Shown: positions 1 through 64,000 of the stretch, in pieces | How positions within the stretch are numbered: position 1 is the first letter of the stretch | Layout of the letters: each line of letters opens with the position of its first letter | Assembly (NCBI RefSeq): GCF_024721265.1 | Contig: NZ_JAMXOC010000005.1 | Coordinates: forward strand, 62,001-126,000 | Length of the DNA stretch: 64,000 nt | Source: Ohessyouella blattaphilus | GTDB lineage: Bacteria > Bacillota > Clostridia > Lachnospirales > Lachnospiraceae | Direction: 5' to 3' | Translations under genes and position numbers: made by a program | Notes under the pieces: generated by a model | The model's database searches: none | Told to the model about the DNA's origin: nothing | What the model saw: only the letters and a program-made list of their open reading frames with translations

Positions 1-1
1 C

Positions 2-865
2 AAAAGTCTAGATAAGATGTTAAAAGATTCCCGTGTAGACGTCATCCTAATCGCCACCCCCAACGACTCCCACAAGGAACTGGCTATTAAAGGGATGGAA
101 GCCGGAAAACATGTTGTTTGTGAAAAACCTGCTGTCATGAACCCTCAGGAGTTTAAAGAGGTTCAAAAAGTAATAGCATCTACCGGCAAAACCTTTATGG
201 TACACCAGAACCGTCGCTGGGATCCCGACTTCCTAATTCTGAGGGAATTATATGAAACTAAAGAACTTGGCGAGATTTTTCAAATCGAGTCTCGGGTTCA
301 CGGAGCGAATGGTATCCCTGGGGATTGGCGTCATGAAAAGAAACATGGAGGGGGAATGCTCTTAGACTGGGGCGTCCATCTCTTTGACCAGCTCCTCTGG
401 ATGATTGATTCCCCTATCAAAAGCATCGAAACAGACCTTAGTTTTATTCTTGGAAATGAGGTCGACGACGGATTTATATCCTATGTCACTTTTAAAAATA
501 ATATAAAGGTTCTTGTGGAAGTCGGTACGACAAACTATTGCAAATTAGACCGCTGGTACATCAAAGGTACCAACGGAACCGCAAAAATCTCAGACTGGGA
601 TCTCCATGGCGAAATGGTGATTGCAAGAGAAACTCAAGGTCTTGTTCCCCCTGCACCTATAAAAGCCGGAGTAGGACTTACCAAGACCATGGCTCCTCCC
701 TCCGAAGAAAGCACCATTAAAAAAGAACTTCCCTCCGGAAAAAAGATGAATCAAAGCTTCTATCAGAACTTCTATCATGTGGTGAATAGTAATGCTGAAC
801 CTCTTGTCAAAAATGAAGAAGTATTACATGTTCTCACACTCATGGATGATATCTTAAAAAGATAA
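2..865 (+). CDS. Gfo/Idh/MocA-family oxidoreductase, 5'-truncated by window edge
   Basis: The reading frame is open to the first base, so the N-terminal nucleotide-binding start (GxGxxG) lies outside the window; about 287 codons remain of a family that usually has 330-400. The family signature CEKPAV (EKP motif) follows the Rossmann strand VDVILIATPNDSH, and the C-terminal domain has GGGMLLDWGVHLFDQ with the D-x3-H pair typical of the catalytic region. Members are cytoplasmic NAD(P)-dependent dehydrogenases acting on sugars or cyclitols; the substrate cannot be read here. An ATG at 17 is in frame, but homology begins before it. A strong terminator follows. Confidence 0.9.
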   Translation, partial: KSLDKMLKDSRVDVILIATPNDSHKELAIKGMEAGKHVVCEKPAVMNPQEFKEVQKVIASTGKTFMVHQNRRWDPDFLILRELYETKELGEIFQIESRVHGANGIPGDWRHEKKHGGGMLLDWGVHLFDQLLWMIDSPIKSIETDLSFILGNEVDDGFISYVTFKNNIKVLVEVGTTNYCKLDRWYIKGTNGTAKISDWDLHGEMVIARETQGLVPPAPIKAGVGLTKTMAPPSEESTIKKELPSGKKMNQSFYQNFYHVVNSNAEPLVKNEEVLHVLTLMDDILKR

Positions 866-918
866 ACAAATTTAAAGCCTTAGGTAACGATGAACTATTA
901 TATTCATATCACAACAAT

Positions 919-966
919 AAATAGGGTCCGAATAACTCTCACGAGTTGTTCGGACCCTATTTGTAT
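919..966. terminator. Bidirectional intrinsic terminator
   Basis: A stem of about 20 bp (919-938 with 943-962, loop tcac) is flanked by A-rich and T-rich sequence. It sits between the convergent oxidoreductase and tRNA-binding-domain genes and can serve both. Confidence 0.9.
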
Positions 967-975
967 TATTCTCTT

Positions 976-1449
976 CTAGTATAACTTCGCCCCTGCCGGG
1001 ATACTATCATCCACCAGCAGTAGGTTCAGCGCTTCTTTTCCATCGTATTCATGTACTGCGGAGATTAGCATGCCGCAAGAATCGATACCCATCATCGGTC
1101 TTGGTGGTAGGTTTACGATTGCGATCGCGGTTTTACCAACTAGTTCCTCAGGCTCGTAATATTCACGAATACCGCTTAAGATAGTTCGCTTCCTGTCGCT
1201 GCCATCATTTAAAGTGAACTTAAGAAGCTTTTTGCTTTTCGGTACCTCTTCGCAAGCTTCGATTTTTACAACCCGGAAGTCTGACTTAGAGAAGGTCTCA
1301 AAATCCACCATTTCTTCAAATAAAGGCTCGATTTTCACCTTCGAGAAATCAATCTTTACGGCAGGCTTATCTTCCTTCTTAGCACTATCGCTACCGCCAA
1401 GGCTCTTCATTGTGGGGAATGGAAGTTGACTTATTCCACCAAACACCAC
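976..1449 (-). CDS. tRNA-binding-domain protein (MetRS C-terminal/EMAP-like OB fold), possibly a fragment
   Basis: Residues ~45-157 match the C-terminal tRNA-binding domain of methionyl-tRNA synthetase: DFETFSKSDFRVVKIEACE, then SKKLLKFTLNDG, ILSGIREYYEPEELVGK and MMGIDSCGMLISA. In full-length MetG this domain helps dimerisation and tRNA binding; here there is no catalytic domain. The GTG at 1449 is the first usable start, but the frame stays open to 1503 (AFEEQSLRKRAIWAL), so the gene could be the tail of something larger cut by earlier rearrangement. It lies next to an integrase remnant, which fits a damaged integration site. A free-standing CsaA/Trbp111-like protein is the alternative. Confidence 0.7.
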   Translation of the reverse strand: MVFGGISQLPFPTMKSLGGSDSAKKEDKPAVKIDFSKVKIEPLFEEMVDFETFSKSDFRVVKIEACEEVPKSKKLLKFTLNDGSDRKRTILSGIREYYEPEELVGKTAIAIVNLPPRPMMGIDSCGMLISAVHEYDGKEALNLLLVDDSIPAGAKLY

Positions 1450-1602
1450 GAGAGCCCATATTGCTCTTTTTCTCAGGGATTGCTCCTCAAATGCCAGTCC
1501 ATATTAGTCCACCAAAATACATGAAATTGATGTCTTTTTGATGTCATTCTCGGATTTTGATATCAGGTATATTACCTGCTCACTACAAACCAGGACCCTT
1601 TC

Positions 1603-2181
1603 CTAGAATATAGCTACCTTTTTTTCAAGTGAATTAATCACTTCCGTCTTCTTATCTTGTGTTACATCTGCATAAATGTCCATTGTTGTTGTAATATCCT
1701 TGTGACCCATAATGGCTTGAATAACTTTAACATTAGTTTCATTTTCACAAAACCTAGTGCAAAACGTATGCCGCATGTGATGGCACGAGAAATGAGGAAT
1801 TATTATGGGCTGGCGCTTCTGTTTTTTCGCTTCAACAATCTCTTCAGCATTATGCGCCTCGTAGATTCTCCGAATCGCCCTATTGATGGTTCCCGGATTG
1901 TGGACTCCCCCAAAACGATTGGCAAAAACAAAGCCACTCATTCCATCAATTACTGCCATATTGAATCCTCTCTCTTTTTGAGCCTCGTACTCATCTTGAA
2001 AGGCTTGATACACCGCTTCCATCATCGGAATAACTCTTGTTCCTGCTTTTGTTTTTGGCGTTGAAACATGATATTCGGATTTGCCATTTTCCATAAAACG
2101 ATATACCACGCTATGATTAATGTCTATAAGCCGATTTTCATAATCAATATCATCCCATGATGGCGATATAATAGGACTAAG
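1603..2181 (-). pseudogene. Tyrosine integrase, C-terminal half only (Tn916 Int type)
   Basis: The translation contains the tyrosine-recombinase catalytic box: RHTFCTRF, a GHKD histidine motif and the nucleophile region TTMDIYADV. Homology continues past the GTG at 2109 (WDDIDYENRLIDINHS) up to about 2160, then stops at a TAA at 2182. Full-length relatives have about 380-400 residues, so the N-terminal arm-binding and core-binding domains are missing. The missing half is not visible at the other end of the element, so this is probably a relic of an older element rather than a gene simply split by the present one. No function expected. Confidence 0.85.
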
Positions 2182-2190
2182 TTAGAAAAC
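2150..2190. other. Candidate left boundary of the integrative element
   Basis: Integrase homology ends and GC-rich ICE sequence begins in this stretch. The exact crossover dinucleotide of the serine recombinases cannot be fixed without an empty site; no obvious long direct repeat is shared with the sequence at 56.05 kb. Confidence 0.4.
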
Positions 2191-2319
2191 CCGCTCAACA
2201 CAAGGGTTTCGCTGATTTTGTCCTAAATCAGTAACCGTGCCAAATCGTGTAAAAGACTAAAAATCATGGAAATGGAGGGCAGGTTCGGGTTCAGCAGCAT
2301 TTCAATATATCGCCAGCGT

Positions 2320-2351
2320 AAGCGCCTCGTTTTTTAGCGAGGCGCTTTTTC
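2320..2351 (+). terminator. Hairpin terminator or attenuator ahead of repA
   Basis: Arms aagcgcctcg (2320-2329) and cgaggcgctt (2338-2347) enclose an eight-base loop and run into T's. It lies 30 bp before the repA start, so it either ends transcription entering from the left or attenuates repA. Confidence 0.75.
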
Positions 2352-2378
2352 TATTTCCGGGAAAGGAGGGGACACGCC

Positions 2379-3380
2379 ATGCCGGAACATGATTATCATT
2401 ACGGAAGCGAATCCGAGCAGTACACATTCTATAGATTGCCGAAGGTTCTCTTTACCAACAGCCGCTACAAGATTCTATCCGACAGCGCAAAAATACTTTA
2501 CGGCTTGATGCTGGACCGCATGGCGCTGTCCATGAAAAACGGATGGGTGGACGAGTCCAACCGCGTGTTCATCTTCTTCACTTTAGAGGATGTGCAGGAG
2601 TATATGGGCTGCAAGCATGAAAAAGCCGTCAAGCTGCTTGCCGAGCTGGATTCCGACAAGGGCATCGGCCTCATAGAGCGTGTGAAGCGCGGCCAAGGCA
2701 AACCCACCCTCATCTATGTGAAAAAGTTTACCGCCCCTGCCACCGGCACGCCGCCAGATAACCGGAATCCTCTACCTCCGAATCCCGGAAGTCAAGGGTT
2801 CCGGGAAACAGAAGTCTTGACTTCCGAAAATCAGAAGTCTGGATTTCCGAAAAACAGAGGTCAAGACTTCCGAAAATCAGAGGGTAATGATACTGAATAT
2901 AGCAATACTGATTTGAACGAAAACAATATCATCAAGACGGAGTATCCATCCATCTATCCATCAATACCACCCCGTCCTCCGGATGCTCGCTCCCGCGATG
3001 CTCCCCGGCCTGATGGGATGGATAGGATGGAAATGTACCGTGAAATGGTTATGGACAACATCGAATACGACATCCTTTCCCAGCGGTACGACAGGGAGCG
3101 GCTGGATGAAGCTGTGGAAATCATGCTGGAGGCCATTTGTTCCAAACGTGAATACATTCGTGTAGCCGGGGATGAATTTCCAAGGGAGGTTGTAAAAAGC
3201 CGGTTGTTGAAACTATCGAGCCAGCACATCGAGTATGCCTTCGACTGTATCGACAAGAACACCAGCAAGGTCTACAACATAAAATCCTATCTGCTCACCA
3301 CGCTCTATAATGCCCCGGTCACCATCGACAGCTACTACAGGGCCGAGGTCAGTCACGATTTGTACGGTTCCGGTCTATAA
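2379..3380 (+). CDS. repA: RepA_N-family replication initiator
   Basis: The protein has 333 aa. Residues ~15-115 match the RepA_N winged-helix domain (FYRLPKVLF, LSDSAKILYGLMLDRM, FTLEDVQEYMGCKHEKAVKLLAEL, GIGLIERVKRGQGKP). A low-complexity linker of ~70 residues encodes an iteron array. The C-terminal ~110 residues (REMVMDNIEYD to YNAPVTIDSYY) look like the conserved DUF6017 domain. In RepA_N plasmids the origin lies inside rep, so the initiator probably binds its own gene to replicate the excised circle. The start ATG follows a strong GGAGGGG. It is the first gene inside the element. Confidence 0.93.
   Translation: MPEHDYHYGSESEQYTFYRLPKVLFTNSRYKILSDSAKILYGLMLDRMALSMKNGWVDESNRVFIFFTLEDVQEYMGCKHEKAVKLLAELDSDKGIGLIERVKRGQGKPTLIYVKKFTAPATGTPPDNRNPLPPNPGSQGFRETEVLTSENQKSGFPKNRGQDFRKSEGNDTEYSNTDLNENNIIKTEYPSIYPSIPPRPPDARSRDAPRPDGMDRMEMYREMVMDNIEYDILSQRYDRERLDEAVEIMLEAICSKREYIRVAGDEFPREVVKSRLLKLSSQHIEYAFDCIDKNTSKVYNIKSYLLTTLYNAPVTIDSYYRAEVSHDLYGSGL
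2776..2885 (+). repeat. Iteron-like direct repeats, 23-bp period, inside repA (probable oriV)
   Basis: The unit TTCCGAAAATCAGAAGTC recurs at 2799, 2822, 2845 and 2868, with a degenerate copy at 2776, all exactly 23 bp apart. Because 23 is not a multiple of three, the repeats are read in different frames, so the selection is on DNA rather than protein. By analogy with RepA_N plasmids this is the likely initiator-binding origin. Confidence 0.8.
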
Positions 3381-4313
3381 TCAGGGATAGGTTTTTCGCA
3401 TCTGCTCTATACGCCGAATAAGCTCTTCCCGGACGTGAACGGGACGGATTACCTCGCACTCCGCGCCCATACTAAGCAAGACGCCATATCCCATATCACT
3501 CTCTATGAATGGAAAGTGAATCGCGATTTTGCCACTGTCTAATTCGGTCATGGTTTCTTCACGGCAATAATCCAGGGCCCGTTCCCGCAGGGCCTCGGTG
3601 ATCACAATGTCGATGAGGATGCTGCGCTCGCTCTGCCAATCCTTAAAATCAGACATGCCGCTTACAAATTCTCGCGGTTCAAATGATTCCCCCGTGATTT
3701 GCAGATTGCGGATACGGCTAAGTTTGAAGGTGCGAAACTCCTGCTTTTCCCGGCACCATGCTTTCAGATACCAATTGTTTTCTTTTAGCACAAGCTGGTG
3801 CGGTTCTACTGTCCGGTTCGCGGAAGATTCACGCCTGCCGAGGTAATCAAAACGGATAACATGATTGTCCGCAAGTGATTTCTGCACTACCTTTAGCGTT
3901 TCTGTGATGACCGGGTTGCTCAGCCATGGCGAGATGTCAATGTATAGCTGTTTGGATGTAAGCTCAATGGAACGGTGGTATTCTTCGGGAATCAGGCTTT
4001 TGATTTTCTCCAGCGTTTGGTTCATCTGGGCTGTAGAGATGGACGATCCAGACACGCTGTACAGGCTGGTAAGCAACGTGGCAATATCCTGATGGGTGAA
4101 CAGCTTTTTGTCAATCTTGTAGCCCTCCATGATGGAGAAGCCGCCGTTTACACCTGTCTGCGTCACAATGGGAATCCCCGCACTTTCCAGCGCCTCAATA
4201 TCCCGGTATATTGTCCGCACGCTCACCCCGAATTTATCAGAAAACCAGCTCGCGCTGATGCAATCTTTTTGCAGAAGTGCCGTCAGTATGGCGATAAGCC
4301 GTTGTAACTTCAT
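3381..4313 (-). CDS. HTH/WYL-domain transcriptional regulator
   Basis: The protein has 310 aa from ATG 4313; a longer upstream frame lacks homology. Residues ~1-60 form a DeoR-type winged helix (LQRLIAILTALLQKD, VSVRTIYRDIEALESAGIPI). The WYL domain spans ~140-220 (IRFDYLGRRES, EPHQLVLKENNWYLKAWC), followed by a WCX-like C-terminus. Such proteins are ligand-sensing regulators. It is divergent from the PPOX gene at 4411, with a shared 97-bp control region containing a perfect promoter and a palindrome, so it probably controls both genes. Stop codons of repA and this gene abut. The pair is AT-richer than the backbone and reads as cargo. Confidence 0.9.
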   Translation of the reverse strand: MKLQRLIAILTALLQKDCISASWFSDKFGVSVRTIYRDIEALESAGIPIVTQTGVNGGFSIMEGYKIDKKLFTHQDIATLLTSLYSVSGSSISTAQMNQTLEKIKSLIPEEYHRSIELTSKQLYIDISPWLSNPVITETLKVVQKSLADNHVIRFDYLGRRESSANRTVEPHQLVLKENNWYLKAWCREKQEFRTFKLSRIRNLQITGESFEPREFVSGMSDFKDWQSERSILIDIVITEALRERALDYCREETMTELDSGKIAIHFPFIESDMGYGVLLSMGAECEVIRPVHVREELIRRIEQMRKTYP

Positions 4314-4335
4314 CAAAACAATCCTTTTTGCTTTA

Positions 4336-4363
4336 ATTATAAACCCTGACATACTGATGTCAA
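4336..4363 (-). promoter_or_regulatory. Promoter of the WYL regulator with overlapping palindromic operator
   Basis: On the minus strand TTGACA (4363-4358) and TATAAT (4341-4336) are separated by 16 bp. The palindrome TGACAT-actg-ATGTCA (4347-4362) overlaps the -35 box, suggesting autorepression and control of the divergent gene. Confidence 0.75.
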
Positions 4364-4410
4364 TGCTATGTGGTATTGTAGTCTTACCAACCGAAGGAGG
4401 AAGATAGAAC

Positions 4411-4836
4411 ATGGAAATGAAAGATTTATTTGAAAAGGTCATGCAGAAATCCATCAATATGGCGCTCGCCACCAGCGTTGACAACAAACCCAATGTGCGG
4501 GTTGTCACGTTTGCCTATGACCCCGCCAGGGCAGGAAAAGTGTTCTTTACCACATTTAATAGAAACCAGAAAGTGAAGGAGTTCGCGGAAAACCCATATG
4601 TGGCTTGTATGCCCATTCCCGAAAGCCCGGAAGCGGATGCGCAGGTGCGGATATTCGGAACCGTACAGAAATCAAGTGTCAGCCTTGATGAAATCATTGC
4701 CATTATTGCAAAGAAGTATCCGGGCAACGCGGACACAATCAAAGAAGGTGGCTCGATGATGGATATATACGAAATCTGCTTTGATGAGGCATACGTAACA
4801 GCAGGCATGAATCCGGCGGAAAAAGTCAATGTATAG
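4411..4836 (+). CDS. Pyridoxamine 5'-phosphate oxidase-family flavoprotein
   Basis: The protein has 141 aa, the usual size for small PPOX-like split-barrel proteins. Visible features are NMALATSVDNKPNVRVVTFAYD, KVFFTTFNRNQKVKEFAENPYVACMPI and QVRIFGTVQ, the strands that bind FMN in this fold. It is probably a cytoplasmic FMN-binding reductase or general-stress-like protein rather than a true PdxH, because it lacks the PdxH C-terminal signature. A GGAGG lies nine bases before the ATG. It is divergent from the WYL regulator that probably controls it; the pair is likely an accessory stress module. Confidence 0.85.
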   Translation: MEMKDLFEKVMQKSINMALATSVDNKPNVRVVTFAYDPARAGKVFFTTFNRNQKVKEFAENPYVACMPIPESPEADAQVRIFGTVQKSSVSLDEIIAIIAKKYPGNADTIKEGGSMMDIYEICFDEAYVTAGMNPAEKVNV

Positions 4837-4908
4837 CCAATAGTCCGCGAGAAATGCCTGTCTGAAAAGATAGGCGCTGCTATAAAACTGAATACCGCCG
4901 TCAGCACC

Positions 4909-4943
4909 GCCCGAATTGGAGAAATCCTTTTCGGGCTTTTTTT
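4909..4943 (+). terminator. Intrinsic terminator after the PPOX gene
   Basis: Arms gcccgaa (4909-4915) and ttcgggc (4930-4936) are followed by seven T's. Confidence 0.8.
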
Positions 4944-4975
4944 GTGCCAAAAATCAAAATGAAAGAGGTTTTATT

Positions 4976-5386
4976 ATGAGCTTCAAATACAAGTACGAGC
5001 ACCTTCACTGCGGCTTCTGCGCGGAAATCGAGAACGAGGGCTGCCCCCATCTCCATTGCCCCCATATTCTCGAAAACATGAACGACCTGCTCGAAGACCC
5101 GGCCTTCATCGAGGCGGTGCGCGATGCTGACGAGTGCGAAACCTACCACCGTCCGGCGCTGCTCATGGTGCAGGGCATCATGGAGGCGGCGGGCGAGCTG
5201 GAGGAATACGAGCCGGAGCCACCGGAAAATCCTTTCGGCGTCTTCGCCACCTTCAAGCCGGAATGTGAGGGCTGCTCATATCCCCGGCATGGCTTCATCT
5301 GCTACGACGAGAGAAGCGGGATTTGCCTAAAGGATGCGGTAGACGCCATTTTGCGAAAGGGTGACGGTATTGTCTTCCCTCACTGA
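4976..5386 (+). CDS. Conserved ICE protein, Cys/His-rich, unknown function
   Basis: The protein has 136 aa. The ATG at 4976 is chosen because AGAGG lies upstream; an earlier frame extension has no support. The N-terminus is rich in metal-ligand residues (HLHCGFCAEIENEGCPHLHCPH) and a second Cys pair occurs at CEGCSYPRHGFICYDE, suggesting a zinc-binding protein. The acidic middle (ELEEYEPEPPENPF) is low complexity. It ends overlapping the Toprim gene and begins a run of tightly packed genes, so it is co-transcribed with the early region. I recognise no characterised family. Confidence 0.8.
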   Translation: MSFKYKYEHLHCGFCAEIENEGCPHLHCPHILENMNDLLEDPAFIEAVRDADECETYHRPALLMVQGIMEAAGELEEYEPEPPENPFGVFATFKPECEGCSYPRHGFICYDERSGICLKDAVDAILRKGDGIVFPH

Positions 5387-6305
5387 CGAGCAGATTGCCG
5401 CCGCCCGCTCGGTTGACCTGCTCTCGTATCTCGAAGCCCATGAGCCGAGCAGCGTCAGGAAAACCGCCCCCCGCGAATACTGCCTGCGGGAGCACGACAG
5501 TTTGAAAATCTCAAACGGAAAGTGGTTTTGGTTCAGCCGTGGTATCGGCAGTAATAACGCACTGGACTTCTTGGTACAGGTTCGCGGGTTGGAGTTCAAA
5601 GAGGCCGTGGGTATTCTGGCAGACGGAAGGAGCGCCCCGGTATATCAGCAGGCGGCGCCCCTTCCCGAAAAGCCCAAGCCGCTGCTCTGCTTGCCCATGC
5701 CCAACCAGAACAACCACCGCCTGACCGCCTACCTGATGGGGCGCGGTATTAGCAAGGGGGTAATCACCGCCTGCATCAATCAGCGCATCCTGTACGAGAG
5801 CCGGAGGCATCACAACTGCGTGTTTGTGGGCCGAAACGCCGAGGGCAAGGTTCGCTTCGCCTGCGAGCGCGGCACATCCGGCGATTGGAAAAAGGATTTG
5901 GACGGCAGCGACAAGCGGTTTTCCTTCTCCATCCCGGCGCGGATTGCGGGCAACACCACCCTCAACGTGTACGAGGCCCCGGTGGATTTGCTCTCCGCGG
6001 CCGCCCTTCGTCGGTCACTGTGGAGCTTGCAGCATCACCTTTCACTCGGCGGCGTTTCGGCAAGGGCGCTGGACCAGTATTTGAGCGACCATCCCCATAT
6101 CCGTTGCGTCAACCTCTGCCTCGACAATGACCGGGTAGGGAGGCGCGCCACGGCCCGGCTCACAAAACATCTTCGGGAAAAGGGCTGTATCGTCACCAAT
6201 ACACCACCAGCTTCCGGCAAGGATTACAACGCCCATCTTCAAAATATCCGGCAGGAACAAAAGCAAGCAAGCCGCCCCCACAAGGAGGCGGCCATTTCTA
6301 TGTAA
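5370..6305 (+). CDS. DUF3991/Toprim-domain protein (primase-like)
   Basis: About 311 aa. The TTG at 5370 is preferred because AAAGGG lies nine bases upstream; a GTG at 5361 is in frame but has no spacing. Residues ~10-80 are DUF3991-like, including an HDSLKISNGKWFWFSRGIGSNNALDFL zinc-ribbon-like strand pattern seen in mobile-element primase-like proteins. A Toprim fold follows: NVYEAPVDLLS supplies the acidic first strand and CVNLCLDNDRVGRRA the DxD-like second motif. It probably acts in DNA replication or strand processing during transfer. It overlaps the upstream gene and lies 14 bp before the HTH gene. Confidence 0.85.
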   Translation: MSSLTDEQIAAARSVDLLSYLEAHEPSSVRKTAPREYCLREHDSLKISNGKWFWFSRGIGSNNALDFLVQVRGLEFKEAVGILADGRSAPVYQQAAPLPEKPKPLLCLPMPNQNNHRLTAYLMGRGISKGVITACINQRILYESRRHHNCVFVGRNAEGKVRFACERGTSGDWKKDLDGSDKRFSFSIPARIAGNTTLNVYEAPVDLLSAAALRRSLWSLQHHLSLGGVSARALDQYLSDHPHIRCVNLCLDNDRVGRRATARLTKHLREKGCIVTNTPPASGKDYNAHLQNIRQEQKQASRPHKEAAISM

Positions 6306-6319
6306 GGAAGTGATTTCTG

Positions 6320-6595
6320 ATGAAAAACAAAGACGCCCTCACCATGAAAACCATATCCGGCCTTTCCAAAGTACCGGAATACAGCCCGGCCTCCGTGAAA
6401 AAACTCATGGCCCGCCACGACCTGAACGAGCGGGCCTTCGCCATGCTGATGAACGTAACGCCGCACACGGTTCGCCTGTGGACCACCGGCGCCGCCAAGC
6501 CCTGCGGCCTCTCCCGGAGGCTGATGCAGATTTTCGATACCTGCCCGGAGGTCATCGAGCACATCACGACACGGAAGGAACCCGCTGATTGCTAA
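6320..6595 (+). CDS. Small helix-turn-helix DNA-binding protein
   Basis: The protein has 91 aa. Residues ~25-70 (SPASVKKLMARHDLNERAFAMLMNVTPHTVRLWTTGAAKP) form a Cro/C1-like HTH, with LNERAFAMLMNV as first helix and turn and TPHTVRLW as recognition helix. AGGAAG lies upstream of the ATG. Its 3' end overlaps the methyltransferase start by 7 bp, so it is translationally coupled and may regulate that gene or the early operon. Confidence 0.82.
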   Translation: MKNKDALTMKTISGLSKVPEYSPASVKKLMARHDLNERAFAMLMNVTPHTVRLWTTGAAKPCGLSRRLMQIFDTCPEVIEHITTRKEPADC

Positions 6596-7662
6596 AGTTA
6601 GGCTCCCTCTTTGACGGCATCGGCGTCTTTCCGCTGGCGGCGGCAAAGCATGGCATCCGGCCGCTGTGGGCCAGCGAGATTGAAAAGGCGCCCATCTCCA
6701 TCACTAAGCGGCATTTCCCCTACATGGAGCATGTGGGCGACGTCACGCAGCTTCACGGCGGCCGGCTTCCCCCGGTGGACATCCTGACCTTCGGCTCGCC
6801 CTGCCAAAACCTTTCGCAAATCGGGAACCGTGATGGGCTTGCCGGGGAGCAATCCGGGCTTTTCTACGAGGCAATCCGAATCATAAACGAAATGAGGTGT
6901 GCAACCGATGGACAGTATCCCCAGCTCGCCATTTGGGAAAATGTCGCAGGGGCATTCAGCTCAGCAATGGGAGCGGATTTTAGGACCGTGCTTGAAGCCT
7001 TCGCAGACAGCGAAATTCCAATGCCTGATAACGGAAAATGGGCGCCCGCCGGTCTGGTACCGGACGGCTGCCCCGAAATCGCTTGGCGGCTCTTGGACTC
7101 CCAGCATTTCCAAAGCGCCCAATCAAGGGAGCGCGTGTTCGTTGTCGCAGATTATCGAGGACAACGCGCCTCGGAAATCCTTTTTAACCCCCTTCCTCTG
7201 CACAAAATACTTGGCGATGGCGAAGAAAGCGGGCTGCCGTTTCCCGGAGACCGTGGAGGCGGTTCTTCGGAAGCAGGGCGGCATCATGCCGAGGTAAGAT
7301 GCTTCCACACCCGTAAGATGCGGGGCGCGGTGCAGTACCATGACCCGAAGATGTTCCTCTCGGCCATTGGCAAGCCGGGCGCTCCTTGCCCGACCCTGCT
7401 CACCGGGGATTATCAGGTGATTGCCGTCCATTTTCCCGACGCGCCGGAGAAAGACTATATCCGCAAGCTGACCGTCACCGAATTTGAAATGCTGATGGGC
7501 CTGCCTGTGGGCTGGACCAAGTTCGGGCATGAGGGGCAGCGCATTTCCGACAGCGCCCGGTTCAAGGCGCTGGGCAATTCTATCGTGCTCGGCTGCGCCG
7601 AATATATCATGGCCGGCGCTGCCGTGCTGTTACAACAAAAGGAGGGTTTGAATGGCAAATGA
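6589..7662 (+). CDS. DNA (cytosine-5-)-methyltransferase
   Basis: The protein has 357 aa with a TTG start at 6589 inside the end of the HTH gene. Motif I is LFDGIGVFPLAAAKHG, motif IV with the catalytic cysteine is GSPCQNLSQIG (residue ~71), motif VI is WENVAGAFSS and motif X is LGNSIVLGCAEYI. The target-recognition region lies between about 200 and 290. It methylates cytosine C5 in an unknown sequence. No restriction endonuclease is nearby, so it looks like an orphan enzyme that protects the element on transfer, in line with the adjacent ArdA gene. Confidence 0.93.
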   Translation: MLKLGSLFDGIGVFPLAAAKHGIRPLWASEIEKAPISITKRHFPYMEHVGDVTQLHGGRLPPVDILTFGSPCQNLSQIGNRDGLAGEQSGLFYEAIRIINEMRCATDGQYPQLAIWENVAGAFSSAMGADFRTVLEAFADSEIPMPDNGKWAPAGLVPDGCPEIAWRLLDSQHFQSAQSRERVFVVADYRGQRASEILFNPLPLHKILGDGEESGLPFPGDRGGGSSEAGRHHAEVRCFHTRKMRGAVQYHDPKMFLSAIGKPGAPCPTLLTGDYQVIAVHFPDAPEKDYIRKLTVTEFEMLMGLPVGWTKFGHEGQRISDSARFKALGNSIVLGCAEYIMAGAAVLLQQKEGLNGK

Positions 7663-8488
7663 AGAAAGCCGTGGCGCGCCAATCCGCGCCCTTATCGTCA
7701 ATACCGATGATATGGCAAGCATGTTTGCGGATTTGGAAAGGTTAAGAAACAGCGACTTTGCGCGCAAGTGGCACTCTTTTCCCACCACCAAAGAGGATAT
7801 ACAGGCCACGCTAAAGGAAATCGGCGTGGACGGGGTGGAACACAAGCAATATTACATTACTGATTATGAAACGAGTGTTCCGGCATTGCGTGACCGCCTG
7901 CCTGTGGGCGCCGACATTGATGAAATCAATCATCTCGCCATGCGGATAGAGGTCGTGGAAAAAGCCTATGGCCTCGAAACATTCGCGGCGGTTATGGAGA
8001 GCGGCCGGCATTGCGAAAGCCTGACTGACATTATCAATGTCACCGAGAACATGGACTGCTTCTATTTGCAGCCATCGTACAGCGCAGAAATGTACGGTGA
8101 GTTTTTGGCGACCATGGCGCAGGATGAATTTGGCGGCGTGATTGAAAGGTTGGAGCACTCGCCCGACCCGGATATGCGCGAGCTGGCCGGGTACATAACC
8201 CGGCTTGAAAGCCACTTCGATAGCGCAGCCTACGGCCGTGAGCTGGTGCAGGCGGAAAACGGTGTGTTCACTGACAGCGGCTATTTGACGGAAATCAATC
8301 CCGGTGAATATGTAGATTTGTACAGTGGCCGCCACGATGTCGAGTATCCCGTATTCGCTTACCCGGAGCGGGAACCGACAGCGCGCCCCTCCGTCATGGA
8401 TAAACTGGCCGCCGCAAAGGAGGCGGCGGAGAAGCAGGGCTCCGAGAGGACCGGCCATCCCTCAAAATCCCATGACGCGGAGCTTTAA
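7652..8488 (+). CDS. ardA: ArdA-family antirestriction protein with shared C-terminal tail
   Basis: The protein has 278 aa. Residues ~10-235 resemble ArdA: an ITDYETSVP strand, EINHLAMRIEVVEKAYG, SLTDIINVTENMDCF and EYVDLYSG near the end. ArdA proteins mimic B-form DNA and inhibit type I restriction enzymes. This copy is longer than the typical ~165-170 aa. The last ~40 residues carry RPSVMDKLAAAKEA and end DAEL, a tail shared with several other genes of the element. GGAGGG lies ahead of the ATG, which overlaps the methyltransferase stop by 11 bp. Confidence 0.85.
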   Translation: MANEESRGAPIRALIVNTDDMASMFADLERLRNSDFARKWHSFPTTKEDIQATLKEIGVDGVEHKQYYITDYETSVPALRDRLPVGADIDEINHLAMRIEVVEKAYGLETFAAVMESGRHCESLTDIINVTENMDCFYLQPSYSAEMYGEFLATMAQDEFGGVIERLEHSPDPDMRELAGYITRLESHFDSAAYGRELVQAENGVFTDSGYLTEINPGEYVDLYSGRHDVEYPVFAYPEREPTARPSVMDKLAAAKEAAEKQGSERTGHPSKSHDAEL

Positions 8489-8502
8489 GGAGGGGCGGGC
8501 GT

Positions 8503-10584
8503 ATGGCGAAGCAGGTACAGCATGAGGATTTCGGCGAGAAAATCGGCGGCGCAAAAAAAGATTTGTGGAAGGAGCGCGGCCTTCTCTCCGATGACCTGGC
8601 GGGCATGAACGGGCGAGAGGCCGACAAGTACGTTAAAAAGGACAATATCTGGCGCAAGCCCGATTATCAGGCCATGATCGACAGCGGAATGCCTGTTGAC
8701 GTGGCTTTTTTCTTCAAGACCGTGCGGGACAGCCTTCCCGCCTCCCCGGTGTATCTCTATGGCGACGAGGCTCCCGAAAAGCGCCTTGCCCGGCAGGAGC
8801 AGTACATTGATACCGTCCGCGAGGTACAAGGCATCATGGACAGCGTGAAAACAAAGGCCGATGTCATGGCGGCCTACCGGCGCTTTTGTCTTGACAACGG
8901 GTACATGGAGCAGATAGCGGAAGGGATGAGCGGCACGCGGTATGGGTGGACGGAAAAGGGACAGAACAATCCGGTTATCACAAACAAGCTGGTAAACGCC
9001 TTTCATGTTTCCTCTGAATATGCCTACCAGCGGAATTTTGTTCAGAAGGCCGCCAAGCAGCAGTTCGGCGTATCCAAAGAGGATAAGGTCCCCAAGGGGT
9101 ATGAGATTCGCCACAATGACGGTAAAAACACATGGTCCAAGGATGATGATTGGAAGCCGGATACATGGTATGTCGCAAAGGGCCATCGTATCATCAAAAC
9201 CAATCTTGCCACGAAAGCCGATGCGCTGAAATGGGTACAGGATTTTGCCAAGCAGCGCGCCACGAGCGGCAAGAAGCGGTTTGTGCCGAAGCAGCTTGCG
9301 GCGGTGCGGCGGGATGGGCCAGACTACCGGCGCGGCAGGGACGCCACCGGGCAGGATTACCTCGACACCTTCGGCTTTCGCGGCGGTGAATTCGGAAACT
9401 GGATGAATCACAACGATCGGCAGGCGTCCCTCAACATGGGCTTCGACGCCCTCAAAGACCTTGCCGCCGCGCTGAAAATCAGCGACCGGGATGTTTCCTA
9501 CGGCGGCTCCCTCTCTATCGCCTTTGGCGCTCGTGGCAGCGGAAACGCCGTCGCCCACTATGAACCGCTGCGGCAGGTCATCAACCTAACCAAGATGAAC
9601 GGCGCGGGCTCGCTGGCGCATGAATGGTGGCACGGGCTGGACGACCACCTGGGCGGAAAGCTGGGCGCGGGCGGCCTGCTTTCGGAGAATCCCCGCAAGC
9701 ATCCGCTCATGGCAAAGCTGATAGACACCATTAAATACAAGCCGGAAACGCCGGAACAGGCGGCGGCCCGCGCCGGGGCGCAGGATGCCCGAACACGGAA
9801 AAACGCCGAGGGCTGGCTGCAAAACGCGATGCTCCCCGCCTTGAACCGCGCCGGCGACGACAAGGCTCTCGCCGAGTATGAAATATTGAAAACGGCGTAT
9901 TTGAGCGGCGAGCCCGGCAGCGTGGACAAGCTGAATGATTTGAAAAAGAGCGTCACCGGCCGGGTAATTCCAAAGGAGGACCGGGACCGGCTGCACACCT
10001 TTGAACACATCCTGCAGGGCATGTCCGCGCCATCGGAGCCCACCATCGGCAAGGTTCCCACCGAGTTTTACAAAAGCTCAAAGCGCATGGGCGAAATCTC
10101 CGAGAAGGACGGCGGCTATTGGGACAGCAATGTTGAAATGATGGCGCGGGCCTTCGCAACCTACGTCATGGACGCCCTGCCGGGCCGCTCCGATTATCTG
10201 GCGGGGCACGCGGAATGCGCAATCGCCTTTGACAGCGACAGGGACGGCAATCTCTCCATCCTGAAAGCGTACCCGGAGGGTGACGAGCGCCGGGCTATCA
10301 ACGCCGTATTCGATGAAATCGTAGCGGAGCTGAAATTACAGCAGTATCTCACCCACGACGAGCATGCGCAGGCGGAGCCGCCCTCGGAGCGGCAGGCATC
10401 CCCCCGCGCCGCGCCGGAAATCGGACCGGACCCACCGGGCGAACAGCTTTCCTTCGATTCCCTGCCCCGGCAGGAACGCCCCTCCGTTATGGGTAAGCTG
10501 GCTGCCGCCAAGGAAGCCGTTAGCAAAACAGAGCGGCCAGAACAGGCGGCGGATAAGCCAAAAACCAAAGGCCCGGAGCTTTGA
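8503..10584 (+). CDS. Polyvalent protein with LPD-type domains and HEWWH metallopeptidase
   Basis: The protein has 693 aa. The N-terminus DFGEKIGGAKKDLWKERGL and the middle DTFGFRGGEFGNWMNHNDRQ resemble large-polyvalent-protein-associated domains. A zinc-metallopeptidase motif SLAHEWWHGLDD lies at ~371-382, and NVEMMARAFATYV (~545) may give the third zinc ligand. The C-terminus has ERPSVMGKLAAAKEAV and ends KGPEL. Polyvalent proteins of phages and conjugative elements are thought to act in the recipient against host defences. It sits between ArdA and a DUF3560 gene in the same operon. The protease target is unknown. Confidence 0.82.
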   Translation: MAKQVQHEDFGEKIGGAKKDLWKERGLLSDDLAGMNGREADKYVKKDNIWRKPDYQAMIDSGMPVDVAFFFKTVRDSLPASPVYLYGDEAPEKRLARQEQYIDTVREVQGIMDSVKTKADVMAAYRRFCLDNGYMEQIAEGMSGTRYGWTEKGQNNPVITNKLVNAFHVSSEYAYQRNFVQKAAKQQFGVSKEDKVPKGYEIRHNDGKNTWSKDDDWKPDTWYVAKGHRIIKTNLATKADALKWVQDFAKQRATSGKKRFVPKQLAAVRRDGPDYRRGRDATGQDYLDTFGFRGGEFGNWMNHNDRQASLNMGFDALKDLAAALKISDRDVSYGGSLSIAFGARGSGNAVAHYEPLRQVINLTKMNGAGSLAHEWWHGLDDHLGGKLGAGGLLSENPRKHPLMAKLIDTIKYKPETPEQAAARAGAQDARTRKNAEGWLQNAMLPALNRAGDDKALAEYEILKTAYLSGEPGSVDKLNDLKKSVTGRVIPKEDRDRLHTFEHILQGMSAPSEPTIGKVPTEFYKSSKRMGEISEKDGGYWDSNVEMMARAFATYVMDALPGRSDYLAGHAECAIAFDSDRDGNLSILKAYPEGDERRAINAVFDEIVAELKLQQYLTHDEHAQAEPPSERQASPRAAPEIGPDPPGEQLSFDSLPRQERPSVMGKLAAAKEAVSKTERPEQAADKPKTKGPEL

Positions 10585-10618
10585 GCGATGGGCCGCCTTT
10601 ACAACTTGGAGGTGAAAC

Positions 10619-11992
10619 ATGGCAGAAAACAATTCGACGGGCCCCAGCCCCCGACACTACATTTTCAACTTGGAGAGCACCAAGATTGAGCTGCATTTTG
10701 ATAAATCAGAATATGCGGCAATGACGGACGAGCAGAAGCGCGAGCTAAAAGGCGCGTTCCTGTTCAGCGGCAAGGGTAAATGCTGGGTGAGCCGCGCCAA
10801 GGAGCCGAACCTGTGGCGCGCAAAACAGGTGGCGGAAAAGCTCGGCTTCACCGGGGAGCAGCGGGAAGGTGAACGCCTTTCCTATGCGGAGCAGCTTGAA
10901 CGGCAGGCCGAGCGCGCCGAGGCGCGGGCCGACCGGTACGAGGGTTACGCCGCAAACGCCGCGGGACGTGCAGAGCAGCTTCAAAAGCCTTTGGAGAGTA
11001 TGCGCGGCGATATTTCTTTCTTCACGCAGCCCAATATCAACAGCTCGGCGGGCAGGGCGTTCACGAATTACAGGGAGCGGTTGTATAACCGTTACCACAA
11101 GGGCTTTGAGGAATACCGCAAAAGCGAGTATTTTATCGACAGGGCGGTGACAGCGCGGGGAACCGCTTCGCAGGCGCAGTTCAGCGACCCGGCCTATCTG
11201 GACCGGCGAATCAAGGAGTGCCAAAAAGAGATTCGGGCCAGAGAAAAGAATGCCGTCAGCTATGAAAAAGCCCTAACTGACATTGAGAACGGCGTGGAAA
11301 GAAAGAAATACAGCGGTGAGGTTATTACCGCCGACGAGGTGAAGGGCCTGCTTAGCCGTGAGCTGGAGCTTATTGAAAAGGCGATGGATAAGCAGGGCTA
11401 TCTCGAAAACTGCCTCGATGATTTGGGCGGCCGTCGGTTCAGCAAGGAGAATGTCAAGCCGGGGTACATTGCCAATATACCCCGCTGGGGGCCGGTGGAG
11501 ATTTTGAGCACCGGGCCGCAGAATGTGGGATTTAAGATTTTGACCGGAGGCGCCAAGGGCGGCATGTTAAAAGCCGCATACGCCGAAATCAGCGAAATCA
11601 TCAAGGCGGAGGAAAAGAAACCGCCTACCCATCCCTTCGAGGTCGGCGAGAAGTTCACGGCGGTACACCGCGATTACAGTAACGGTCTCCACGATGTCAA
11701 GACGACCGAGATTGTCTATGAAATTGTAAAGGCCACCGATACCACCATTCGGCTAAAGCCTCTGGATTCAGACGAGAAGCCTATCACCCGCAAGCCGGTC
11801 AAAACCTACAGCGGCCAGTGGCGGTTCAGCATCAACGATACCTACGGCAACACCTTCTACAAGGCGGAGCCGCCGCCGCAGGAAAGACCGTCCGCGCTGG
11901 ATAAGCTGGCTGCCGCAAAGGATTCCGTCACCAAAAACGCCGCCGAAAAGCCCGACAAACCGGAGCCGAAAAAATCCGGCCCGGAGCTCTGA
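10619..11992 (+). CDS. DUF3560-like protein with shared C-terminal tail
   Basis: The protein has 457 aa. The N-terminal ~75 residues look like a small substrate-binding or DNA-binding module (KIELHFDKSEYAAMTDEQK). Residues ~85-190 match DUF3560 (SYAEQLERQAERAEARADRY and the following Ala/Arg-rich helices). A beta-rich segment, ~285-400, follows a coiled region. The tail has ERPSALDKLAAAKDSV and ends SGPEL. GGAGG lies upstream of the ATG. Its place after ArdA and the polyvalent metallopeptidase suggests an establishment or anti-defence role; biochemical activity is unknown. Confidence 0.82.
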   Translation: MAENNSTGPSPRHYIFNLESTKIELHFDKSEYAAMTDEQKRELKGAFLFSGKGKCWVSRAKEPNLWRAKQVAEKLGFTGEQREGERLSYAEQLERQAERAEARADRYEGYAANAAGRAEQLQKPLESMRGDISFFTQPNINSSAGRAFTNYRERLYNRYHKGFEEYRKSEYFIDRAVTARGTASQAQFSDPAYLDRRIKECQKEIRAREKNAVSYEKALTDIENGVERKKYSGEVITADEVKGLLSRELELIEKAMDKQGYLENCLDDLGGRRFSKENVKPGYIANIPRWGPVEILSTGPQNVGFKILTGGAKGGMLKAAYAEISEIIKAEEKKPPTHPFEVGEKFTAVHRDYSNGLHDVKTTEIVYEIVKATDTTIRLKPLDSDEKPITRKPVKTYSGQWRFSINDTYGNTFYKAEPPPQERPSALDKLAAAKDSVTKNAAEKPDKPEPKKSGPEL

Positions 11993-11995
11993 CCC

Positions 11996-12199
11996 ATGCC
12001 GCCCATCATCACCTACCGCTGCGGCGTCTGCAAACGAGAATATCCCGGCCATGAGGAAGCCGTCCGGTGTGAGGAATCGCATCTGGCGGCAGTTTCCGTT
12101 GTGGTGAAGAATCATGGCATCCACGAGTATCCCTACTCGGTGGCCGTCACCTTCTCCAACGGCGAGACGCGGGAATATGTGGCAGACCATATGCGGTAA
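11996..12199 (+). CDS. Small zinc-ribbon-like protein, unknown function
   Basis: The protein has 67 aa. CGVCKREYPGHEEAVRCEESH gives C-x2-C and C-x3-H pairs that could bind one zinc. The GGAG in the preceding gene's last codons is eight bases before the ATG, so translation is probably coupled. No family recognised. Confidence 0.7.
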   Translation: MPPIITYRCGVCKREYPGHEEAVRCEESHLAAVSVVVKNHGIHEYPYSVAVTFSNGETREYVADHMR

Positions 12200-12225
12200 C
12201 AACTTTTTGAAGGGAGCTGATATTT

Positions 12226-12723
12226 ATTGCTGTACATGAACAGGTAAATGATAAGGCGGTGGCTGTCACTGTCCAGGGCGCCAAGCTCACCGGGCGGCTG
12301 CTTGCCAAGGCTCTGCAAAAGTTTCTCGCGGCGCAGAAAGCCCGGAAGCAGAAAAAGCAAATACCGGGCGCCTACAAGGGCAAGCAGACCGTCAAGCAGC
12401 TTGTAGGCCAGAACGCCGGCGTCACCTCGATTGACGTATCCAAAAGCGGCATCCGTGATTTTGAGCGGTACGCCCGAAAATACGGCGTGGACTTCGCGCT
12501 CAAAAAGGATTCCTCCACCATGCCGCCCAAATGGATTGTGTTCTTCAAGGCGCGGGACGCCGACGCCATGACCGCCGCCTTCTCCGAGTTCACGGCCAAA
12601 ACCATGAAGCGCAGCGCACAGCGGCCTTCCGTGGTGAAGCTGCTGCGCAAGATGGTGGACCTTGTGAAGAATCAGGTGGTGGACCGCCAGAAGCACAAGG
12701 AACGCGGAGGTCCGGAGCTATGA
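12226..12723 (+). CDS. PcfB-family (DUF3801) coupling-protein partner
   Basis: About 165 aa. Homology (VNDKAVAVTVQGAKLTGRLLAKALQKFL) starts upstream of the GTG at 12259, and the only well-spaced start after GGGAG is an ATT at 12226, so the start is uncertain. The centre (IDVSKSGIRDFERYARKYGVDFALKKD, WIVFFKARDADAMTAAFSEF) is typical of PcfB/DUF3801 proteins, which act with the relaxase and coupling protein in Gram-positive conjugation. The tail contains RPSVVKLLRKMVDLVKN and ends GGPEL, a partial version of the tail on the establishment proteins. Its stop overlaps the VirD4-like start (ATGA). Confidence 0.82.
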   Translation: MAVHEQVNDKAVAVTVQGAKLTGRLLAKALQKFLAAQKARKQKKQIPGAYKGKQTVKQLVGQNAGVTSIDVSKSGIRDFERYARKYGVDFALKKDSSTMPPKWIVFFKARDADAMTAAFSEFTAKTMKRSAQRPSVVKLLRKMVDLVKNQVVDRQKHKERGGPEL

Positions 12724-14510
12724 AGAAGATGGACATTACCGGCAATCTGAAAAAGTATCTGCTTCCCAATTTCCCCTACATTCTCGTCTTCTGGTTCGCA
12801 AACAAGCTGGGCGAGGCGTACCGGCTGGCTGAGGGTGCCGATATGATGGGAAAGCTGATGGGCAGCATGTCCACGCTGGGCAGGGTGATGGCAAATCCCC
12901 TGCCTTCCTTTATGCCCTTCGACCTGCTTGTAGGCGCGGCGGGCGCCGCTATCATCTACGCGGTGGTGCGCAGCAAGAAGAAAAACGCCAAGAAATACCG
13001 CAAGGATGTGGAGTACGGCAGCGCCCGGTGGGGCACGGAAAAAGACATCAAGCCATACATCGACCCTGTGCCGGAGCAGAACATCATCCTGACGGCGACG
13101 GAATCCCTTACCATGAACAGCAGGCCCAAGCAGCCAAAGTACGCCCGCAACAAAAACGTGCTGGTGATCGGCGGCTCCGGCTCCGGCAAAACGAGGTTTT
13201 TCTGCAAGCCGAACCTCATGCAGCTTCATTCTTCCTATGTTTGCACGGACCCCAAGGGCACGATTTTGGTTGAGTGCGGCAAGCTGTTCCAGCGCAACAA
13301 CTATCGTATCAAGGTGCTCAACACCATTGATTTCAACAAGAGCATGAGGTTTAACCCTTTCGCCTACATCAAGAACGAAACCGACATTTTGACGTTGGTA
13401 AAGACCTTCATCGCCAACACCACCGGCGACCAAAAGGGCGGCGACGGCTTCTGGGAAAAAGCAGAAATCTTGCTTTATACTGCGCTTATCGCCTACCTCT
13501 ACTATGAGGCGCCCCCGGAGGAACAGCACTTTGGCACCCTCTGCGATTTCATCAACGCAATGGAGGTCCGGGAGGACGACGACCAGTTCGAGAACGCCAT
13601 CGACCTGATTTTCAAGGCGCTGGCGGAGGAAAAGCCCGGCTGCTTCGCGGTGCGGCAATATCAGAAATACAAGCTCGCCGCAGGCAAGACGGCAAAATCC
13701 ATTTTGATTTCCTGCGCCGCCCGGCTTGCACCATTTGACATCCAGGCGGTGCGGGACCTGCTATCTGTGGATGAATTGGAGCTCGACACCCTCGGCGATG
13801 AAAAGACGGCGCTTTTCGTCATTATCAGCGATACCAATCCGGCTTTCAACTTCATCCCGGCGATGATGTACTCCATGATGTTCAATACCCTCTGCGACAA
13901 GGCCGGGGCCTCCGAGGGCGGGCGGCTGAAAGTGCATGTGCGCTGTATTCTCGATGAATTTGCCAACGTGGGCAAAATCCCCAATTTTGAGCAGCTTATC
14001 GCTACCATCCGCAGCAGGGAGATTTCCGCCTGCGTCATCCTCCAATCCCAATCCCAGCTCAAAGGTTTGTACAAGGACCACGCAGATACTATCGTGGGTA
14101 ACATGGATACCACCCTGTTTCTCGGCGGAAAGGAGAAGGGCACGCTCAAAGAGATTTCGGAGCTTTTGGGCAAAGAGACGGTGGATTTATACAACACCAG
14201 CGTCACCAAAGGCCAATCCGAGAGCCACGGCAAGAATTTCTCCAAGGTGGGAAAAGACCTCATGAGCGTGGACGAGCTTGCCGTCATGGATGGCGGCAAG
14301 TGTATCTGCATGGTTCGCGGCGAGCGGCCGTTCCTCTCGGATAAGTTCGACCTGCTAAAGCATCCCAACTACAAGTACCTGTCCGATGCCGATAAGCGCA
14401 ACGCCTTCAACATCGAGAAATACCTGTCAACACGGCTCCGAACCAAGCCGGAGGATGTCTTCGAGGTATATGAGGTGGGCGCTGTGGAATCAGCGGAATC
14501 GCCGGCATAA
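12720..14510 (+). CDS. VirD4/TraG-type coupling ATPase (T4CP)
   Basis: The protein has 596 aa. Two N-terminal membrane segments lie at ~15-30 and ~65-85, followed by YGSARWGTEKDI. Walker A is GGSGSGKTRF (~150-160) and Walker B is CILDEFANVG (~411-420). TTMNSRP-like and FQLIATIR-like motifs typical of T4CPs are replaced by NFEQLIATIRSREISACVILQSQSQL. The enzyme is an inner-membrane hexameric ATPase that recruits the relaxosome to the channel. The ATG overlaps the PcfB stop, so the two are coupled. It closes the early operon. Confidence 0.95.
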   Translation: MKKMDITGNLKKYLLPNFPYILVFWFANKLGEAYRLAEGADMMGKLMGSMSTLGRVMANPLPSFMPFDLLVGAAGAAIIYAVVRSKKKNAKKYRKDVEYGSARWGTEKDIKPYIDPVPEQNIILTATESLTMNSRPKQPKYARNKNVLVIGGSGSGKTRFFCKPNLMQLHSSYVCTDPKGTILVECGKLFQRNNYRIKVLNTIDFNKSMRFNPFAYIKNETDILTLVKTFIANTTGDQKGGDGFWEKAEILLYTALIAYLYYEAPPEEQHFGTLCDFINAMEVREDDDQFENAIDLIFKALAEEKPGCFAVRQYQKYKLAAGKTAKSILISCAARLAPFDIQAVRDLLSVDELELDTLGDEKTALFVIISDTNPAFNFIPAMMYSMMFNTLCDKAGASEGGRLKVHVRCILDEFANVGKIPNFEQLIATIRSREISACVILQSQSQLKGLYKDHADTIVGNMDTTLFLGGKEKGTLKEISELLGKETVDLYNTSVTKGQSESHGKNFSKVGKDLMSVDELAVMDGGKCICMVRGERPFLSDKFDLLKHPNYKYLSDADKRNAFNIEKYLSTRLRTKPEDVFEVYEVGAVESAESPA

Positions 14511-14515
14511 AGGCA

Positions 14516-14544
14516 CCGGGAGGGTGCTGTCTGCATCCTCCCGG
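14516..14544 (+). terminator. Hairpin after the coupling-protein gene
   Basis: CCGGGAGG (14516-14523) pairs with CCTCCCGG (14537-14544). There is no clear T run, so termination may be weak. Confidence 0.5.
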
Positions 14545-14552
14545 CAAATGCT

Positions 14553-14891
14553 TCATTTCTGCTTTTCCCTGCGCCGACGCCGTTCTTTCAGCTTTTTCAC
14601 ATATTCGGGTATTGTGGTTGCGGCGTTGTTCTGCTCAATGATTTCGATTTCGTCAACCCTTTTGCAGAGAACCACGGCGATTTCGGCGGCGGGCATACCG
14701 CTTGCCAGCAGGCGGCAGACGATTTCCTCGCGTTCGCGCTCCTCGCCGTGTTGCTTCCATAGGGCTTCCATGTTTGCCATGTGTTCAAAATAGCGTTCGG
14801 GCGGCATTGCGCGGAGTAGCTGGATCGTCATTTCCGCTGCTTCGGATTCCGACTTGCCGCTCAGGGAGTTCATTAAGGCGGATGTGTTCAT
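14553..14891 (-). CDS. Small helical protein related to the C-terminus of Rpn/PD-(D/E)XK transposase-like proteins
   Basis: The protein has 112 aa from ATG 14891, with AAAGGA nine bases upstream. The sequence EEIVCRLLASGMPAAEIAVVLCKRVDEIEII resembles the C-terminal helical repeats of Rpn-type recombination-promoting nucleases, but there is no nuclease domain. The C-terminus is very basic (KKLKERRRRREKQK). It is the only minus-strand gene between the coupling protein and the channel operon. Function unknown; it may be a fragment. Confidence 0.55.
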   Translation of the reverse strand: MNTSALMNSLSGKSESEAAEMTIQLLRAMPPERYFEHMANMEALWKQHGEEREREEIVCRLLASGMPAAEIAVVLCKRVDEIEIIEQNNAATTIPEYVKKLKERRRRREKQK

Positions 14892-14978
14892 AAAAGCACG
14901 TCCTTTGGTTTTATGTGCGGCATCATCCTTTGCCTGCCGCCGCATGTTTTCGGCTCAAAACAATTATACATCATCCAC

Positions 14979-14994
14979 CACCCCAAAACAACGA
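14979..14994 (+). promoter_or_regulatory. 16-nt leader sequence shared with the topB upstream region
   Basis: CACCCCAAAACAACGA is identical to 31143-31158. At both places it follows a TATACA/TATAAC-like box by about ten bases and precedes a strong GGAGG, so it is probably the start of the transcript. Confidence 0.5.
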
Positions 14995-15013
14995 AAAGAA
15001 GGAGGTTTTGCCC

Positions 15014-15043
15014 ATGAAAGCCCGCGCGCCTCCCGGAACATGA
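15014..15043 (+). CDS. Nine-residue leader peptide MKARAPPGT
   Basis: An ATG eight bases after a strong GGAGG (15001-15005) opens a ten-codon frame that ends just before three successive terminator hairpins. The arrangement fits an attenuation leader for the channel operon. A proline/arginine-rich peptide could stall ribosomes; this is inference. Confidence 0.5.
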   Translation: MKARAPPGT

Positions 15044-15066
15044 CGCTCCCCACAACAAAATATACA

Positions 15067-15115
15067 GCCCGCCGTTCAGCAGCGCCACCCCCTTGCTGAA
15101 CGGCGGGCTTTTTTT
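15067..15115 (+). terminator. Leader terminator 1
   Basis: A perfect 15-bp stem (15067-15081 with 15094-15108) is followed by seven T's. It lies 115 bp before the Maff2 gene. Confidence 0.9.
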
Positions 15116-15121
15116 GTTTTC

Positions 15122-15145
15122 ACGCCCGATTCTATCGGGCGTTTT
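15122..15145 (+). terminator. Leader terminator 2
   Basis: ACGCCCGA (15122-15129) pairs with TCGGGCGT (15135-15142), followed by TTT. Confidence 0.75.
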
Positions 15146-15153
15146 CTCGTCCA

Positions 15154-15183
15154 AGCGCACCGGGACATACCCGGCGCTTTTTA
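15154..15183 (+). terminator. Leader terminator 3
   Basis: AGCG..CCGGG (15154-15164) pairs with CCCGGCGCT (15170-15178) through a small bulge, followed by T's. Confidence 0.65.
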
Positions 15184-15229
15184 CATACATTCACTCACCA
15201 TCCACCCAAATCAAAGGAGGAACAACTAT

Positions 15230-15445
15230 ATGGAATTTTTCGGCGAAGCTATCAATACCCTCTCTATCCTCGTTGTCGCGCTGGGCGCGGGCCTTGCGGT
15301 GTGGGGCGTCATCAACCTTCTGGAAGGATATGGAAATGACAATCCGGGCGCAAAATCGCAGGGAATCAAGCAGCTTATGGCGGGCGGAGGCGTGGTTCTG
15401 CTGGGCCTTAACCTCGTCCCCCTGCTCGCAAATCTATTCGGATAA
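15230..15445 (+). CDS. Maff2-family small membrane protein
   Basis: The protein has 71 aa with two hydrophobic helices (~11-32 and ~48-68) joined by a polar loop (LEGYGNDNPGAKSQGIKQ). This is the pattern of Maff2 mobile-element proteins, which sit at the head of Tn1549-type channel operons and resemble VirB2-type pilin in size. GGAGG lies upstream. It is the first gene after the triple-terminator leader. Confidence 0.88.
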   Translation: MEFFGEAINTLSILVVALGAGLAVWGVINLLEGYGNDNPGAKSQGIKQLMAGGGVVLLGLNLVPLLANLFG

Positions 15446-15460
15446 GATCGGAGGTAGCCA

Positions 15461-16330
15461 ATGGACAGCCTGCTTGAAAAGATTGGCGAATGGATTCGGC
15501 AGGGCTTGATAGACGCCATCATGGGGAGTTTCACCGGCATGTTTGATTCCATCAATCAACAGGTGGGCGATGTCGCTGTGCAGGTGGGCACGACGCCGGG
15601 GGCATGGAACCCCGGCGTCTTCTCCATGATTCGGGCGCTTTCAGAAACCGTCATCATTCCAATCGCCGGTATGATTCTGACCTTCATCTTGTGCTACGAG
15701 CTAATCCAGATGATTATCGACAAGAACAACATGCACGACTTCGATACCTGGATATTCTTCAAATGGATATTCAAAACCTTCTGCGCCACCTACATCCTGA
15801 CCCACACCTTCGACATTGTGATAGGCATCTTCGATGTGGCGCAGCATGTGGTGAACGGCAGCGCCGGGCTCATATCCGGCTCGCTGGACATGAACAACGC
15901 CATTGCCCTTGATACCCTGCAAGCCCAGCTTGAAGCGATGGACGTGTGGGCGCTGATTGGGCTATGGATGCAGACCTCCATCGTATCCCTGTGCATCACG
16001 GCCATGTCAATCTGCATCTTCCTCATTATATATGGACGCATGATTGAAATCTACTTAACCATGAGCGTCGCGCCGATCCCGCTGTCCACGATGGCGAACC
16101 GGGAATGGGGCACGATGGGCCAGAACTACCTCAAAGCCCTGTTCGCTCTCGGCTTCCAAGGCTTTCTCATTATGGTGTGCGTTGCTATTTACGCCGTGCT
16201 GATACAGGGCATCGCCACGGCGGACAGCGTTCACATGGCGATATGGGGCTGCGCGGGGTATACGGCGCTGCTCTGCTTTACCCTCTTTAAGACCGGCTCA
16301 ATGGCGAAAAGCCTGTTCGGGAGCCACTAA
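15461..16330 (+). CDS. VirB6/TrbL-like channel membrane protein
   Basis: The protein has 289 aa with about six membrane segments (e.g. VIIPIAGMILTFILCYELIQMII, WIFFKWIFKTFCATYIL, SLCITAMSICIFLIIYGRMIEIYL, GFLIMVCVAIYAVLI). The GRMIEIYLTMSVAPIPLSTM stretch is typical of TrbL/VirB6-like proteins of Gram-positive ICEs. It forms part of the inner-membrane channel. It follows Maff2 by 15 bp and has its own GGAGG. Confidence 0.88.
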   Translation: MDSLLEKIGEWIRQGLIDAIMGSFTGMFDSINQQVGDVAVQVGTTPGAWNPGVFSMIRALSETVIIPIAGMILTFILCYELIQMIIDKNNMHDFDTWIFFKWIFKTFCATYILTHTFDIVIGIFDVAQHVVNGSAGLISGSLDMNNAIALDTLQAQLEAMDVWALIGLWMQTSIVSLCITAMSICIFLIIYGRMIEIYLTMSVAPIPLSTMANREWGTMGQNYLKALFALGFQGFLIMVCVAIYAVLIQGIATADSVHMAIWGCAGYTALLCFTLFKTGSMAKSLFGSH

Positions 16331-16351
16331 AAACGATTGGAGGACACCGAT

Positions 16352-17647
16352 ATGCCCGCTGTTGCGGTAAAAGAACCGTATACCCTTGTGCTGCGCGAGG
16401 ATGACGATATTCAGAATCCCCGCGAGGACATGGATAACTTCGGCACGATGGTCTGCTTCCATTCCCGGTACAACCTGGGCGATGCCCATGAGTACGGAGA
16501 GCCGAACGACTTTCTGCTCGACCTTGTGGACAGCACCGTATCCGATGACGACATTCTCGCGCATGTGCTGGCCGACAAAGCCAAATCCGTGAGGCTCCAG
16601 CCAAACATTGAGGACGACACATGGGAAGTCCTCATTATATACGGCGGTGAAGATAGCTGGGTGGCCGCCGACAGCTTCGACGCCGTGCAGGGCAACGAGG
16701 CCGAGGTCGCCTACTCCCTGATAGAGAGCATGAGCGATAAGGACCTGCTGGCGTTGGCAAAGGAGCATTGCGTCATCCTGCCGCTTTACCTGTACGATCA
16801 CTCCGGCCTGTCCATGTCCACCGGCTCTTTCATCGGCCGCGCCCATCACGCCGAATGGGATTCCGGGCAGGTGGGGTGGATTTACGCCGCCAAGGATACC
16901 ATCCTCGCGGAGTACGGCGGCGAAGCCCTGACCCCGGAACACATTGAAAAGGCCGAGGCACTGCTGAACGGTGAAGTTTCCTATTACGACGCCTACCTTC
17001 GCGGCGAGTGCTACGGCTTCCAGCTTTATGAACACGGCGCGGAAGTGGATAGCTGCTGGGGCTTCATCGGTTCGCCGGATGAGCTCCGGGCCGACATCGA
17101 AGACCATCTGCCGGAGGAATGTGCCGGCATGATGGAGGCTTTGGATTTCAATATCACCGACACGGCCATCAAAGACCTGCTGTATGAGCAGGAGCAAACC
17201 GCAATCAACGCATTGGAAGGAGAATATGACATGAGCAATACAGAAAAAGCCGCCGCGCTGGATTTCACCGCGCGGGCCTATCCCTTTAGCGAGCCCAAGG
17301 GCAATACCCTCGGCATGGCGAGCCTCACCATCGGCGGCGGCTTCGCCATCAATAATATTCGCATCATGAACAGCGAGAAGGGGCCGTTTGTGGCGATGCC
17401 CAGCGCCAAGGACAAGGAGGGCAATTTCAAGGATATTTGCTTCCCCACCACCAAGGAGGGGCGCGTCCAGATGAATCAGGTCATTATGGACGCCTACAAC
17501 GAGGCCCTGCTGGGCAAGGAGCAGACGGCGCAGCGTCCTTCCGCTGCGGAAAAGCTGAATGACGCCAAAAAAGAGGCGGCGAAAGCGCCCAAGGAGCCGA
17601 AGGCCGCCAAGGGCTCCAAGGCCAAGGCCGACCCCGGCATTGAATGA
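16352..17647 (+). CDS. Fusion of an ICE domain with a SpoVG domain, plus shared tail
   Basis: The protein has 431 aa; ATG 16352 lies seven bases after GGAGG. Residues ~1-290 form an acidic domain (VLREDDDIQNPREDMDNFGTMVCFHSRY and later YYDAYLRGECYGFQLYEHG) found in related ICEs but not characterised. Residues ~300-385 resemble SpoVG (ASLTIGGGFAINNIRIM, GPFVAMPSAKDKEGNFKDICFP), a small RNA/DNA-binding regulator. The tail has RPSAAEKLNDAKKEAAK but ends DPGIE instead of GPEL. It sits inside the channel operon, although it is probably not structural. Confidence 0.8.
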   Translation: MPAVAVKEPYTLVLREDDDIQNPREDMDNFGTMVCFHSRYNLGDAHEYGEPNDFLLDLVDSTVSDDDILAHVLADKAKSVRLQPNIEDDTWEVLIIYGGEDSWVAADSFDAVQGNEAEVAYSLIESMSDKDLLALAKEHCVILPLYLYDHSGLSMSTGSFIGRAHHAEWDSGQVGWIYAAKDTILAEYGGEALTPEHIEKAEALLNGEVSYYDAYLRGECYGFQLYEHGAEVDSCWGFIGSPDELRADIEDHLPEECAGMMEALDFNITDTAIKDLLYEQEQTAINALEGEYDMSNTEKAAALDFTARAYPFSEPKGNTLGMASLTIGGGFAINNIRIMNSEKGPFVAMPSAKDKEGNFKDICFPTTKEGRVQMNQVIMDAYNEALLGKEQTAQRPSAAEKLNDAKKEAAKAPKEPKAAKGSKAKADPGIE

Positions 17648-18084
17648 TGCTGGAACTGGTTCCCGTGTCGCTGGCGCAGGCCAATGAGTATGTGCGCCTG
17701 CACCACCGCCACCACAAGCCGGTTGTGGGGCATAAGTTTTCCATCGGCTGCAATTCGGACGGAAAGCTGTCCGGCGTCGCCATTGTGGGCCGCCCGGTGA
17801 GCCGCCATCTGGATAACGGCAGCACCTTAGAGGTCAACCGCCTGTGTACGGACGGCACGAAAAACGCTTGCAGCTTTCTCTACGCCGCCGCTTGGCGGGC
17901 AGCAAAGGCGATGGGCTACAAGAAGCTGATTACCTATGTGCTGGATACGGAAAACGGCGCCAGCGTCCGAGCGGCGGGCTTCCGCTGCGCCGGCCTTGCG
18001 GGCGGCAAGCGGTGGACCGGAGCGCGCAAGCCGCTCGAAGACCTGTATCCGGCGCAGATGAAGTACCGATATGAACGCGAATAG
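17644..18084 (+). CDS. XF1762-like protein (GNAT-fold type)
   Basis: The protein has 146 aa. The pattern SLAQANEYVRLHHRHHKPVVGHKFSIGC, GVAIVGRPVSRHLDNGSTLEVNRLCTDG and ACSFLYAAAWRAAKAMGYKKLITYVL resembles the XF1762 family, which has an acetyltransferase-like fold. The ATG overlaps the stop of the SpoVG fusion. Substrate unknown. Frequently present in mobile elements. Confidence 0.8.
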   Translation: MMLELVPVSLAQANEYVRLHHRHHKPVVGHKFSIGCNSDGKLSGVAIVGRPVSRHLDNGSTLEVNRLCTDGTKNACSFLYAAAWRAAKAMGYKKLITYVLDTENGASVRAAGFRCAGLAGGKRWTGARKPLEDLYPAQMKYRYERE

Positions 18085-18097
18085 GAGGTGATTTCCC

Positions 18098-18508
18098 ATG
18101 CCCTTTGTCCCTGTGCCGAAAGATTTATCCAAGGTGAAAACGAAGGTGGCCTTCAATCTCACCAAGCGGCAGCTCATTTGCTTTTCCGTTGCCGCCGCCA
18201 TCGGCGTGCCGACCTACCTGCTCACCAAGGGTGCCATCGGCAATACGGCGGCGGTGTTCCTGATGATCGGGCTGATGCTGCCCTTCTTCTTTTTCGCCAT
18301 GTACGAGCGGGATTCCCAGCCGGCCGAAAAGCTGCTGCGCAACATCATCCGCGCCAAGTGGCTATTCCCACCCACCCGGCCGTACAAAACCGACAACCTA
18401 TACCGCTATCTCGAACAGGAGGGAAACGCGATTGAAAGTGAAAAACCAACAGCAGGCCCGCCAGCAAAAAAAGCTGGCCGCCAATATCCGGCAGGCAAAA
18501 AGCGATAA
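18098..18508 (+). CDS. PrgI-family (VirB3-like) membrane protein
   Basis: The protein has 136 aa. It begins FVPVPKDLSKVKTKVAFNLTKRQLICFSV, then two membrane helices (~28-45, ~52-70), then YERDSQPAEKLLRNIIRAKWLFPPTRPYKT, the standard PrgI layout. PrgI/VirB3 proteins anchor the VirB4 ATPase to the membrane. Its last 77 bp overlap the VirB4 start, so the two are translationally coupled. Confidence 0.9.
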   Translation: MPFVPVPKDLSKVKTKVAFNLTKRQLICFSVAAAIGVPTYLLTKGAIGNTAAVFLMIGLMLPFFFFAMYERDSQPAEKLLRNIIRAKWLFPPTRPYKTDNLYRYLEQEGNAIESEKPTAGPPAKKAGRQYPAGKKR

Positions 18509-20930
18509 ATCCGACCTTCGCGCCCTGCCGGGCAAACAAAAGAATCTTGCCAAAGCCGCGCCGCCTGTGAAAAAGGGCGGCGTTTTTGATTCCCTGACGG
18601 AGCGGCTTTTCGGCCGGAAGGATAAGCCGCAGAGTGCCCAGCAGACCATCCCCTACAAGGAGATGTACCGGGACGGCATCTGCCGGGTAAAGGACCGCTT
18701 CTACACAAAATGCGTCACCTTTAACGATGTGAATTACCAGCTCGCCCAGAATGAGGACAAGATGCAGATATTTGAATCCTACTGCGATTTCCTCAATTTT
18801 TTTGATTCCACCATCAGCGTGCAGCTTTCCTTCCTCAACCAGAAGGGCAACATGCAGGATTTCCAAGCGTCCATCGACATCCCCGACCAGCAGGACGACT
18901 TCAATTCCATTCGCCGGGAGTACGCCGGGATGCTGAAAAACCAGCTCTCCAAGGGGAACAACGGCCTTGTGAAGACCAAGTATATCACCTTTGGCATTGA
19001 GGCGCCCAATCTGCGGGAGGCGAAAATGCGGCTGGAACGCATCGAGGCGGATGTCATCAACAACTTCAAGGTGCTTGGCGTACAGGCCCGCGGGCTCACC
19101 GGGCATGAGCGGCTGGAGGTGCTTCACGGCGCGCTGCATCCGGGCGGGCGGGAAAAACTGCGCTTCGACTGGAAGGACATCATCCGCACCGGCAACAGCA
19201 CCAAGGATTTCATCGCCCCGGCCTCCTTTGATTTCCGGGAGAAGGGCACCTTCCGCATGGGAACCACCATCGGGGCGGTGTCCTTCGTCCAGATTATCGC
19301 CCCGGAGCTCACCGACCGTATGCTGGCGGATTTCCTCGATTTGGACAGCGCCGTCATGGTGAACCTCCATATCCGCAGCATCGACCAGGCGGAGGCCATC
19401 AAGTCGGTTAAGCGCAAGCTCACCGACCTCGACCGTATGCGAATTGAGGAACAAAAAAAGGCGGTAAGGTCAGGATATGATATGGACGTTTTGCCGCCTG
19501 ATTTGGTAACTTACGGCAAGGAGGCGCAGAATCTTCTCACCGATTTGCAGAGCCGCAACGAGCGAATGTTCCTTGTAACGCTGCTCATCACCAACACCGC
19601 CAACACAAAACGGAAGCTGGAAAGCAATGTGTTCGCCGCCTCAGGCGTGGCGCAAAAATACAACTGCGCGCTGAAAAGATTAGAGTTTCAGCAGGAGCAG
19701 GGCTTCATGTCCTCGCTGCCCATCGGCTACAATGGCATCGAGATTGAACGCGGGCTTACCACCAGCAGCACCGCCATCTTCGTGCCCTTCACCACCTGCG
19801 AATTGTTCATGGGCGGGCAGGCGCTTTATTACGGCATCAACGCTTTATCAAACAATCTTATCATGGCCGATAGAAAGCGTTGCAAAAATCCGAACGGGCT
19901 TTTCCTTGGTACGCCGGGCTCCGGCAAGTCCTTCTCGGCCAAGCGTGAAATTGTGAATGTCTTCCTCATCACGGAGGACGACATCATTATCGCAGACCCG
20001 GAGGCCGAGTATTTTCCGCTGGTGGAGCGGCTTGGCGGGCAGGTGGTGAAGCTGTCGCCCACGTCGCCGCACTTCATCAATCCGATGGACATCAACTTGG
20101 ATTATTCAGATGACGAGGACCCGCTGACCTTAAAGAGCGACTTCATTTTGTCGCTGTGCGAGCTCATTGTGGGCAGCAAGGACGGCTTGCAGCCGGTGGA
20201 GAAGACCATCATCGACCGCTGCGTGCGGCTGGTGTACCGGGAATTTCTCACCGACCCGGTGCCGGAGCGGATGCCCATTCTGGAAGACCTGTACAACCTG
20301 CTCCGCGCGCAGACCGAGCCGGAGGCGCAGCGGTTGGCGACCGCCCTCGAAATCTACGTATCCGGCAGCCTGAATGTGTTCAACCACCGCACCAATGTCA
20401 ACCTCAACAACCGCCTCGTCTGCTACGACATCAAGGAGCTGGGCAAAAACCTCAAAAAAATTGCCATGCTCATACTCCAAGACCAAGTATGGAACCGCGT
20501 CACCCTCAACCGGGCGACCCACCGGACGACTTGGTTTTACATCGACGAAATCCACCTTCTTTTGAAGGACGAGCAGACGGCGGCCTACACGGTGGAAATC
20601 TGGAAACGCTTCCGAAAGTGGGGCGGAATACCCAGCGGGCTCACGCAGAACGTCAAGGACCTGCTGGCTTCGAGGGAGATTGAGAGCATTTTTGAAAACT
20701 CGGATTTTATCTATCTACTGAACCAAGCCCCCGGCGACCGCTCCATTCTCGCAAAGGCCCTGGGCATCTCACCCCACCAGCTTTCCTACGTCACCCACTC
20801 GGCGGCAGGCGAAGGGCTGCTGATTTACAGCAATGTTATCATTCCTTTCGTGGACCGCTTCCCCAAGGATACCGAGCTGTATACCCTTCTCACGACACGG
20901 CCGGAGGAAATGGCGGGGGCAGGCGCATGA
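18432..20930 (+). CDS. VirB4/TrsE-type conjugation ATPase
   Basis: The protein has 832 aa; the TTG at 18432 follows GGAGGG. The N-terminal ~60 residues are a basic extension. Walker A is GTPGSGKSFS (~492-501), Walker B is WFYIDEIHLL (~700) and a downstream GLTQNVKDLLASREIESIFENSDF block is typical of VirB4. This cytoplasmic ATPase powers assembly of the channel. The basic N-terminal extension (GKQKNLAKAAPPVKKGG) is rich in Lys/Ala and is shared in style by the next gene. Confidence 0.95.
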   Translation: MKVKNQQQARQQKKLAANIRQAKSDKSDLRALPGKQKNLAKAAPPVKKGGVFDSLTERLFGRKDKPQSAQQTIPYKEMYRDGICRVKDRFYTKCVTFNDVNYQLAQNEDKMQIFESYCDFLNFFDSTISVQLSFLNQKGNMQDFQASIDIPDQQDDFNSIRREYAGMLKNQLSKGNNGLVKTKYITFGIEAPNLREAKMRLERIEADVINNFKVLGVQARGLTGHERLEVLHGALHPGGREKLRFDWKDIIRTGNSTKDFIAPASFDFREKGTFRMGTTIGAVSFVQIIAPELTDRMLADFLDLDSAVMVNLHIRSIDQAEAIKSVKRKLTDLDRMRIEEQKKAVRSGYDMDVLPPDLVTYGKEAQNLLTDLQSRNERMFLVTLLITNTANTKRKLESNVFAASGVAQKYNCALKRLEFQQEQGFMSSLPIGYNGIEIERGLTTSSTAIFVPFTTCELFMGGQALYYGINALSNNLIMADRKRCKNPNGLFLGTPGSGKSFSAKREIVNVFLITEDDIIIADPEAEYFPLVERLGGQVVKLSPTSPHFINPMDINLDYSDDEDPLTLKSDFILSLCELIVGSKDGLQPVEKTIIDRCVRLVYREFLTDPVPERMPILEDLYNLLRAQTEPEAQRLATALEIYVSGSLNVFNHRTNVNLNNRLVCYDIKELGKNLKKIAMLILQDQVWNRVTLNRATHRTTWFYIDEIHLLLKDEQTAAYTVEIWKRFRKWGGIPSGLTQNVKDLLASREIESIFENSDFIYLLNQAPGDRSILAKALGISPHQLSYVTHSAAGEGLLIYSNVIIPFVDRFPKDTELYTLLTTRPEEMAGAGA

Positions 20931-20962
20931 GCAAGCTATCTTCGACAAGGGGGTGATTGTAT

Positions 20963-23779
20963 TTGAGCAGGGAATTTAAGTCCCGCGACAAGAAGGTTCA
21001 AAAGATGACGAAGGATGGCCTCGTAGAAATCAACCAAAGCACCGGCGAGGAATCCCGCATCTCCCAGCGCGGGCAGGATTTTCAGCTTGGCAGGAGCCAG
21101 CCGGAAAGCGGTTCGTCCTTCGGCTCCCGGCCACCCGCTGATGACGGCGGCCGCTCCCACCGGGGGCGGCACCACCCGGAGCCGGACGCGGGAACAGCAG
21201 CACCCTCCCCATATGAAACCGGGGACCATCAGGAACCGGAGCCGGATACAGGCCCTACTTTACATAATGAACAACCAGCACAAGAGAGCCGGCCAAGCGG
21301 AGATTTTTCACGCGGGCCGGTTTCTTCTATCCCGGAGGGCGCGGATTCGTCTGTGTCTTCCCCCAAGCAGCGCGGCACGAAATATGGGCAGCGGTTTGCG
21401 CAGGAAACAGCCCGACCGGATGCTGCGCCGGAAATCAGACGCACCTCGGACAATCTTTCCCCTGACACAGAACCCGCTTCCCCCAAGCAGCGCGGCACCA
21501 AGTACAGCCAGCGGTTCGCGCAGGAGCAGGCGCCAGCGGATTCCCCGCGGTCGGAGCCTGCTCCCAGCAAAACAGCGGAGCCATCTGCCCCTTCGTCCGG
21601 GGCGAAGCCCTCCCGGTTGCAGTTCAGCAAGGACGAGCTGCCCCCCGGCGCGGAGCCCGCCCCGGATAAGAAGCTGGCCCGGGCTCGTTACAAGGCGGAG
21701 GCGGCAAGCGCCAAACTGGACGCTGCGCGGGAAAAGCTGCCCACTAAGCGGGAAATCAAGATTCGGCGCGTCTATGACGAGCAGAAGGGCAAGACGAAGG
21801 CCAAGCTGGAATTTGAGAAACGTCCCCTTGCCCGCGGTGAGCAGGTGTTCAAGCCGCCCGCCATCGTCCGCAAACCGGCCGCCGCCGTGAAAGGAGGCAT
21901 TGGCGCGGCAGGCCGGACGGCCCACTTGAAGCTACACCAAAAAATCTATCAGGCCGAGGACGAGAATGTGGGCGTCAAGGCTGGGCACCGGGCGGAAATG
22001 GCCGGCGAGGGCGCCCTTCGTATGGGCCGGCGTGCTGCGGGTAAAGCCTACCGCTTCGCTAAGGACGCGCCCTACCGCACGGTGGAGAAGCTGGAAAAGC
22101 AGGCGGTCAAGGCCAATGTGAAGTTTTCCTACCGCAAGGCCTTGGCGGAGAATCCGCAGCTCAAAAGCAATGTTCTTTCCCGCATGATGCAGAAGCGTAA
22201 GATACAGCGGGCCTACGCCAAGGCTGCCAGAGACGCGAAAAAGGCAGGCAAGGCGGCCAAGAAGACCGGCTCGGCCATCTGTAACGCCCTCAAAGCCGTG
22301 GGCGGCTTCGTCAAGCGGCACCCGGTAGTGGCGGGCATCGTCGCCTTAATCCTGATGCTCCTGTTTTTCATCATGTCGGCTTTTTCCTCCTGCTCCAATA
22401 TGGCCTCCGGCGTCATGAGTGGCGTAGTCGCTTCCTCGTATGTGGCGGAGGACGCCGACATCGACAACGCCGAGCTGTCATATACCGAGTGGGAAACCGA
22501 CCTCTACATGGAGGCCATGAACGCCGAGGCGGATTACCCCGGCTACGACGAGTACAGGTTCAACGTGGGCAACATCAGCCACGACCCTTTCGAGCTCATG
22601 GCCTACTTAACCGCTGTGCATCAGGATTTCCAGTATGCCGATGTGGAAAGCGACCTGCGGCAGATTTTCGGGCAGCAGTACCAGCTCACCTTTACGCCAG
22701 AGGTGGAGATTCGTACCCGCATGGTGGAGAAAACCCGGTCGGTGTACGACCCTGTGACCGGGGATTACTTGGGCGAGGAAACCTACGAGGAAGAAGAAGA
22801 ATACGAGTGGCATGTGCTGAATGTCGCGCTGGCGGCCCGTTCCTTCTCGGATGTGGTTTCTTCCATGATGGATGCGGAGCAGGCAGAGATGTTCGAGGTC
22901 TACATGCAGACCAAGGGAAACCGCCAGTACCTCGTGAATCCCTTCGCCTTCAACTGGCTTCCATATGTCAGCGATTACTACGGCTGGCGTGTGCATCCCA
23001 TCACCGGGGCCAAGGATTATCACAAGGCAATCGACATCGCCGTGCCGCTTGGCACCGAAATCCTCGCCGGGCATGACGGTGTGGTGACGACCGCCACCAA
23101 CCATTCCAGCTACGGGCTGTATGTGGTGATCGAGGGGGAAAAGGGGCTTGTATCCAAGTACGCCCACTGCTCCCAGCTTCTTGTGTCGGCAGGGCAGGAG
23201 GTCAAGCAGGGGGATGTCATCGCCAAGGTGGGCAGCACAGGCGACAGCACCGGGGCGCACCTCCATCTGGAAGTCATCAAGAACGGCCAATACCTGAACC
23301 CCATCTTCTTTTCTGAAACCGGCGACGACGGCAGCGGGCGCATCCCGCCCGGTAGTCCCGGCGGTGTTTCATACCCCGACTATCCCGGCACACCCTTGGG
23401 CGACGGCAGCTATGCCGCCCTCATCGCCGAAGCGGAGCTGCACCTGGGCAAGCGGTATGTGTTCGGCGCTTCGGGCCCAGCCAACTTCGATTGCAGCGGT
23501 TATGTGTCCTGGGTGCTGGATAAATCCGGCGTAAAGCCCATGAGCCGCACCAACGCGCAGGGGCTTTTCAACATGAGCACCCCGGTATCCCCGGAGAACG
23601 CCCAGCCCGGTGACCTCATTTTCTTCACCGGGACCTATTCCACCCCCAATGCGTGCAGCCATGTCGGGATATATGTCGGCGGCGGTCAGATGATTCATTG
23701 CGGGGACCCCATCCAGTATACGTCCATCAATTCATCCTACTGGCAGAGCCACTTTTATAGCTTTGCCAGAATCAATTAG
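20963..23779 (+). CDS. Bifunctional wall hydrolase: M23 peptidase plus NlpC/P60 (C40)
   Basis: About 938 aa; TTG 20963 has AAGGGGG seven bases ahead. Residues 1-~450 are a polar, basic cytoplasmic region with two copies of SPKQRGTKYxQRFAQE. One membrane helix lies at ~457-477 (GIVALILMLLFFIMSAF). Outside it, a VirB8/linker-like region leads to an M23 domain (~678-785, HKAID and HLHLEV zinc ligands) and an NlpC/P60 domain (~815-938, NFDCSGYVSW nucleophile, CSHVGIYVG histidine). It should cut peptidoglycan locally so that the channel can pass. It is too long and membrane-anchored to be a phage lysin. Confidence 0.92.
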   Translation: MSREFKSRDKKVQKMTKDGLVEINQSTGEESRISQRGQDFQLGRSQPESGSSFGSRPPADDGGRSHRGRHHPEPDAGTAAPSPYETGDHQEPEPDTGPTLHNEQPAQESRPSGDFSRGPVSSIPEGADSSVSSPKQRGTKYGQRFAQETARPDAAPEIRRTSDNLSPDTEPASPKQRGTKYSQRFAQEQAPADSPRSEPAPSKTAEPSAPSSGAKPSRLQFSKDELPPGAEPAPDKKLARARYKAEAASAKLDAAREKLPTKREIKIRRVYDEQKGKTKAKLEFEKRPLARGEQVFKPPAIVRKPAAAVKGGIGAAGRTAHLKLHQKIYQAEDENVGVKAGHRAEMAGEGALRMGRRAAGKAYRFAKDAPYRTVEKLEKQAVKANVKFSYRKALAENPQLKSNVLSRMMQKRKIQRAYAKAARDAKKAGKAAKKTGSAICNALKAVGGFVKRHPVVAGIVALILMLLFFIMSAFSSCSNMASGVMSGVVASSYVAEDADIDNAELSYTEWETDLYMEAMNAEADYPGYDEYRFNVGNISHDPFELMAYLTAVHQDFQYADVESDLRQIFGQQYQLTFTPEVEIRTRMVEKTRSVYDPVTGDYLGEETYEEEEEYEWHVLNVALAARSFSDVVSSMMDAEQAEMFEVYMQTKGNRQYLVNPFAFNWLPYVSDYYGWRVHPITGAKDYHKAIDIAVPLGTEILAGHDGVVTTATNHSSYGLYVVIEGEKGLVSKYAHCSQLLVSAGQEVKQGDVIAKVGSTGDSTGAHLHLEVIKNGQYLNPIFFSETGDDGSGRIPPGSPGGVSYPDYPGTPLGDGSYAALIAEAELHLGKRYVFGASGPANFDCSGYVSWVLDKSGVKPMSRTNAQGLFNMSTPVSPENAQPGDLIFFTGTYSTPNACSHVGIYVGGGQMIHCGDPIQYTSINSSYWQSHFYSFARIN

Positions 23780-23793
23780 CGGGAGGTTTTTGC

Positions 23794-24096
23794 ATGAAGA
23801 CCAGTAAGATTATCAGTGACATCGAGAAGACCAAGACCAAAATCGGTGAGTTGCAGGCTAAGCTCCGGGATTTGGAACGCCTGCGCACCGAAACCGAGAA
23901 CACGGAGATCATCGAGCTTGTGCGGGCCATTGACGCCACGCCGGAGGAAATCGCCGTCATGCTTCGCGCCATGCGCGAGAGCCAGAAGCAGGAGGCCATG
24001 AAGCCGATGGCCCCGCAGTTTGACGACGACACCGCCGAGGTGGAGGATGTAGCGGAGCCCGCCGATGAAACGGAGGAAACCGACTATGAGGGATAA
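23794..24096 (+). CDS. DUF4315-family small coiled-coil protein
   Basis: The protein has 100 aa. Residues 5-35 form a heptad-like coil (IISDIEKTKTKIGELQAKLRDLERLR), followed by ELVRAIDATPEEIAVMLRAMRES and a very acidic tail. This is the DUF4315 pattern, regularly between the wall hydrolase and DUF4366 genes in Tn1549-type ICEs. Role unknown; it probably assists channel assembly. GGAGG precedes the ATG. Confidence 0.85.
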   Translation: MKTSKIISDIEKTKTKIGELQAKLRDLERLRTETENTEIIELVRAIDATPEEIAVMLRAMRESQKQEAMKPMAPQFDDDTAEVEDVAEPADETEETDYEG

Positions 24097-25210
24097 ACTG
24101 TTTGCCGGGATATTCGCGCTCATGCTCTGCATGGGCGTTTTCCTTTTCCCGGTCACGGCCTTTGCCGCCAGTGACACAACGCCGCCGACCATTGACGCCT
24201 GGCTGAATGGCGACACCCTGCACATCGAGGCCAGCGACGATGATTCCGGCGTGGAGGCCGTGTACATGGACAGCCGCCGCTACAACTATTTTGTGGACGG
24301 CGTGGTGCAGGTGAACGCCAAGGAATACCACGACAACAACGAAAATATCAGCGTCTACGCCATCGACTTTGCGGGGAACAAGTCAAAGGTGGTGGAGATA
24401 AAGAATCCCTTCTACAAGGCGCCGACAGCCCCGGCGCCTTCCTCCACCCCGCAGGGCACTACCCCTGCACCAAACCCGACGCCCGCGCCTTCATCTTCCA
24501 GCCAGACGAGCCGCCCGGCTTCTTCGTCCAGCGCGCCCAGCTCCACACCGGAGCCTTCCAGCTCGTCCGAGCCGGAAAGCACATCCTCCGCTGTGCCGGA
24601 ATCCTCCGGGGCTAACCCGTTCACCCCGGATGGGCAGGCGGAGGTTCTGGACAACGCCACCGATGGCGACGGCAAGGAGTTTTTCACCATCACCACCCCG
24701 GAGGGCAATATATTCTTCTTGGTGATTGACCGGCAGCGGGACAACGAAAATGTTTATCTGCTGAACGCCGTCACCGAATACGACCTTGCCCAGCTTGCCG
24801 AGGGCGGCGGCACGACCCAAAGCGCCATTCCCACCCCGGAGCCTACGCCCACGGAACCGGCGCCCTCCACCAGCGAGCCGGAGCCCACATCCGAGCCGGA
24901 ACCGGAGGCGGAGCCCGCTTCCGGCATGAGTACCGGCACCATCATCTTCATTGTGATTGCGGCCCTGGCTGCGGGCGGCGCGGGCTATTACTTCAAGATT
25001 TTGAAGCCCAAGCAGCAGGCTTCCGATTCCGAGGACGATTACGGCGAGTATGACGAGGACGACGAGGATATGGAGTATGAGGACGACCCGGAGGAATATT
25101 CCGACGAATACGATGTTTACGAGGGCGAACCGGATTACGGTTATCCCGATGCTGACGCCGATTTTGACCCCGGCGACGAGGCAGAGCCCCAGCCGGAAGA
25201 CGAGGAATAG
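24086..25210 (+). CDS. DUF4366-family secreted, membrane-anchored channel protein
   Basis: The protein has 374 aa from ATG 24086, nine bases after GGAGG and overlapping the DUF4315 end. A signal peptide (LFAGIFALMLCMGVFLFPVTAFA) is followed by a small Ig-like domain (~27-110), a Pro/Ser/Thr-rich linker, a conserved domain (~195-240, EFFTITTPEGNIFFLVIDRQ) and a second membrane helix (~288-308, TGTIIFIVIAALAAGGAGYY). The C-terminal ~65 residues are almost all Asp/Glu/Tyr. The conserved part matches DUF4366. It is probably a cell-surface part of the channel. Confidence 0.88.
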   Translation: MRDKLFAGIFALMLCMGVFLFPVTAFAASDTTPPTIDAWLNGDTLHIEASDDDSGVEAVYMDSRRYNYFVDGVVQVNAKEYHDNNENISVYAIDFAGNKSKVVEIKNPFYKAPTAPAPSSTPQGTTPAPNPTPAPSSSSQTSRPASSSSAPSSTPEPSSSSEPESTSSAVPESSGANPFTPDGQAEVLDNATDGDGKEFFTITTPEGNIFFLVIDRQRDNENVYLLNAVTEYDLAQLAEGGGTTQSAIPTPEPTPTEPAPSTSEPEPTSEPEPEAEPASGMSTGTIIFIVIAALAAGGAGYYFKILKPKQQASDSEDDYGEYDEDDEDMEYEDDPEEYSDEYDVYEGEPDYGYPDADADFDPGDEAEPQPEDEE

Positions 25211-25213
25211 CCC

Positions 25214-25825
25214 ATGAAAAAGCAGCCTGTACGAAAACAGCCCAAAAGCAAGAAAAAGACCGCCGCACTCGCCGTCGCCCTCCTTGTGGCGGCGGCGATT
25301 GGCGTTTGGCTCTATGTTTCCCCCATGCTGGAAAAGGGCCGCCTGCAGGAAACACAGGACCAGCTTCTTAGCAGCATCGAAACCGGCGACGGCGTGATTC
25401 CGCTGGAAAAGCCGGTTGCCGGTATTGTGGTGGATTACTACGACCCTGCGCCCCAGCCGGTAGCAAGTGAGGAACCGGCCTCCGAGCCCGAACCTATCTT
25501 TTGGACAGAGAGCGACGAGACGGAGCCCACAACAGATTCCGGCGAGGCCGTTATCGCTGGACACCGCAATTATGATTACGGCTCCCACTTCAACCGTCTG
25601 GGGGAAATCGAGGTGGGCGATGAAATCGGCTACCAGCCCAAGGACGGCGGGGCCATGCGCTTTCGGGTGTATGAAATCCTCGAAATCATCCCCGGCGATC
25701 AGGCCGCCTTCGAGCAGCCCGCCGACAAATCCATCATTACCCTTTTGACCTGCACGCCCATCCGCACGGCGACACACCGCCTGCTGGTTCGGGCGGATCT
25801 CATTTCGGAAGGAGATAGCCAATGA
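25214..25825 (+). CDS. Sortase, short form
   Basis: The protein has 203 aa. A membrane anchor (ALAVALLVAAAIGVWLYVSP) is followed by a compressed sortase core: AGHRNYDYGSHF (catalytic His), ITLLTCTP (catalytic Cys) and ATHRLLVRADL (Arg). Spacing is like class C/D enzymes that join pilins or anchor surface proteins. It is somewhat shorter than usual between the anchor and the histidine. Its stop overlaps the adhesin start (ATGA), so the adhesin is its likely substrate. Confidence 0.88.
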   Translation: MKKQPVRKQPKSKKKTAALAVALLVAAAIGVWLYVSPMLEKGRLQETQDQLLSSIETGDGVIPLEKPVAGIVVDYYDPAPQPVASEEPASEPEPIFWTESDETEPTTDSGEAVIAGHRNYDYGSHFNRLGEIEVGDEIGYQPKDGGAMRFRVYEILEIIPGDQAAFEQPADKSIITLLTCTPIRTATHRLLVRADLISEGDSQ

Positions 25826-28800
25826 AGCAGAAGATACTCTCCATGCTGCTCACGGTCTGCATGATTGTGAGCCTGTTTGCGCCCATCACGGCCTTTGCCG
25901 CGGGCAGCGATGTCGTGGGCGGCGAGCCTATCCCGGAATCCACGGACGCCGCCAGTGAAACCCAATTACCCACCGAAACCGCCGAACCGAATGAGGACGG
26001 CGGTTTTTACTTGCCCGCCGAAGGGGAAGAAACCAATGGTGGTGAATTGCCCTTCGACCCCACCTTCGAGGCCACCGAGGACGGCGGGTATGTTTCTATC
26101 ATGCCGCTGGCCTCCGGCTGGGAGGGCGAGGAAAACGAGTTTTACACGAAAATTCGTCTCACCATTACCGACCGGGAGGGCAACCCCATTGAGGGCGCGG
26201 TGTACGGCCTGTACCGGGCCGACAACGACCAGTTTGTGGAACTGCTCACCACCGACCGCTACGGCGTGGTCACTTCCTCCGATGTTCCTGTGGGCACAGA
26301 TTACTATTTGCTGGAATACTCCACGCCCGAAGGGTTTTTGCCCAATGAGGAACGCAAGGACATCATCCTGACCGACGTGTGCGCTCCCTCCCGCGTGGAT
26401 GTGAGCGCCGTATACGACCCCATCACCGGCTATATCAAGGTGATAAAGCAGGACGAGGACGGCCAGCCCCTTTCCGGCATCGGCTTCTATGTTTACCGTT
26501 CCAGCCCGTGGGAGCTGGTGGACACCATCGAAACAGACGGCAGCGGCGAGGCGGTTTCCACCCTCTTGCCCTACGGCTGGTACGAGCTCTATGAGTATTC
26601 CTACCCGGAATATCTGGCGGGCGGCGGCTATACCGATGTGTTTATCGGTGAAGACGGCACCGTCCACGAGGTATATATCACAAACTACTACGCCAAGGGC
26701 AGCGCCCGGATTGCCAAGACCGGCAGCGATGGCCGCAGCATTTCCGGCGCGGTGTTCTCCATCTTTGAAGCCGCTAATGATAGCTGGGTGGAGGACATCA
26801 CCACCAACTCCAGCGGTTACGCCTACACCTCCGACCTGCCGCTGGGCGACTACTACGCGGTGGAGAAAAGTGTTCCCTCGCCCTATGTGCTGGACAGCCA
26901 GCACCAATATTTCAGTCTCTCCTACGATGGAGATTATGAAACTATCAGCGTGGTAAACCAGCGGGAGGGCGACCCCGGAAAAATCAAGGTCATCAAAACC
27001 GATGACAGCGACAACCCGCTTTCCGGCGTGGTGTTCGGCGTCTACCGCTCATGGGACGGCAAAAAGATGGCCGAGCTCGTCACCGGGGCGGACGGCACGG
27101 CGGAGTTTACCCTTGCCCCGGATGATTACTACCTTGTGGAGTTATCCGGCAAAACCGGCTACACCATGCACGAGGGCCAGATTGCCTTTACCATTGACGG
27201 CAGCGGCGGCACGGTGGAGCAGACCGTCATCAACCCGAAAATCCGTATCTTCGGCAAGGTGAAGGTCATCAAGCAGGACGACGCGGGCAACCCCATCTCC
27301 GGTGTGCGCTTCGGCGTGTACTGCCATATGGGGAACCTGCTGGAAGAAATCGAAACCGGCAGCGACGGCACCGCCACCAGCGGGATTCTGAACGAAGGCA
27401 ACGGCTATTACCTGATGGAGCTGGAAGGTGTGGATGGCTATCTCTCCGACCCGAATACCCAGCACCCCTTCGACATCACCACTAACAATGTTGTTGTGCC
27501 GGTGACGGTCACCAATCCCCGCATATCCGGCGGTGTCAAAATCATCAAGGACGACGGCGAGGGCAACTCGCTTCCCGGCGTGGTGTTCGGCGTCTACAAG
27601 GGCGGCCAAAAGCTGGCGGAGCTTACCACCGGCGAGGACGGAACCGTCACCAGCGGAACCCTTTACTATGGCGATGATTATGAGCTCCGGGAGCTCGCCA
27701 CCGTGGAGGGCCACGAGCTTATCGACACGCCTGTTCCTTTTTCCATCTTGGAGCAGGATGTCATCGTGGAGATTCCATTCTCCAATCCGCTGATTCTCGG
27801 AAGCGTCACCGTGTACAAGGAGGATGCGGATGCGCCGCAGTTGGAAATGGCAGCGTCTTCGTTGGATGGCGATTCCTCCCCGATGGCCGGCGCGGTGTTC
27901 GGCATCTACAATGGCCGGGGCCAGAAGATTGCCGAGTTCACCATCGGCGCAGATGGCACGGGCACATACGACGGCCTGCCCAAATCGGACTACTTCCTCA
28001 AAGAACTGGCTGCCCCAGAAGGGTTTGTGCTGCCGGAGGACATGATTCCCTTCTCCATCACCCAGCAGGGCGAGAATGTGGAAATCACCGTCCGCAACGC
28101 AAAGGGCTTCGGCAGCGTGAAAATCATAAAGTCGGGCGAGGACGAAATGCTGCCCGGCGTGGTGTTTGAGGTCTACCGTACCGCTACCGGCGAGATGGTG
28201 GCGGAAATCACCACCGGCGAGGATGGCACTGTCACGCAGGAGCTTCCCCTTGGCCGTTATTACCTGATTGAAAAATCCACCGTGGCGGGCTACCGTCTGC
28301 TGGAAGGGCGCGTCAATTTCACGCTGGATGCCGAGGGCCAGACCTTGGAGCTTCCCATCCAGAACCAGAAGGAGCCTGCCCCGGACGGCGGCAGAATCCG
28401 GCTCATGAAAATCAGCGAGGCGGATGAAACCCCGCTGCCCGGCGCGGTGTTCGGTATCTTCCGGGTTTCCGATGATGAAAAGATGGGCGAGCTCATCACC
28501 GGCAGCGAGGGTACGGCCACCAGCGCCGCCCTGCCCGAAACCGAGAACGGCTACTACCTGTTGGAGCTGGTGCCGCCCACCGGGTTCACGCTGGGCACGG
28601 AGAAAATCCCCGCCGCTATATCGGACGGCGAAACCATCGAAATCACCGTGGAGAATACCCCGGACGAGGACGCCCCGGAGCCGGGCACGCTGGAAATCAT
28701 CAAAAACGCCACGGGCACCGGCGAACGTCTTGCCGGCGCGGTGTTCGGCGTCTACCGCACCTCGGATGATGCCAAGGTAGGCGAGCTCACTACCGACAAG

Positions 28801-30144
28801 GACGGCAAGGCTTCAATAGAACTCCCAGCAAATGACTATTACCTAAAAGAGCTCACCGCGCCTACAGGTTTCCAGCCCATCGAGGGCAAGATGACCTTTA
28901 GTGTCATCAGCGGGGCCACGCGGGAAATCATCGTGGAAAACGAGCCCATCCCGGAAAACGGCGGTACCCTCGCCATCATCAAGCGCGCTGATGGTACGGA
29001 TGACCGCATGGAGGGCGTTGTCTTCGGCATTTACCGCAAGTCGGACGATACGAAGGTGGCCGAGGTAAAGACCGACCGCTACGGCGAAGCCAGCTACCAG
29101 CTTCCCGCAGGGGACTACTATCTCAAAGAGCTGTCCACCATCCCCGGATTCCAGCTTTTGAATAGCACCATCGAGTTTTCCATCCAGAAGGACAAGACCA
29201 AGGAAATCACCGTCACCAACAAGCGCCTGCCCTCCGGCGAGGACACCGGCAGCTTGCTCATCATCAAGAAAGCGGCGGGCACCGGGCGGCTGCTCCCGGA
29301 CGCAGTTTTCGGCGTGTACCAAAGTAGCAACAATCAAAAGGTGATGGAGATCACCACCAACAACAAGGGCGAGGCCACCGCCGAGCTCCCCGCGGGGGAT
29401 TACTATCTGAAAGAGCTTCGTGCACCCTCGTCTTTCGTGGCAGAACCGGATATGATTCCCTTCCGGGTGAAGGTAAACGCCACTGTGCGCATTGAAGTCA
29501 CCAACACGCAGGGGCGCGGCGACGTGAAGCTCGTCAAGGTGGACGATGCCGGCAAGCCCCTTGCTGGTGGCGTGTTCACCCTCTACCGGCAGGATGGGAC
29601 GGCCATCGCGGAAATTACCTCTAAGGCGGACGGAACCGCCACCTATGAGCTGCCTGTGGGCAAGTATTACCTCGTGGAGAAGACCGCCCCGGCCTCCTTC
29701 GCACTGGATACCCAGCGGCACAGCTTCACCATTGAGAACGGCAAGACCGCCGAGGTGAAGGTCGTCAACCATCCCTTGCAGGGCTCGGTGGACGTGTATT
29801 TCCGGCATGTGGACGACAGCCGGGAGCTGGCGCCCATGAAGACCTACACCGACAAGGTGGGTTCGGATTATATCAAGTGGATGCGGGCCAACGGGTACGA
29901 GAATATGCCCATCGAGGGGTATACCCTTCTGCGCACCGATTACCCGGCTTCCTTCGTGCTCATCGACGGCAAGCTGGTGGTGACGCTGTGGTACAGCTCG
30001 CCGGGCGCTATCTCCATCCCGAAAACCGGCGAGGCACCGCCCTACATGAATTACCTGCTGGCCGCCCTTTCGTGGAGCGTTTCCGCGCTGTGCGGGGTTA
30101 CGCTTTATCGCATGAAGAAAAAAGGCAAGCGGGAACTGGCATAA
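25822..30144 (+). CDS. Large LPxTG-like surface adhesin with 13 Cna_B/SpaA repeats
   Basis: The protein has 1440 aa. A signal peptide (~1-27) is followed by an acidic linker and 13 repeats of ~65-85 residues, each starting with a G-x-(V/I)KVIK-like strand and ending with a (Y/F)xLxE strand, as in isopeptide-forming Cna_B/SpaA domains. A MucBP-like segment precedes the sorting signal IPKTGEAPPYM, a hydrophobic helix and a basic tail. IPKTG is a variant of LPxTG. It is probably a stalk that links donor and recipient. The sortase gene lies directly upstream. The long repeats are divergent at DNA level, arguing against rapid slippage. Confidence 0.93.
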   Translation: MKQKILSMLLTVCMIVSLFAPITAFAAGSDVVGGEPIPESTDAASETQLPTETAEPNEDGGFYLPAEGEETNGGELPFDPTFEATEDGGYVSIMPLASGWEGEENEFYTKIRLTITDREGNPIEGAVYGLYRADNDQFVELLTTDRYGVVTSSDVPVGTDYYLLEYSTPEGFLPNEERKDIILTDVCAPSRVDVSAVYDPITGYIKVIKQDEDGQPLSGIGFYVYRSSPWELVDTIETDGSGEAVSTLLPYGWYELYEYSYPEYLAGGGYTDVFIGEDGTVHEVYITNYYAKGSARIAKTGSDGRSISGAVFSIFEAANDSWVEDITTNSSGYAYTSDLPLGDYYAVEKSVPSPYVLDSQHQYFSLSYDGDYETISVVNQREGDPGKIKVIKTDDSDNPLSGVVFGVYRSWDGKKMAELVTGADGTAEFTLAPDDYYLVELSGKTGYTMHEGQIAFTIDGSGGTVEQTVINPKIRIFGKVKVIKQDDAGNPISGVRFGVYCHMGNLLEEIETGSDGTATSGILNEGNGYYLMELEGVDGYLSDPNTQHPFDITTNNVVVPVTVTNPRISGGVKIIKDDGEGNSLPGVVFGVYKGGQKLAELTTGEDGTVTSGTLYYGDDYELRELATVEGHELIDTPVPFSILEQDVIVEIPFSNPLILGSVTVYKEDADAPQLEMAASSLDGDSSPMAGAVFGIYNGRGQKIAEFTIGADGTGTYDGLPKSDYFLKELAAPEGFVLPEDMIPFSITQQGENVEITVRNAKGFGSVKIIKSGEDEMLPGVVFEVYRTATGEMVAEITTGEDGTVTQELPLGRYYLIEKSTVAGYRLLEGRVNFTLDAEGQTLELPIQNQKEPAPDGGRIRLMKISEADETPLPGAVFGIFRVSDDEKMGELITGSEGTATSAALPETENGYYLLELVPPTGFTLGTEKIPAAISDGETIEITVENTPDEDAPEPGTLEIIKNATGTGERLAGAVFGVYRTSDDAKVGELTTDKDGKASIELPANDYYLKELTAPTGFQPIEGKMTFSVISGATREIIVENEPIPENGGTLAIIKRADGTDDRMEGVVFGIYRKSDDTKVAEVKTDRYGEASYQLPAGDYYLKELSTIPGFQLLNSTIEFSIQKDKTKEITVTNKRLPSGEDTGSLLIIKKAAGTGRLLPDAVFGVYQSSNNQKVMEITTNNKGEATAELPAGDYYLKELRAPSSFVAEPDMIPFRVKVNATVRIEVTNTQGRGDVKLVKVDDAGKPLAGGVFTLYRQDGTAIAEITSKADGTATYELPVGKYYLVEKTAPASFALDTQRHSFTIENGKTAEVKVVNHPLQGSVDVYFRHVDDSRELAPMKTYTDKVGSDYIKWMRANGYENMPIEGYTLLRTDYPASFVLIDGKLVVTLWYSSPGAISIPKTGEAPPYMNYLLAALSWSVSALCGVTLYRMKKKGKRELA

Positions 30145-30160
30145 CGGCTGACTGACAAAA

Positions 30161-30186
30161 GCAGGCGCGGGAGGTCCCGCGCCTGC
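30161..30186 (+). terminator. Hairpin after the adhesin gene
   Basis: Perfect 11-bp arms GCAGGCGCGGG and CCCGCGCCTGC around AGGT; the same stem sequence recurs at 37880. The T run is short, so read-through to the next gene is possible. Confidence 0.6.
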
Positions 30187-30212
30187 ACTACTTTTACGAT
30201 GGAGGCATGAAT

Positions 30213-30695
30213 ATGTACATCAAGAGATTTTCCATCCCCGGCTACGCTCACCTGTACCGCTCTTTGCTTCGCTTCTGCAAGCTGTCCGAAACGGAGGCAA
30301 AGGAGCTCTGCTACCTGTGGAACACGGCCAACCTCGACAGCATCCATTACGCCATGCCGGATGAATTTGTGATTGAATCGGACACCCACACCTTTTTCCG
30401 CTGCATGGACCGGATGCGCCGCCGCCCTTATCGCACGGAAGTCCAGCTTTACAAGGCGCTGGCGGCGCTGCGGCATAACATCGCCTACGACGCCCTCACC
30501 GAGAGGCAGCGGGAAGCCCTTGCCCGGCTGCGCTGCATCATGCGGGATTTGGATTACTATTTCTTCAAAGCCTACGGCGTGGACATTGACGACAAGCGCA
30601 CCGTATATGCCGAGTGCCGTTTTCATCTTCTGCCCTTCGAGGACGAGCCCGGCGTGTGCATGTGGCGGGAGTGGCGGACGATGCCCTGCGCGTGA
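30213..30695 (+). CDS. Conserved ICE protein, unknown function
   Basis: The protein has 160 aa; ATG 30213 is seven bases after GGAGG, better than the ATG at 30207. It is predicted all-helical: LYRSLLRFCKLSETEAKELCYLWNTANLD, RCMDRMRRRPYRTEVQLYKALAALRHNIAYDALTERQ. No catalytic motif. It closes the channel operon. Codon use matches the GC-rich backbone. Confidence 0.75.
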   Translation: MYIKRFSIPGYAHLYRSLLRFCKLSETEAKELCYLWNTANLDSIHYAMPDEFVIESDTHTFFRCMDRMRRRPYRTEVQLYKALAALRHNIAYDALTERQREALARLRCIMRDLDYYFFKAYGVDIDDKRTVYAECRFHLLPFEDEPGVCMWREWRTMPCA

Positions 30696-30738
30696 TGTAC
30701 AGATTAAGTTTTAAGCTCAACCATTTCTTGATAATCAG

Positions 30739-31086
30739 TTAGCTTACTTCTTCACCCAGCATGATTTTCGGCATAGTGGTAAGGCAGCGAGTCCACCGCT
30801 TATAGAATTGCTCGATACCCAGTTTCGACACCCGCGCATGTGTCTCTTTGTCCTGCAATGTCCAATGCAAGATATAGGTGACTTTGCCCACATATCGAGT
30901 AAGTGCAATGGGAGGCTCCCCATTTTTCACTGCGTTAAAGTCTTTTTGGCGGTGTGTTCTTTTTACATAGACAACATCAATTACACCGTCCTGCTCTTTA
31001 TAAAAAGCAGCTACTTCCCGCATAAGCTGTTCTATTTCATCTTGTTTTTCTATCTTTGCTTCATAGATGCAGATTTCATGAAACAT
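30739..31086 (-). CDS. ABM/quinol-monooxygenase-like ferredoxin-fold protein
   Basis: The protein has 115 aa. The N-terminal strand and helix (MFHEICIYEAKIEKQDEIEQLMREVAAFYKEQDGVIDVVYVKRTHR) and the later strand KVTYILHWTLQDKETHAR fit the dimeric alpha+beta barrel of antibiotic-biosynthesis-monooxygenase proteins. These degrade or detoxify quinones or similar compounds; the substrate is unknown. It runs opposite to its neighbours and is AT-richer, so it is likely a cargo insertion between the channel operon and topB. GAGGTG lies upstream of the ATG. Confidence 0.7.
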   Translation of the reverse strand: MFHEICIYEAKIEKQDEIEQLMREVAAFYKEQDGVIDVVYVKRTHRQKDFNAVKNGEPPIALTRYVGKVTYILHWTLQDKETHARVSKLGIEQFYKRWTRCLTTMPKIMLGEEVS

Positions 31087-31142
31087 TTTTACACCTCAAT
31101 TTGCACTGTATATCTTTACTTGAATAGTATAACACTCTCTTG

Positions 31143-31158
31143 CACCCCAAAACAACGA
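31143..31158 (+). promoter_or_regulatory. Second copy of the 16-nt leader sequence, upstream of topB
   Basis: CACCCCAAAACAACGA matches 14979-14994 exactly and is followed by AAAGGAGG. A TATAAC box ends ten bases before it; TTGCAC (31101) with TAGTAT (31125) is another possible promoter. Confidence 0.5.
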
Positions 31159-31172
31159 TAAAGGAGGATTTC

Positions 31173-33266
31173 ATGCCAGAATTAGTGATAGCGGAGAAAC
31201 CATCCGTTGCACAGGCCATCGCCGCCGTCCTCGGCTCGAAAGAGCGGAAGGACGGTTTTTTAATTGGCGGCGGCTACATCGTGTCCTGGTGCTTCGGGCA
31301 CTTGGTAGAGCTGGCCCAGCCCGCCGCCTACGATGAAAAGTACGCGAAGTGGCGGTGTGCCGACCTGCCCATCATCCCGGAACAGTGGCGGTACGCTGCC
31401 TCACCAGACAAGAAAAAGCAGCTTGATATACTGGCGGCACTGATGAAGCGCCCGGATGTGGAGGCGGTCATCAATGCCTGTGACGCCGGCCGAGAGGGAG
31501 AGCTTATCTTCCGGCTGGTGTACAATTTCTGCAAATGTACAAAGCCCATCAAACGCCTTTGGATTTCCTCGATGGAGGAATCAGCCATCGCCGAGGGCTT
31601 CCACAATCTGAAAGACGGCGTGGAGTACGAAAACCTGTATCGCGCCGCCCTCTGCCGCTCACAAGCGGATTGGCTGGTGGGGCTCAACGCAACCCGCCTA
31701 TTTACGGTGCTGTATAACACGACGCTTTCCGTTGGCAGGGTGCAATCCCCAACACTGGCGCTGCTCACCGGCCGGGAGGCGGAGATCGCCGCCTTCGTGA
31801 AGGAGCCCTTCTATGTGCCGGAGCTGCACCTGGGCGAGTTTACTGCCTCTGGCGATAAAATGAAGGACAAAGCGGAGGCCGAGAGCATCCGCGTCGCCTG
31901 CGATGGCAAAGACGCCGTTGCCGCCAGTGTGGAGAAGCAGGAAAAAAGCACGCCGCCGCCCAAGCTCTTTGATTTGACCTCTTTGCAGCGCGATGCAAAC
32001 AAGCTGTTCGGCTACACCGCTCAGCAAACGCTCGATTACACGCAGGCGCTCTATGAAAAGAAGCTCTGCACCTATCCCCGGACGGACAGCCGGTTTCTCA
32101 CCGAGGACATGGCGGCGGATCTTCCGGCACTGGTGAACGCGGTCGCGGCGGCAATGCCCTTCATGAGCAGCGTCCGGCCGAACATGAACGCAGGGCAGGT
32201 TATCGACAATTCCAAGGTGAGCGACCACCATGCCGTTATCCCCACCGCTTCCATGCCCAAAGCGGATTTGTCCTCCCTCCCGGATGGGGAGCGGAACATC
32301 CTCTATCTGGTTGCTGTCCGGCTTGTCTGCGCCGTTGGCTTGAAGTACACCTTTGCCGAAACCGTTGTAGCCGTCGATTGCGGCGGTTACAGCTTCACCG
32401 CAAAAGGCAAGGCCACGCTGCAAAAGGGCTGGAAGCTGTTTGAGAACGCCTTCCGCTCAGCACTGAAAGAGAAAGTCACCGACGATACGGAAAAAGAGCC
32501 CTCCTTGCCCGATGTGACCGAGGGACAGGTCTTTTCCTCTGTGAAGGCTTCTGTCCGGGAGGGCTTCACCTCGCCTCCGAAAAGATTCACGGAAGACACT
32601 CTGCTTTCCGCAATGGAATCGGCCGGCGCCGAGGATATGCCCGATGACGCTGAGCGCAAGGGGCTGGGCACCCCAGCGACACGAGCGTCCATTATCGAAA
32701 AGCTCATAAAATCCGGCTTTGCGGAGCGCAAGGGCAAGCAGCTTATTCTGCTGCCCAAGGGCATCAACCTGATTGCCGTCCTGCCGGATACAGTAAAATC
32801 GCCTCTGCTCACGGCGGAGTGGGAACACAAGCTGAAAGAGGTGGAACGAGGCGGCCTTTCGGCGGATAGCTTCATGGAGGGAATCGCCGCTATGACCTCC
32901 GGGTTGGTTCGGGAGCACGCGGAGCCGAACCCGGAATATGCCTCCCTCTTTCCCCGGACGCCTGCAGGCGACGCAATCGGGAAATGCCCCCGGTGCGGAT
33001 TGTCCGTACACGAGGGCAAAAAGGGCTTCTTCTGCGAGGATCGGGCCTGCGGTTTCGCCATGTGGAAGGACGCGAAGTTTTTCTCCATGAAGAAAAAGAA
33101 GCTGGACAAGAAAACCGCTGCCGCGCTCATCGCTGATGGGCGCGTTTCCATATCCGGTCTGTTCAGCCAGAAGACCGGCAAGACCTACGATGCCGTGGTG
33201 GTGCTGGACGACACCGGCAAATATGTGAACTACAAGCTGGATTTTGGAAAGGGGGATAAAAAGTGA
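31173..33266 (+). CDS. topB: DNA topoisomerase III (TopB type)
   Basis: The protein has 697 aa from ATG 31173, after AAAGGAGG. The Toprim signatures are LVIAEKPSVAQAI (~3-15) and NACDAGREGELIF (~102-114). The active tyrosine lies in CTYPRTDSRFL (~300). A C-terminal four-cysteine zinc ribbon (CPRCGLSVHEGKKGFFCEDRACGF) ends the protein. It relaxes and decatenates single-stranded intermediates and is standard in ICEs with conjugative replication. It overlaps the VLP gene start. Confidence 0.95.
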   Translation: MPELVIAEKPSVAQAIAAVLGSKERKDGFLIGGGYIVSWCFGHLVELAQPAAYDEKYAKWRCADLPIIPEQWRYAASPDKKKQLDILAALMKRPDVEAVINACDAGREGELIFRLVYNFCKCTKPIKRLWISSMEESAIAEGFHNLKDGVEYENLYRAALCRSQADWLVGLNATRLFTVLYNTTLSVGRVQSPTLALLTGREAEIAAFVKEPFYVPELHLGEFTASGDKMKDKAEAESIRVACDGKDAVAASVEKQEKSTPPPKLFDLTSLQRDANKLFGYTAQQTLDYTQALYEKKLCTYPRTDSRFLTEDMAADLPALVNAVAAAMPFMSSVRPNMNAGQVIDNSKVSDHHAVIPTASMPKADLSSLPDGERNILYLVAVRLVCAVGLKYTFAETVVAVDCGGYSFTAKGKATLQKGWKLFENAFRSALKEKVTDDTEKEPSLPDVTEGQVFSSVKASVREGFTSPPKRFTEDTLLSAMESAGAEDMPDDAERKGLGTPATRASIIEKLIKSGFAERKGKQLILLPKGINLIAVLPDTVKSPLLTAEWEHKLKEVERGGLSADSFMEGIAAMTSGLVREHAEPNPEYASLFPRTPAGDAIGKCPRCGLSVHEGKKGFFCEDRACGFAMWKDAKFFSMKKKKLDKKTAAALIADGRVSISGLFSQKTGKTYDAVVVLDDTGKYVNYKLDFGKGDKK

Positions 33267-33640
33267 GCGATTCACCGCCCCGTGAGCTGACGCGGGAGGA
33301 AAAGCGGGAGATAAAGAAGTTGGTTGTCGGGATGTGCGCCAACTATGACCGGCAATATGGTTGTCTTCCGCTGGATTATGGCCGCTGTTACATGATAGAC
33401 AAATGCTGGACCGGCTCCCTGTGCAAGTATTTCCGGGAGGCGGTCCTGCCGCTGAATCCGGCGCTGGAAGCGACCTTGACGGATTCCGGGTTCTCCGGCG
33501 CAGAAAAGAGTTGCCCGGTCTGCGGCGCGACGTACCAACCGACCACCAGCCAGGCATATTGCTCGGATGCCTGCCGGGTGAAAGGCCAGCGGGAGGACAG
33601 CCGGAAGCGGCAGCGGAAACGGCGGCAAAAACGCTCCTGA
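33263..33640 (+). CDS. Cysteine-rich VLP-domain protein
   Basis: The protein has 125 aa. LTREEKREIKKLVVGMCANYDRQYGCLPLDYGRCYMIDKCWTGSLCKYFREAVLPLNP is the Cys_rich_VLP pattern, with a possible zinc or iron-sulfur-like cysteine cluster. A second ribbon (CPVCGATYQPTTSQAYCSDACR) and a basic tail follow. It is common in Tn1549-type ICEs; the function is unknown, but a nucleic-acid-binding role is plausible. Its start overlaps the topB stop. Confidence 0.85.
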   Translation: MSDSPPRELTREEKREIKKLVVGMCANYDRQYGCLPLDYGRCYMIDKCWTGSLCKYFREAVLPLNPALEATLTDSGFSGAEKSCPVCGATYQPTTSQAYCSDACRVKGQREDSRKRQRKRRQKRS

Positions 33641-33792
33641 CCTGTCACGAAGTTAGCGCCGGAAAGCCACTGCTCATAAGGCTTTCAGGCGCTGCTTTTG
33701 GGGATGGAGGCATAAACCTTCATGTGCCCCTGTTTTTGAGGGTAAGTTCGTGACACATTAGTTGGTCAACTGTGTAAAAGACCTATCAGGTA
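33641..33792. other. Intergenic, convergent with yjdF
   Basis: I see no gene. The stretch includes an inverted segment: gtcacgaa near 33646 and ttcgtgac at 33747-33754, which flank a ~110-bp piece. Confidence 0.4.
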
Positions 33793-34212
33793 TCAATGAC
33801 CTTTATGCTTCATTTTTTTCTTTTCTTGCTTTATGATAAATTGCCGTTCTTTTTCCTGCTCACGCTCTAAACGCGATTTTTTCTTTCGTGCCTCTTTACC
33901 TTCCATCTGGGATAGTTTAATTGCTTGTTGAGCTTTTGTACCAATGCCATTTGATTCAAGCTGTTTCTTTATTGCGCGCTGCATACGTTTTGGATTGATT
34001 TTTGTATCCTGTTTGCTGTCTGCTTTAATCGGTGTGCTAAAGCGCAGTTTGCTCCAGTTTTCCAAAAGAAAGGCATACACCTCATAGTCTTTGGGTTCCG
34101 CGCCGAATGTAATTTTGCAGACTTCCAGTTTCCCATCCGAAATCCGCTCATAGACACCAACCCAAAACGGATCATCAAAAAATACAGTTAGTTTGCTTTC
34201 GGTTTTCTGCAT
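33793..34212 (-). CDS. yjdF: YjdF-family protein
   Basis: The protein has 139 aa from ATG 34212, after a strong AAGGAGG. LTVFFDDPFWVGVYERISDGKLEVCKITFGAEPKDYEVYAFLLENW is the YjdF hallmark, and the C-terminus is Lys/Glu-rich coil. In other Firmicutes yjdF is controlled by a riboswitch that binds aza-aromatic compounds, so it probably responds to such toxins. It is AT-rich and in reverse orientation, a cargo gene in the backbone. Confidence 0.88.
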   Translation of the reverse strand: MQKTESKLTVFFDDPFWVGVYERISDGKLEVCKITFGAEPKDYEVYAFLLENWSKLRFSTPIKADSKQDTKINPKRMQRAIKKQLESNGIGTKAQQAIKLSQMEGKEARKKKSRLEREQEKERQFIIKQEKKKMKHKGH

Positions 34213-34345
34213 AACAAAGCCTCCTTGGTTTTCACAGCAAAGAACGGACAGCCAAGGAGGCATGGTTACTGACAGAGTATTCTGCACCCGGACTACCAGC
34301 CGGGTCGTGTTTCTATCTTTGCCGTATTCAATTAAATGTAGCATA
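34213..34345 (-). promoter_or_regulatory. Probable yjdF riboswitch with sequestered ribosome-binding site
   Basis: Reading leftwards, the leader has an ACCCGGCTGG..CCGGGT stem-loop, then GCCTCCTTGG pairing with CCAAGGAGGC just before the ATG. The AAGGAGG is inside this stem, so folding would block translation. Position directly upstream of yjdF fits the known riboswitch class. A TTGCCG-17-ATAAAT promoter may lie upstream (around 34400). Confidence 0.7.
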
Positions 34346-34458
34346 CTCTTGTTTATACAATTATGCAAATGGATTTATTTCGCCCCTATCCCTAACGGCA
34401 ATTATAATTATACCACACTCTAACAAAACATAGACCAAATCGAAAGGAGGTCATCCCC

Positions 34459-35277
34459 CTGATACTCGCCCGCGTATTCCCCCGAAGGACCAACGCCACC
34501 CCGGATGATGGGCTGGCGTTTTTTTCATCCCCGCCGCCGATGCTGCCCCGGATTGACGAGGTGCATGTGTCGGTGGCTTTTACCTACGATTTGCCAGAAG
34601 CGGAACGGCTGGCCGAGGCGTGGCAGAAGACCGGAATCCCGGTAAAGCTGGGCGGCCCCGCCATGAACGAGCCGGGCGGCGATTTTGTGCCGGGACGGTA
34701 TGTACGCCCCGGATATGTCATCACGAGCCGGGGCTGCAACAATCGGTGCTGGTTCTGCGCCGTTCCAAAGCGGGAGGGCTACCGGCTCCGGGAGCTGCCC
34801 ATCACCGAGGGCAGCAATGTTCTGGACGACAATCTGCTCGCCTGCTCCGAATCCCATATCCGGGCTGTGTTCGATATGCTTTCCAGCCAGCCAGAGCGCC
34901 CCATCTTCACCGGGGGCTTGGAGGCCAAGCTGCTCCGGCCTTGGCATGTGGAGCTTCTGCGGGAGGTCAAAACAAAACGGCTCTACTGCGCCTACGATAC
35001 CCCGGATGATTACGAGCCCCTTGTGGCGGCGGGAAAACTTCTCACGGCGGCAGGCTTCACGCGGGAATCCCGGAAACCCAACTGTTATGTCCTGATCGGC
35101 TATCCCGGCGACAGCTTCGACAAGGCGGAGAAGCGCCTGCGGGATACCTGGGCGGCGGGCTTTGCGCCCTATGCCATGCTCTACCGCAACGAGGCAGGCG
35201 AAACCGCCGCCGACTGGCGCAAGTTTCAGCGGCTATGGGTAAGACCGCAAATACTCTTTACCACACTGAAATCATAG
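34459..35277 (+). CDS. Radical SAM protein with likely CTG start
   Basis: About 272 aa. The conserved beginning (ILARVFPRRTNATPDD) is only reached from a CTG at 34459, eight bases after AAAGGAGG; the first ATG (34540) would lose it. The iron-sulfur motif is CNNRCWFC (residues ~93-100), the CxxxCxxC form. It is a radical-SAM enzyme fold with DYVIG-type strand CYVLIGYPGDSFDKAEKR. The substrate is unknown, but the family is common in this type of ICE. Confidence 0.85.
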   Translation: MILARVFPRRTNATPDDGLAFFSSPPPMLPRIDEVHVSVAFTYDLPEAERLAEAWQKTGIPVKLGGPAMNEPGGDFVPGRYVRPGYVITSRGCNNRCWFCAVPKREGYRLRELPITEGSNVLDDNLLACSESHIRAVFDMLSSQPERPIFTGGLEAKLLRPWHVELLREVKTKRLYCAYDTPDDYEPLVAAGKLLTAAGFTRESRKPNCYVLIGYPGDSFDKAEKRLRDTWAAGFAPYAMLYRNEAGETAADWRKFQRLWVRPQILFTTLKS

Positions 35278-35292
35278 AAAGCGAGGTCATGT

Positions 35293-36963
35293 ATGCAATA
35301 CTATGGCATTTGGGCCATGCGAGGCCCGGCGTCCGTTTTGGGCGCGGCGGAAGCATGGAGCAAGCGGGACGGTGCCCCGGAGGTTTTCACCACAAAAGAA
35401 GATGCGGCGCGGCAGGCGGTGCAGTATAACCAAAATGCTTCTTCTGTAAACGTCCGCTATTCTGTGCGGGAAATGGAGCCGGAGCTTGCCCTGTCCTCCA
35501 TCCGGCGTCAAAACATGGCGGTAGCGCAGGCCATCGACAAAGCGGTGCAGGAAAGCAACTACGACACCTTTCACTACAACTTGAAAGGCGCCGCCGAAAA
35601 GGTTGTCGGCGTATACGGCCCCGACCGGGTAAATGTTGTCCTGGCGAATATCTTGCTGAACAATGATTATGACGGCAGGTATTCCAACGCAAACAAGCGG
35701 TGGGCGCAGGATTTTGACATCGTTCCTGACAAGGGAATTTTCTGCAATACCCATCCCCATGTACTGGACGGCTTCATCGACCGGGCCAGAGAGATTACCG
35801 CCGCGCTGGAAGCCCAGCGTAGCGCCGGGATGGTGGGCAGCTATACCGTCACCCGCTCCATCCAGTTTGATAATGACCGTGGCTTTGCCTATGGCGAAAA
35901 TCCGAAAGCGGCGCAGCCCTTCGCAACTTGGCAGTTCACCAGCGACAACGGCACTCGGGACCACTATTGGGGCCATTACCATTCCGGGCAGGAGGCCGCC
36001 CTGACCGACTATGAAAACCGTGTCAATGAATATATGGCGGATAATCCCCATTTGAAGGTTGTGGTGGACAATCCCCTCGCTGCCGCTGAAATGAGCACGG
36101 AGCAGAATTACAACCAGATTGACGGCCTCCGCAACAACATTGCCGCTCCCAAAGCCGATCTGACCGATGGGCAGACCTTGGAGGAAATCAAGGAGCTCGC
36201 CCCGGAAATGCTTCCCGTGGAGGAAAAGCCAGAGCCCCGGCAATCATCGCCGCCAAAGGGCCGGAAGTTTGAGAATGTGGACGTTATCGCCGCTCTCGGC
36301 GCTGTGGTGGCGAAAAACACCGTGGGCTACCAAGCGGATTTTGAGTATGACAAGGAGAGCTTCATCAAGGCGGCGGAAAGTCCGAACCTGGAGGACAGGA
36401 ATTTTTTGTGGCTCTCCCGGCGCAACGGTACGGAGTGCTTTGCCGAGCGGGACGCCTTCATTACCACTACTTCCGCTCACAATCACTGGACCTATTATGA
36501 GGGCCAGGGGGCCGAGCTCATTCCCTTCGCGGTGGAAATCACCGGCATGGAAAACGGTAAGGTAATGGGCAATCTCTACGAGCTGGACCATGCCCAGCAG
36601 GTACAGCAGGTGAAAAAAGAAGCCCTCTCACCCGAATCCGTCCTGCTCACGTTCAAGGATGGTGAGCAGAAGCGGTTCGCCTATGATGAATACAGCGGGC
36701 ACTTTCAGCAGATTCAGCAGGCGAACGGCCGAGTTGTTGACGTTCGGTATGAGGTTCACGATGAATCCGCTTTGCAAGCAGTTCTTCAAAAACAGCGGGA
36801 TACCCGCGCCCACTTTCCCGCGCGCAGCTTCGATGCCTTTGTCAAAAAGCTGCCCCAGCGGGAACGGCCTTCGGTGGCGGATAAGCTAGACGCGGCGAAG
36901 AAGGCTGTCAAGCCGCCCTCTGCCGATAAGAAGCCGCCTGTGAAATCGGGGCCGGAGCTGTGA
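35293..36963 (+). CDS. DUF3849-like polyvalent protein with shared C-terminal tail
   Basis: The protein has 556 aa. Residues ~1-60 form a small domain (YYGIWAMRGPASVLGAAEAWSKRDGAPEVFTTKEDA). Residues ~70-175 match DUF3849 (YDTFHYNLKGAAEKVVGVYGPDRVNVVLA, GRYSNANKRWAQDFDI). A second part (~330-520) contains EYDKESFIKAAESPNLEDRNFLWLSRRNGT. The tail has ERPSVADKLDAAKKAV and ends SGPEL. It is directly upstream of MobC and the relaxase, so it is expressed with the mobilisation genes. Activity unknown. Confidence 0.82.
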   Translation: MQYYGIWAMRGPASVLGAAEAWSKRDGAPEVFTTKEDAARQAVQYNQNASSVNVRYSVREMEPELALSSIRRQNMAVAQAIDKAVQESNYDTFHYNLKGAAEKVVGVYGPDRVNVVLANILLNNDYDGRYSNANKRWAQDFDIVPDKGIFCNTHPHVLDGFIDRAREITAALEAQRSAGMVGSYTVTRSIQFDNDRGFAYGENPKAAQPFATWQFTSDNGTRDHYWGHYHSGQEAALTDYENRVNEYMADNPHLKVVVDNPLAAAEMSTEQNYNQIDGLRNNIAAPKADLTDGQTLEEIKELAPEMLPVEEKPEPRQSSPPKGRKFENVDVIAALGAVVAKNTVGYQADFEYDKESFIKAAESPNLEDRNFLWLSRRNGTECFAERDAFITTTSAHNHWTYYEGQGAELIPFAVEITGMENGKVMGNLYELDHAQQVQQVKKEALSPESVLLTFKDGEQKRFAYDEYSGHFQQIQQANGRVVDVRYEVHDESALQAVLQKQRDTRAHFPARSFDAFVKKLPQRERPSVADKLDAAKKAVKPPSADKKPPVKSGPEL

Positions 36964-37313
36964 GCCGCCAGCACCCCAACCGCAAGCGAAATGTGCGCGT
37001 TCACCTCATGGTGACGGAGCATGAGCGGGATTTGATTGAGCAAAAGATGGAGCAGGCCGGTGTCCGCAACATGGGCGCCTATATCCGAAAGCAGGCGATT
37101 GACGGCTTTGTCATTCGATTGGATTTATCCGACGTGCGGGAAATGGTGCGGCTGCTGCGCATTACCTCCAACAACATGAACCAGATCGCCAAGCGCGCCA
37201 ACGAGACCAGAAGCATCTATGAGGCAGACATTGCCGACCTGCAAGCCCGGTATGACGAGCTGTGGAATCAGGCCGCCGACATCCTGCGGGCTTTGACGGA
37301 GCTGCGGCGGTAG
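36960..37313 (+). CDS. mobC: MobC-family relaxosome accessory protein
   Basis: The protein has 117 aa with a GTG start overlapping the previous stop. An N-terminal ribbon-helix-helix-like segment (NVRVHLMVTEHERDLIEQKMEQAG) is followed by the MobC signature RLLRITSNNMNQIAKRANETRSIYEADIADLQ. MobC helps melt oriT and load the relaxase, which is encoded 600 bp downstream. Confidence 0.9.
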   Translation: MSRQHPNRKRNVRVHLMVTEHERDLIEQKMEQAGVRNMGAYIRKQAIDGFVIRLDLSDVREMVRLLRITSNNMNQIAKRANETRSIYEADIADLQARYDELWNQAADILRALTELRR

Positions 37314-37425
37314 CGCCTGCGTTTTGCACAAACTTTTTGATTTGCTGATTTGGGGCGCTCCCTTTTACTTCCCGGCGCGGTACAATTTTGATAGGAAGAT
37401 ACTATTTGCGAAGGGAGCGATACCC

Positions 37426-37596
37426 ATGCCGGATTATGCGGCCATGTACAAAAAACTGTTCAACTCACAAACAGATGCCATTGCCCTGTTGCAGCAGGCG
37501 CAAAGAGAAACCGAGGAAATGTATGTCTCGGCGCCCGACCCGGACATCCGGGTGTTAGAGCCGAAGAAGGAGGCGGACCATGAGGATACTGATTAA
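37426..37596 (+). CDS. Small ICE protein, unknown function
   Basis: The protein has 56 aa from ATG 37426 after GAAGGGAG. MYKKLFNSQTDAIALLQQAQRETEEMY is one amphipathic helix; the rest is acidic. A possible promoter (GGCGCGGTACAAT) lies ~45 bp upstream. It overlaps the next gene. Confidence 0.7.
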   Translation: MPDYAAMYKKLFNSQTDAIALLQQAQRETEEMYVSAPDPDIRVLEPKKEADHEDTD

Positions 37597-37864
37597 GATT
37601 TTGCTTTTTCCCATCACACTGTTGCTGTCCATCATCGTTGCGGTATTCCGCTTTGCCTGCCACTTCTCCGGCGCGGTGCTGGGCATCGTTTCCTCCATCG
37701 TATTCATCATTGCACTGTTGGCGCTCATCCTCTTGCAGGACACGGCGGCGGCTTTGAACGCCGGTATCCTCGCCTTTGCCATCAGCCCCTTCGGGCTGAC
37801 CAAGCTGGCGGAATGGATGGTTGACCGGCTGGATGATTTGAACATCCTTGTAAAGTCTATTTAA
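37580..37864 (+). CDS. CD1845-family small membrane protein
   Basis: The protein has 94 aa with three hydrophobic stretches (LIKILLFPITLLLSIIVAVF, AVLGIVSSIVFIIALLALILL, AGILAFAISPFGLTKLA). This is the CD1845-like pattern of ICE membrane proteins located just before the relaxase. Function unknown. Confidence 0.82.
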   Translation: MRILIKILLFPITLLLSIIVAVFRFACHFSGAVLGIVSSIVFIIALLALILLQDTAAALNAGILAFAISPFGLTKLAEWMVDRLDDLNILVKSI

Positions 37865-37879
37865 TCAGCGAGCACGCAG

Positions 37880-37917
37880 GCAGGCGCGGGGGCGGACCCT
37901 GCGCCTGCTATTTTTTT
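37880..37917 (+). terminator. Terminator before the relaxase gene
   Basis: GCAGGCGCGGG pairs with CCCTGCGCCTGC, followed by seven T's. It is almost the same stem as at 30161. Confidence 0.8.
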
Positions 37918-37940
37918 AACGGGAAGGGAGGTTTGATTTT

Positions 37941-39368
37941 ATGGCGACATCCCGGCTGATGCCCCGGCACATCGACGCCGGGCGCAGCATCCTCGGCACT
38001 ATCGCAAAGAGCATCGACTACGGCAAAAACCCGGACAAGACGCGGGACGGCAAGCTGATTTCCTATCACGAGTGCGACCCTCGCACGGCGGCAATGGAGT
38101 TCACCCTTGCCAAGCGGCAGTATGCTTCCATCACCGGGCGGGAGCAGCCCAAGGAGAAGGACATTCTCCTGTACCAGATTCGGCAGGCCTTCCCCAAAGG
38201 GGAAATCACCCCGGAGGAAGCGAATCGTGTTGCCCACGAACTTGCCCTTCGCTGGACCAAGGGGAAGCACGCCTTCCTCGTCTGTACTCATGAGGACAAG
38301 GAACACATCCATTCGCACATTTATTACAACTCTACCAACCTTGATTGCAACGGCAAGTTCAACAATTTCCTGTGGAGCGCCATTGCCCTGCGCCGACTCT
38401 CCGATTTGATATGCGTGGAGAATGGCCTGTCCATCATCCGAAACCCGAAGCCGGGCAAGGGCAAGCACTATGGCGCATGGCTCGGTGATGACCGGTCACC
38501 TTCCTTCCAGCAGCGCATAAAGAACGCCATCGATGCGGCACTGGAACAGAAGCCCGCCAGCTTCGATGACTTTCTCCGGCTGATGGAGGATGCGGGTTAC
38601 ACGGTGGGCAGCGGCAAGCGCATCACCTTCCTCTGTCCAGCAGACGGTGAGCTCCCTGCTCAGAAGAAGCCGACTCGATGCGATACCCTCAAAGGCGATT
38701 ACACCGTGGCGGCCATCCGGGAGCGCATCGAGGGCAAGCGGGTTGTTTCTCCGAAGGTGCGGGGCACCGAGCCGCCTGCGCCGCCGAAGCTGAATCTGCT
38801 CATTGATGTGCAGAACAGCATCAAGGCCAAAGGTTCCCCCGGCTATGAGCGGTGGGCCAAGGTTTTCAATTTGAAGCAGGCAGCGCAGACCCTTATCATG
38901 CTGCAAGAAAACAACCTGACCGAATATACCCAGCTATCCCAGCGGGCGGAGCAGGCCGCCGCCCGGTTCAACGACCTCGGCGGCAGGATAAAGGGCATTG
39001 ACGCCCGGCTCTCGGAGATTGCCGGCCTGCAAAAGCATATCGGCAGCTACGGCAAGACGCGGGATGTTTACGCCGCTTACAAGGCGGCGGGGTTCAGTAA
39101 AAAGTTCTTCTCCCAGCATGAGCAGGAGATACAGCTTCATCGGGAGGCAAAAAAAGCCTTTGACGCTTTGGGGCTCAAAAAAATCCCCTCCATCAAGGCA
39201 CTCAAACAGGAGTACGCCGCCCTCTCCGTTGAAAAGAAAAAGCTGTATGGCGAGTACCATACAGCGAGGCAGGAAATGAAGGATTTCATCACGGCGAAGT
39301 CCAATGTGGACCGTCTGCTCCGATACAACGAGCAGGAGCACATCGAGGGCGGAGGGCATGAAAAATGA
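37941..39368 (+). CDS. MobA/VirD2-family relaxase
   Basis: The protein has 475 aa. The relaxase domain (~1-260) contains DYGKNPDKT, HELALRWTKGKHAFLVCTHEDKEHIHSHIYYN (His triad at ~117-128) and the catalytic-fold strand RLSDLICVENGLSII. The C-terminal half is a long helical region (~300-470). It nicks oriT and leads the strand through the channel, with a tyrosine probably near the N-terminus. GGGAGG precedes the ATG. Confidence 0.93.
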   Translation: MATSRLMPRHIDAGRSILGTIAKSIDYGKNPDKTRDGKLISYHECDPRTAAMEFTLAKRQYASITGREQPKEKDILLYQIRQAFPKGEITPEEANRVAHELALRWTKGKHAFLVCTHEDKEHIHSHIYYNSTNLDCNGKFNNFLWSAIALRRLSDLICVENGLSIIRNPKPGKGKHYGAWLGDDRSPSFQQRIKNAIDAALEQKPASFDDFLRLMEDAGYTVGSGKRITFLCPADGELPAQKKPTRCDTLKGDYTVAAIRERIEGKRVVSPKVRGTEPPAPPKLNLLIDVQNSIKAKGSPGYERWAKVFNLKQAAQTLIMLQENNLTEYTQLSQRAEQAAARFNDLGGRIKGIDARLSEIAGLQKHIGSYGKTRDVYAAYKAAGFSKKFFSQHEQEIQLHREAKKAFDALGLKKIPSIKALKQEYAALSVEKKKLYGEYHTARQEMKDFITAKSNVDRLLRYNEQEHIEGGGHEK

Positions 39369-39739
39369 TGGTTCATGCTCTCCGTTCCCCGCGGCCCCGG
39401 CCGCCGCCTGCCCCGGAGGGGGCAGGCCAGCAGACGCGAAGCGGCTTAACGAACAGGACGCCCGGAGGCGTCCGTTCGATGGGGTTTGGGGCAGCGCACC
39501 AACAAGCAGGCCGAAGCGGAATTAACCGAAGGTTGATGGAGCGGAGGGCTGGGCGCGCGCACGCGCCCATTGCTTGCCAAAATTATCGGAACATTCCGAA
39601 TTAGTCTTTTGTCGGATAACCTGTATTCGAGACCTTGGTTTTGGGTTCTCACCTTGCAATGTGCTGTATAATATTTTCTGAAAGATAAATCTTTTTCGAG
39701 AAAATCTGCGTTATGTTATTTAGGGAGGTGATGAAGGCT
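39369..39739. other. Gene-free region after the relaxase; hairpin and candidate oriT
   Basis: I see no convincing coding frame. It holds a perfect GGGCGCG-CGCA-CGCGCCC hairpin (39551-39568), the palindrome TCGGAACATTCCGA and the first 43-bp direct repeat. A TATAAT at 39667 may be the -10 box for the sigma-factor gene. The hairpin next to the relaxase makes this one oriT candidate. Confidence 0.45.
39595..39637 (+). repeat. 43-bp direct repeat, copy 1
   Basis: TCCGAATTAGTC followed by TTTTGTCGGATAACCTG and ATTCGAGACCTTG. Copy 2 (43691-43733) differs at three positions. The pair brackets the sigma/ABC module. Confidence 0.85.
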
Positions 39740-40270
39740 ATGCGAAGCGGTCTAATCAGACGAGCAAAAAGCGGTGATGCAACCGCTATGGAGGAAATCG
39801 TAAAGCTATATTATGACGACATCTATCACTTCCTTTGTCGTAAGCTACCCAACTATATGGACGCACAGGACATTGCTCAAGACGTGTTTTTGAAACTAGC
39901 CGCGGGGATAAACACATATCAGGAAAAAGGGAAACTTAAAAATTACCTTTTTCAGATGGCATTAAACGCAAGCCGGGACTTTTACCGACGAACAAACCAC
40001 AATGCCTGTACGCTGAATGAAAGTGCCGACATTTGCTCCGATTCAATGCCACTTGAACAGATGATGGAAATGGTCGAACGTGCTGAAATTGTCAAAGTAG
40101 CCTTAAATAAGTTGCCGGAATATCAGAAAGATGTAATTGTCTTGCGCTTCTATCACGACCTTGCTTTCAAAGATATTGCGTTAATAACTGATACAAATAT
40201 TTCATCAACAAAATCGCGATACAGGCAGGGCGTGGATAAATTGAAGATTTTGCTAAAGGAGGTTTTCTAA
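39740..40270 (+). CDS. ECF-type RNA polymerase sigma factor
   Basis: The protein has 176 aa; ATG 39740 lies 11 bases after GGGAGG. Region 2 is IVKLYYDDIYHFLCRKLPNYMDAQDIAQDVFLKL and region 4 is LPEYQKDVIVLRFYHDLAFKDIALITDTNISSTKSRYRQGVDKLK. It probably directs transcription of its own module (membrane protein, ABC transporter, lipoprotein). AT-richer than the ICE backbone. Confidence 0.9.
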   Translation: MRSGLIRRAKSGDATAMEEIVKLYYDDIYHFLCRKLPNYMDAQDIAQDVFLKLAAGINTYQEKGKLKNYLFQMALNASRDFYRRTNHNACTLNESADICSDSMPLEQMMEMVERAEIVKVALNKLPEYQKDVIVLRFYHDLAFKDIALITDTNISSTKSRYRQGVDKLKILLKEVF

Positions 40271-40271
40271 A

Positions 40272-41030
40272 ATGAACGACAAAAAAATCAAAGAGCTCAT
40301 GGCGGAATATCAGGTTCCCGATTCCACACAATCGCAGCTTGAGACAATCGCCAAGAAAACCATCGCAGCAATGCCCACCAGCCGAAATACAAAACCCTTT
40401 TCGGTATTTGAACAACTTAGGGTACAAGCAACATATTTGTCCAAATGGTTTTATGTTGCCTGCACCATATTGATGGTTGGATGTCTAGTGGCAAACTTCT
40501 ATTCCGACTTGCGTTATCAATCCAGTCTGTTCTTTTCCTTTGGGCCACTGTTTATACTCCCCAGCGTCGGAGCCGTATATCGGTTGTTTGCAGACAAAAT
40601 GTATGAACTAGAGGCATCATGCAAATACAACTTCGTAAAGATACTCACGGGTAAGCTGCTTTTGCTTTCAATCTGCACAGCGATTTCTCTTGTGATATTG
40701 TGGCTGATGGCAGCAGCTTTAACTGGCATTTGGGATGTACGGCATATACTGTTCGCACTGGTTTCATTTTCTGTCACTTGCGGTGTAATCCTATGTTTCG
40801 GAAAGAGAAGCATTATGCGCGGTTTTATTGGCGGCGCTTTATGGGCAGGGATTGTCTTTGCTCTCGCTCTGTGGAACAAAGGGCGGATAATCATTGAAGC
40901 AATGAGCATGGGCGTAGTTGCTTTGATTCTATTATTATCGCTGTGTGTAACAGCATATATGGCCTACCGTTTTATGAAAAATCTGAACATCGGAGAGAGT
41001 ACATTATGGAATTATGTCTTGACAGAGTAA
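40272..41030 (+). CDS. Membrane protein, possible anti-sigma factor
   Basis: The protein has 252 aa: a ~55-residue cytoplasmic N-terminus followed by about six membrane helices. It begins one base after the sigma-factor stop, the position usual for an anti-sigma factor, but no zinc anti-sigma (HxxxCxxC) motif is present. No other function is visible. Confidence 0.78.
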   Translation: MNDKKIKELMAEYQVPDSTQSQLETIAKKTIAAMPTSRNTKPFSVFEQLRVQATYLSKWFYVACTILMVGCLVANFYSDLRYQSSLFFSFGPLFILPSVGAVYRLFADKMYELEASCKYNFVKILTGKLLLLSICTAISLVILWLMAAALTGIWDVRHILFALVSFSVTCGVILCFGKRSIMRGFIGGALWAGIVFALALWNKGRIIIEAMSMGVVALILLLSLCVTAYMAYRFMKNLNIGESTLWNYVLTE

Positions 41031-41878
41031 GCAAGCAGTATAGAAGCAAGAACGCTGTTGACCGGTTTTCGCTCACATTTGTTCAAGGGGTATATGGGTT
41101 GCTTGGGCCAAATGGTTCCGGGAAAACAACCCTGATGCGGATGCTAGCGGATGTTTTGCGCCCAACCTCTGGCGAGATAACCGCTGGCGGTGTGGACATT
41201 CACAAGATGGACGAGAGTTATCGTGACCTGCTCGGTTATCTTCCGCAAGACTTTGGGTACTACCGCGATTTTACTGCGATGGATTTTCTGTTGTACCTGT
41301 CTGCGTTAAAGGGAATTGAAAACCTTCACGCAAAGCGAAAAGCCAACGAACTCTTGAACGCAGTTGGACTGAATAATGAAGGGAAAAGTAAAATCCGCAC
41401 ATTCTCAGGAGGTATGCGCCAGCGCCTTGGAATTGCACAGGCGCTCCTTAATGACCCAAAGATTTTAATTCTGGATGAACCGACTGCTGGGCTTGACCCG
41501 CAAGAGCGCATACGCTTCCGAAACCTAATCAGCGACTTATCAGCTGACCGCATTGTTTTACTCTCTACGCATATTGTATCGGACATAGAATATATTGCCG
41601 ATTCCGTTGTCCTCATGAAAAAAGGTCAGCTTCTGAAAGTTGGAACAAGTGATGAAATAGCCCACAGCGTTGATGGCAAAGTATGGACTGCCACGGTTTC
41701 ATCACACGCTGCCCAGCGCCTGCAAGCCGCAAACCTCATCGCCAATTTGCAGCACAAAAATCAAGATGTTGCACTTCGCATTATCGCGGATGAATGTCCG
41801 TGTGGTGGCGCTGTAAAAACTGCGTCTAATTTAGAGGATGCCTACCTATATTACTTTGGCGAGGTATCTGGCCGATGA
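41006..41878 (+). CDS. ABC transporter ATP-binding protein
   Basis: The protein has 290 aa from ATG 41006 (GGAGAG upstream). Walker A is GPNGSGKTT, the signature is TFSGGMRQRLGIAQALL and Walker B is ILILDEPTAGLDP. The C-terminal ~70 residues are extra. It resembles ABC-2-type drug or bacteriocin exporters and overlaps the membrane-protein end by 25 bp. It should pair with the broken permease downstream. Confidence 0.93.
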   Translation: MELCLDRVSKQYRSKNAVDRFSLTFVQGVYGLLGPNGSGKTTLMRMLADVLRPTSGEITAGGVDIHKMDESYRDLLGYLPQDFGYYRDFTAMDFLLYLSALKGIENLHAKRKANELLNAVGLNNEGKSKIRTFSGGMRQRLGIAQALLNDPKILILDEPTAGLDPQERIRFRNLISDLSADRIVLLSTHIVSDIEYIADSVVLMKKGQLLKVGTSDEIAHSVDGKVWTATVSSHAAQRLQAANLIANLQHKNQDVALRIIADECPCGGAVKTASNLEDAYLYYFGEVSGR

Positions 41879-43040
41879 AAACAATTATTAGCTTTGAACT
41901 CAAAAAAATCTTTGGCAATAGAAAGAGCATTGTTTGCATCGTCCTTCTGCTGTTGTCCTCTATTGGATTTTTTGCGCTGGACTGCTATGACCACCAAACC
42001 CTCTCGAGACTCGAATATATTAAAGAAACCACCACTTACTACACTGGGCAAATTGAGCCTGAGCGGATTGCGCCTATTGTTCAAGCCCGCAGTGAGATTG
42101 TAGATAACCCGGCCAATTGGCAAATATCCGGCGACAGTAAAATATTGAACCCAGAGCTGCGGCAGGAGCTGGATCTATTGGAATATACCCTTTCCATGAA
42201 TCAGCTAAATGATTACAGGCATGAATATATACGGCAGTTGCAAGCAGAACTAAGCTCGACCACCAGCAACGATGAGCGCTTTTGCTCGAAAAAGAAATCG
42301 CACTGTTTCAAGAAAACCCTGATCTTTCAGTTGGATACAATTTGTTCTTCGATTACTATGTTCGATTCCTAAATAACTTTGCAATCATCATCCTTGGATT
42401 TTTGATTATCCTGCTCCTTACACCGCTATTCAATATGGAATATAGCACACATATGGACGGATTGATTCTGTCCTCGAAAAAGGGAAAGCGAGCGCTAATC
42501 TATGGAAAGCTATGCACGGCGCTCATTACAATTACTATCGTCCATGTCTTGGTAATAGGGCTCTACTCCCTGCTGTGCGGCGCGTTTTGGGGATTTGATG
42601 GTGGAGGAACAAGCTTATCCGCAATGTTCTATGACCCTTTTCAATATATACTTTCGCCTTATGGACTTACAATGGGGCAGTTCTATTTGATTTCTGTTGC
42701 TATCTCCTTCTGTGCCTGTATTGGCATTGGAGCCTTCACCATATTGTTGTCCTCAAAGATTCGCAATCCGGTTTTGTGTATGTCCATTGTCCTGACTGCA
42801 TTTTTTGTACCGGTGCTTATATATGCGTTGAGCGGCACTAATGAAATCCAGAATATTATCAATTACTCATATGGACGCATAATGCAGGTCGCTCCGCTAT
42901 TTTGCCGCTACCGCGGGATGGTCGTTTTCGGTAAGGCTGTATCTGAAAAAGACCTTGCACTTGTGCTACTCGGAGTAACGACTGCCATCTTTACATGGCT
43001 TTCATTCCGAACATTCAAAAAACACGAGGTAGAGAATTGA
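41875..43040 (+). pseudogene. ABC-2-type permease with a frameshift
   Basis: The first frame (from ATG 41875) reads to about 42280 and the second (from about 42282 to 43040) continues the same protein: ...SNDER then LLEKEIALFQENPDLSVGYNLFF. The shift is at gcgcttttgctcg and needs one extra base (or -1 slippage on the T run). Together they make ~385 aa with about seven membrane helices. It could be a broken gene, a sequencing error or programmed frameshifting. If broken, the module has lost its transporter. Confidence 0.75.
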
Positions 43041-43042
43041 CT

Positions 43043-43543
43043 ATGATAAGAAAAATCACTTTAGCAAGTATTGTCCTTCTACTGCTCGCCGCGCTTTTGT
43101 CCGAGTGTGGCATTAGCGCAGAACAGCCGGTAAGCGGTGATATGTCGCTTACCGACCGGCCTGTATTTTCCGTTTCGCCGGACACCTTTAGCGATAGCGT
43201 TTTGGATGGCACAGGGTTTATCCCAGTGGAAGTGAGCAAGGGTACAATCATTCAGTTTGAGGAATCTCAAATGGGAATCGTTTTGACTGCGATGATTAGC
43301 AATGAGAAAATCACAACCGTTGTGTTTCAGGTTCAAGGGAAAACCATTTCATCTGATGAAGTTGAAGCATACTTAACAAAACTGAACGAGGTCATTCAAA
43401 TCTTGCTGCCTGAAAATGAGATATCTATATTGGAATCCCTATTTTTTGAGGCGCAATCCGCAGAGTTATCAGAAGGGGTGATAAGTTCAACAGTCGAGAA
43501 AAATGACTTGACCATAATGATAACTCCGGCTGACACTGAATGA
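43043..43543 (+). CDS. Secreted or membrane-anchored protein, unknown function
   Basis: The protein has 166 aa from ATG 43043. A signal peptide (KITLASIVLLLLAALLSECG) has a cysteine after LLSE, which is not a good lipobox because of the Glu. The rest is a soluble alpha/beta domain (VSKGTIIQFEESQMGIVLTAMI). It ends the sigma/ABC module. Confidence 0.72.
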   Translation: MIRKITLASIVLLLLAALLSECGISAEQPVSGDMSLTDRPVFSVSPDTFSDSVLDGTGFIPVEVSKGTIIQFEESQMGIVLTAMISNEKITTVVFQVQGKTISSDEVEAYLTKLNEVIQILLPENEISILESLFFEAQSAELSEGVISSTVEKNDLTIMITPADTE

Positions 43544-43576
43544 GCGTAAAAAAACAGACTGTAGCCAGAAAATATT

Positions 43577-43696
43577 ATCGGAACATTTGTGAAAAGACCG
43601 GGGCAACGTGCCGCGCTGACACGCCCCGGCCCTTTTTATCGGAATGTTTTGTGGTGGTTTCCGCTTTGTCACGGCTTTTATTATGAATGTTCCGAT
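43577..43696. repeat. 120-bp segment bounded by 11-bp inverted repeats, with internal terminator
   Basis: ATCGGAACATT (43577-43587) and AATGTTCCGAT (43686-43696) are exact inverted copies. Inside, CCGGGGC (43598) pairs with GCCCCGG (43623) and runs into T's. At copy 1 of the direct repeat the two parts are joined directly (atcggaacattccgaa), so this looks like an insertion. Confidence 0.6.
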
Positions 43697-43733
43697 TTAA
43701 TCTTTTGTCGGATAACCTGCATTCGAGACCTTG
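43691..43733 (+). repeat. 43-bp direct repeat, copy 2
   Basis: Differs at three positions from 39595-39637, including a C in CATTCGAGACC. It ends at the -35 box of the TetR gene promoter. Confidence 0.85.
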
Positions 43734-43782
43734 ACAGCTAATATGAGTTAGCCTATAATTAAATGGCTAATTCAAATTAGCC
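43731..43782 (+). promoter_or_regulatory. Promoter and two operators of the TetR gene
   Basis: TTGACA (43731-43736), 17 bp, TATAAT (43754-43759). A GCTAAT-ATGA-GTTAGC palindrome fills the spacer (43737-43752) and GGCTAATT-CA-AATTAGCC (43765-43782) lies just after the -10. The regulator probably represses itself. Confidence 0.85.
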
Positions 43783-43798
43783 AAAGGGAGACTATGGT

Positions 43799-44416
43799 AT
43801 GACTACCAAGCAGAGAATACTGGATGAAGCACTTACTCTTTTTTCGGAAAAAGGATATAGTGCCGTATATGTTGGTGATATAGCTACAGCGGTGGGAATA
43901 AAACCGCCATCACTATACAAACATTTCAAGAGTAAGCAGGATATTTTTAATGGGATATTAGAAGTTTTAGCACAGGGCTATAGTAAGCAGACAACGGAGT
44001 TGTTCCTAAACGGCATCAACGCAGACAAGGATGTGGAATTTTTCTCTGCTATTGCAGAAGATGAACTTTTGAAAACCGGGAAAGAACTGTTCTTGTATAT
44101 GTTACATGACGATAAAGTGAAGAAGTTCCGCAAACTGCTGACACTTGAGCAATTTCATCATTCGGAATTGTCGGAGCTTTACACAAAACAGTATATTGAC
44201 GAGCCATTATCCTATCAAGCAGCATTATTTTCGATAATGTTGACAAACGGCACTTTAAAAGGGCAATCTCCCGATATTATGGCATTGCATTTTTATGCGC
44301 CGATTTATCTAATGCTCACCCTATGTGATCGAGATGAAAGCCGCGAAAAAGAGGCATTGCAGCTTATAGAGCGGCACATTCAACAATTTAGCAAAATATA
44401 TAGTGGACGAGAATAA
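43799..44416 (+). CDS. TetR-family transcriptional regulator
   Basis: The protein has 205 aa. The HTH is ILDEALTLFSEKGYSAVYVGDIATAVGIKPPSLYKHFKSKQDIF (~7-50); the C-terminal ligand domain is not recognisable. AAGGGAG lies upstream. Promoter and two palindromic operators are immediately upstream. The genes after it (DUF998, others) lie over 170 bp away, so their control by this repressor is uncertain. Confidence 0.92.
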   Translation: MTTKQRILDEALTLFSEKGYSAVYVGDIATAVGIKPPSLYKHFKSKQDIFNGILEVLAQGYSKQTTELFLNGINADKDVEFFSAIAEDELLKTGKELFLYMLHDDKVKKFRKLLTLEQFHHSELSELYTKQYIDEPLSYQAALFSIMLTNGTLKGQSPDIMALHFYAPIYLMLTLCDRDESREKEALQLIERHIQQFSKIYSGRE

Positions 44417-44592
44417 CTGCTACTGGACACCGAGCTTTGATTGTTGTTGCGGATAACCCGTAAGGTCATCGGCATATGTGGGAGAGGAATGGACCGAGGT
44501 GGGTATGGCTTGATGCTAAAATTAAGAACGCTAAGACGAAGTGGGCTTCGACGGGATTTCTATGCAAAAGAAGAAAATAATAGTGGTGGATT
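44417..44592. other. Gap between TetR and DUF998 genes
   Basis: I see no gene. A short GCGGATAACCCGTAAGG stretch near 44446 resembles the core of the direct repeats (GCGGATAACC). Confidence 0.35.
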
Positions 44593-45225
44593 ATGAAGAA
44601 AACTCTAATAAACTGGTTGGGATTATTGGGTGTGGTTGGACTACTCTCGTACACCGCAGGGGTTGTGCTTAGTCCGCTTGCGTATCCAGGGTATGATTGG
44701 AAAGCGCAGGCTGTGAGTGATTTGTTTGCGATGAATGCCCCCTCTTTGCTGCTCTGGAACCAGTTGACCAGCCTGTGCGGCACTTGCGTTATGGTGTCCG
44801 TCATGTCCGTGTGCGTGTTCATACAGGGTAAGCTGAATCGAACGCTTCGGGCAGGAATCTATTTGTTTGCTGTCATGCAATGGGTATCAACCGTGGGGTA
44901 TGCTATGTTCCCCCTTGCAGAAGGTGGCATGGAGGGAACGACCTTTCAAGATATAATGCACATTGTCGTCACTGCGTTAGTGGTATTACTCTCCGTTACC
45001 TCGATGATTGTGATTATGATTGGCAGTTTCCGTGAAAAAAGGTATCTCTCCTTGGGAATATGGGCAACGCTCACCTTAGCACTAATGTTGGCTGGCGCCA
45101 TTGGGGTAAACCTTGTCCCGCCAAACTATTTTGGGATTCCAGAGCGTTTCAGCGTGTTTGCCGGAATGGGATTTGCGGCGGTTTTGGGGATTTACCTGTT
45201 TCGTGGGTTTTCTTTTGATGAATAA
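44593..45225 (+). CDS. DUF998-family membrane protein
   Basis: The protein has 210 aa with six membrane helices. YDWKAQAVSDLFAMNAPS after the first helix, and GYAMFPLAEGGM, match the DUF998 pattern (periplasmic Asp/Glu loop). Function unknown. GGTGG lies upstream of the ATG. Confidence 0.85.
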   Translation: MKKTLINWLGLLGVVGLLSYTAGVVLSPLAYPGYDWKAQAVSDLFAMNAPSLLLWNQLTSLCGTCVMVSVMSVCVFIQGKLNRTLRAGIYLFAVMQWVSTVGYAMFPLAEGGMEGTTFQDIMHIVVTALVVLLSVTSMIVIMIGSFREKRYLSLGIWATLTLALMLAGAIGVNLVPPNYFGIPERFSVFAGMGFAAVLGIYLFRGFSFDE

Positions 45226-45245
45226 AACGAATGAGGGGTATTGCA

Positions 45246-45848
45246 ATGAAAGATATTATTGATTTTCTTGAAACAAACGTGAATGGGAAAACTTTGCACA
45301 CAAAAGAGTTGCTCTATGAACTTGAAGGTGGTGCTTTGGAAGGTGTCTATTCAGACCAAATCTCTTTTTCCAACCTAAAGTATTCGGGGAGCGCCTTCCA
45401 GTTGGATATGTTTATTGTGTCCAACGAAAAAATATGGATTGTGAAAAATGAGCAGCGCGAAACGCTACGGAAAGATTTTAGCAGTGTTTCCCTGTTTCGC
45501 TTTGAACTTGCCAAGCGCAAAAGTATCGATAGCATAACAGGTTTCTTTCGCTTCATTTCTGCTTCCGTGAAGGATGTGCCAGCAGAAGCTATCGTAAGCA
45601 GCATCTATGATGTGCGGCTTGATAATGGTGTGTTAACACTGAAAGAAGAACAGGCATTATATCGTGACCAGCCCGTTCAAGATGGCTGTTTCAAACCAGT
45701 TGCATTCCAATCAAACCAACGCTTTTTTATGGAAGATGGCAAGCTGCATTATGAATATGACGGCAACAGTTTTGATGTAGAACCAGAGACAATGCAGCGA
45801 AAAGCATCTTTGGACAACATTCCCCCATTTATTTCGGTTGAAAAATAG
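45246..45848 (+). CDS. Hypothetical protein
   Basis: The protein has 200 aa from ATG 45246 after GAGGGG. A mixed alpha/beta protein without signal peptide or membrane helix. It could be a lipid- or ligand-binding protein; nothing in it is diagnostic. It lies 20 bp after DUF998. Confidence 0.7.
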   Translation: MKDIIDFLETNVNGKTLHTKELLYELEGGALEGVYSDQISFSNLKYSGSAFQLDMFIVSNEKIWIVKNEQRETLRKDFSSVSLFRFELAKRKSIDSITGFFRFISASVKDVPAEAIVSSIYDVRLDNGVLTLKEEQALYRDQPVQDGCFKPVAFQSNQRFFMEDGKLHYEYDGNSFDVEPETMQRKASLDNIPPFISVEK

Positions 45849-45875
45849 ACTTATTTGATAGAAAGGGTGTAGAAG

Positions 45876-46289
45876 ATGAAGAAAGAAATTCCCTCACAAA
45901 GCGAATTGCAAAGCCTGTTCGGTAAAGAGAGATTGGAAGCATGGAATGCTGTGTGCAATGCCGTTGATTCCGTCTACGAAATGGAGACGCTCTGGAACGA
46001 TGGCGGGAAGAAATGGGACTACGAATACAAATATCGCCGGGGCGGGAAAACACTGTGCGCCCTGTATGCCCGCGAAAATTGTTTTGGGGTTCTCATCATT
46101 TTTGGCAAGGACGAGAGAGCGAAGTTTGAAGCGTCCCGCAGCCAGTATTCCGATGCAATTCAGCGCATTTATGATATGGCCGAAACCTACCACGATGGCA
46201 AATGGATGATGGTAGAAATGGGCGACAGTTCATTGCTTGATGAAGTGATGCAGCTATTGGCAATCAAGAGAAAACCTAACAGGAAGTAA
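45876..46289 (+). CDS. DUF3788-family protein
   Basis: The protein has 137 aa. The pattern WNDGGKKWDYEYKYRRGGKTLCALYARENCFGVLIIFGKDERAKFE is typical of DUF3788 proteins (YdeI/DUF1801-like fold). Function unknown. GAAAGGG lies upstream of the ATG. Confidence 0.85.
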   Translation: MKKEIPSQSELQSLFGKERLEAWNAVCNAVDSVYEMETLWNDGGKKWDYEYKYRRGGKTLCALYARENCFGVLIIFGKDERAKFEASRSQYSDAIQRIYDMAETYHDGKWMMVEMGDSSLLDEVMQLLAIKRKPNRK

Positions 46290-46345
46290 GCATAGGCGTG
46301 GTCGGCTTTTGGAATACAAAACAGATTAAAGAAACGGAGCAAATC

Positions 46346-46783
46346 ATGATGTGTGAGGAATGTTACAGTGACAACAATAGAATTACACCCTTGCTTAATC
46401 CTTTAGATTGCCTTCAAAATCACACACAATATATATGCGGTACTTGTGGGCGGTGTATTTGTATTGACCATGACCCGAAACGCAGTCTGCAACGTTGGAA
46501 TTTTCCCTTCAAATCGTTGGATATTGCAAAACTTTATCTGCGAACCGCCGATTATACAACGAAAAGCTCCTGTGGCATCTATGAAGTGAAAAATAGCAAC
46601 GGTCGCGTATCGTTTAAGATTTTTCAAAATCGAATTGACCTACAACACTATTTAGAAAAAGACAAGGGAAAAACCTGTGCCACTATGGAACCTTTATTCC
46701 AAAAACCATATCAGGAATTTGAACATACAGAAATCAGAAAATTATCGCCAGCCGAAATCAGTCAATATATGGCCGAAAGATAA
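46346..46783 (+). CDS. Zinc-finger-like hypothetical protein
   Basis: The protein has 145 aa; the ATG at 46346 (or 46349) has GGAG seven bases upstream. CEECYSDNN and YICGTCGRCICIDHD give two Cys pairs that could bind zinc. The rest (EVKNSNGRVSFKIFQNRIDLQHYLEKDKG) is unrecognised. Confidence 0.75.
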   Translation: MMCEECYSDNNRITPLLNPLDCLQNHTQYICGTCGRCICIDHDPKRSLQRWNFPFKSLDIAKLYLRTADYTTKSSCGIYEVKNSNGRVSFKIFQNRIDLQHYLEKDKGKTCATMEPLFQKPYQEFEHTEIRKLSPAEISQYMAER

Positions 46784-46835
46784 TAAGCAATTTAAGCAGA
46801 AGGCAAACTGTTAAATCGGAATTTGGAGGAGAATA

Positions 46836-47894
46836 GTGACGAGAACAATTATTGATATTCCACATCGCATGGATGACTATGTGTGTATGTGGAACGGAGT
46901 TGAAGATATTTACATACAAAATACCGGCGAAAAACTACCACCCAAGTTTTTCTTTGTACTAAGCAGTTTTGGCTCGTTTTGCTATATGAAAACGCCGAAG
47001 GCTCAACTGAAACGCATGGTTGCATTAGGTGATGGAAGAACACGGCAGATGTATGAATTTCTCTCGCCAATTGTCGGCTTTGATTATAAGGTCTGCGAAT
47101 ATAAGACGTTTGAAAAGGCACTTACGAAGATTAAATCTGAGATTGATGCTGGTTATCCCTGTATGATTGGCGCACTTGATATGTTCTATCTTCCGCATTT
47201 TGAAAAAATATATCATAAGGAGCATATTCCGTTTCACTACGAACTGGCCATAGGCTACGATGATAATGCACAGACTTTATATTTCAACGATTGCGGCAGA
47301 CAGGAAACACAGTCGATTTCCTACGACGAACTGCGCCTTGCCTTTGATTGCTCCTATCCCGGATTGTCCAAACCGAATACTGTCTGGACTGTCCGTATGC
47401 ACACGGATAAGAACAAATATGAGATAGCTAAAGAAGCGCTTGCTAAAAAGCGAAAATTATATCTGACCCCCCCCGTAGGCTTTATAGGCAATAAGGGGTT
47501 CGAGAAATTCATCAAGGATTTGCCAAACTGGAAAATCGAACTTTCAAAGGAAGATTATGACAAGTTGCTTTTCAACATGGTTCAGTTCTTCGGGACTGTT
47601 CCCTCTGTCCCCAACGCCCTGCGCGGTATTAATGAACCAGACACAATGGAGTTTGGGGGAGGCTTTGACAAAGTATCGGTTGTGCTTTCTCAACTTGGTA
47701 CGGAATATAGTCAGCCAGACATGGTCGAAGCGGCAGAGAGATTCGGCAGCGGTGCAGCGGTTATCGCCGAAATCAAAGAAGTGATTGTCGATTATTTAAT
47801 CGATAGATATGATGGAACTGACAAACTGCCAACACTATTTACACAGGCCGCCGGCATTATGAAGAATGGCTTTGCAGCGCTGGAATTGATTTGA
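46836..47894 (+). CDS. BtrH-N/DUF4872-type protein
   Basis: The protein has 352 aa with a GTG start after GGAGGAG. Residues ~85-190 (GFDYKVCEYKTFEKALTKIKSEIDAGYPCMIGALDMFYLPHF, HYELAIGYDDNAQTLYFNDCGR) match the BtrH N-terminal domain, a papain-like fold related to the butirosin acyltransferase. The C-terminus, ~220-350, resembles DUF4872. No carrier protein is nearby, so it may be a transferase or peptidase with an unknown substrate. Confidence 0.85.
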   Translation: MTRTIIDIPHRMDDYVCMWNGVEDIYIQNTGEKLPPKFFFVLSSFGSFCYMKTPKAQLKRMVALGDGRTRQMYEFLSPIVGFDYKVCEYKTFEKALTKIKSEIDAGYPCMIGALDMFYLPHFEKIYHKEHIPFHYELAIGYDDNAQTLYFNDCGRQETQSISYDELRLAFDCSYPGLSKPNTVWTVRMHTDKNKYEIAKEALAKKRKLYLTPPVGFIGNKGFEKFIKDLPNWKIELSKEDYDKLLFNMVQFFGTVPSVPNALRGINEPDTMEFGGGFDKVSVVLSQLGTEYSQPDMVEAAERFGSGAAVIAEIKEVIVDYLIDRYDGTDKLPTLFTQAAGIMKNGFAALELI

Positions 47895-48043
47895 AACTAT
47901 CGCAGCGAGGGAAGCGGCACCAAAGGGTTGCCGCAGTCGGCGCTTGACCTCGATGCTGCCTTGGACTAAGCCAAATAAACAGGTGAGGGGATGAAGGAAT
48001 CAAAAGCTATGAGCTTTTTCTTGCCTTGGGAGTAAGGCTGTTT
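47895..48043. other. Intergenic stretch with coding-like remnant
   Basis: Reading past the BtrH-like stop, the frame gives RSEGSGTKGLPQSALDLDAALD before a second stop, which looks like the tail of a lost gene. I see no other gene. Confidence 0.3.
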
Positions 48044-48163
48044 ATGAAGCCTTTTGTGGTAGCTGCTTTTGCGCTTTTGGAAATCCTGTTTACAGTAGCT
48101 TTGCTGATAGAAAACAGGTTGCAATCATCGCAAAGGGAGGATGATGCTTTTGACAGGTGCTAA
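48044..48163 (+). CDS. 39-residue hydrophobic peptide
   Basis: ATG 48044 opens MKPFVVAAFALLEILFTVALL, one membrane helix, then a polar tail. The frame is also open upstream, without a good start. It overlaps the KTR gene and could be a small membrane protein; coding status is uncertain. Confidence 0.45.
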   Translation: MKPFVVAAFALLEILFTVALLIENRLQSSQREDDAFDRC

Positions 48164-48338
48164 ATGGATATTTTGCCCGATTTGTGGTAACAAAACCCGC
48201 ACACAGATTCGAGAGGATACCGAACTGAGAAATTTTCCGCTGTTCTGTCCCAAGTGCAAAGAGCAGGTTCTGATAAATGTCCTACAACTACAAATAACCG
48301 TTATCAAAGAGCCAGACGCAAAGACGCAGAGCCGATAA
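48141..48338 (+). CDS. Cysteine-rich KTR-domain protein
   Basis: Up to 65 aa; the TTG at 48150 has better spacing from GGGAGG and may be the true start. KWIFCPICGNKTRTQIREDTELRNFPLFCPKCKEQVLI is the KTR-type four-cysteine zinc ribbon common in Tn916/Tn1549-type elements. Role unknown. Confidence 0.85.
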   Translation: MMLLTGAKWIFCPICGNKTRTQIREDTELRNFPLFCPKCKEQVLINVLQLQITVIKEPDAKTQSR

Positions 48339-48363
48339 CACGCATTTCGCGGTTATCGGCTCT
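48328..48363. terminator. Bidirectional hairpin between KTR and XRE genes
   Basis: AGAGCCGATAAC (48328-48339) pairs with GTTATCGGCTCT (48352-48363). It ends both convergent genes. Confidence 0.8.
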
Positions 48364-48370
48364 TGCACGT

Positions 48371-48712
48371 TTAAGCTCCATTTTCACGCAACTCCCGGAT
48401 TAGGCTTCGCATGGTTTCCATAACGATTCGCTGTTCATTGTCGTTACACGCCATAAACTCACTTATAAACAAATCCTGCTCTGCTGTGTGTTTGACAGCA
48501 TCGGGACGAAAAATCAAATCGGCTGAAAAGTCTAATGTCTGTATGATTTTCGCAAGGACATCGTAACCGGGATTCTTGCCTTCATTTTCAAGAGCCATAA
48601 TATGGCGGGAACCCACACCGACCTTTTCAGCAAGTTCCTCTTGTGTCAATCCTCTATCCCTACGGGCCTTTTTTATAACAGCGCCCATGTTATCAACATT
48701 TTTATCACGCAC
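48371..48712 (-). CDS. XRE-family regulator
   Basis: The protein has 113 aa with GTG 48712, eight bases after GAGGTG. The HTH is GAVIKKARRDRGLTQEELAEKVGVGSRHIMALENEGKNPGYDVLAKI, and the C-terminal helix is RIVMETMRSLIRELREN. It is probably the ICE or cargo repressor. It reads away from the recombinase block. Confidence 0.9.
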   Translation of the reverse strand: MRDKNVDNMGAVIKKARRDRGLTQEELAEKVGVGSRHIMALENEGKNPGYDVLAKIIQTLDFSADLIFRPDAVKHTAEQDLFISEFMACNDNEQRIVMETMRSLIRELRENGA

Positions 48713-49185
48713 AATCAATTCACCTCAATGTAATTTTATAGTGCGTGTATACATTGGTGAACGGTTAGTCAATTCGTGTTAATACGCATTTACACTGCGT
48801 GATAAATGCACTTTGCCGCCAAATAAAAAAAACCTTTGCGGCAAGGTGGGTTTCTTATGCTCAAATGAGATACGCCTTTCTGTAAAGTGATGGAAAGGCG
48901 TATCTCATGTATATTATGCTATTTGAGCCGCTTATGACGAGCGGCGAGGCTTAGTCAGCCAACAAAGTATGCGCAGGATATTCCAGAATATCTGCATTAT
49001 CATCTGGAATATCTTGCACATATGAACGCGAACTATTAAATCGTCTATATCTGTATTTTAAGAGCGCATCGATAACACTTGTTTATCGATGCGCTCTTTT
49101 GTGTTTTTCATCTGTCGGCTGCCGCTCTCCGCCCTCTCTGTTTCGATTCGCTATCCCCAAAAAAATCGAAACGGAGGCTATACAT
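48713..49185. other. Gene-free region with several hairpins
   Basis: I see no gene. It contains five inverted repeats in about 240 bp (see next entry) plus a TATA-like promoter region for the XRE gene at 48721-48770. Confidence 0.7.
48859..49100. repeat. Cluster of inverted repeats/hairpins
   Basis: Stems: 16 bp perfect (48865-48880/48893-48908), within an outer 8-bp pair GCTCAAAT/ATTTGAGC (48859/48921); GCCGCT..AGCGGC (48927/48940); GATATTCCAGA..TCTGGAATATC (48977/49003); and a 16-bp terminator stem (49060-49075/49083-49098) with T's. Possible structured RNA, recombination site or oriT. Confidence 0.75.
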
Positions 49186-49653
49186 ATGCCAAAAATCAAA
49201 AAATATTACCCCGACTATGCCGCCCTTTACCCGGATACCCCCATTCATCCCAAGGTGATAAAAGCACTCCGCGAGAGCGACCGCAAAATGAAGTATATGG
49301 AATACGACCTGAAATGCGAGCAGCCGCTTCGTAATGAAGCAGGGGCCGTTGTGGGGCTCATCCCTAGCCGGGAGGATTCCTACGAGCGCCTTCTGGAAGC
49401 GGACAAGCAGTTCGCCGGTTCCGCGCCTTCGCCGGAGGACGTCTTTTTTGCTGGTGAGGAAATCCGAGAGCTCCACAAGGCCGTAGCAGCGCTGGATGCA
49501 GCGGATCGCGAGCTAATTGAGGCTTTGTTCTTTGTCGGCCAGACAGTGCAAGGGTATGCCCTGCAAATCGGCGTTTCCCGGTATGTTGTGCATCGTCGTA
49601 GGCGGCGGATACTGGGTATGCTAAAAAAATATTATGAGAAAATGGAGGATTAG
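49186..49653 (+). CDS. Sigma-70 region 4-like regulator
   Basis: The protein has 155 aa from ATG 49186 after GGAGG. LHKAVAALDAADRELIEALFFVGQTVQGYALQIGVSRYVVHRRRRRILGML is a sigma-70 region 4 HTH. There is no region 2, so it is probably a Tn916 Orf7-type regulator rather than a full sigma factor. It begins the GC-rich right arm. Confidence 0.85.
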   Translation: MPKIKKYYPDYAALYPDTPIHPKVIKALRESDRKMKYMEYDLKCEQPLRNEAGAVVGLIPSREDSYERLLEADKQFAGSAPSPEDVFFAGEEIRELHKAVAALDAADRELIEALFFVGQTVQGYALQIGVSRYVVHRRRRRILGMLKKYYEKMED

Positions 49654-50282
49654 CCGCACACTCACCCCTTCCCAACGGCTAAGTAAGTGAGAGGGTAAAA
49701 CACTTCCCTCCATCCTCTAACCGAGGACAAGCCGTAAACACTTGCGGCTGATTCGCACCTTGACAAACAGCGGCGCCTTGCCGCTCACATACGGTATTTT
49801 CGGGCACCAACCCGCGCGTGAGCGACGGAGGGGGCGGCTGCCATTTATGGCGTCCGCAGCTCCTCGAACCCGGCATGGGCCAGTTTTCGGATTGGCTTGG
49901 GCAATGCCGGGCGCGACGACGCGCGCGGGGGTTTGTAAAGATACTTCCTCACGGCCTCCCGCAGACTTGGGGGGAGCCCTGCGGTATTTGCTTGCTTTGG
50001 CGAAGCGGCGGTACCAGCGGGGCTATGAATGCGGCAAGCCCGCCGCGGCCCGAATCTATCCCCTCGCCGGGGTGCGTGGCAAATACGGCGAATCAGCATG
50101 TTAACCAAATATGAATCATCAACCTTCCGCGCCCATGTGCGCTTTCCTCTCTCAATGGAAAAGCAGCGACTAAACGGCGCGGATGGTCGAAACCAGATAC
50201 CATGCGCCGGCTTCCTTGTTCTCTTGGAGGCCGGCGCATTCATGTGGTTTTGACAAATCAACTTTAATAGGAGGGTTTCGCT
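49654..50282. other. 630-bp region without a convincing gene
   Basis: Overlapping frames on both strands exist but have no known motif or good start. It is very GC-rich, with a gggcgcgacgacgcgcg stretch near 49909 and a terminator-like hairpin at 50202. It may hold regulatory or transfer-origin sequence. Confidence 0.5.
50202..50239 (+). terminator. Hairpin before DUF6870 gene
   Basis: ATGCGCCGGC (50202-50211) pairs with GCCGGCGCAT (50230-50239). There is no T run. Confidence 0.5.
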
Positions 50283-50531
50283 ATGCGTGGAATGACGCTG
50301 GAAGAAATGAAAAATGTGGACATCCGTACCGTTGACCCCGCCGAGCTGGTGGACATCCGGGATGTGAAGGTTTCCCCGGAGCAGAGCCGGGAGGCGCGCA
50401 TCATGGATTTTGTCGCGCAGGTGAAGAATCCCTACTGCTTCAAGGTGGGGAAGGTCGCCGTCAAGGTAAGCTATGCCGACAGCGGCCCCACACTGGACGA
50501 CCGACTGGAAAGCCTGATGGCGCGGGCATGA
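50283..50531 (+). CDS. DUF6870-family small protein
   Basis: The protein has 82 aa after AGGAGGG. MTLEEMKNVDIRTVDPAELVDIRDVKVSPEQSREARIMDFVAQVKNPYCFKVGKVAVKVSY is conserved in ICEs next to serine recombinases. Function unknown; it may be an excision-control factor. Confidence 0.82.
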   Translation: MRGMTLEEMKNVDIRTVDPAELVDIRDVKVSPEQSREARIMDFVAQVKNPYCFKVGKVAVKVSYADSGPTLDDRLESLMARA

Positions 50532-50569
50532 GCATGGGGAACGCGGTTATGGAGAAACCAATTTAGGGG

Positions 50570-50599
50570 CTGACTTCCGCTGCCTGGGCGCGGTATAAT
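50570..50599 (+). promoter_or_regulatory. Promoter for the recombinase genes
   Basis: CTGACT (50570-50575), 18 bp, TATAAT (50594-50599). The GGCGCGG before the -10 recurs before a TACAAT at ~37377. Confidence 0.6.
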
Positions 50600-50672
50600 G
50601 AGCGCAGGACAAAAGCAGCGAAGCCCGGTTGTTGATTGGTTTCTAACCAAATAACAATCGGGAGATGATTCT

Positions 50673-52376
50673 ATGCGTAACAATTTAACAGCAGCGCGGC
50701 CGCCCATTCATGCTAATTTCAGCAGGGCCGGTCTGCTCAGCGACGGCCAGCTTTGGCAGGCCGCCGATTATGTTCGCTTGTCCAAAGACGACGGCGACAA
50801 GGAAGAATCGGACAGTGTGGTAAATCAGAAGGAGCTTATCGCGTCCTTCGTAAGCAGGCAAAAGGATATAGAGCTCGCCGGACCGTCCTATGTGGACGAC
50901 GGCTTTTCCGGCGTGAATTTTGACCGTCCCGGTTTTCAGCGTTTGCTGGAAGACATCAAGTCGGGGCGGATTAACTGCGTCATTGTGAAGGACCTCTCGC
51001 GCCTGGGCAGGAACTATATCGAAACCGGCAAGCTGATTGAGCACTTCTTCCCTTACATGGGCGTGCGCTTCATCGCCATCAATGACAACTACGACAGCCA
51101 GCGGCATAACAGCCAGACCGACGACCTGATTGTACCCTTTAAGAACCTCATAAATGACGCTACAAGCGCCGATACCTCCCGGAAGATTCGCAGCCAATTC
51201 GAGGTCAAGCGCCAAAAGGGAGAGTGCATCGCCCCCTTCGCCGCCTTTGGCTACCGGAAGGACCCGGAGGATCACAACCGTCTGCTGGTGGACGAAACTG
51301 CCGCCGAGGTAGTGCGGGACATCTTCAAGTGGAAGATTGAAGGCATGAGCCAGCAGGGTATCGCCGACCGGCTCAATGGTATGGGGGTTCCCTCGCCGCT
51401 GGAATACAAGAAAAACAGCGGCTCCAACTTCCGCACCACCTTCCAGAAGAACCATAAAACCAAGTGGACGCCGGTATCCGTGGGGCGTATCCTCAAAAAC
51501 GACCTCTACATTGGTGTTCTGACGCAGGGCAAATCCACCAGCCCCAATTATAAGGTGCGGGAGCGTTCTTTCAAGCCGGCCGAGGAATGGGTGCGGGTGG
51601 AACAAAACCATGAGGCCATTATCAAGGAAGCGGATTTCCGCCTGGTGGCCTCTCTGCTGAAAAAGGACACCCGCATCGGCAGCGGCGAGGATGCCGTGTA
51701 TCTCTTTTCCGGGATGCTGGTCTGCGGCGATTGCGGCGAAACCCTTATCCGCAAATATGTTCCGGGCAAGGACGGCGTGAAATACGTCTATCATGTCTGC
51801 AATACCCATAAGAAGGGCGCGGGCTGCACCAGCCACTCCATCAGCGACAAGGCGCTGCACGAGGCGGTGTTCCACACCATCGCGGCGCATATCGAGGCGT
51901 GCGAGAAAATCGGCAAGGTGCTCGCCGCCATCGAGGACATGCCCTTCCAGCAGATGGACGCCCTCAAAATCCAGAAGCAGATTGCCGAGCGGGAGGCCGA
52001 GCTGGAAAAGCTGGCCGGGCGCAAGCTCCGGCTCCATGAGAATTTCGACGACGGCCTCATATCCAAGGATGATTACATCAGTTTCCGCGCCGCCTTCAAC
52101 CAGCAGGTGGAGGATGCGGAGCAGGCTCTTGTCAACTTGAATCAGGAGCTTTCCGACATCGTGAACAACCGGGAGGCAGGCACCCTTTGGATAGAGCACT
52201 TCAAGAAGTACCACAACATCCAAAGCCTGACCCGCGCCGCCGTGGTGGAGCTCATCGAGCGAATTGTTGTTTTCGAGAAGGGCCGCATCGAGGTTATCCC
52301 CCGGTACAAAAACAATTACGAGAACGCCCTGCGGTACATTTCCGCCCTGCCCGCGGATGAAAGGCAGGTGGGATAG
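50673..52376 (+). CDS. Large serine recombinase 1
   Basis: The protein has 567 aa. The catalytic domain has ADYVRLSKDDGD (nucleophile Ser) and VIVKDLSRLGRNYIETGKLIE. The recombinase domain (~170-280) and zinc ribbon (CGDCGETLIRKYVPGKDG) are followed by a coiled coil (~425-490). It is complete and is probably an integrase/excisionase. GGGAG lies upstream of the ATG; one stop separates it from recombinase 2. Confidence 0.93.
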   Translation: MRNNLTAARPPIHANFSRAGLLSDGQLWQAADYVRLSKDDGDKEESDSVVNQKELIASFVSRQKDIELAGPSYVDDGFSGVNFDRPGFQRLLEDIKSGRINCVIVKDLSRLGRNYIETGKLIEHFFPYMGVRFIAINDNYDSQRHNSQTDDLIVPFKNLINDATSADTSRKIRSQFEVKRQKGECIAPFAAFGYRKDPEDHNRLLVDETAAEVVRDIFKWKIEGMSQQGIADRLNGMGVPSPLEYKKNSGSNFRTTFQKNHKTKWTPVSVGRILKNDLYIGVLTQGKSTSPNYKVRERSFKPAEEWVRVEQNHEAIIKEADFRLVASLLKKDTRIGSGEDAVYLFSGMLVCGDCGETLIRKYVPGKDGVKYVYHVCNTHKKGAGCTSHSISDKALHEAVFHTIAAHIEACEKIGKVLAAIEDMPFQQMDALKIQKQIAEREAELEKLAGRKLRLHENFDDGLISKDDYISFRAAFNQQVEDAEQALVNLNQELSDIVNNREAGTLWIEHFKKYHNIQSLTRAAVVELIERIVVFEKGRIEVIPRYKNNYENALRYISALPADERQVG

Positions 52377-54062
52377 ATGGCGCGCAAGAGCAGAAAGGCG
52401 TCGGCTGCGGCTCCCGTGGCGGCTTCCCCGGCGCAGAATCCCATCTTCCGGGCGGCAGTGTATGCCCGGCTGTCCTCCGAGGACCGGGAGGCGCTTTCAC
52501 TGGATAATCAGATTTTGATGGTGCGCAACTATATCGAGGCAGCCCCAGACCTTGCCCTGTGCGGCGAGTTCTCCGACAACGGGCTCACCGGCACCAATTT
52601 CCAGCGCCCCGGCTTTGAAAGCCTGATGGACGAGGTGCGGCGCGGGAAGATAAACTGCATTGTGGTAAAGGATTTATCCCGCTTCGGCCGGGATTATGTG
52701 GAGGCGGGCAACTTCCTCGAAATCATCTTTCCCCAGCTTGGCGTCCGCTTCATTTCCATCGGCGACAATTACGACAGCTTCGACCCCCGCTGCAAGGGCG
52801 AGGGCATGAGCGTGGCGCTGAAAAACATGATAAACAGCTTCTACGCCAAGGACATCTCGCAGAAGATTCGCTCGGCCTTCGCCGTCAAAAGCGCCAACGG
52901 CGAGTTCGTGGGCAAGGTTGCGCCTTTCGGTTACGCCAAAGCAGCCGGCAACAAAAACAAGCTGGTGGTGGACGAGGAAGCCGCCGAAACCGTGCGGATG
53001 ATTTTCCGCTGGAAGCTGGACGGCATGAGCGTGCACCAGATTACCCGGCGGCTCACCCGGGAGGGCGTCCCCAATCCCGGCCACTACCGCTATATCAAGG
53101 GGATTCATCGGGAAAAGCGGTACGAGCAGCCGCAGGCATGGGATGTCACCGTTGTAAAGGATATTTTGGAGAACATCGTCTACCTGGGCCATTTGGCGAT
53201 GGGCAAGACCCGGACGGTGGGCGGCAAACAGAGGGCCGTTCCGAAAGAGGAATGGAAAATCACCGAGAATACCCATCCGGCCATCATTTCCCAAGCCGAT
53301 TTCGATGTGGTGGCGGAGCAGCTTCGGCAGGCGCGGGACAAACACGATGCCTGCAACCGCCACCAGCGGGAGCCGCTGCCGGAGTACATCCTCGAAGGGC
53401 TGGCCTTCTGCGCGGATTGTGGGCGGGCCTACCGGCGCATCCCCAACACCCACCGGGACAAAGTGACCTACCGCCTCACCTATATCTGCTCCCATTGCAA
53501 CGCAAACAGCCCTAAATACACCTACCAGCATTTCCGGCAGGACGAGCTTTACAGTAAATTGTATGCCATTCTCCGCAAAGAGATAGAGCTTTGCTCCGAG
53601 GCCCGCAAGCGGATGGCGGAGATTAAGGCGTCGCCCATCACGAAACGGCGGGAGAACGAGCAGGCGGCGGAGATTAGACGGATACAGGAGCAGTTGGACC
53701 GTATCCCGGTGCGGAAGCGGAAGCTCTATGATAATTTCTGCTCCGGTATTCTGGACGAAAGCGACTACCGGCTGTTTAACCAGCGGTATGACCGTGAGAA
53801 GGAGGCGCTGGCCGCCGAGCTGGCCGCTGTTACCTCAGAGGCGGAAAAGCTGGAACCGGCCTACATCGACAACAACCCCTGGGTGGCCGCGATGGAACGG
53901 TTCATGGACGAAAAGGAGCTCACGCGGGAAATGCTGGTTGCAATGGTGGAGCGGATTGAGGTTGAGGCCAACCGCAATATCCATATCAAGTTTCGGTTCT
54001 CAGACGAATACAAAAAGCCGTTGTTGGCATTTTTAGAGGAAAGCGAGGCGGTATCCGCATGA
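52377..54062 (+). CDS. Large serine recombinase 2
   Basis: The protein has 561 aa. The catalytic core is AVYARLSSEDREALSLDNQ and CIVVKDLSRFGRDYVEAGNFLE. The zinc ribbon is CADCGRAYRRIPNTHRDK, and a coiled coil follows. It starts one base after the stop of recombinase 1. Sequence is clearly different from recombinases 1 and 3, so this is not a simple recent duplication. Confidence 0.93.
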   Translation: MARKSRKASAAAPVAASPAQNPIFRAAVYARLSSEDREALSLDNQILMVRNYIEAAPDLALCGEFSDNGLTGTNFQRPGFESLMDEVRRGKINCIVVKDLSRFGRDYVEAGNFLEIIFPQLGVRFISIGDNYDSFDPRCKGEGMSVALKNMINSFYAKDISQKIRSAFAVKSANGEFVGKVAPFGYAKAAGNKNKLVVDEEAAETVRMIFRWKLDGMSVHQITRRLTREGVPNPGHYRYIKGIHREKRYEQPQAWDVTVVKDILENIVYLGHLAMGKTRTVGGKQRAVPKEEWKITENTHPAIISQADFDVVAEQLRQARDKHDACNRHQREPLPEYILEGLAFCADCGRAYRRIPNTHRDKVTYRLTYICSHCNANSPKYTYQHFRQDELYSKLYAILRKEIELCSEARKRMAEIKASPITKRRENEQAAEIRRIQEQLDRIPVRKRKLYDNFCSGILDESDYRLFNQRYDREKEALAAELAAVTSEAEKLEPAYIDNNPWVAAMERFMDEKELTREMLVAMVERIEVEANRNIHIKFRFSDEYKKPLLAFLEESEAVSA

Positions 54063-55669
54063 ACAAATCTTATGTATTGGCCGCCTATCTGCGCATATCC
54101 TCGGACGATGGGCTCCACGGCGACAGCCAGAGCATTTCCGGCCAGCGGAAGCTTATCCGGGGATTTGTCCGTTCCCACCCGGAGTTCAAAGGCGCCGACT
54201 TTATCGAGTTTTCAGACGATGGATATTCCGGCACCAACTTCAACCGCCCCGGCGTGGCGGAGCTTTTGAACCGGGCGCGGAGCGGTGAGGTGCAATGTAT
54301 CATCGTCAAGGATTTTTCCCGGTTCGGGCGCAACTACATCGAGGTTGGCGATTACATCGAGCAGATTTTCCCCTTCCTGCGCGTCCGTTTTATCTCCATC
54401 AATGATGCCTACGACAGCGAGACACAGGGAGGCGGCGCCGGGGACGTGAGCATCGCGTTTCGCCATTTATGCAACGATTACTATTGCAAGGACCTCTCCC
54501 GCAAGGTGAAAAGCGGCTACCGGACGAAATGGGAATCAGGCAAGTATCTCGCCTCCTACGATGTCTACGGCTACCGCAAAAGCGACGAGGACCGCTACAA
54601 ACTGGTGGTGGACGAAACGACTGCCCCAGTGGTGCGCCGGATTTTCGATATGGCGCTGTCCGGCAGCAAGCCCAGCCAGATTGCGGCGGCGCTCAACGCG
54701 GATGACGTGCCGACACCGCTTGTAACCCTGACGAAAAAGAAGAATGTCCGCTCATGGAGCCAGCTTCGGCCCATGTGGACCGGCACCGAGATTGGTCGCA
54801 TCCTCCGGGACCTGCGGTACACCGGCGCCATGACAAACGGCATGTATGCCGTGGAGAAGATGGGCAGCCGGCAGGCGCGGCGCAAGCCGGAATCCGAGTG
54901 GTATATCACCCCGGATACCCACGAGGCGATTGTCACAAAGGACGAGTTCGAGCGGGCGCAGCTTTGTGTGCGCAGTACAACATTAAAAGGAATGAAGTTT
55001 GGACCCCGTGTTCCATCTCCTCACTCCCTGCCTGTGCCGGTTCGCTGCGGCGGCTGCGGGCACGCGATGGTGAAGAACGGCGCAAAGGTCATGGCCTACT
55101 ACTGCAAGTTCAAAAAGCTGGTTGCTGACGGTGATTGCTTTGATGGCAAGATGGAAGTCGAGGCGCTGAAAGATGTTCTCCTTGTCTCCATCCGGCAGCT
55201 ACAGGCAGTGCTTGCGGAACAAAAAAAGGCCGCTTCCGAGAAAGCCGCCGTGCCGTCTGTGGATTATGTGCGGGAAATCGCCTCGCTCCAAAGGGAGATA
55301 GAGGGGCTGAACCGTGAAAAGCTCTCCCTGTACAACGCTTACAGTGATGGCGACATTAACCGGGAGGAATATTCCTCCCGCCGCCAATCCGTTGACGACA
55401 GGACTCACGCGCTTGGCCTACAGGTGGATGAACAGGAGAAGCGGAGCCGGCAGCATCTGCAAAATGTGGCGGTGTTGCCTCCGGCGATGGAATACCTGCA
55501 GGACATGGTGGGGCTTCCGCAATATGATAATGAGCTCATTTCCGCGCTGGTGAAGCATGTGGTCGTCCACAATGAGCAGCAGGTAGAAATCGTTTGGAAG
55601 TACGCGGATGAAGTCGGCGCTATTATGACCGGCGAGAATGGAGGGCGGATATGGAACAGCAGAAGTTGA
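54059..55669 (+). CDS. Large serine recombinase 3
   Basis: The protein has 536 aa. The catalytic core is LAAYLRISSDDGLHGDSQSISGQ and IIVKDFSRFGRNYIEVGDYIE. The zinc ribbon is CGGCGHAMVKNGAKVMAYYC, and a coiled coil follows. It overlaps the ends of recombinases 2 (ATGA) and 4. Confidence 0.93.
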   Translation: MNKSYVLAAYLRISSDDGLHGDSQSISGQRKLIRGFVRSHPEFKGADFIEFSDDGYSGTNFNRPGVAELLNRARSGEVQCIIVKDFSRFGRNYIEVGDYIEQIFPFLRVRFISINDAYDSETQGGGAGDVSIAFRHLCNDYYCKDLSRKVKSGYRTKWESGKYLASYDVYGYRKSDEDRYKLVVDETTAPVVRRIFDMALSGSKPSQIAAALNADDVPTPLVTLTKKKNVRSWSQLRPMWTGTEIGRILRDLRYTGAMTNGMYAVEKMGSRQARRKPESEWYITPDTHEAIVTKDEFERAQLCVRSTTLKGMKFGPRVPSPHSLPVPVRCGGCGHAMVKNGAKVMAYYCKFKKLVADGDCFDGKMEVEALKDVLLVSIRQLQAVLAEQKKAASEKAAVPSVDYVREIASLQREIEGLNREKLSLYNAYSDGDINREEYSSRRQSVDDRTHALGLQVDEQEKRSRQHLQNVAVLPPAMEYLQDMVGLPQYDNELISALVKHVVVHNEQQVEIVWKYADEVGAIMTGENGGRIWNSRS

Positions 55670-56058
55670 GGGTAGCGGTGTATTGCCGGGTGGCTTCTTA
55701 CGACCAGACGGTGATGTGGAATCAGGAAGAAAAACTGCGCCAGTTTGCGCAGGAGCAGGGCATTGATGGAATCGTCATCTATTCGGATAACGGATACAGC
55801 GGCCTCAATCTGGACCGCCCCGGCTTCAAGCAGTTGGAAGCCGACATCCGGGCCGGCAAGGTTCGGACGGTGATTGCCGCTGATATCTCCCGGATTGCCC
55901 GTAATCTTTTCCTCGCCTCCGACTGGATGGACGAGATGAAAAAGGCGGGCGTGAAGGTGATTTTCGTCAATCAGCCCGATAATGATGTGCAATCAAAAAT
56001 ACGCCAGTGGCTTGCTGACGAATGGCGGAAGGACAAAAAAGTTTCTCAAAAAAATTAG
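55651..56058 (+). CDS. Catalytic-domain-only serine recombinase 4
   Basis: The protein has 135 aa: VAVYCRVASYDQTVMWNQEEKL (nucleophile Ser in RVAS) and VIAADISRIARNLFLASDWMDEM, then a short basic tail (KDKKVSQKN). It lacks any DNA-binding domain, so it may be a truncated gene or an accessory subunit. The start overlaps recombinase 3, and the stop is the first base of the dispersed repeat. Confidence 0.85.
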   Translation: MEQQKLRVAVYCRVASYDQTVMWNQEEKLRQFAQEQGIDGIVIYSDNGYSGLNLDRPGFKQLEADIRAGKVRTVIAADISRIARNLFLASDWMDEMKKAGVKVIFVNQPDNDVQSKIRQWLADEWRKDKKVSQKN

Positions 56059-56241
56059 TTCTATCTTGACACCATCTCGGCAATAGAACTGGCAGGAACA
56101 ATCTGCGTTAGCAACCAAAAAACAATCGAAATATGAAAGATATTTGCGATATTCTTCATATATGTAGCAAAAGACAACGAGCGGCACGATTAGTTCAATG
56201 CACCGCTCGTTGTCGAGATTATTTGGGCTCGTGCCTGCTAC
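56056..56241 (+). repeat. Dispersed repeat, copy A; candidate right end of element
   Basis: It begins TTAGTTCTATCTTGAC, carries the pair GTTCTAT..ATAGAAC and ends with the CAACGAGCGG..CCGCTCGTTG hairpin and GAGATTATTTGGGCTCGTGCCTGCT. Copies B-D are at 60921, 62276 and 63561. Because B-D are in chromosomal DNA, the ICE probably ends at or just before 56056. Confidence 0.75.
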
Positions 56242-56262
56242 ACATATGACGATTGCCAGCAG

Positions 56263-56291
56263 TTCAAAATGCGGCGCAGATATGTTATAAT
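56263..56291 (+). promoter_or_regulatory. Possible promoter of the response-regulator gene
   Basis: TATAAT (56286-56291), with a weak TTCAAA -35 17 bp upstream. Confidence 0.4.
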
Positions 56292-56345
56292 AGTATTTAA
56301 AAAGCCTTTTAAAACATCATAGTAAGCACGGTAGGTGGATTGAAA

Positions 56346-57011
56346 ATGCCCAAAATAATGATTGTCGAAGATGAGCCCAGCATCCGGGACGAGCTTACTC
56401 TGCTGCTGGAAAATGAAAGCTATACCGCCCTTGCAATAGAAGATTTTGACCGGGTTGCCGAACAGGTTGATGCGGCAAAGCCCGACCTGATTCTGCTTGA
56501 CCTCGGCCTGCCCGGACGGGACGGCTTTGCCCTATGCGCCGATATCCGCAAGACGTCGAGCATCCCCATTATCTTTGTGACAAGCCGGGACACCGCAATG
56601 GATGAATTGCGGGCGCTTAGCATGGGTGGCGATGACTATATCACAAAACCCTATAACATTCCGCTGCTCCTGGCGCGTATCAAAACCGTCCTGCGGCGCA
56701 GCGGTGTTCCTGCAGAAAGTGAAGTTTCTGTGGTAGGCGGATTGACCTTGGATTTGGCGAAGGGCACTGTATCCGTAAACGGAAAAAGCGCCGAGCTCAC
56801 CCGCAATGAAATCCGGATTTTGGCGCATCTGATGGGCAGGCCGGGCCAGATTATCTCCCGCGCTGACTTGATAGAGGCACTGTGGGACAATCAAATCTAT
56901 ATTGACGACAACACCCTAAGTGTGAACATGACCCGGCTTCGAGCCAAGCTAGACAGCTTGGGGTTGCCGGATTATATCAAAACCCGCCGGGGAATGGGGT
57001 ATCAAATATGA
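56346..57011 (+). CDS. OmpR-family response regulator (BceR-like)
   Basis: The protein has 221 aa. The receiver domain has KIMIVEDEPSIRDEL, the phospho-acceptor Asp in LILLDLGLPG and TSRDTAMDELRALSMGGDDYITKPY. The winged-helix domain (~130-221) is LTRNEIRILAHLMGRPGQIISRADLIEALWDNQIYIDDNTLSVNM. It belongs to the four-gene module that responds to cell-wall-active peptides. Overlaps the kinase start. Confidence 0.93.
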   Translation: MPKIMIVEDEPSIRDELTLLLENESYTALAIEDFDRVAEQVDAAKPDLILLDLGLPGRDGFALCADIRKTSSIPIIFVTSRDTAMDELRALSMGGDDYITKPYNIPLLLARIKTVLRRSGVPAESEVSVVGGLTLDLAKGTVSVNGKSAELTRNEIRILAHLMGRPGQIISRADLIEALWDNQIYIDDNTLSVNMTRLRAKLDSLGLPDYIKTRRGMGYQI

Positions 57012-58018
57012 CAATAAAGGAATATTTCAGCGATAAGTCAGGCAGCTTGCTTTTACAACTGGTTTCTATGGCGGCATTGGCCGCCTTTTTAATTATGAGC
57101 GGAACATCGGCTGGAGTGGTTGCTATCATTGCAATCGTTTGGGCGCTGGGTTTTGTGATTTTTCAAACCGTAGCCTATCAGAAACTAAAAGTTCACTTGA
57201 CCGAGCTTGAGATCATTATGACCGGTCTTGACCAGAAATATCTCTTTGTCGAATGTATCGGCAAGCCAAATAGTCATTATGAGCGTAGGCTGTATGAACT
57301 CATGCGTAGATCGGGAAAATCCATGATTGAAACAGTATCCGATGCGCAGGCTGCCGGACAGGAGTATCGGGAATACATTGAGAGCTGGGTTCATGAAATT
57401 AAAGCGCCCCTTACGGCAGCTGAATTGATTGCCCAAGGGCTGGATGCCGAAGCTCGCAGAAAGCTCATGCGTGAGTTGGAGGCCGTGGAGAGCCATGTAG
57501 AGCGAGCGCTCTTCTATGCCCGTGCTGAGAGTGCCGAAAAAGACTTCCTCATTCGGCAGGCAGAGTTATCGGAGATTGTTGCCGAAGCGGTGGAAAAGCA
57601 TCGCTCGCTGCTCATTGGCAGCGGTGTGCAGCTTCGGATCGATGAGCTTGACCAGATGGTTTACACAGACAGCAAATGGGCAGTATTTCTGTTGGGGCAG
57701 CTTCTGCAAAATGCGGTTCGGTATCGCAGTGAAAGCCCTGTCATCACAATATCAGCGAAATCGTTGGGGCAGCAAACGCAGCTTGTGATTGTCGACAATG
57801 GCATCGGCATTCCCACCCACGAGCTTCCCCGCATATTTGACAGAGGCTTCACCGGCAGCAACGGGCGCGTCCGGGGCGGCTCCACTGGGATGGGGCTGTA
57901 TATATGCCGCAGACTGGCAGCGCTTTTGTCTCTTGATTTGCAAGTAGGCTCTACGGAAAGAGAAGGAACAACCATTACAATGACCTTCCCCTCCAAAGTG
58001 AATCTTTCAAAAGTGTAA
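57008..58018 (+). CDS. Sensor histidine kinase (BceS-like, intramembrane type)
   Basis: The protein has 336 aa. Two membrane helices (~14-33 and ~38-57) have almost no extracytoplasmic loop, so the signal probably comes from the ABC transporter, as in Bce systems. H-box SWVHEIKAPL (~126-135), and N, G1 (DNGIGIP) and G2 (GSTGMGLYI) boxes are present. Confidence 0.93.
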   Translation: MTIKEYFSDKSGSLLLQLVSMAALAAFLIMSGTSAGVVAIIAIVWALGFVIFQTVAYQKLKVHLTELEIIMTGLDQKYLFVECIGKPNSHYERRLYELMRRSGKSMIETVSDAQAAGQEYREYIESWVHEIKAPLTAAELIAQGLDAEARRKLMRELEAVESHVERALFYARAESAEKDFLIRQAELSEIVAEAVEKHRSLLIGSGVQLRIDELDQMVYTDSKWAVFLLGQLLQNAVRYRSESPVITISAKSLGQQTQLVIVDNGIGIPTHELPRIFDRGFTGSNGRVRGGSTGMGLYICRRLAALLSLDLQVGSTEREGTTITMTFPSKVNLSKV

Positions 58019-58043
58019 GATAAATCAATATGACTTCGATACA

Positions 58044-58063
58044 ACATGACTCCCCCCTCATGT
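58044..58063. promoter_or_regulatory. Inverted repeat upstream of the ABC genes, possible response-regulator site
   Basis: ACATGA-ctcccccc-TCATGT lies about 30 bp before the ATPase gene, where BceR-type boxes usually are. Confidence 0.5.
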
Positions 58064-58095
58064 ATGATTGGCTCACAGGCAAAGGAGGGCTAACT

Positions 58096-58854
58096 ATGCT
58101 ACAGGTTCAAAACGTAGAGAAATATTACGGCAGCAAAAACAACGTGACAAAGGCGCTTGACCGCATCAGCTTCGAGGTGCGTCGCGGCGAATTCATCGCC
58201 ATTATGGGCGCATCCGGCAGCGGCAAGACCACGCTGCTAAATTGCATCTCCACAATCGATACCGTCAGCGCGGGAAATATTCTGCTCGATGGCGAGAACG
58301 TCACTGAAATTTCGGGCAGCGAGCTTGCAAAATTCCGCAGGGAGCGGCTGGGCTTTATCTTTCAGGATTTCAATCTGCTGGACACCCTGACGCTGGAGGA
58401 AAACATCGGTATCGCGCTGACCATCAACCATGCTGACCCGAAATCCGTCCAGGGGAATGTGCGCGAGGTGGCACATCAGCTGGGCATCGTGGATGCTCTT
58501 GAAAAATTTCCCTATCAGGTGTCCGGTGGGCAAAAACAGCGGGCGGCCTGCGCCCGGGCTATGGTGGCGGGGCAGTCGCTCATTTTGGCAGATGAACCCA
58601 CCGGCGCCCTCGATTCCAAATCCTCCAAAAGCCTGCTGGAAATCATGACAGGCATGAATCAAAACAGCGGTGCCACCATTTTGATGGTGACACATGACGC
58701 CTACAGCGCCAGCTACGCCTCACGCATTCTGTTTCTCAAGGACGGACGGCTGTTCAACGAGCTGATCCGAGGCGAACGCTCGCGGCAGGTGTTTTACCAC
58801 GAAACGCTGGATGTCCTTGCGCTGCTCGGAGGTGACGTCAGTGACCTTCTCTAA
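58096..58854 (+). CDS. ABC transporter ATPase (BceA-like)
   Basis: The protein has 252 aa from ATG 58096 after AAAGGAGGG. Walker A is GASGSGKTT, the signature VSGGQKQRAACARAM and Walker B LILADEPTGALD. LolD/MacB type. It pairs with the next gene, overlapping it, and with the kinase. Confidence 0.95.
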   Translation: MLQVQNVEKYYGSKNNVTKALDRISFEVRRGEFIAIMGASGSGKTTLLNCISTIDTVSAGNILLDGENVTEISGSELAKFRRERLGFIFQDFNLLDTLTLEENIGIALTINHADPKSVQGNVREVAHQLGIVDALEKFPYQVSGGQKQRAACARAMVAGQSLILADEPTGALDSKSSKSLLEIMTGMNQNSGATILMVTHDAYSASYASRILFLKDGRLFNELIRGERSRQVFYHETLDVLALLGGDVSDLL

Positions 58855-60787
58855 GCTCTCCGCGCGAAATGCCAAGCGGCAGGCGAGGGATTACCTCGTT
58901 TACTTTGTGACCATTGTCATGGCGGCGGCGCTGATTTACGCCTTTAACGGCTTGGTTTTCTCGGAGGAAATCCGCAATCTGTCCCATTTTCTTGACAGCC
59001 TGCCGCTAATCATCGTGCTGGCGAGCACCGTTATCATCTGCATCGTCGGCTGGCTGGTCTCCTATACCACCCGGTTCATGCTCACAAAACGCAGCCGGGA
59101 GCTTGGCACCTATGTCCTTCTGGGTATGGAGAATAAACAGGTAGCAAGGCTATTCTTTCAAGAAAACCTGATGGTTGGCGGCATTGCCATCGTGTGCGGC
59201 ACACTGCTGGGGAATCTGCTTTTTCAGGCGCTTCGGGCGGTCACGCTGGCACTGTTTCATGTGCCGTACACATTTAGCTTCTCGTTTTCCATCGGCGCAG
59301 TCCTGTTGACTGCTGCGTATTTCGCGCTCATCTATTTGTTCGCCCTGAGAAGGAGCCTAAGGCGCATCAATCGGATGAAAATCTATGACCTGCTCTATCT
59401 CGACCGACAGAATGAAAATGAAGCGGTGAAAAAGAGCGGTCGCCGCCGCATTTTGTTTGTTGTCTCTATTATCCTCGGCATTATTGGCACTGTGCTTTTG
59501 CTCCTGCGCAATTTGATGCTGGGCATCATTGGGGCGGCGCTGATTATCGCGTTTCTGTATGGGTTTTTCCTCAGCTTTTCTTCGGGCGTGCCGGATTATT
59601 TCGATAAGCGTCCCGCTAAAAAGTTTGCGGGGAATAATCTGCTGATTTTCCGGAGCCTCGCCTCAAAACTCACGACCATGGGCGTGATTATGGCGACGAT
59701 CGCCGTACTTTTCACAGCTACCCTCATCGCCGAGGGAACCGGCATGGTTTTCAATGCACTATTTCAGAGTCGCACGGAACAGACAACCTGCTTTGATATT
59801 TACATCGCCTCCAATGGCTGGGAGGAAGCTAGCCTTGATGACTATATGGCCTATATCGATGAAAACATTGATGTGCGCGCCGACTACCGCTACGGCGTCT
59901 ATGCGGCGGATAACGATACTGTCACACAATACGTTGAGGCAAATTCGGATTACTGGAGAAACTTCGAGTTTGACACCCTCATGGCCATGAGCGACTATCT
60001 TGCCCTTCGTGAAATGCTTGGATATTCCACAGTGGAGGTTCTGGACGGGCAGTACATCATCCACTGTCAGCCCTATTTGGAAGGACTGATGAGCAGCTAT
60101 AATAAACCGTTGACTGTTGACGGATACGAGATGGCGCCCGGCAAAGTATATACCGAGCATTTTACCCAGTCGCTGTGGGATGGCAACGGACGTGGGTTTA
60201 TCCTTGTGGTGCCCAACGAAGCTCTGACGACAAGGCCAGTCATCCATCGGACCTATGCCGCCATGACAGAAACGCCCTTATCCGAAGCCACTGCTACAGC
60301 CATCAGTGATATTCGCGATGCCAAGGACAAGTCGATTGCGGGCTATGACACGGTTTTCATCAAGGCGGCCATACAGGCGGAGAACGCTTCTATGTATGCG
60401 ATGATCATTTTCCCGCTTTTCTACCTCGCGCTTGTATTAACTATGGTTGCGGTGACGATTTTAACCATTCAGCTCCTCAGTGACACAGACCGGTACCAAC
60501 GGCAATATGCTCTGCTTGATAATCTCGGTATGGAGCGCCGGGAGATGGAGCGTTCACTCTTCCGGCAGTTTGCGATCTTTTATGCTATGCCGACATTGCC
60601 TTCGCTGCTCATCAGCTTGCCGTTCATTTTCGCTCTTGGTAGCGCGCTTGATGCAGGGGTTTTGACCGGCATCGGCCAGCTCTGGGCGATTGTGGGGATT
60701 ACGCTGACCTTATTTTTCGCCATCTATATTGTGTATGTTTTTGCGGCGTATACCAGTTACAGAAAAAACGTGCTGCCAAGTAGGTAG
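58841..60787 (+). CDS. FtsX-like ABC permease (BceB-like)
   Basis: The protein has 648 aa. GTG 58841 is seven bases after GGAGG and inside the ATPase end. Ten membrane helices can be counted: one N-terminal, an FtsX block, and a large outside domain (~325-520) between helices 8 and 9. This is the BceB layout, where the loop senses bacitracin- or lantibiotic-type peptides. Confidence 0.93.
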   Translation: MTFSKLSARNAKRQARDYLVYFVTIVMAAALIYAFNGLVFSEEIRNLSHFLDSLPLIIVLASTVIICIVGWLVSYTTRFMLTKRSRELGTYVLLGMENKQVARLFFQENLMVGGIAIVCGTLLGNLLFQALRAVTLALFHVPYTFSFSFSIGAVLLTAAYFALIYLFALRRSLRRINRMKIYDLLYLDRQNENEAVKKSGRRRILFVVSIILGIIGTVLLLLRNLMLGIIGAALIIAFLYGFFLSFSSGVPDYFDKRPAKKFAGNNLLIFRSLASKLTTMGVIMATIAVLFTATLIAEGTGMVFNALFQSRTEQTTCFDIYIASNGWEEASLDDYMAYIDENIDVRADYRYGVYAADNDTVTQYVEANSDYWRNFEFDTLMAMSDYLALREMLGYSTVEVLDGQYIIHCQPYLEGLMSSYNKPLTVDGYEMAPGKVYTEHFTQSLWDGNGRGFILVVPNEALTTRPVIHRTYAAMTETPLSEATATAISDIRDAKDKSIAGYDTVFIKAAIQAENASMYAMIIFPLFYLALVLTMVAVTILTIQLLSDTDRYQRQYALLDNLGMERREMERSLFRQFAIFYAMPTLPSLLISLPFIFALGSALDAGVLTGIGQLWAIVGITLTLFFAIYIVYVFAAYTSYRKNVLPSR

Positions 60788-60872
60788 GTTAAAACAACGC
60801 ATTATTGATATACCACGAAGGATAGGCTGCAGCGCCGTCCTTCAAGCATTTGGATAACTTCAAAAAACACGG

Positions 60873-60903
60873 AAACCGCTGGTGCAATTAACCCAGCGGT
60901 TTT
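60873..60903 (+). terminator. Terminator of the BceRSAB-type module
   Basis: AAACCGCTGG (60873-60882) pairs with CCAGCGGTTT (60893-60902), then T's. Confidence 0.85.
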
Positions 60904-60920
60904 CAAATATTCAAAGACAA

Positions 60921-61088
60921 ATTTTTAGTTCTATCTTGACACCATCTCAGCAATAGAACGGGCAGGAGTGATCGGCGTTTGCAGCCACAAAACAATCGAA
61001 ATATGAAAGATAACGGCAATATTCTTCATATATAGCAAAAACAACGAGCGGCATGATTAGTTCAATGCGCCGCTCGTTGTTGTGATTA
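60921..61088 (+). repeat. Dispersed repeat, copy B
   Basis: Same core as copy A, with a CAACGAGCGGC..GCCGCTCGTTG stem next to the stop codon of the alkC-like gene. On the minus strand the stem is followed by T's, so it acts as that gene's terminator. Confidence 0.85.
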
Positions 61089-61090
61089 TG

Positions 61091-62203
61091 CTAAGTAGAA
61101 TAACTGGTGAACACCTCAAAATCCAATGTACCTTGTTCGGCACCGTTCACAATCAGCATAAGCGAATGGGTGCCAGGATAATGCTTTCTTGAACTTACAT
61201 CTGCAAAGGAATGGGTTTTCGTGTAATGCTTCTTGTCATTATTTTTCAAAGACGGCTCAGATATTTTGAATATCTTACGGCTGCGCGTGCCATTCGCCTT
61301 CACATAATCAATTCCGTATTCCAGCCGCACCTTGGTTTCCCTTTTGGCCTCAATCTTAAAGGAGAAAGTGATATCCTCCCCAATGCACACAGATTTGGCG
61401 CCTAAGGTGAAGTCATCAACGCGCACACAATCCGCATCCGCAAATCCGAAGATACTCAGCACATCCCGATTACCCTTTTTCAGAAGCGTTCTACAGCCGT
61501 GTTTTACAATCCAGTCGGTATGCTTGCTTTTGCCGAACCAATCCTTTGCAAGCTCTGCTATCAAATCGGAATGAGTTTTTGAAATATCATTTAAGTTATT
61601 TGCCACACTTTTGCGGACATACAGTGACGGGTCAGCTTTCAGTGTTTCTAAAATGCGCAGAACCGGTGAAGGGTCTTTTTTGAAGCTGTTAAGCGCCTGC
61701 CCCCAAGGTAGCGCCGGGCGGCAGCCCTCGCTTGCCAGTCGTCGCACATGCTCGTTGTTATGGCCTGCCCAGTCAGCCATCTGTGCCATCATTTTCTCTT
61801 CCTGGTTAATGATAAATGGCCTTACGGCAAATTCAGCCGTTGAGTATGACGTATACCGCTCCAATGCAGCCATTGATAAATCCCAATGGCACTCATCCTG
61901 ACCGTAGACTTCTACAAAATCAGGGAAATATAGCAGGCCGGAATCCACAATCCCAACCGGATAATCCGCAATGACCTTGTCGAGAATACCAAGAGCCTGC
62001 TCGTAATCGGGTGGCAGATGTTTTCCCAAATTAACCGTAATGCGCCGCATACGAGCTTTCAGTTCTAAGGCAACCCACGTTTCATCCATAATGTCATGGG
62101 CAAAATCATCAGCCGGAAAGGCCGGACAGACGGCTTTTACGCGCAGGGCAAGCTCCTGAATGGTATTACTATTATAATATCTGTCCTTCATTAATTCGGG
62201 CAT
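61091..62203 (-). CDS. AlkC-like HEAT-repeat DNA glycosylase
   Basis: The protein has 370 aa. Residues ~1-250 form HEAT-like helical repeats (RRLASEGCRPALPWGQALNSFKKDPSPVLRILETLKADPSLYVRKSVANNLNDISKTHSDLI). Residues ~265-370 form a beta-rich Ig-like domain (ADCVRVDDFTLGAKSVCIGEDITFSFKIEAKRETKVRLEYGIDYVKANG). This layout is that of AlkC, which removes 3-methyladenine-type lesions without base flipping. GAGGAAAT lies upstream. The repeat copy B is just downstream. Confidence 0.85.
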   Translation of the reverse strand: MPELMKDRYYNSNTIQELALRVKAVCPAFPADDFAHDIMDETWVALELKARMRRITVNLGKHLPPDYEQALGILDKVIADYPVGIVDSGLLYFPDFVEVYGQDECHWDLSMAALERYTSYSTAEFAVRPFIINQEEKMMAQMADWAGHNNEHVRRLASEGCRPALPWGQALNSFKKDPSPVLRILETLKADPSLYVRKSVANNLNDISKTHSDLIAELAKDWFGKSKHTDWIVKHGCRTLLKKGNRDVLSIFGFADADCVRVDDFTLGAKSVCIGEDITFSFKIEAKRETKVRLEYGIDYVKANGTRSRKIFKISEPSLKNNDKKHYTKTHSFADVSSRKHYPGTHSLMLIVNGAEQGTLDFEVFTSYST

Positions 62204-62275
62204 ATATTTCCTCTTTTCAAATGAGGTTTATCTAAAGTCAGCCACTTACAATAGATGGCTTTATATCCCTCAAGT

Positions 62276-62553
62276 CTATTATCCATTATATCGCTGAATA
62301 CGCCCCAAAACAATAAAAACCGCAGGATAATCCAATCCAGCGATTCATTATTTCTCCAAAGAAATTTTTAGTTCTATCTTGACACCATCTCAGCAATAGG
62401 GCGGGCAGGAGAGATCAGCGTTAGCAGCCACAAAATAATTGAAACATGAAAGATAACCGCAACATTCTTCATATATGCAACAAAAAACAACGAGCGGCAC
62501 GATTGGTTCGATGCGTCGCTCGTTGTCGAGATTATTTGGCTCGTGCCTGCTGA
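62276..62553 (+). repeat. Dispersed repeat, copy C (long form)
   Basis: A 90-bp left extension (TCTATTATCC, CGCTGAATACGCCCCAAAAC) is shared with copy D. The core (62366 onward) and hairpin follow, and the 3' end matches A. It abuts the stop of the hydrolase gene. I see no gene between 62204 and 62558. Confidence 0.85.
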
Positions 62554-62558
62554 CATTA

Positions 62559-63512
62559 TCATTGGAAATTTATATTGAGAAATTCAAGAATAGCTCCGCT
62601 AAATTCACCATCATCTTCCGGATTATTAAAATACTGTTCGTAGCAAATGAAGTGTTCATCACCTTCGCGTATAAAGGTGGATGCATTAATTCCATTTGAT
62701 TGTGCGATACTCAAAAGTATTTCAAATTCCGAAAAGGGCACTTGAGAATCTTCTGTTGAGTGCATCAAAAGAATCGGACGCTCATTCAGTTTCGCAATGC
62801 CGCTCATGGGCGAATACGCCAAGGCGTCGAACCCATAATGGAAACCAGAGTAAAGATTTACAAACGGTTTTTCCAATGTGCTGAGCGCTTTTGGTATACC
62901 TGCCATCGACATATACTCAACAAACATATTCGTCCATGAAGAAAACGCAGAAATTGAAATGACGGCATCTATTTCCGGCACCTCGCCAGCGGCAATAATG
63001 ACGGTTCCTGCGCCCATTGAAGTGCCAAGCGCCACAATAGGCAATCCTTCTATGCTCTCGTCTTGGCCCAAATAATCAACACCGGCCTTGACATCTAGCC
63101 ACTCTGTCATTCCTAAACCAATTTCATCACCTTCGCTCTCGCTACGTGCCCGCATCTCAATCAATAAGGCATCCCAGCCATTGTCCGCCAGTAATTTAGC
63201 ATACCCAAAAAAAGCAGTAACGGATGGATTTTCAATACCTGACAAGATAATAACCGTGCCCTTTGACGCATCTGCTTTGGTTCGCCATGCCGCTATTGAT
63301 AATTCATCATCTGTGACCAATGTTATCTGTTCAGAAGAAATACCAAAATCAGCAGAGGTGTATTGCTCTTGTTCAAACCGTTGTCCAAGAAACATAGGCA
63401 TAATCATGTAAGGAATGGCTATTAAAAGTGCCAAAACCAGAACAATTAAAACAATCGCTACAACCAAAATTATCTTCTTTGCTCTTGATTTTTTTGGGGT
63501 TGTGATTTCCAT
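62559..63512 (-). CDS. Membrane-anchored alpha/beta hydrolase
   Basis: The protein has 317 aa. An N-terminal helix (~14-40) is followed by an alpha/beta-hydrolase fold with nucleophile GTSMGAG (Ser 165), acid STEDSQVPF and His in GDEHFICYE. It resembles the BAAT/YqkD-type peptidase-like family. AGGAG lies upstream. The substrate is unknown; it is probably a chromosomal housekeeping gene. Confidence 0.85.
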   Translation of the reverse strand: MEITTPKKSRAKKIILVVAIVLIVLVLALLIAIPYMIMPMFLGQRFEQEQYTSADFGISSEQITLVTDDELSIAAWRTKADASKGTVIILSGIENPSVTAFFGYAKLLADNGWDALLIEMRARSESEGDEIGLGMTEWLDVKAGVDYLGQDESIEGLPIVALGTSMGAGTVIIAAGEVPEIDAVISISAFSSWTNMFVEYMSMAGIPKALSTLEKPFVNLYSGFHYGFDALAYSPMSGIAKLNERPILLMHSTEDSQVPFSEFEILLSIAQSNGINASTFIREGDEHFICYEQYFNNPEDDGEFSGAILEFLNINFQ

Positions 63513-63560
63513 ATATGTGTCTCCTGTTATACAGTAATTAAAATGCAGTTATTGCAAGAA

Positions 63561-63813
63561 TCTATTATCATTATATCGCTGAATACGCCCCAAAACAATA
63601 AAAATCGCAGGATAATTCAATCCGGCAATTCATTATTTTCCAAAGAAAATTTTTAGTTCTATCTTGACACCATCTCAGCAATAGAACGGGCAGGAGTGAT
63701 CGGCGTTTGCAGCCACAAAACAATCGAAATATGAAGGATAACCGCAACATTCTTCATATATTGCAAAAACAACGAGCAACACAATTAGTTCAATGCGCCG
63801 CTCGTTGTTGAGA
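63561..63813 (+). repeat. Dispersed repeat, copy D (long form)
   Basis: Left extension as in copy C; the 3' end matches B. The left hairpin arm is partly degenerate (CAACGAGCAACAC). I see no gene between 63513 and 63830. Confidence 0.8.
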
Positions 63814-63830
63814 TTATGCTTATAAAGCTG

Positions 63831-63987
63831 ATTATCCCAAAGGATAAAGGAAGTCCACATAATTCTGTACATAGTATTTCAGATTAGTTCTCCCACGCTG
63901 AATAACTGTATGGCCTTCGCTTTCCAGCATTTCTTTTTGCGCCAGAATGCCGCCGGGGTATTTGGGGTTCAATTCCCCCTGGTCAGT
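63831..63987 (-). CDS. C-terminal piece of an unidentified protein
   Basis: The minus-strand frame from the window edge reads ELNPKYPGGILAQKEMLESEG and ends YVQNYVDFLYPLG. An in-frame stop at about 63988 means the gene is either cut or frameshifted. Family not recognised. Like its neighbours it is followed by a repeat copy. Confidence 0.4.
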
Positions 63988-64000
63988 TCAAGGTTCGCCA

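Follow-up and report, generated by a model that had tools for sequence, protein, structure and literature searches.

The window, the 64-kb stretch of DNA analysed here, contains a mobile element of the Tn1549/CD1115 type, and the gap under study sits in this element between the genes for VirD4 and Maff2. Such elements carry genes between bacteria of the gut and mouth, and little is known of what switches their transfer genes on. The gap and its neighbours are laid out as follows.

12717–14510 (+): VirD4-like coupling protein of the CD1115 family (NF045973), upstream of the leader
14553–14945 (-): divergent 130-aa ORF separating VirD4 from the leader, without Pfam or NCBIfam match
15000–15005 (+): Shine-Dalgarno (SD) sequence AGGAGG of the leader ORF, read from the sequence and scored as an 8-nt match
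15014–15043 (+): leader micro-ORF MKARAPPGT, nine codons, ATG at 15014, read from the sequence
15023–15034 (+): arrest-type core RAPP, codons 4–7 of the leader ORF, a motif taken from passages of PMC10951233, PMC12992588 and PMC7897499
15029–15031 and 15032–15034 (+): inferred P-site Pro6 and A-site Pro7, predicted from published RAPP stalls
15052–15062 (+): boxA-like linker ACAACAAAATA, matching the relaxed motif at 10 of 11 positions, or else the A-tract of a terminator that works in both directions
15066–15115 (+): terminator T1, a 17-bp stem (15066–15109) with a T run (15109–15115)
15122–15145 (+): terminator-like T2, a 9-bp stem (15122–15142) with a T tail
15153–15182 (+): terminator-like T3, a 10-pair stem (15153–15179) with a T run (15178–15182)
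15230–15445 (+): Maff2 (PF12750, Pfam E 7.6e-40), the first gene past the terminators
15461–16330 (+): VirB6/TrbL-like protein (PF19478, Pfam match)

After VirB6/TrbL, Pfam matches give a SpoVG-domain protein, PrgI, a VirB4-like ATPase and a peptidase. This order of channel genes is shared with several named plasmid stretches, and in some others Maff2 precedes VirD4 instead. A tblastn search with the divergent ORF against the fetched loci (L-numbers below) returned the element itself alone (L460, L466).

The original prediction had described a nine-residue frame behind a strong SD sequence and three successive T-tailed stems before Maff2, and both were borne out, with stems starting at 15066, 15122 and 15153. 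T1 folds at -33.6 kcal/mol (z -8.4), while T2 (-14.7 kcal/mol, z -4.4) and T3 (-13.9 kcal/mol, z -3.4) are moderate; 15044–15184 as one piece has a folding z of -10.1, and the whole 266-nt leader region one of -6.2, with none of 200 shuffles as good. A consensus terminator scan of 12000–17000 on both strands was not above chance (6 found, 5.8 expected), so the case for the terminators rests on the folding z-scores, the clustering of the stems and the relatives. The plus-strand promoter consensus scan over 12000–17000 gave no site of at least 9/12, and the best promoter-like site in 14500–15230 scores 8/12 (GGGACA-18-TACATT, 15162–15191) and would start transcription at about 15198. A strong start site between 15184 and 15230, the interval into which this predicted start falls, would make the terminators irrelevant to the operon; by this check it is unlikely.

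What the original prediction had missed is the R-A-P-P arrest motif inside the nine-residue frame and the recurrence of such micro-ORFs in related elements. An SD match of at least 6 together with an arrest-type core is found in one micro-ORF of the window, both strands included, where 0.4 are expected per strand, and it is unlikely that chance alone placed this sole example in the 285-nt gap. The stretch preceding the leader, ACCCCAAAACAACGA..AAGGAGG, recurs at 31143–31171, before an ORF starting at 31173 that presumably encodes a topoisomerase.

Recurrence of the leader and constraint on its peptide

Maff2 loci were collected from named genomes (the best 80 of a longer list), viral contigs (39), further genomes and plasmids, and in each gap from VirD4 to Maff2 (or to ssb) we listed the ORFs no longer than 60 codons whose SD match was at least 5; loci with short upstream DNA and L147–L150, which have no N-terminal Maff2 match, were left out. 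A micro-ORF encoding R[ASDG][PSEDG][PT] was found in 31 of 109 non-redundant regions (142 before thinning), whereas 100 dinucleotide shuffles averaged 0.32 and never exceeded 2. As the pattern had been derived from these regions, the count was repeated unchanged on regions fetched afterwards, and 14 of 64 non-redundant regions carried it (200 shuffles, mean 0.24, max 2). None of the 173 regions had such a micro-ORF on the reverse strand. With a slightly wider pattern, the leader was present in 34 of the 36 regions where ssb precedes Maff2, 18 of these 34 starting M[VIL]RIRSPT, and in 22 of the 137 regions without ssb, including L143 and L137, whose ORFs match the wide pattern, look spurious and were dropped from the layout and linker counts. 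Many of the ssb-type loci share ancestors, so these counts are not independent events. Typical peptides are MVRIRSPT, MIRIRSPT, MLRIRSPT, MKRIRSPTK, MRIRDSP, MKYIRDEPKK, MVLPPIRADP, METVRVRSPT, MVRAPP and MRIRAPP....

By this distribution, leader ORF and terminator recur before Maff2 or ssb and many of their linkers hold a boxA-like element, which upholds attenuation or antitermination as the type of control. The further claim that this is the main switch for mating was not sustained, as most elements without ssb lack the leader and so do L001 and L002, whose Maff2 is the most similar (about 90–92%).

The absence from L001 and L002 would also fit a chance RAPP match in an unrelated intergenic gap, as would the 0.4 such ORFs expected per window strand and the scarcity of DNA relatives of the leader stretch, which amount to fragments of 22–38 nt in 5 other genomes of 199 family genomes and to none in 72,556 plasmid records. 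Against this, about 0.003 such ORFs are expected per gap of this kind (0.32 over 109 regions), the position, the SD and the terminator spacing (offset 52) all fit, and by eye a similar stretch precedes the MVRAPP leader of L026. We consider a chance match very improbable, and the recurrent leader unit is probably functional.

Codon usage points to the peptide itself. All six Arg codons are used across the leaders, and Ser is written AGT, AGC, TCC or TCG. Variation within the six codons of [RK]xR[SA]P[TP], compared over 28 leaders, is without exception greatest at the third position, and for Pro it is confined to that position. When residues 2 and 4 are left unassumed, R-x-P-x occurs 50 times against 3.1 in shuffles, with Ser or Ala at position 2 in 42 and Thr, Pro, Ser, Asp or Cys at position 4 in 44. 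Both residues fall within pooled published sets in 42 of these 50, compared with 32 of 213 in shuffles, where the pooled sets (position 2: A, S, D, G, P; position 4: P, T, S, C, N, D, A, G) combine mutant scans of different arrest peptides described in passages of PMC7897499 and PMC12992588. R-x-x-P is likewise in excess (24 against 3.6 in shuffles), with Asp, Ser or Ala at position 2 in 23. We also asked whether the core codons sequester the SD, and this was rejected: over 53 leaders SD:core pairing is no more than chance gives, and the core therefore does not act as a helix that sequesters the SD. Judging from the codon-level evidence, we think that the peptide itself is under selection.

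In the cited passages (PMC10951233, PMC12992588, PMC7897499), RAPP stalls ribosomes with its third residue in the P site and its fourth in the A site, and the stalling resists EF-P. There, Ser, Asp or Pro in place of Ala at position 2 keeps partial arrest in ApdA and ApdP, any change from Pro at position 4 weakened both, and Thr, Ser, Asp, Cys and others in the A site are tolerated mainly in ApcA. These passages also report that RAPP peptides require the adjacent N-terminal region, whereas elsewhere in them a minimal RxPP sufficed; at the proposed stall in the window, the nascent chain has six residues. The window core RAPP is the strong form, and RSPT is the commonest core among the relatives. 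Arrest at RSPT lacks support in the cited passages, since Thr is tolerated mainly in ApcA and Ser at position 2 gives partial arrest.

The basic residue that often stands two before the core Arg brings in another explanation, a drug-sensing leader in which [RK]-x-R (here K-A-R) is the '+X+' stall, following the '+X+' rule for macrolide-type stalling, so that macrolides or other drugs of the tunnel or the peptidyl-transferase centre would induce the operon and S/A-P-T/P would merely tune the stall. The [RK]xR[SA]P[TP] pattern of 28 leaders favours drug sensing, and the available parts of the literature describe a drug-sensing leader ORF with an intrinsic terminator, MsrDL (PMC10314930), and an upstream ORF, toiL, that senses at least five drug classes (PMC12121999). 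No basic residue stands at that place in the RAEP, RADP, RDEP, MVRAPP, MKQIRSPT and TGYM[IV]RAPT leaders, and what the counted leaders have in common is R-x-P or R-x-x-P, which was also their selection criterion. Both points count against drug sensing, which we hold to be unlikely.

Several other observations were made at these Maff2 loci. In a TGYM[IV]RAPT-type set, a conserved stretch precedes the core and, by eye, most members have no ordinary start near the SD; L055, L071, L085, L125, L128, L145 and L310 have an [MR][IV]RAPT core upstream of Maff2, mostly after TGY or similar, and for such leaders AUU/AUC starts or an upstream start are possible. Where maff2 has no near SD, 17 of 43 non-redundant loci have one 53–130 nt before the ATG followed by a stem (0–7 in 20 shuffles). 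This stem has 7–16 bp and closes just before the maff2 ATG, so that a hairpin would seem to span the distance from SD to start (L289, L009, L192, L058, L020, L070 and others); its arms differ widely, one group shares AGCCGGAATC and, by eye, some loops hold a terminator-like hairpin. In several genomes the Maff2 matches are often split near codon 43–45, and in some of these genomes kilobases of the same contig separate the two halves, which would suit an insertion site used by another mobile element. Upstream of Maff2, L043 and L053 have palindromes such as TTTGCGACATCGTGTCGCAAAG (by eye, two copies in L043), a possible protein or RNA binding site.

Terminator spacing, the boxA-like linker and a proposed mechanism

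A terminator-like hairpin stands before the next gene in 47 of 53 leaders, against 10–21 in 10 shuffles. In 39 of the 47, counting from the first base of the start codon, a downstream stem begins after 46–65 nt (52 for the window leader); this does not hold for L029, L034, L057, L070, L093, L135, L190 and L290. The leader ORFs are 6 to 54 codons long, 11 of them reaching into the stem; that residues past the core appear to matter little is what efficient arrest at the core would lead us to expect.

Stems also lie upstream of the leaders, with a terminator-like hairpin within 130 nt in 39 of 53 (7–17 in shuffles), which would suit a plain insulator. On this account the terminators block stray transcription from the side of VirD4 and the divergent ORF, a weak promoter of the operon's own lies at about 15162–15191, where the 8/12 site is found, and the micro-ORF does little. 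A terminator acting as an insulator is established for Tn916 in the cited part of PMC11658703. The insulator leaves unexplained why a conserved SD, frame and peptide core stand at a narrow distance before the terminator, and we find it rather unlikely.

On the usual ribosome footprint, a ribosome stalled at codon 6 would reach to about 15046; T1 begins about 20 nt further on and would not be blocked directly. By eye, both the window (AAAGCCCGC with GCGGGCTTT) and L027 offer an antiterminator helix between the leader ORF and the terminator's 3' arm, and this candidate was rejected for want of enrichment over 44 loci, where the pairing has a mean rank of 0.61 against other loci and 0.68 against shuffles. 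The window pairing (-16.6 kcal/mol) ranks first of the non-ssb leaders paired with the window arm, and 64% of leader shuffles are as good; L027 stands at 4% and 12%. Neither direct occlusion of the terminator nor leader:terminator pairing is supported.

Between core and stem, the motif A[AC]AACT[AG]AATA is matched at 10 or 11 of its 11 positions in 20 of 53 leaders, against a mean of 0.5 and a maximum of 4 in 200 shuffles, and at 8 or fewer in 25 of 53. The stricter form A[AC]AACTGAATA occurs in 21 of the 173 gaps, against 0.16 (at most 2) in shuffles, and in none on the reverse strand, and an arrest-type core in any frame lies within 100 nt upstream of 13 of 22 A[AC]AACTGAATA sites, compared with 107 of 865 random places. 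These letters also form the tail of CCTTGAAAACTGAATA, an element situated between 16S and 23S rRNA in L382, before 23S in L381 and after 16S in L343, presumably the place of the rRNA boxA in these operons; it also occurs outside rRNA operons, for example in L347 and L379. A search for the hosts' rRNA boxA by way of 16S gave a match in 2 of 6 genomes, and no rRNA was found in the window's own genome. The window linker ACAACAAAATA itself matches 10 of 11 relaxed positions, as do 1% of its own 200 shuffles. The predicted fold pairs it with the U tract of T1, so it may be a mere A-tract, and as a boxA it may be called a fair, not decisive, match.

This enrichment in the gap, and the presence of the same tail in rRNA spacers of some of these bacteria and in Tn916 canT, could be read as boxA-type antitermination alone, in which NusB/S10 would load at the linker and the micro-ORF would play a secondary part or be there by accident. 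The many loci with 8 or fewer matching positions argue against it, as does the 5' CUUU half of boxA, which by eye is missing from most linkers. In the window, the linker may belong to the terminator, and a 14-nt boxA scan with TTGAMAACTRAATA, allowing up to 3 mismatches, found 8 sites against 12.6 expected, no excess. Together with the clear constraint at the level of the peptide, these points make antitermination by boxA alone improbable.

We therefore return to the arrest peptide. On balance, we judge it slightly more likely than not that the T4SS operon is gated by an attenuator built on a ribosome-arrest peptide, perhaps with antitermination coupled to it. The ribosome on the micro-ORF would arrest at RAP|P, where Pro6 occupies the P site and Pro7 the A site, and the arrested state and the boxA-like linker would together decide whether polymerase stops at T1–T3 or enters maff2-virB6 and the rest of the channel. 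The linker would be the candidate loading site and the leader ribosome the gate. Read-through would be processive, by a modified elongation complex, and not a local occlusion of one hairpin; this is favoured since T2 and T3 would still halt a polymerase slipping past T1. The likeliest signal would be stress on translation or a drug that targets the peptidyl-transferase centre. We lean modestly towards a polarity in which arrest turns the operon on, since SecM-type and drug-sensing leaders work in this way.

The downstream operon brings no extra support for processive antitermination, as proposed here and in the original prediction, since 15184–31200 shows no sense-strand excess of terminators, with 7 of 30 hits on the plus strand. 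Two candidates for the antitermination RNA or factor that was to be searched for, pemK RNA and a NusG/LoaP-type protein, did not turn up in the window either. Rfam over its 64 kb gave no pemK RNA (RF02913) at the gathering threshold, the match returned being an azaaromatic (yjdF) riboswitch elsewhere, at 34228–34326 (-) with 74.7 bits, and no NusG/LoaP-type gene was found in the window; the single PF02357 match in the genome lies outside it.

More broadly, in many Firmicutes elements of the Tn1549/CD1115 type, the loading of an rRNA-type boxA antitermination complex might be gated by an arrest peptide of very few residues, of the form R-[ASD]-P-[PTSD] or R-[AD]-[SEDP]-P, a generalisation that we offer as doubtful. 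If true, ribosome trouble, for example from antibiotics, would directly turn on assembly of the conjugation machine, which would make conjugation depend on how the ribosome fares, and a shared micro-ORF with a defined stall motif makes the control of transfer genes directly testable.

Comparison with known arrest peptides and antiterminators

The window leader has the R-A-P-P core of ApdA and ApdP, and many relatives have Ile or Val before the Arg, like SecM (...GIRAGP) and ApdP (...CI-RAPP), where the window has Ala. Like the RAPP/RAGP arrest peptides ApdA, ApdP, ApcA and SecM, the leader lies upstream of genes for a secretion-type machine. Unlike them, it has nine codons (its relatives have 6 to 54), which leaves no room for a signal sequence as well as an arrest site, and it is followed by a terminator and conjugation genes (Maff2, VirB6), not by sec or yidC genes. 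With nine residues and Maff2/VirB6 downstream, the leader is not a member of the family of arrest peptides that monitor Sec or YidC. PMC12992588 and PMC10987492 deal with arrest peptides encoded close to genes for protein localization and with RAPP motifs across proteomes, and a word search for 'conjugat' found it 0 times in the first and 1 time in the second. Among the literature matches listed (titles and starts of abstracts, subscription papers and preprints not included), there was no report of an arrest-type leader before conjugation genes, and by title none of the matches to the peptide letters RIRSPT/IRSPT concerned a bacterial leader peptide.

Among attenuators, trp-type leaders are ribosome-mediated transcription attenuators. 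MsrDL and the leader described here share a leader ORF with an SD, an intrinsic terminator and then the gene. In MsrDL, the stalled ribosome covers the terminator (PMC10314930, in the part cited), whereas here the stall would not reach it, leader:terminator pairing is not enriched and there are three terminators. A short upstream ORF proposed to sense translation stress, as we propose here, is described for toiL of E. coli topAI in the cited part of PMC12121999, where it is proposed to act via RBS occlusion and Rho and not via intrinsic terminators.

Conjugation operons with terminators and antitermination are known from the cited parts of PMC8955417 (conAn of pLS20) and PMC11658703 (canT of Tn916), and as in those systems the terminators ahead of the transfer genes described here need read-through. 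A boxA-like tail is shared with Tn916 canT; unlike canT, the window has no pemK RNA at the gathering threshold and has a leader peptide. A word search of the main texts of PMC11658703 and PMC8955417 found no 'boxA' and no 'leader' or 'leader peptide', and 'pemK' was likewise absent from that of PMC11658703.

In Tn925 on pCF10 (L468, NC_006827), the orf8-xis interval contains TTGTTCTTTGAAAACTGAATA at nt 119–139 past the orf8 stop (L468 27087–27067, -) and the pemK RNA RF02913 (Rfam, 55 bits) at nt 283–383 (L468 26923–26823, -). The cited part of PMC11658703 gives an active canT fragment at nt 126–577, a 162-bp deletion at nt 229–390 and an inactivating change of ATA to TGC from nt 283, and as nt 283–285 of L468 read ATA, the published and L468 coordinates can be tied together. 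By these coordinates, the 162-bp deletion removes the pemK RNA, the ATA change hits its first bases, and the active fragment starts inside the boxA-like element and keeps TTGAAAACTGAATA. The demonstrated Tn916 antiterminator canT thus contains an Rfam pemK RNA and most of an rRNA-like boxA. By Rfam, a pemK RNA is nearby in 7 of 16 loci with boxA-type sequences.

The proposed control would extend arrest peptides of the RAPP/SecM type from protein export to horizontal gene transfer, and below ten residues. Without the occlusion or the pairing geometry of the usual attenuators, the module nevertheless resembles, as far as its sequence tells, the known arrest-peptide attenuators.
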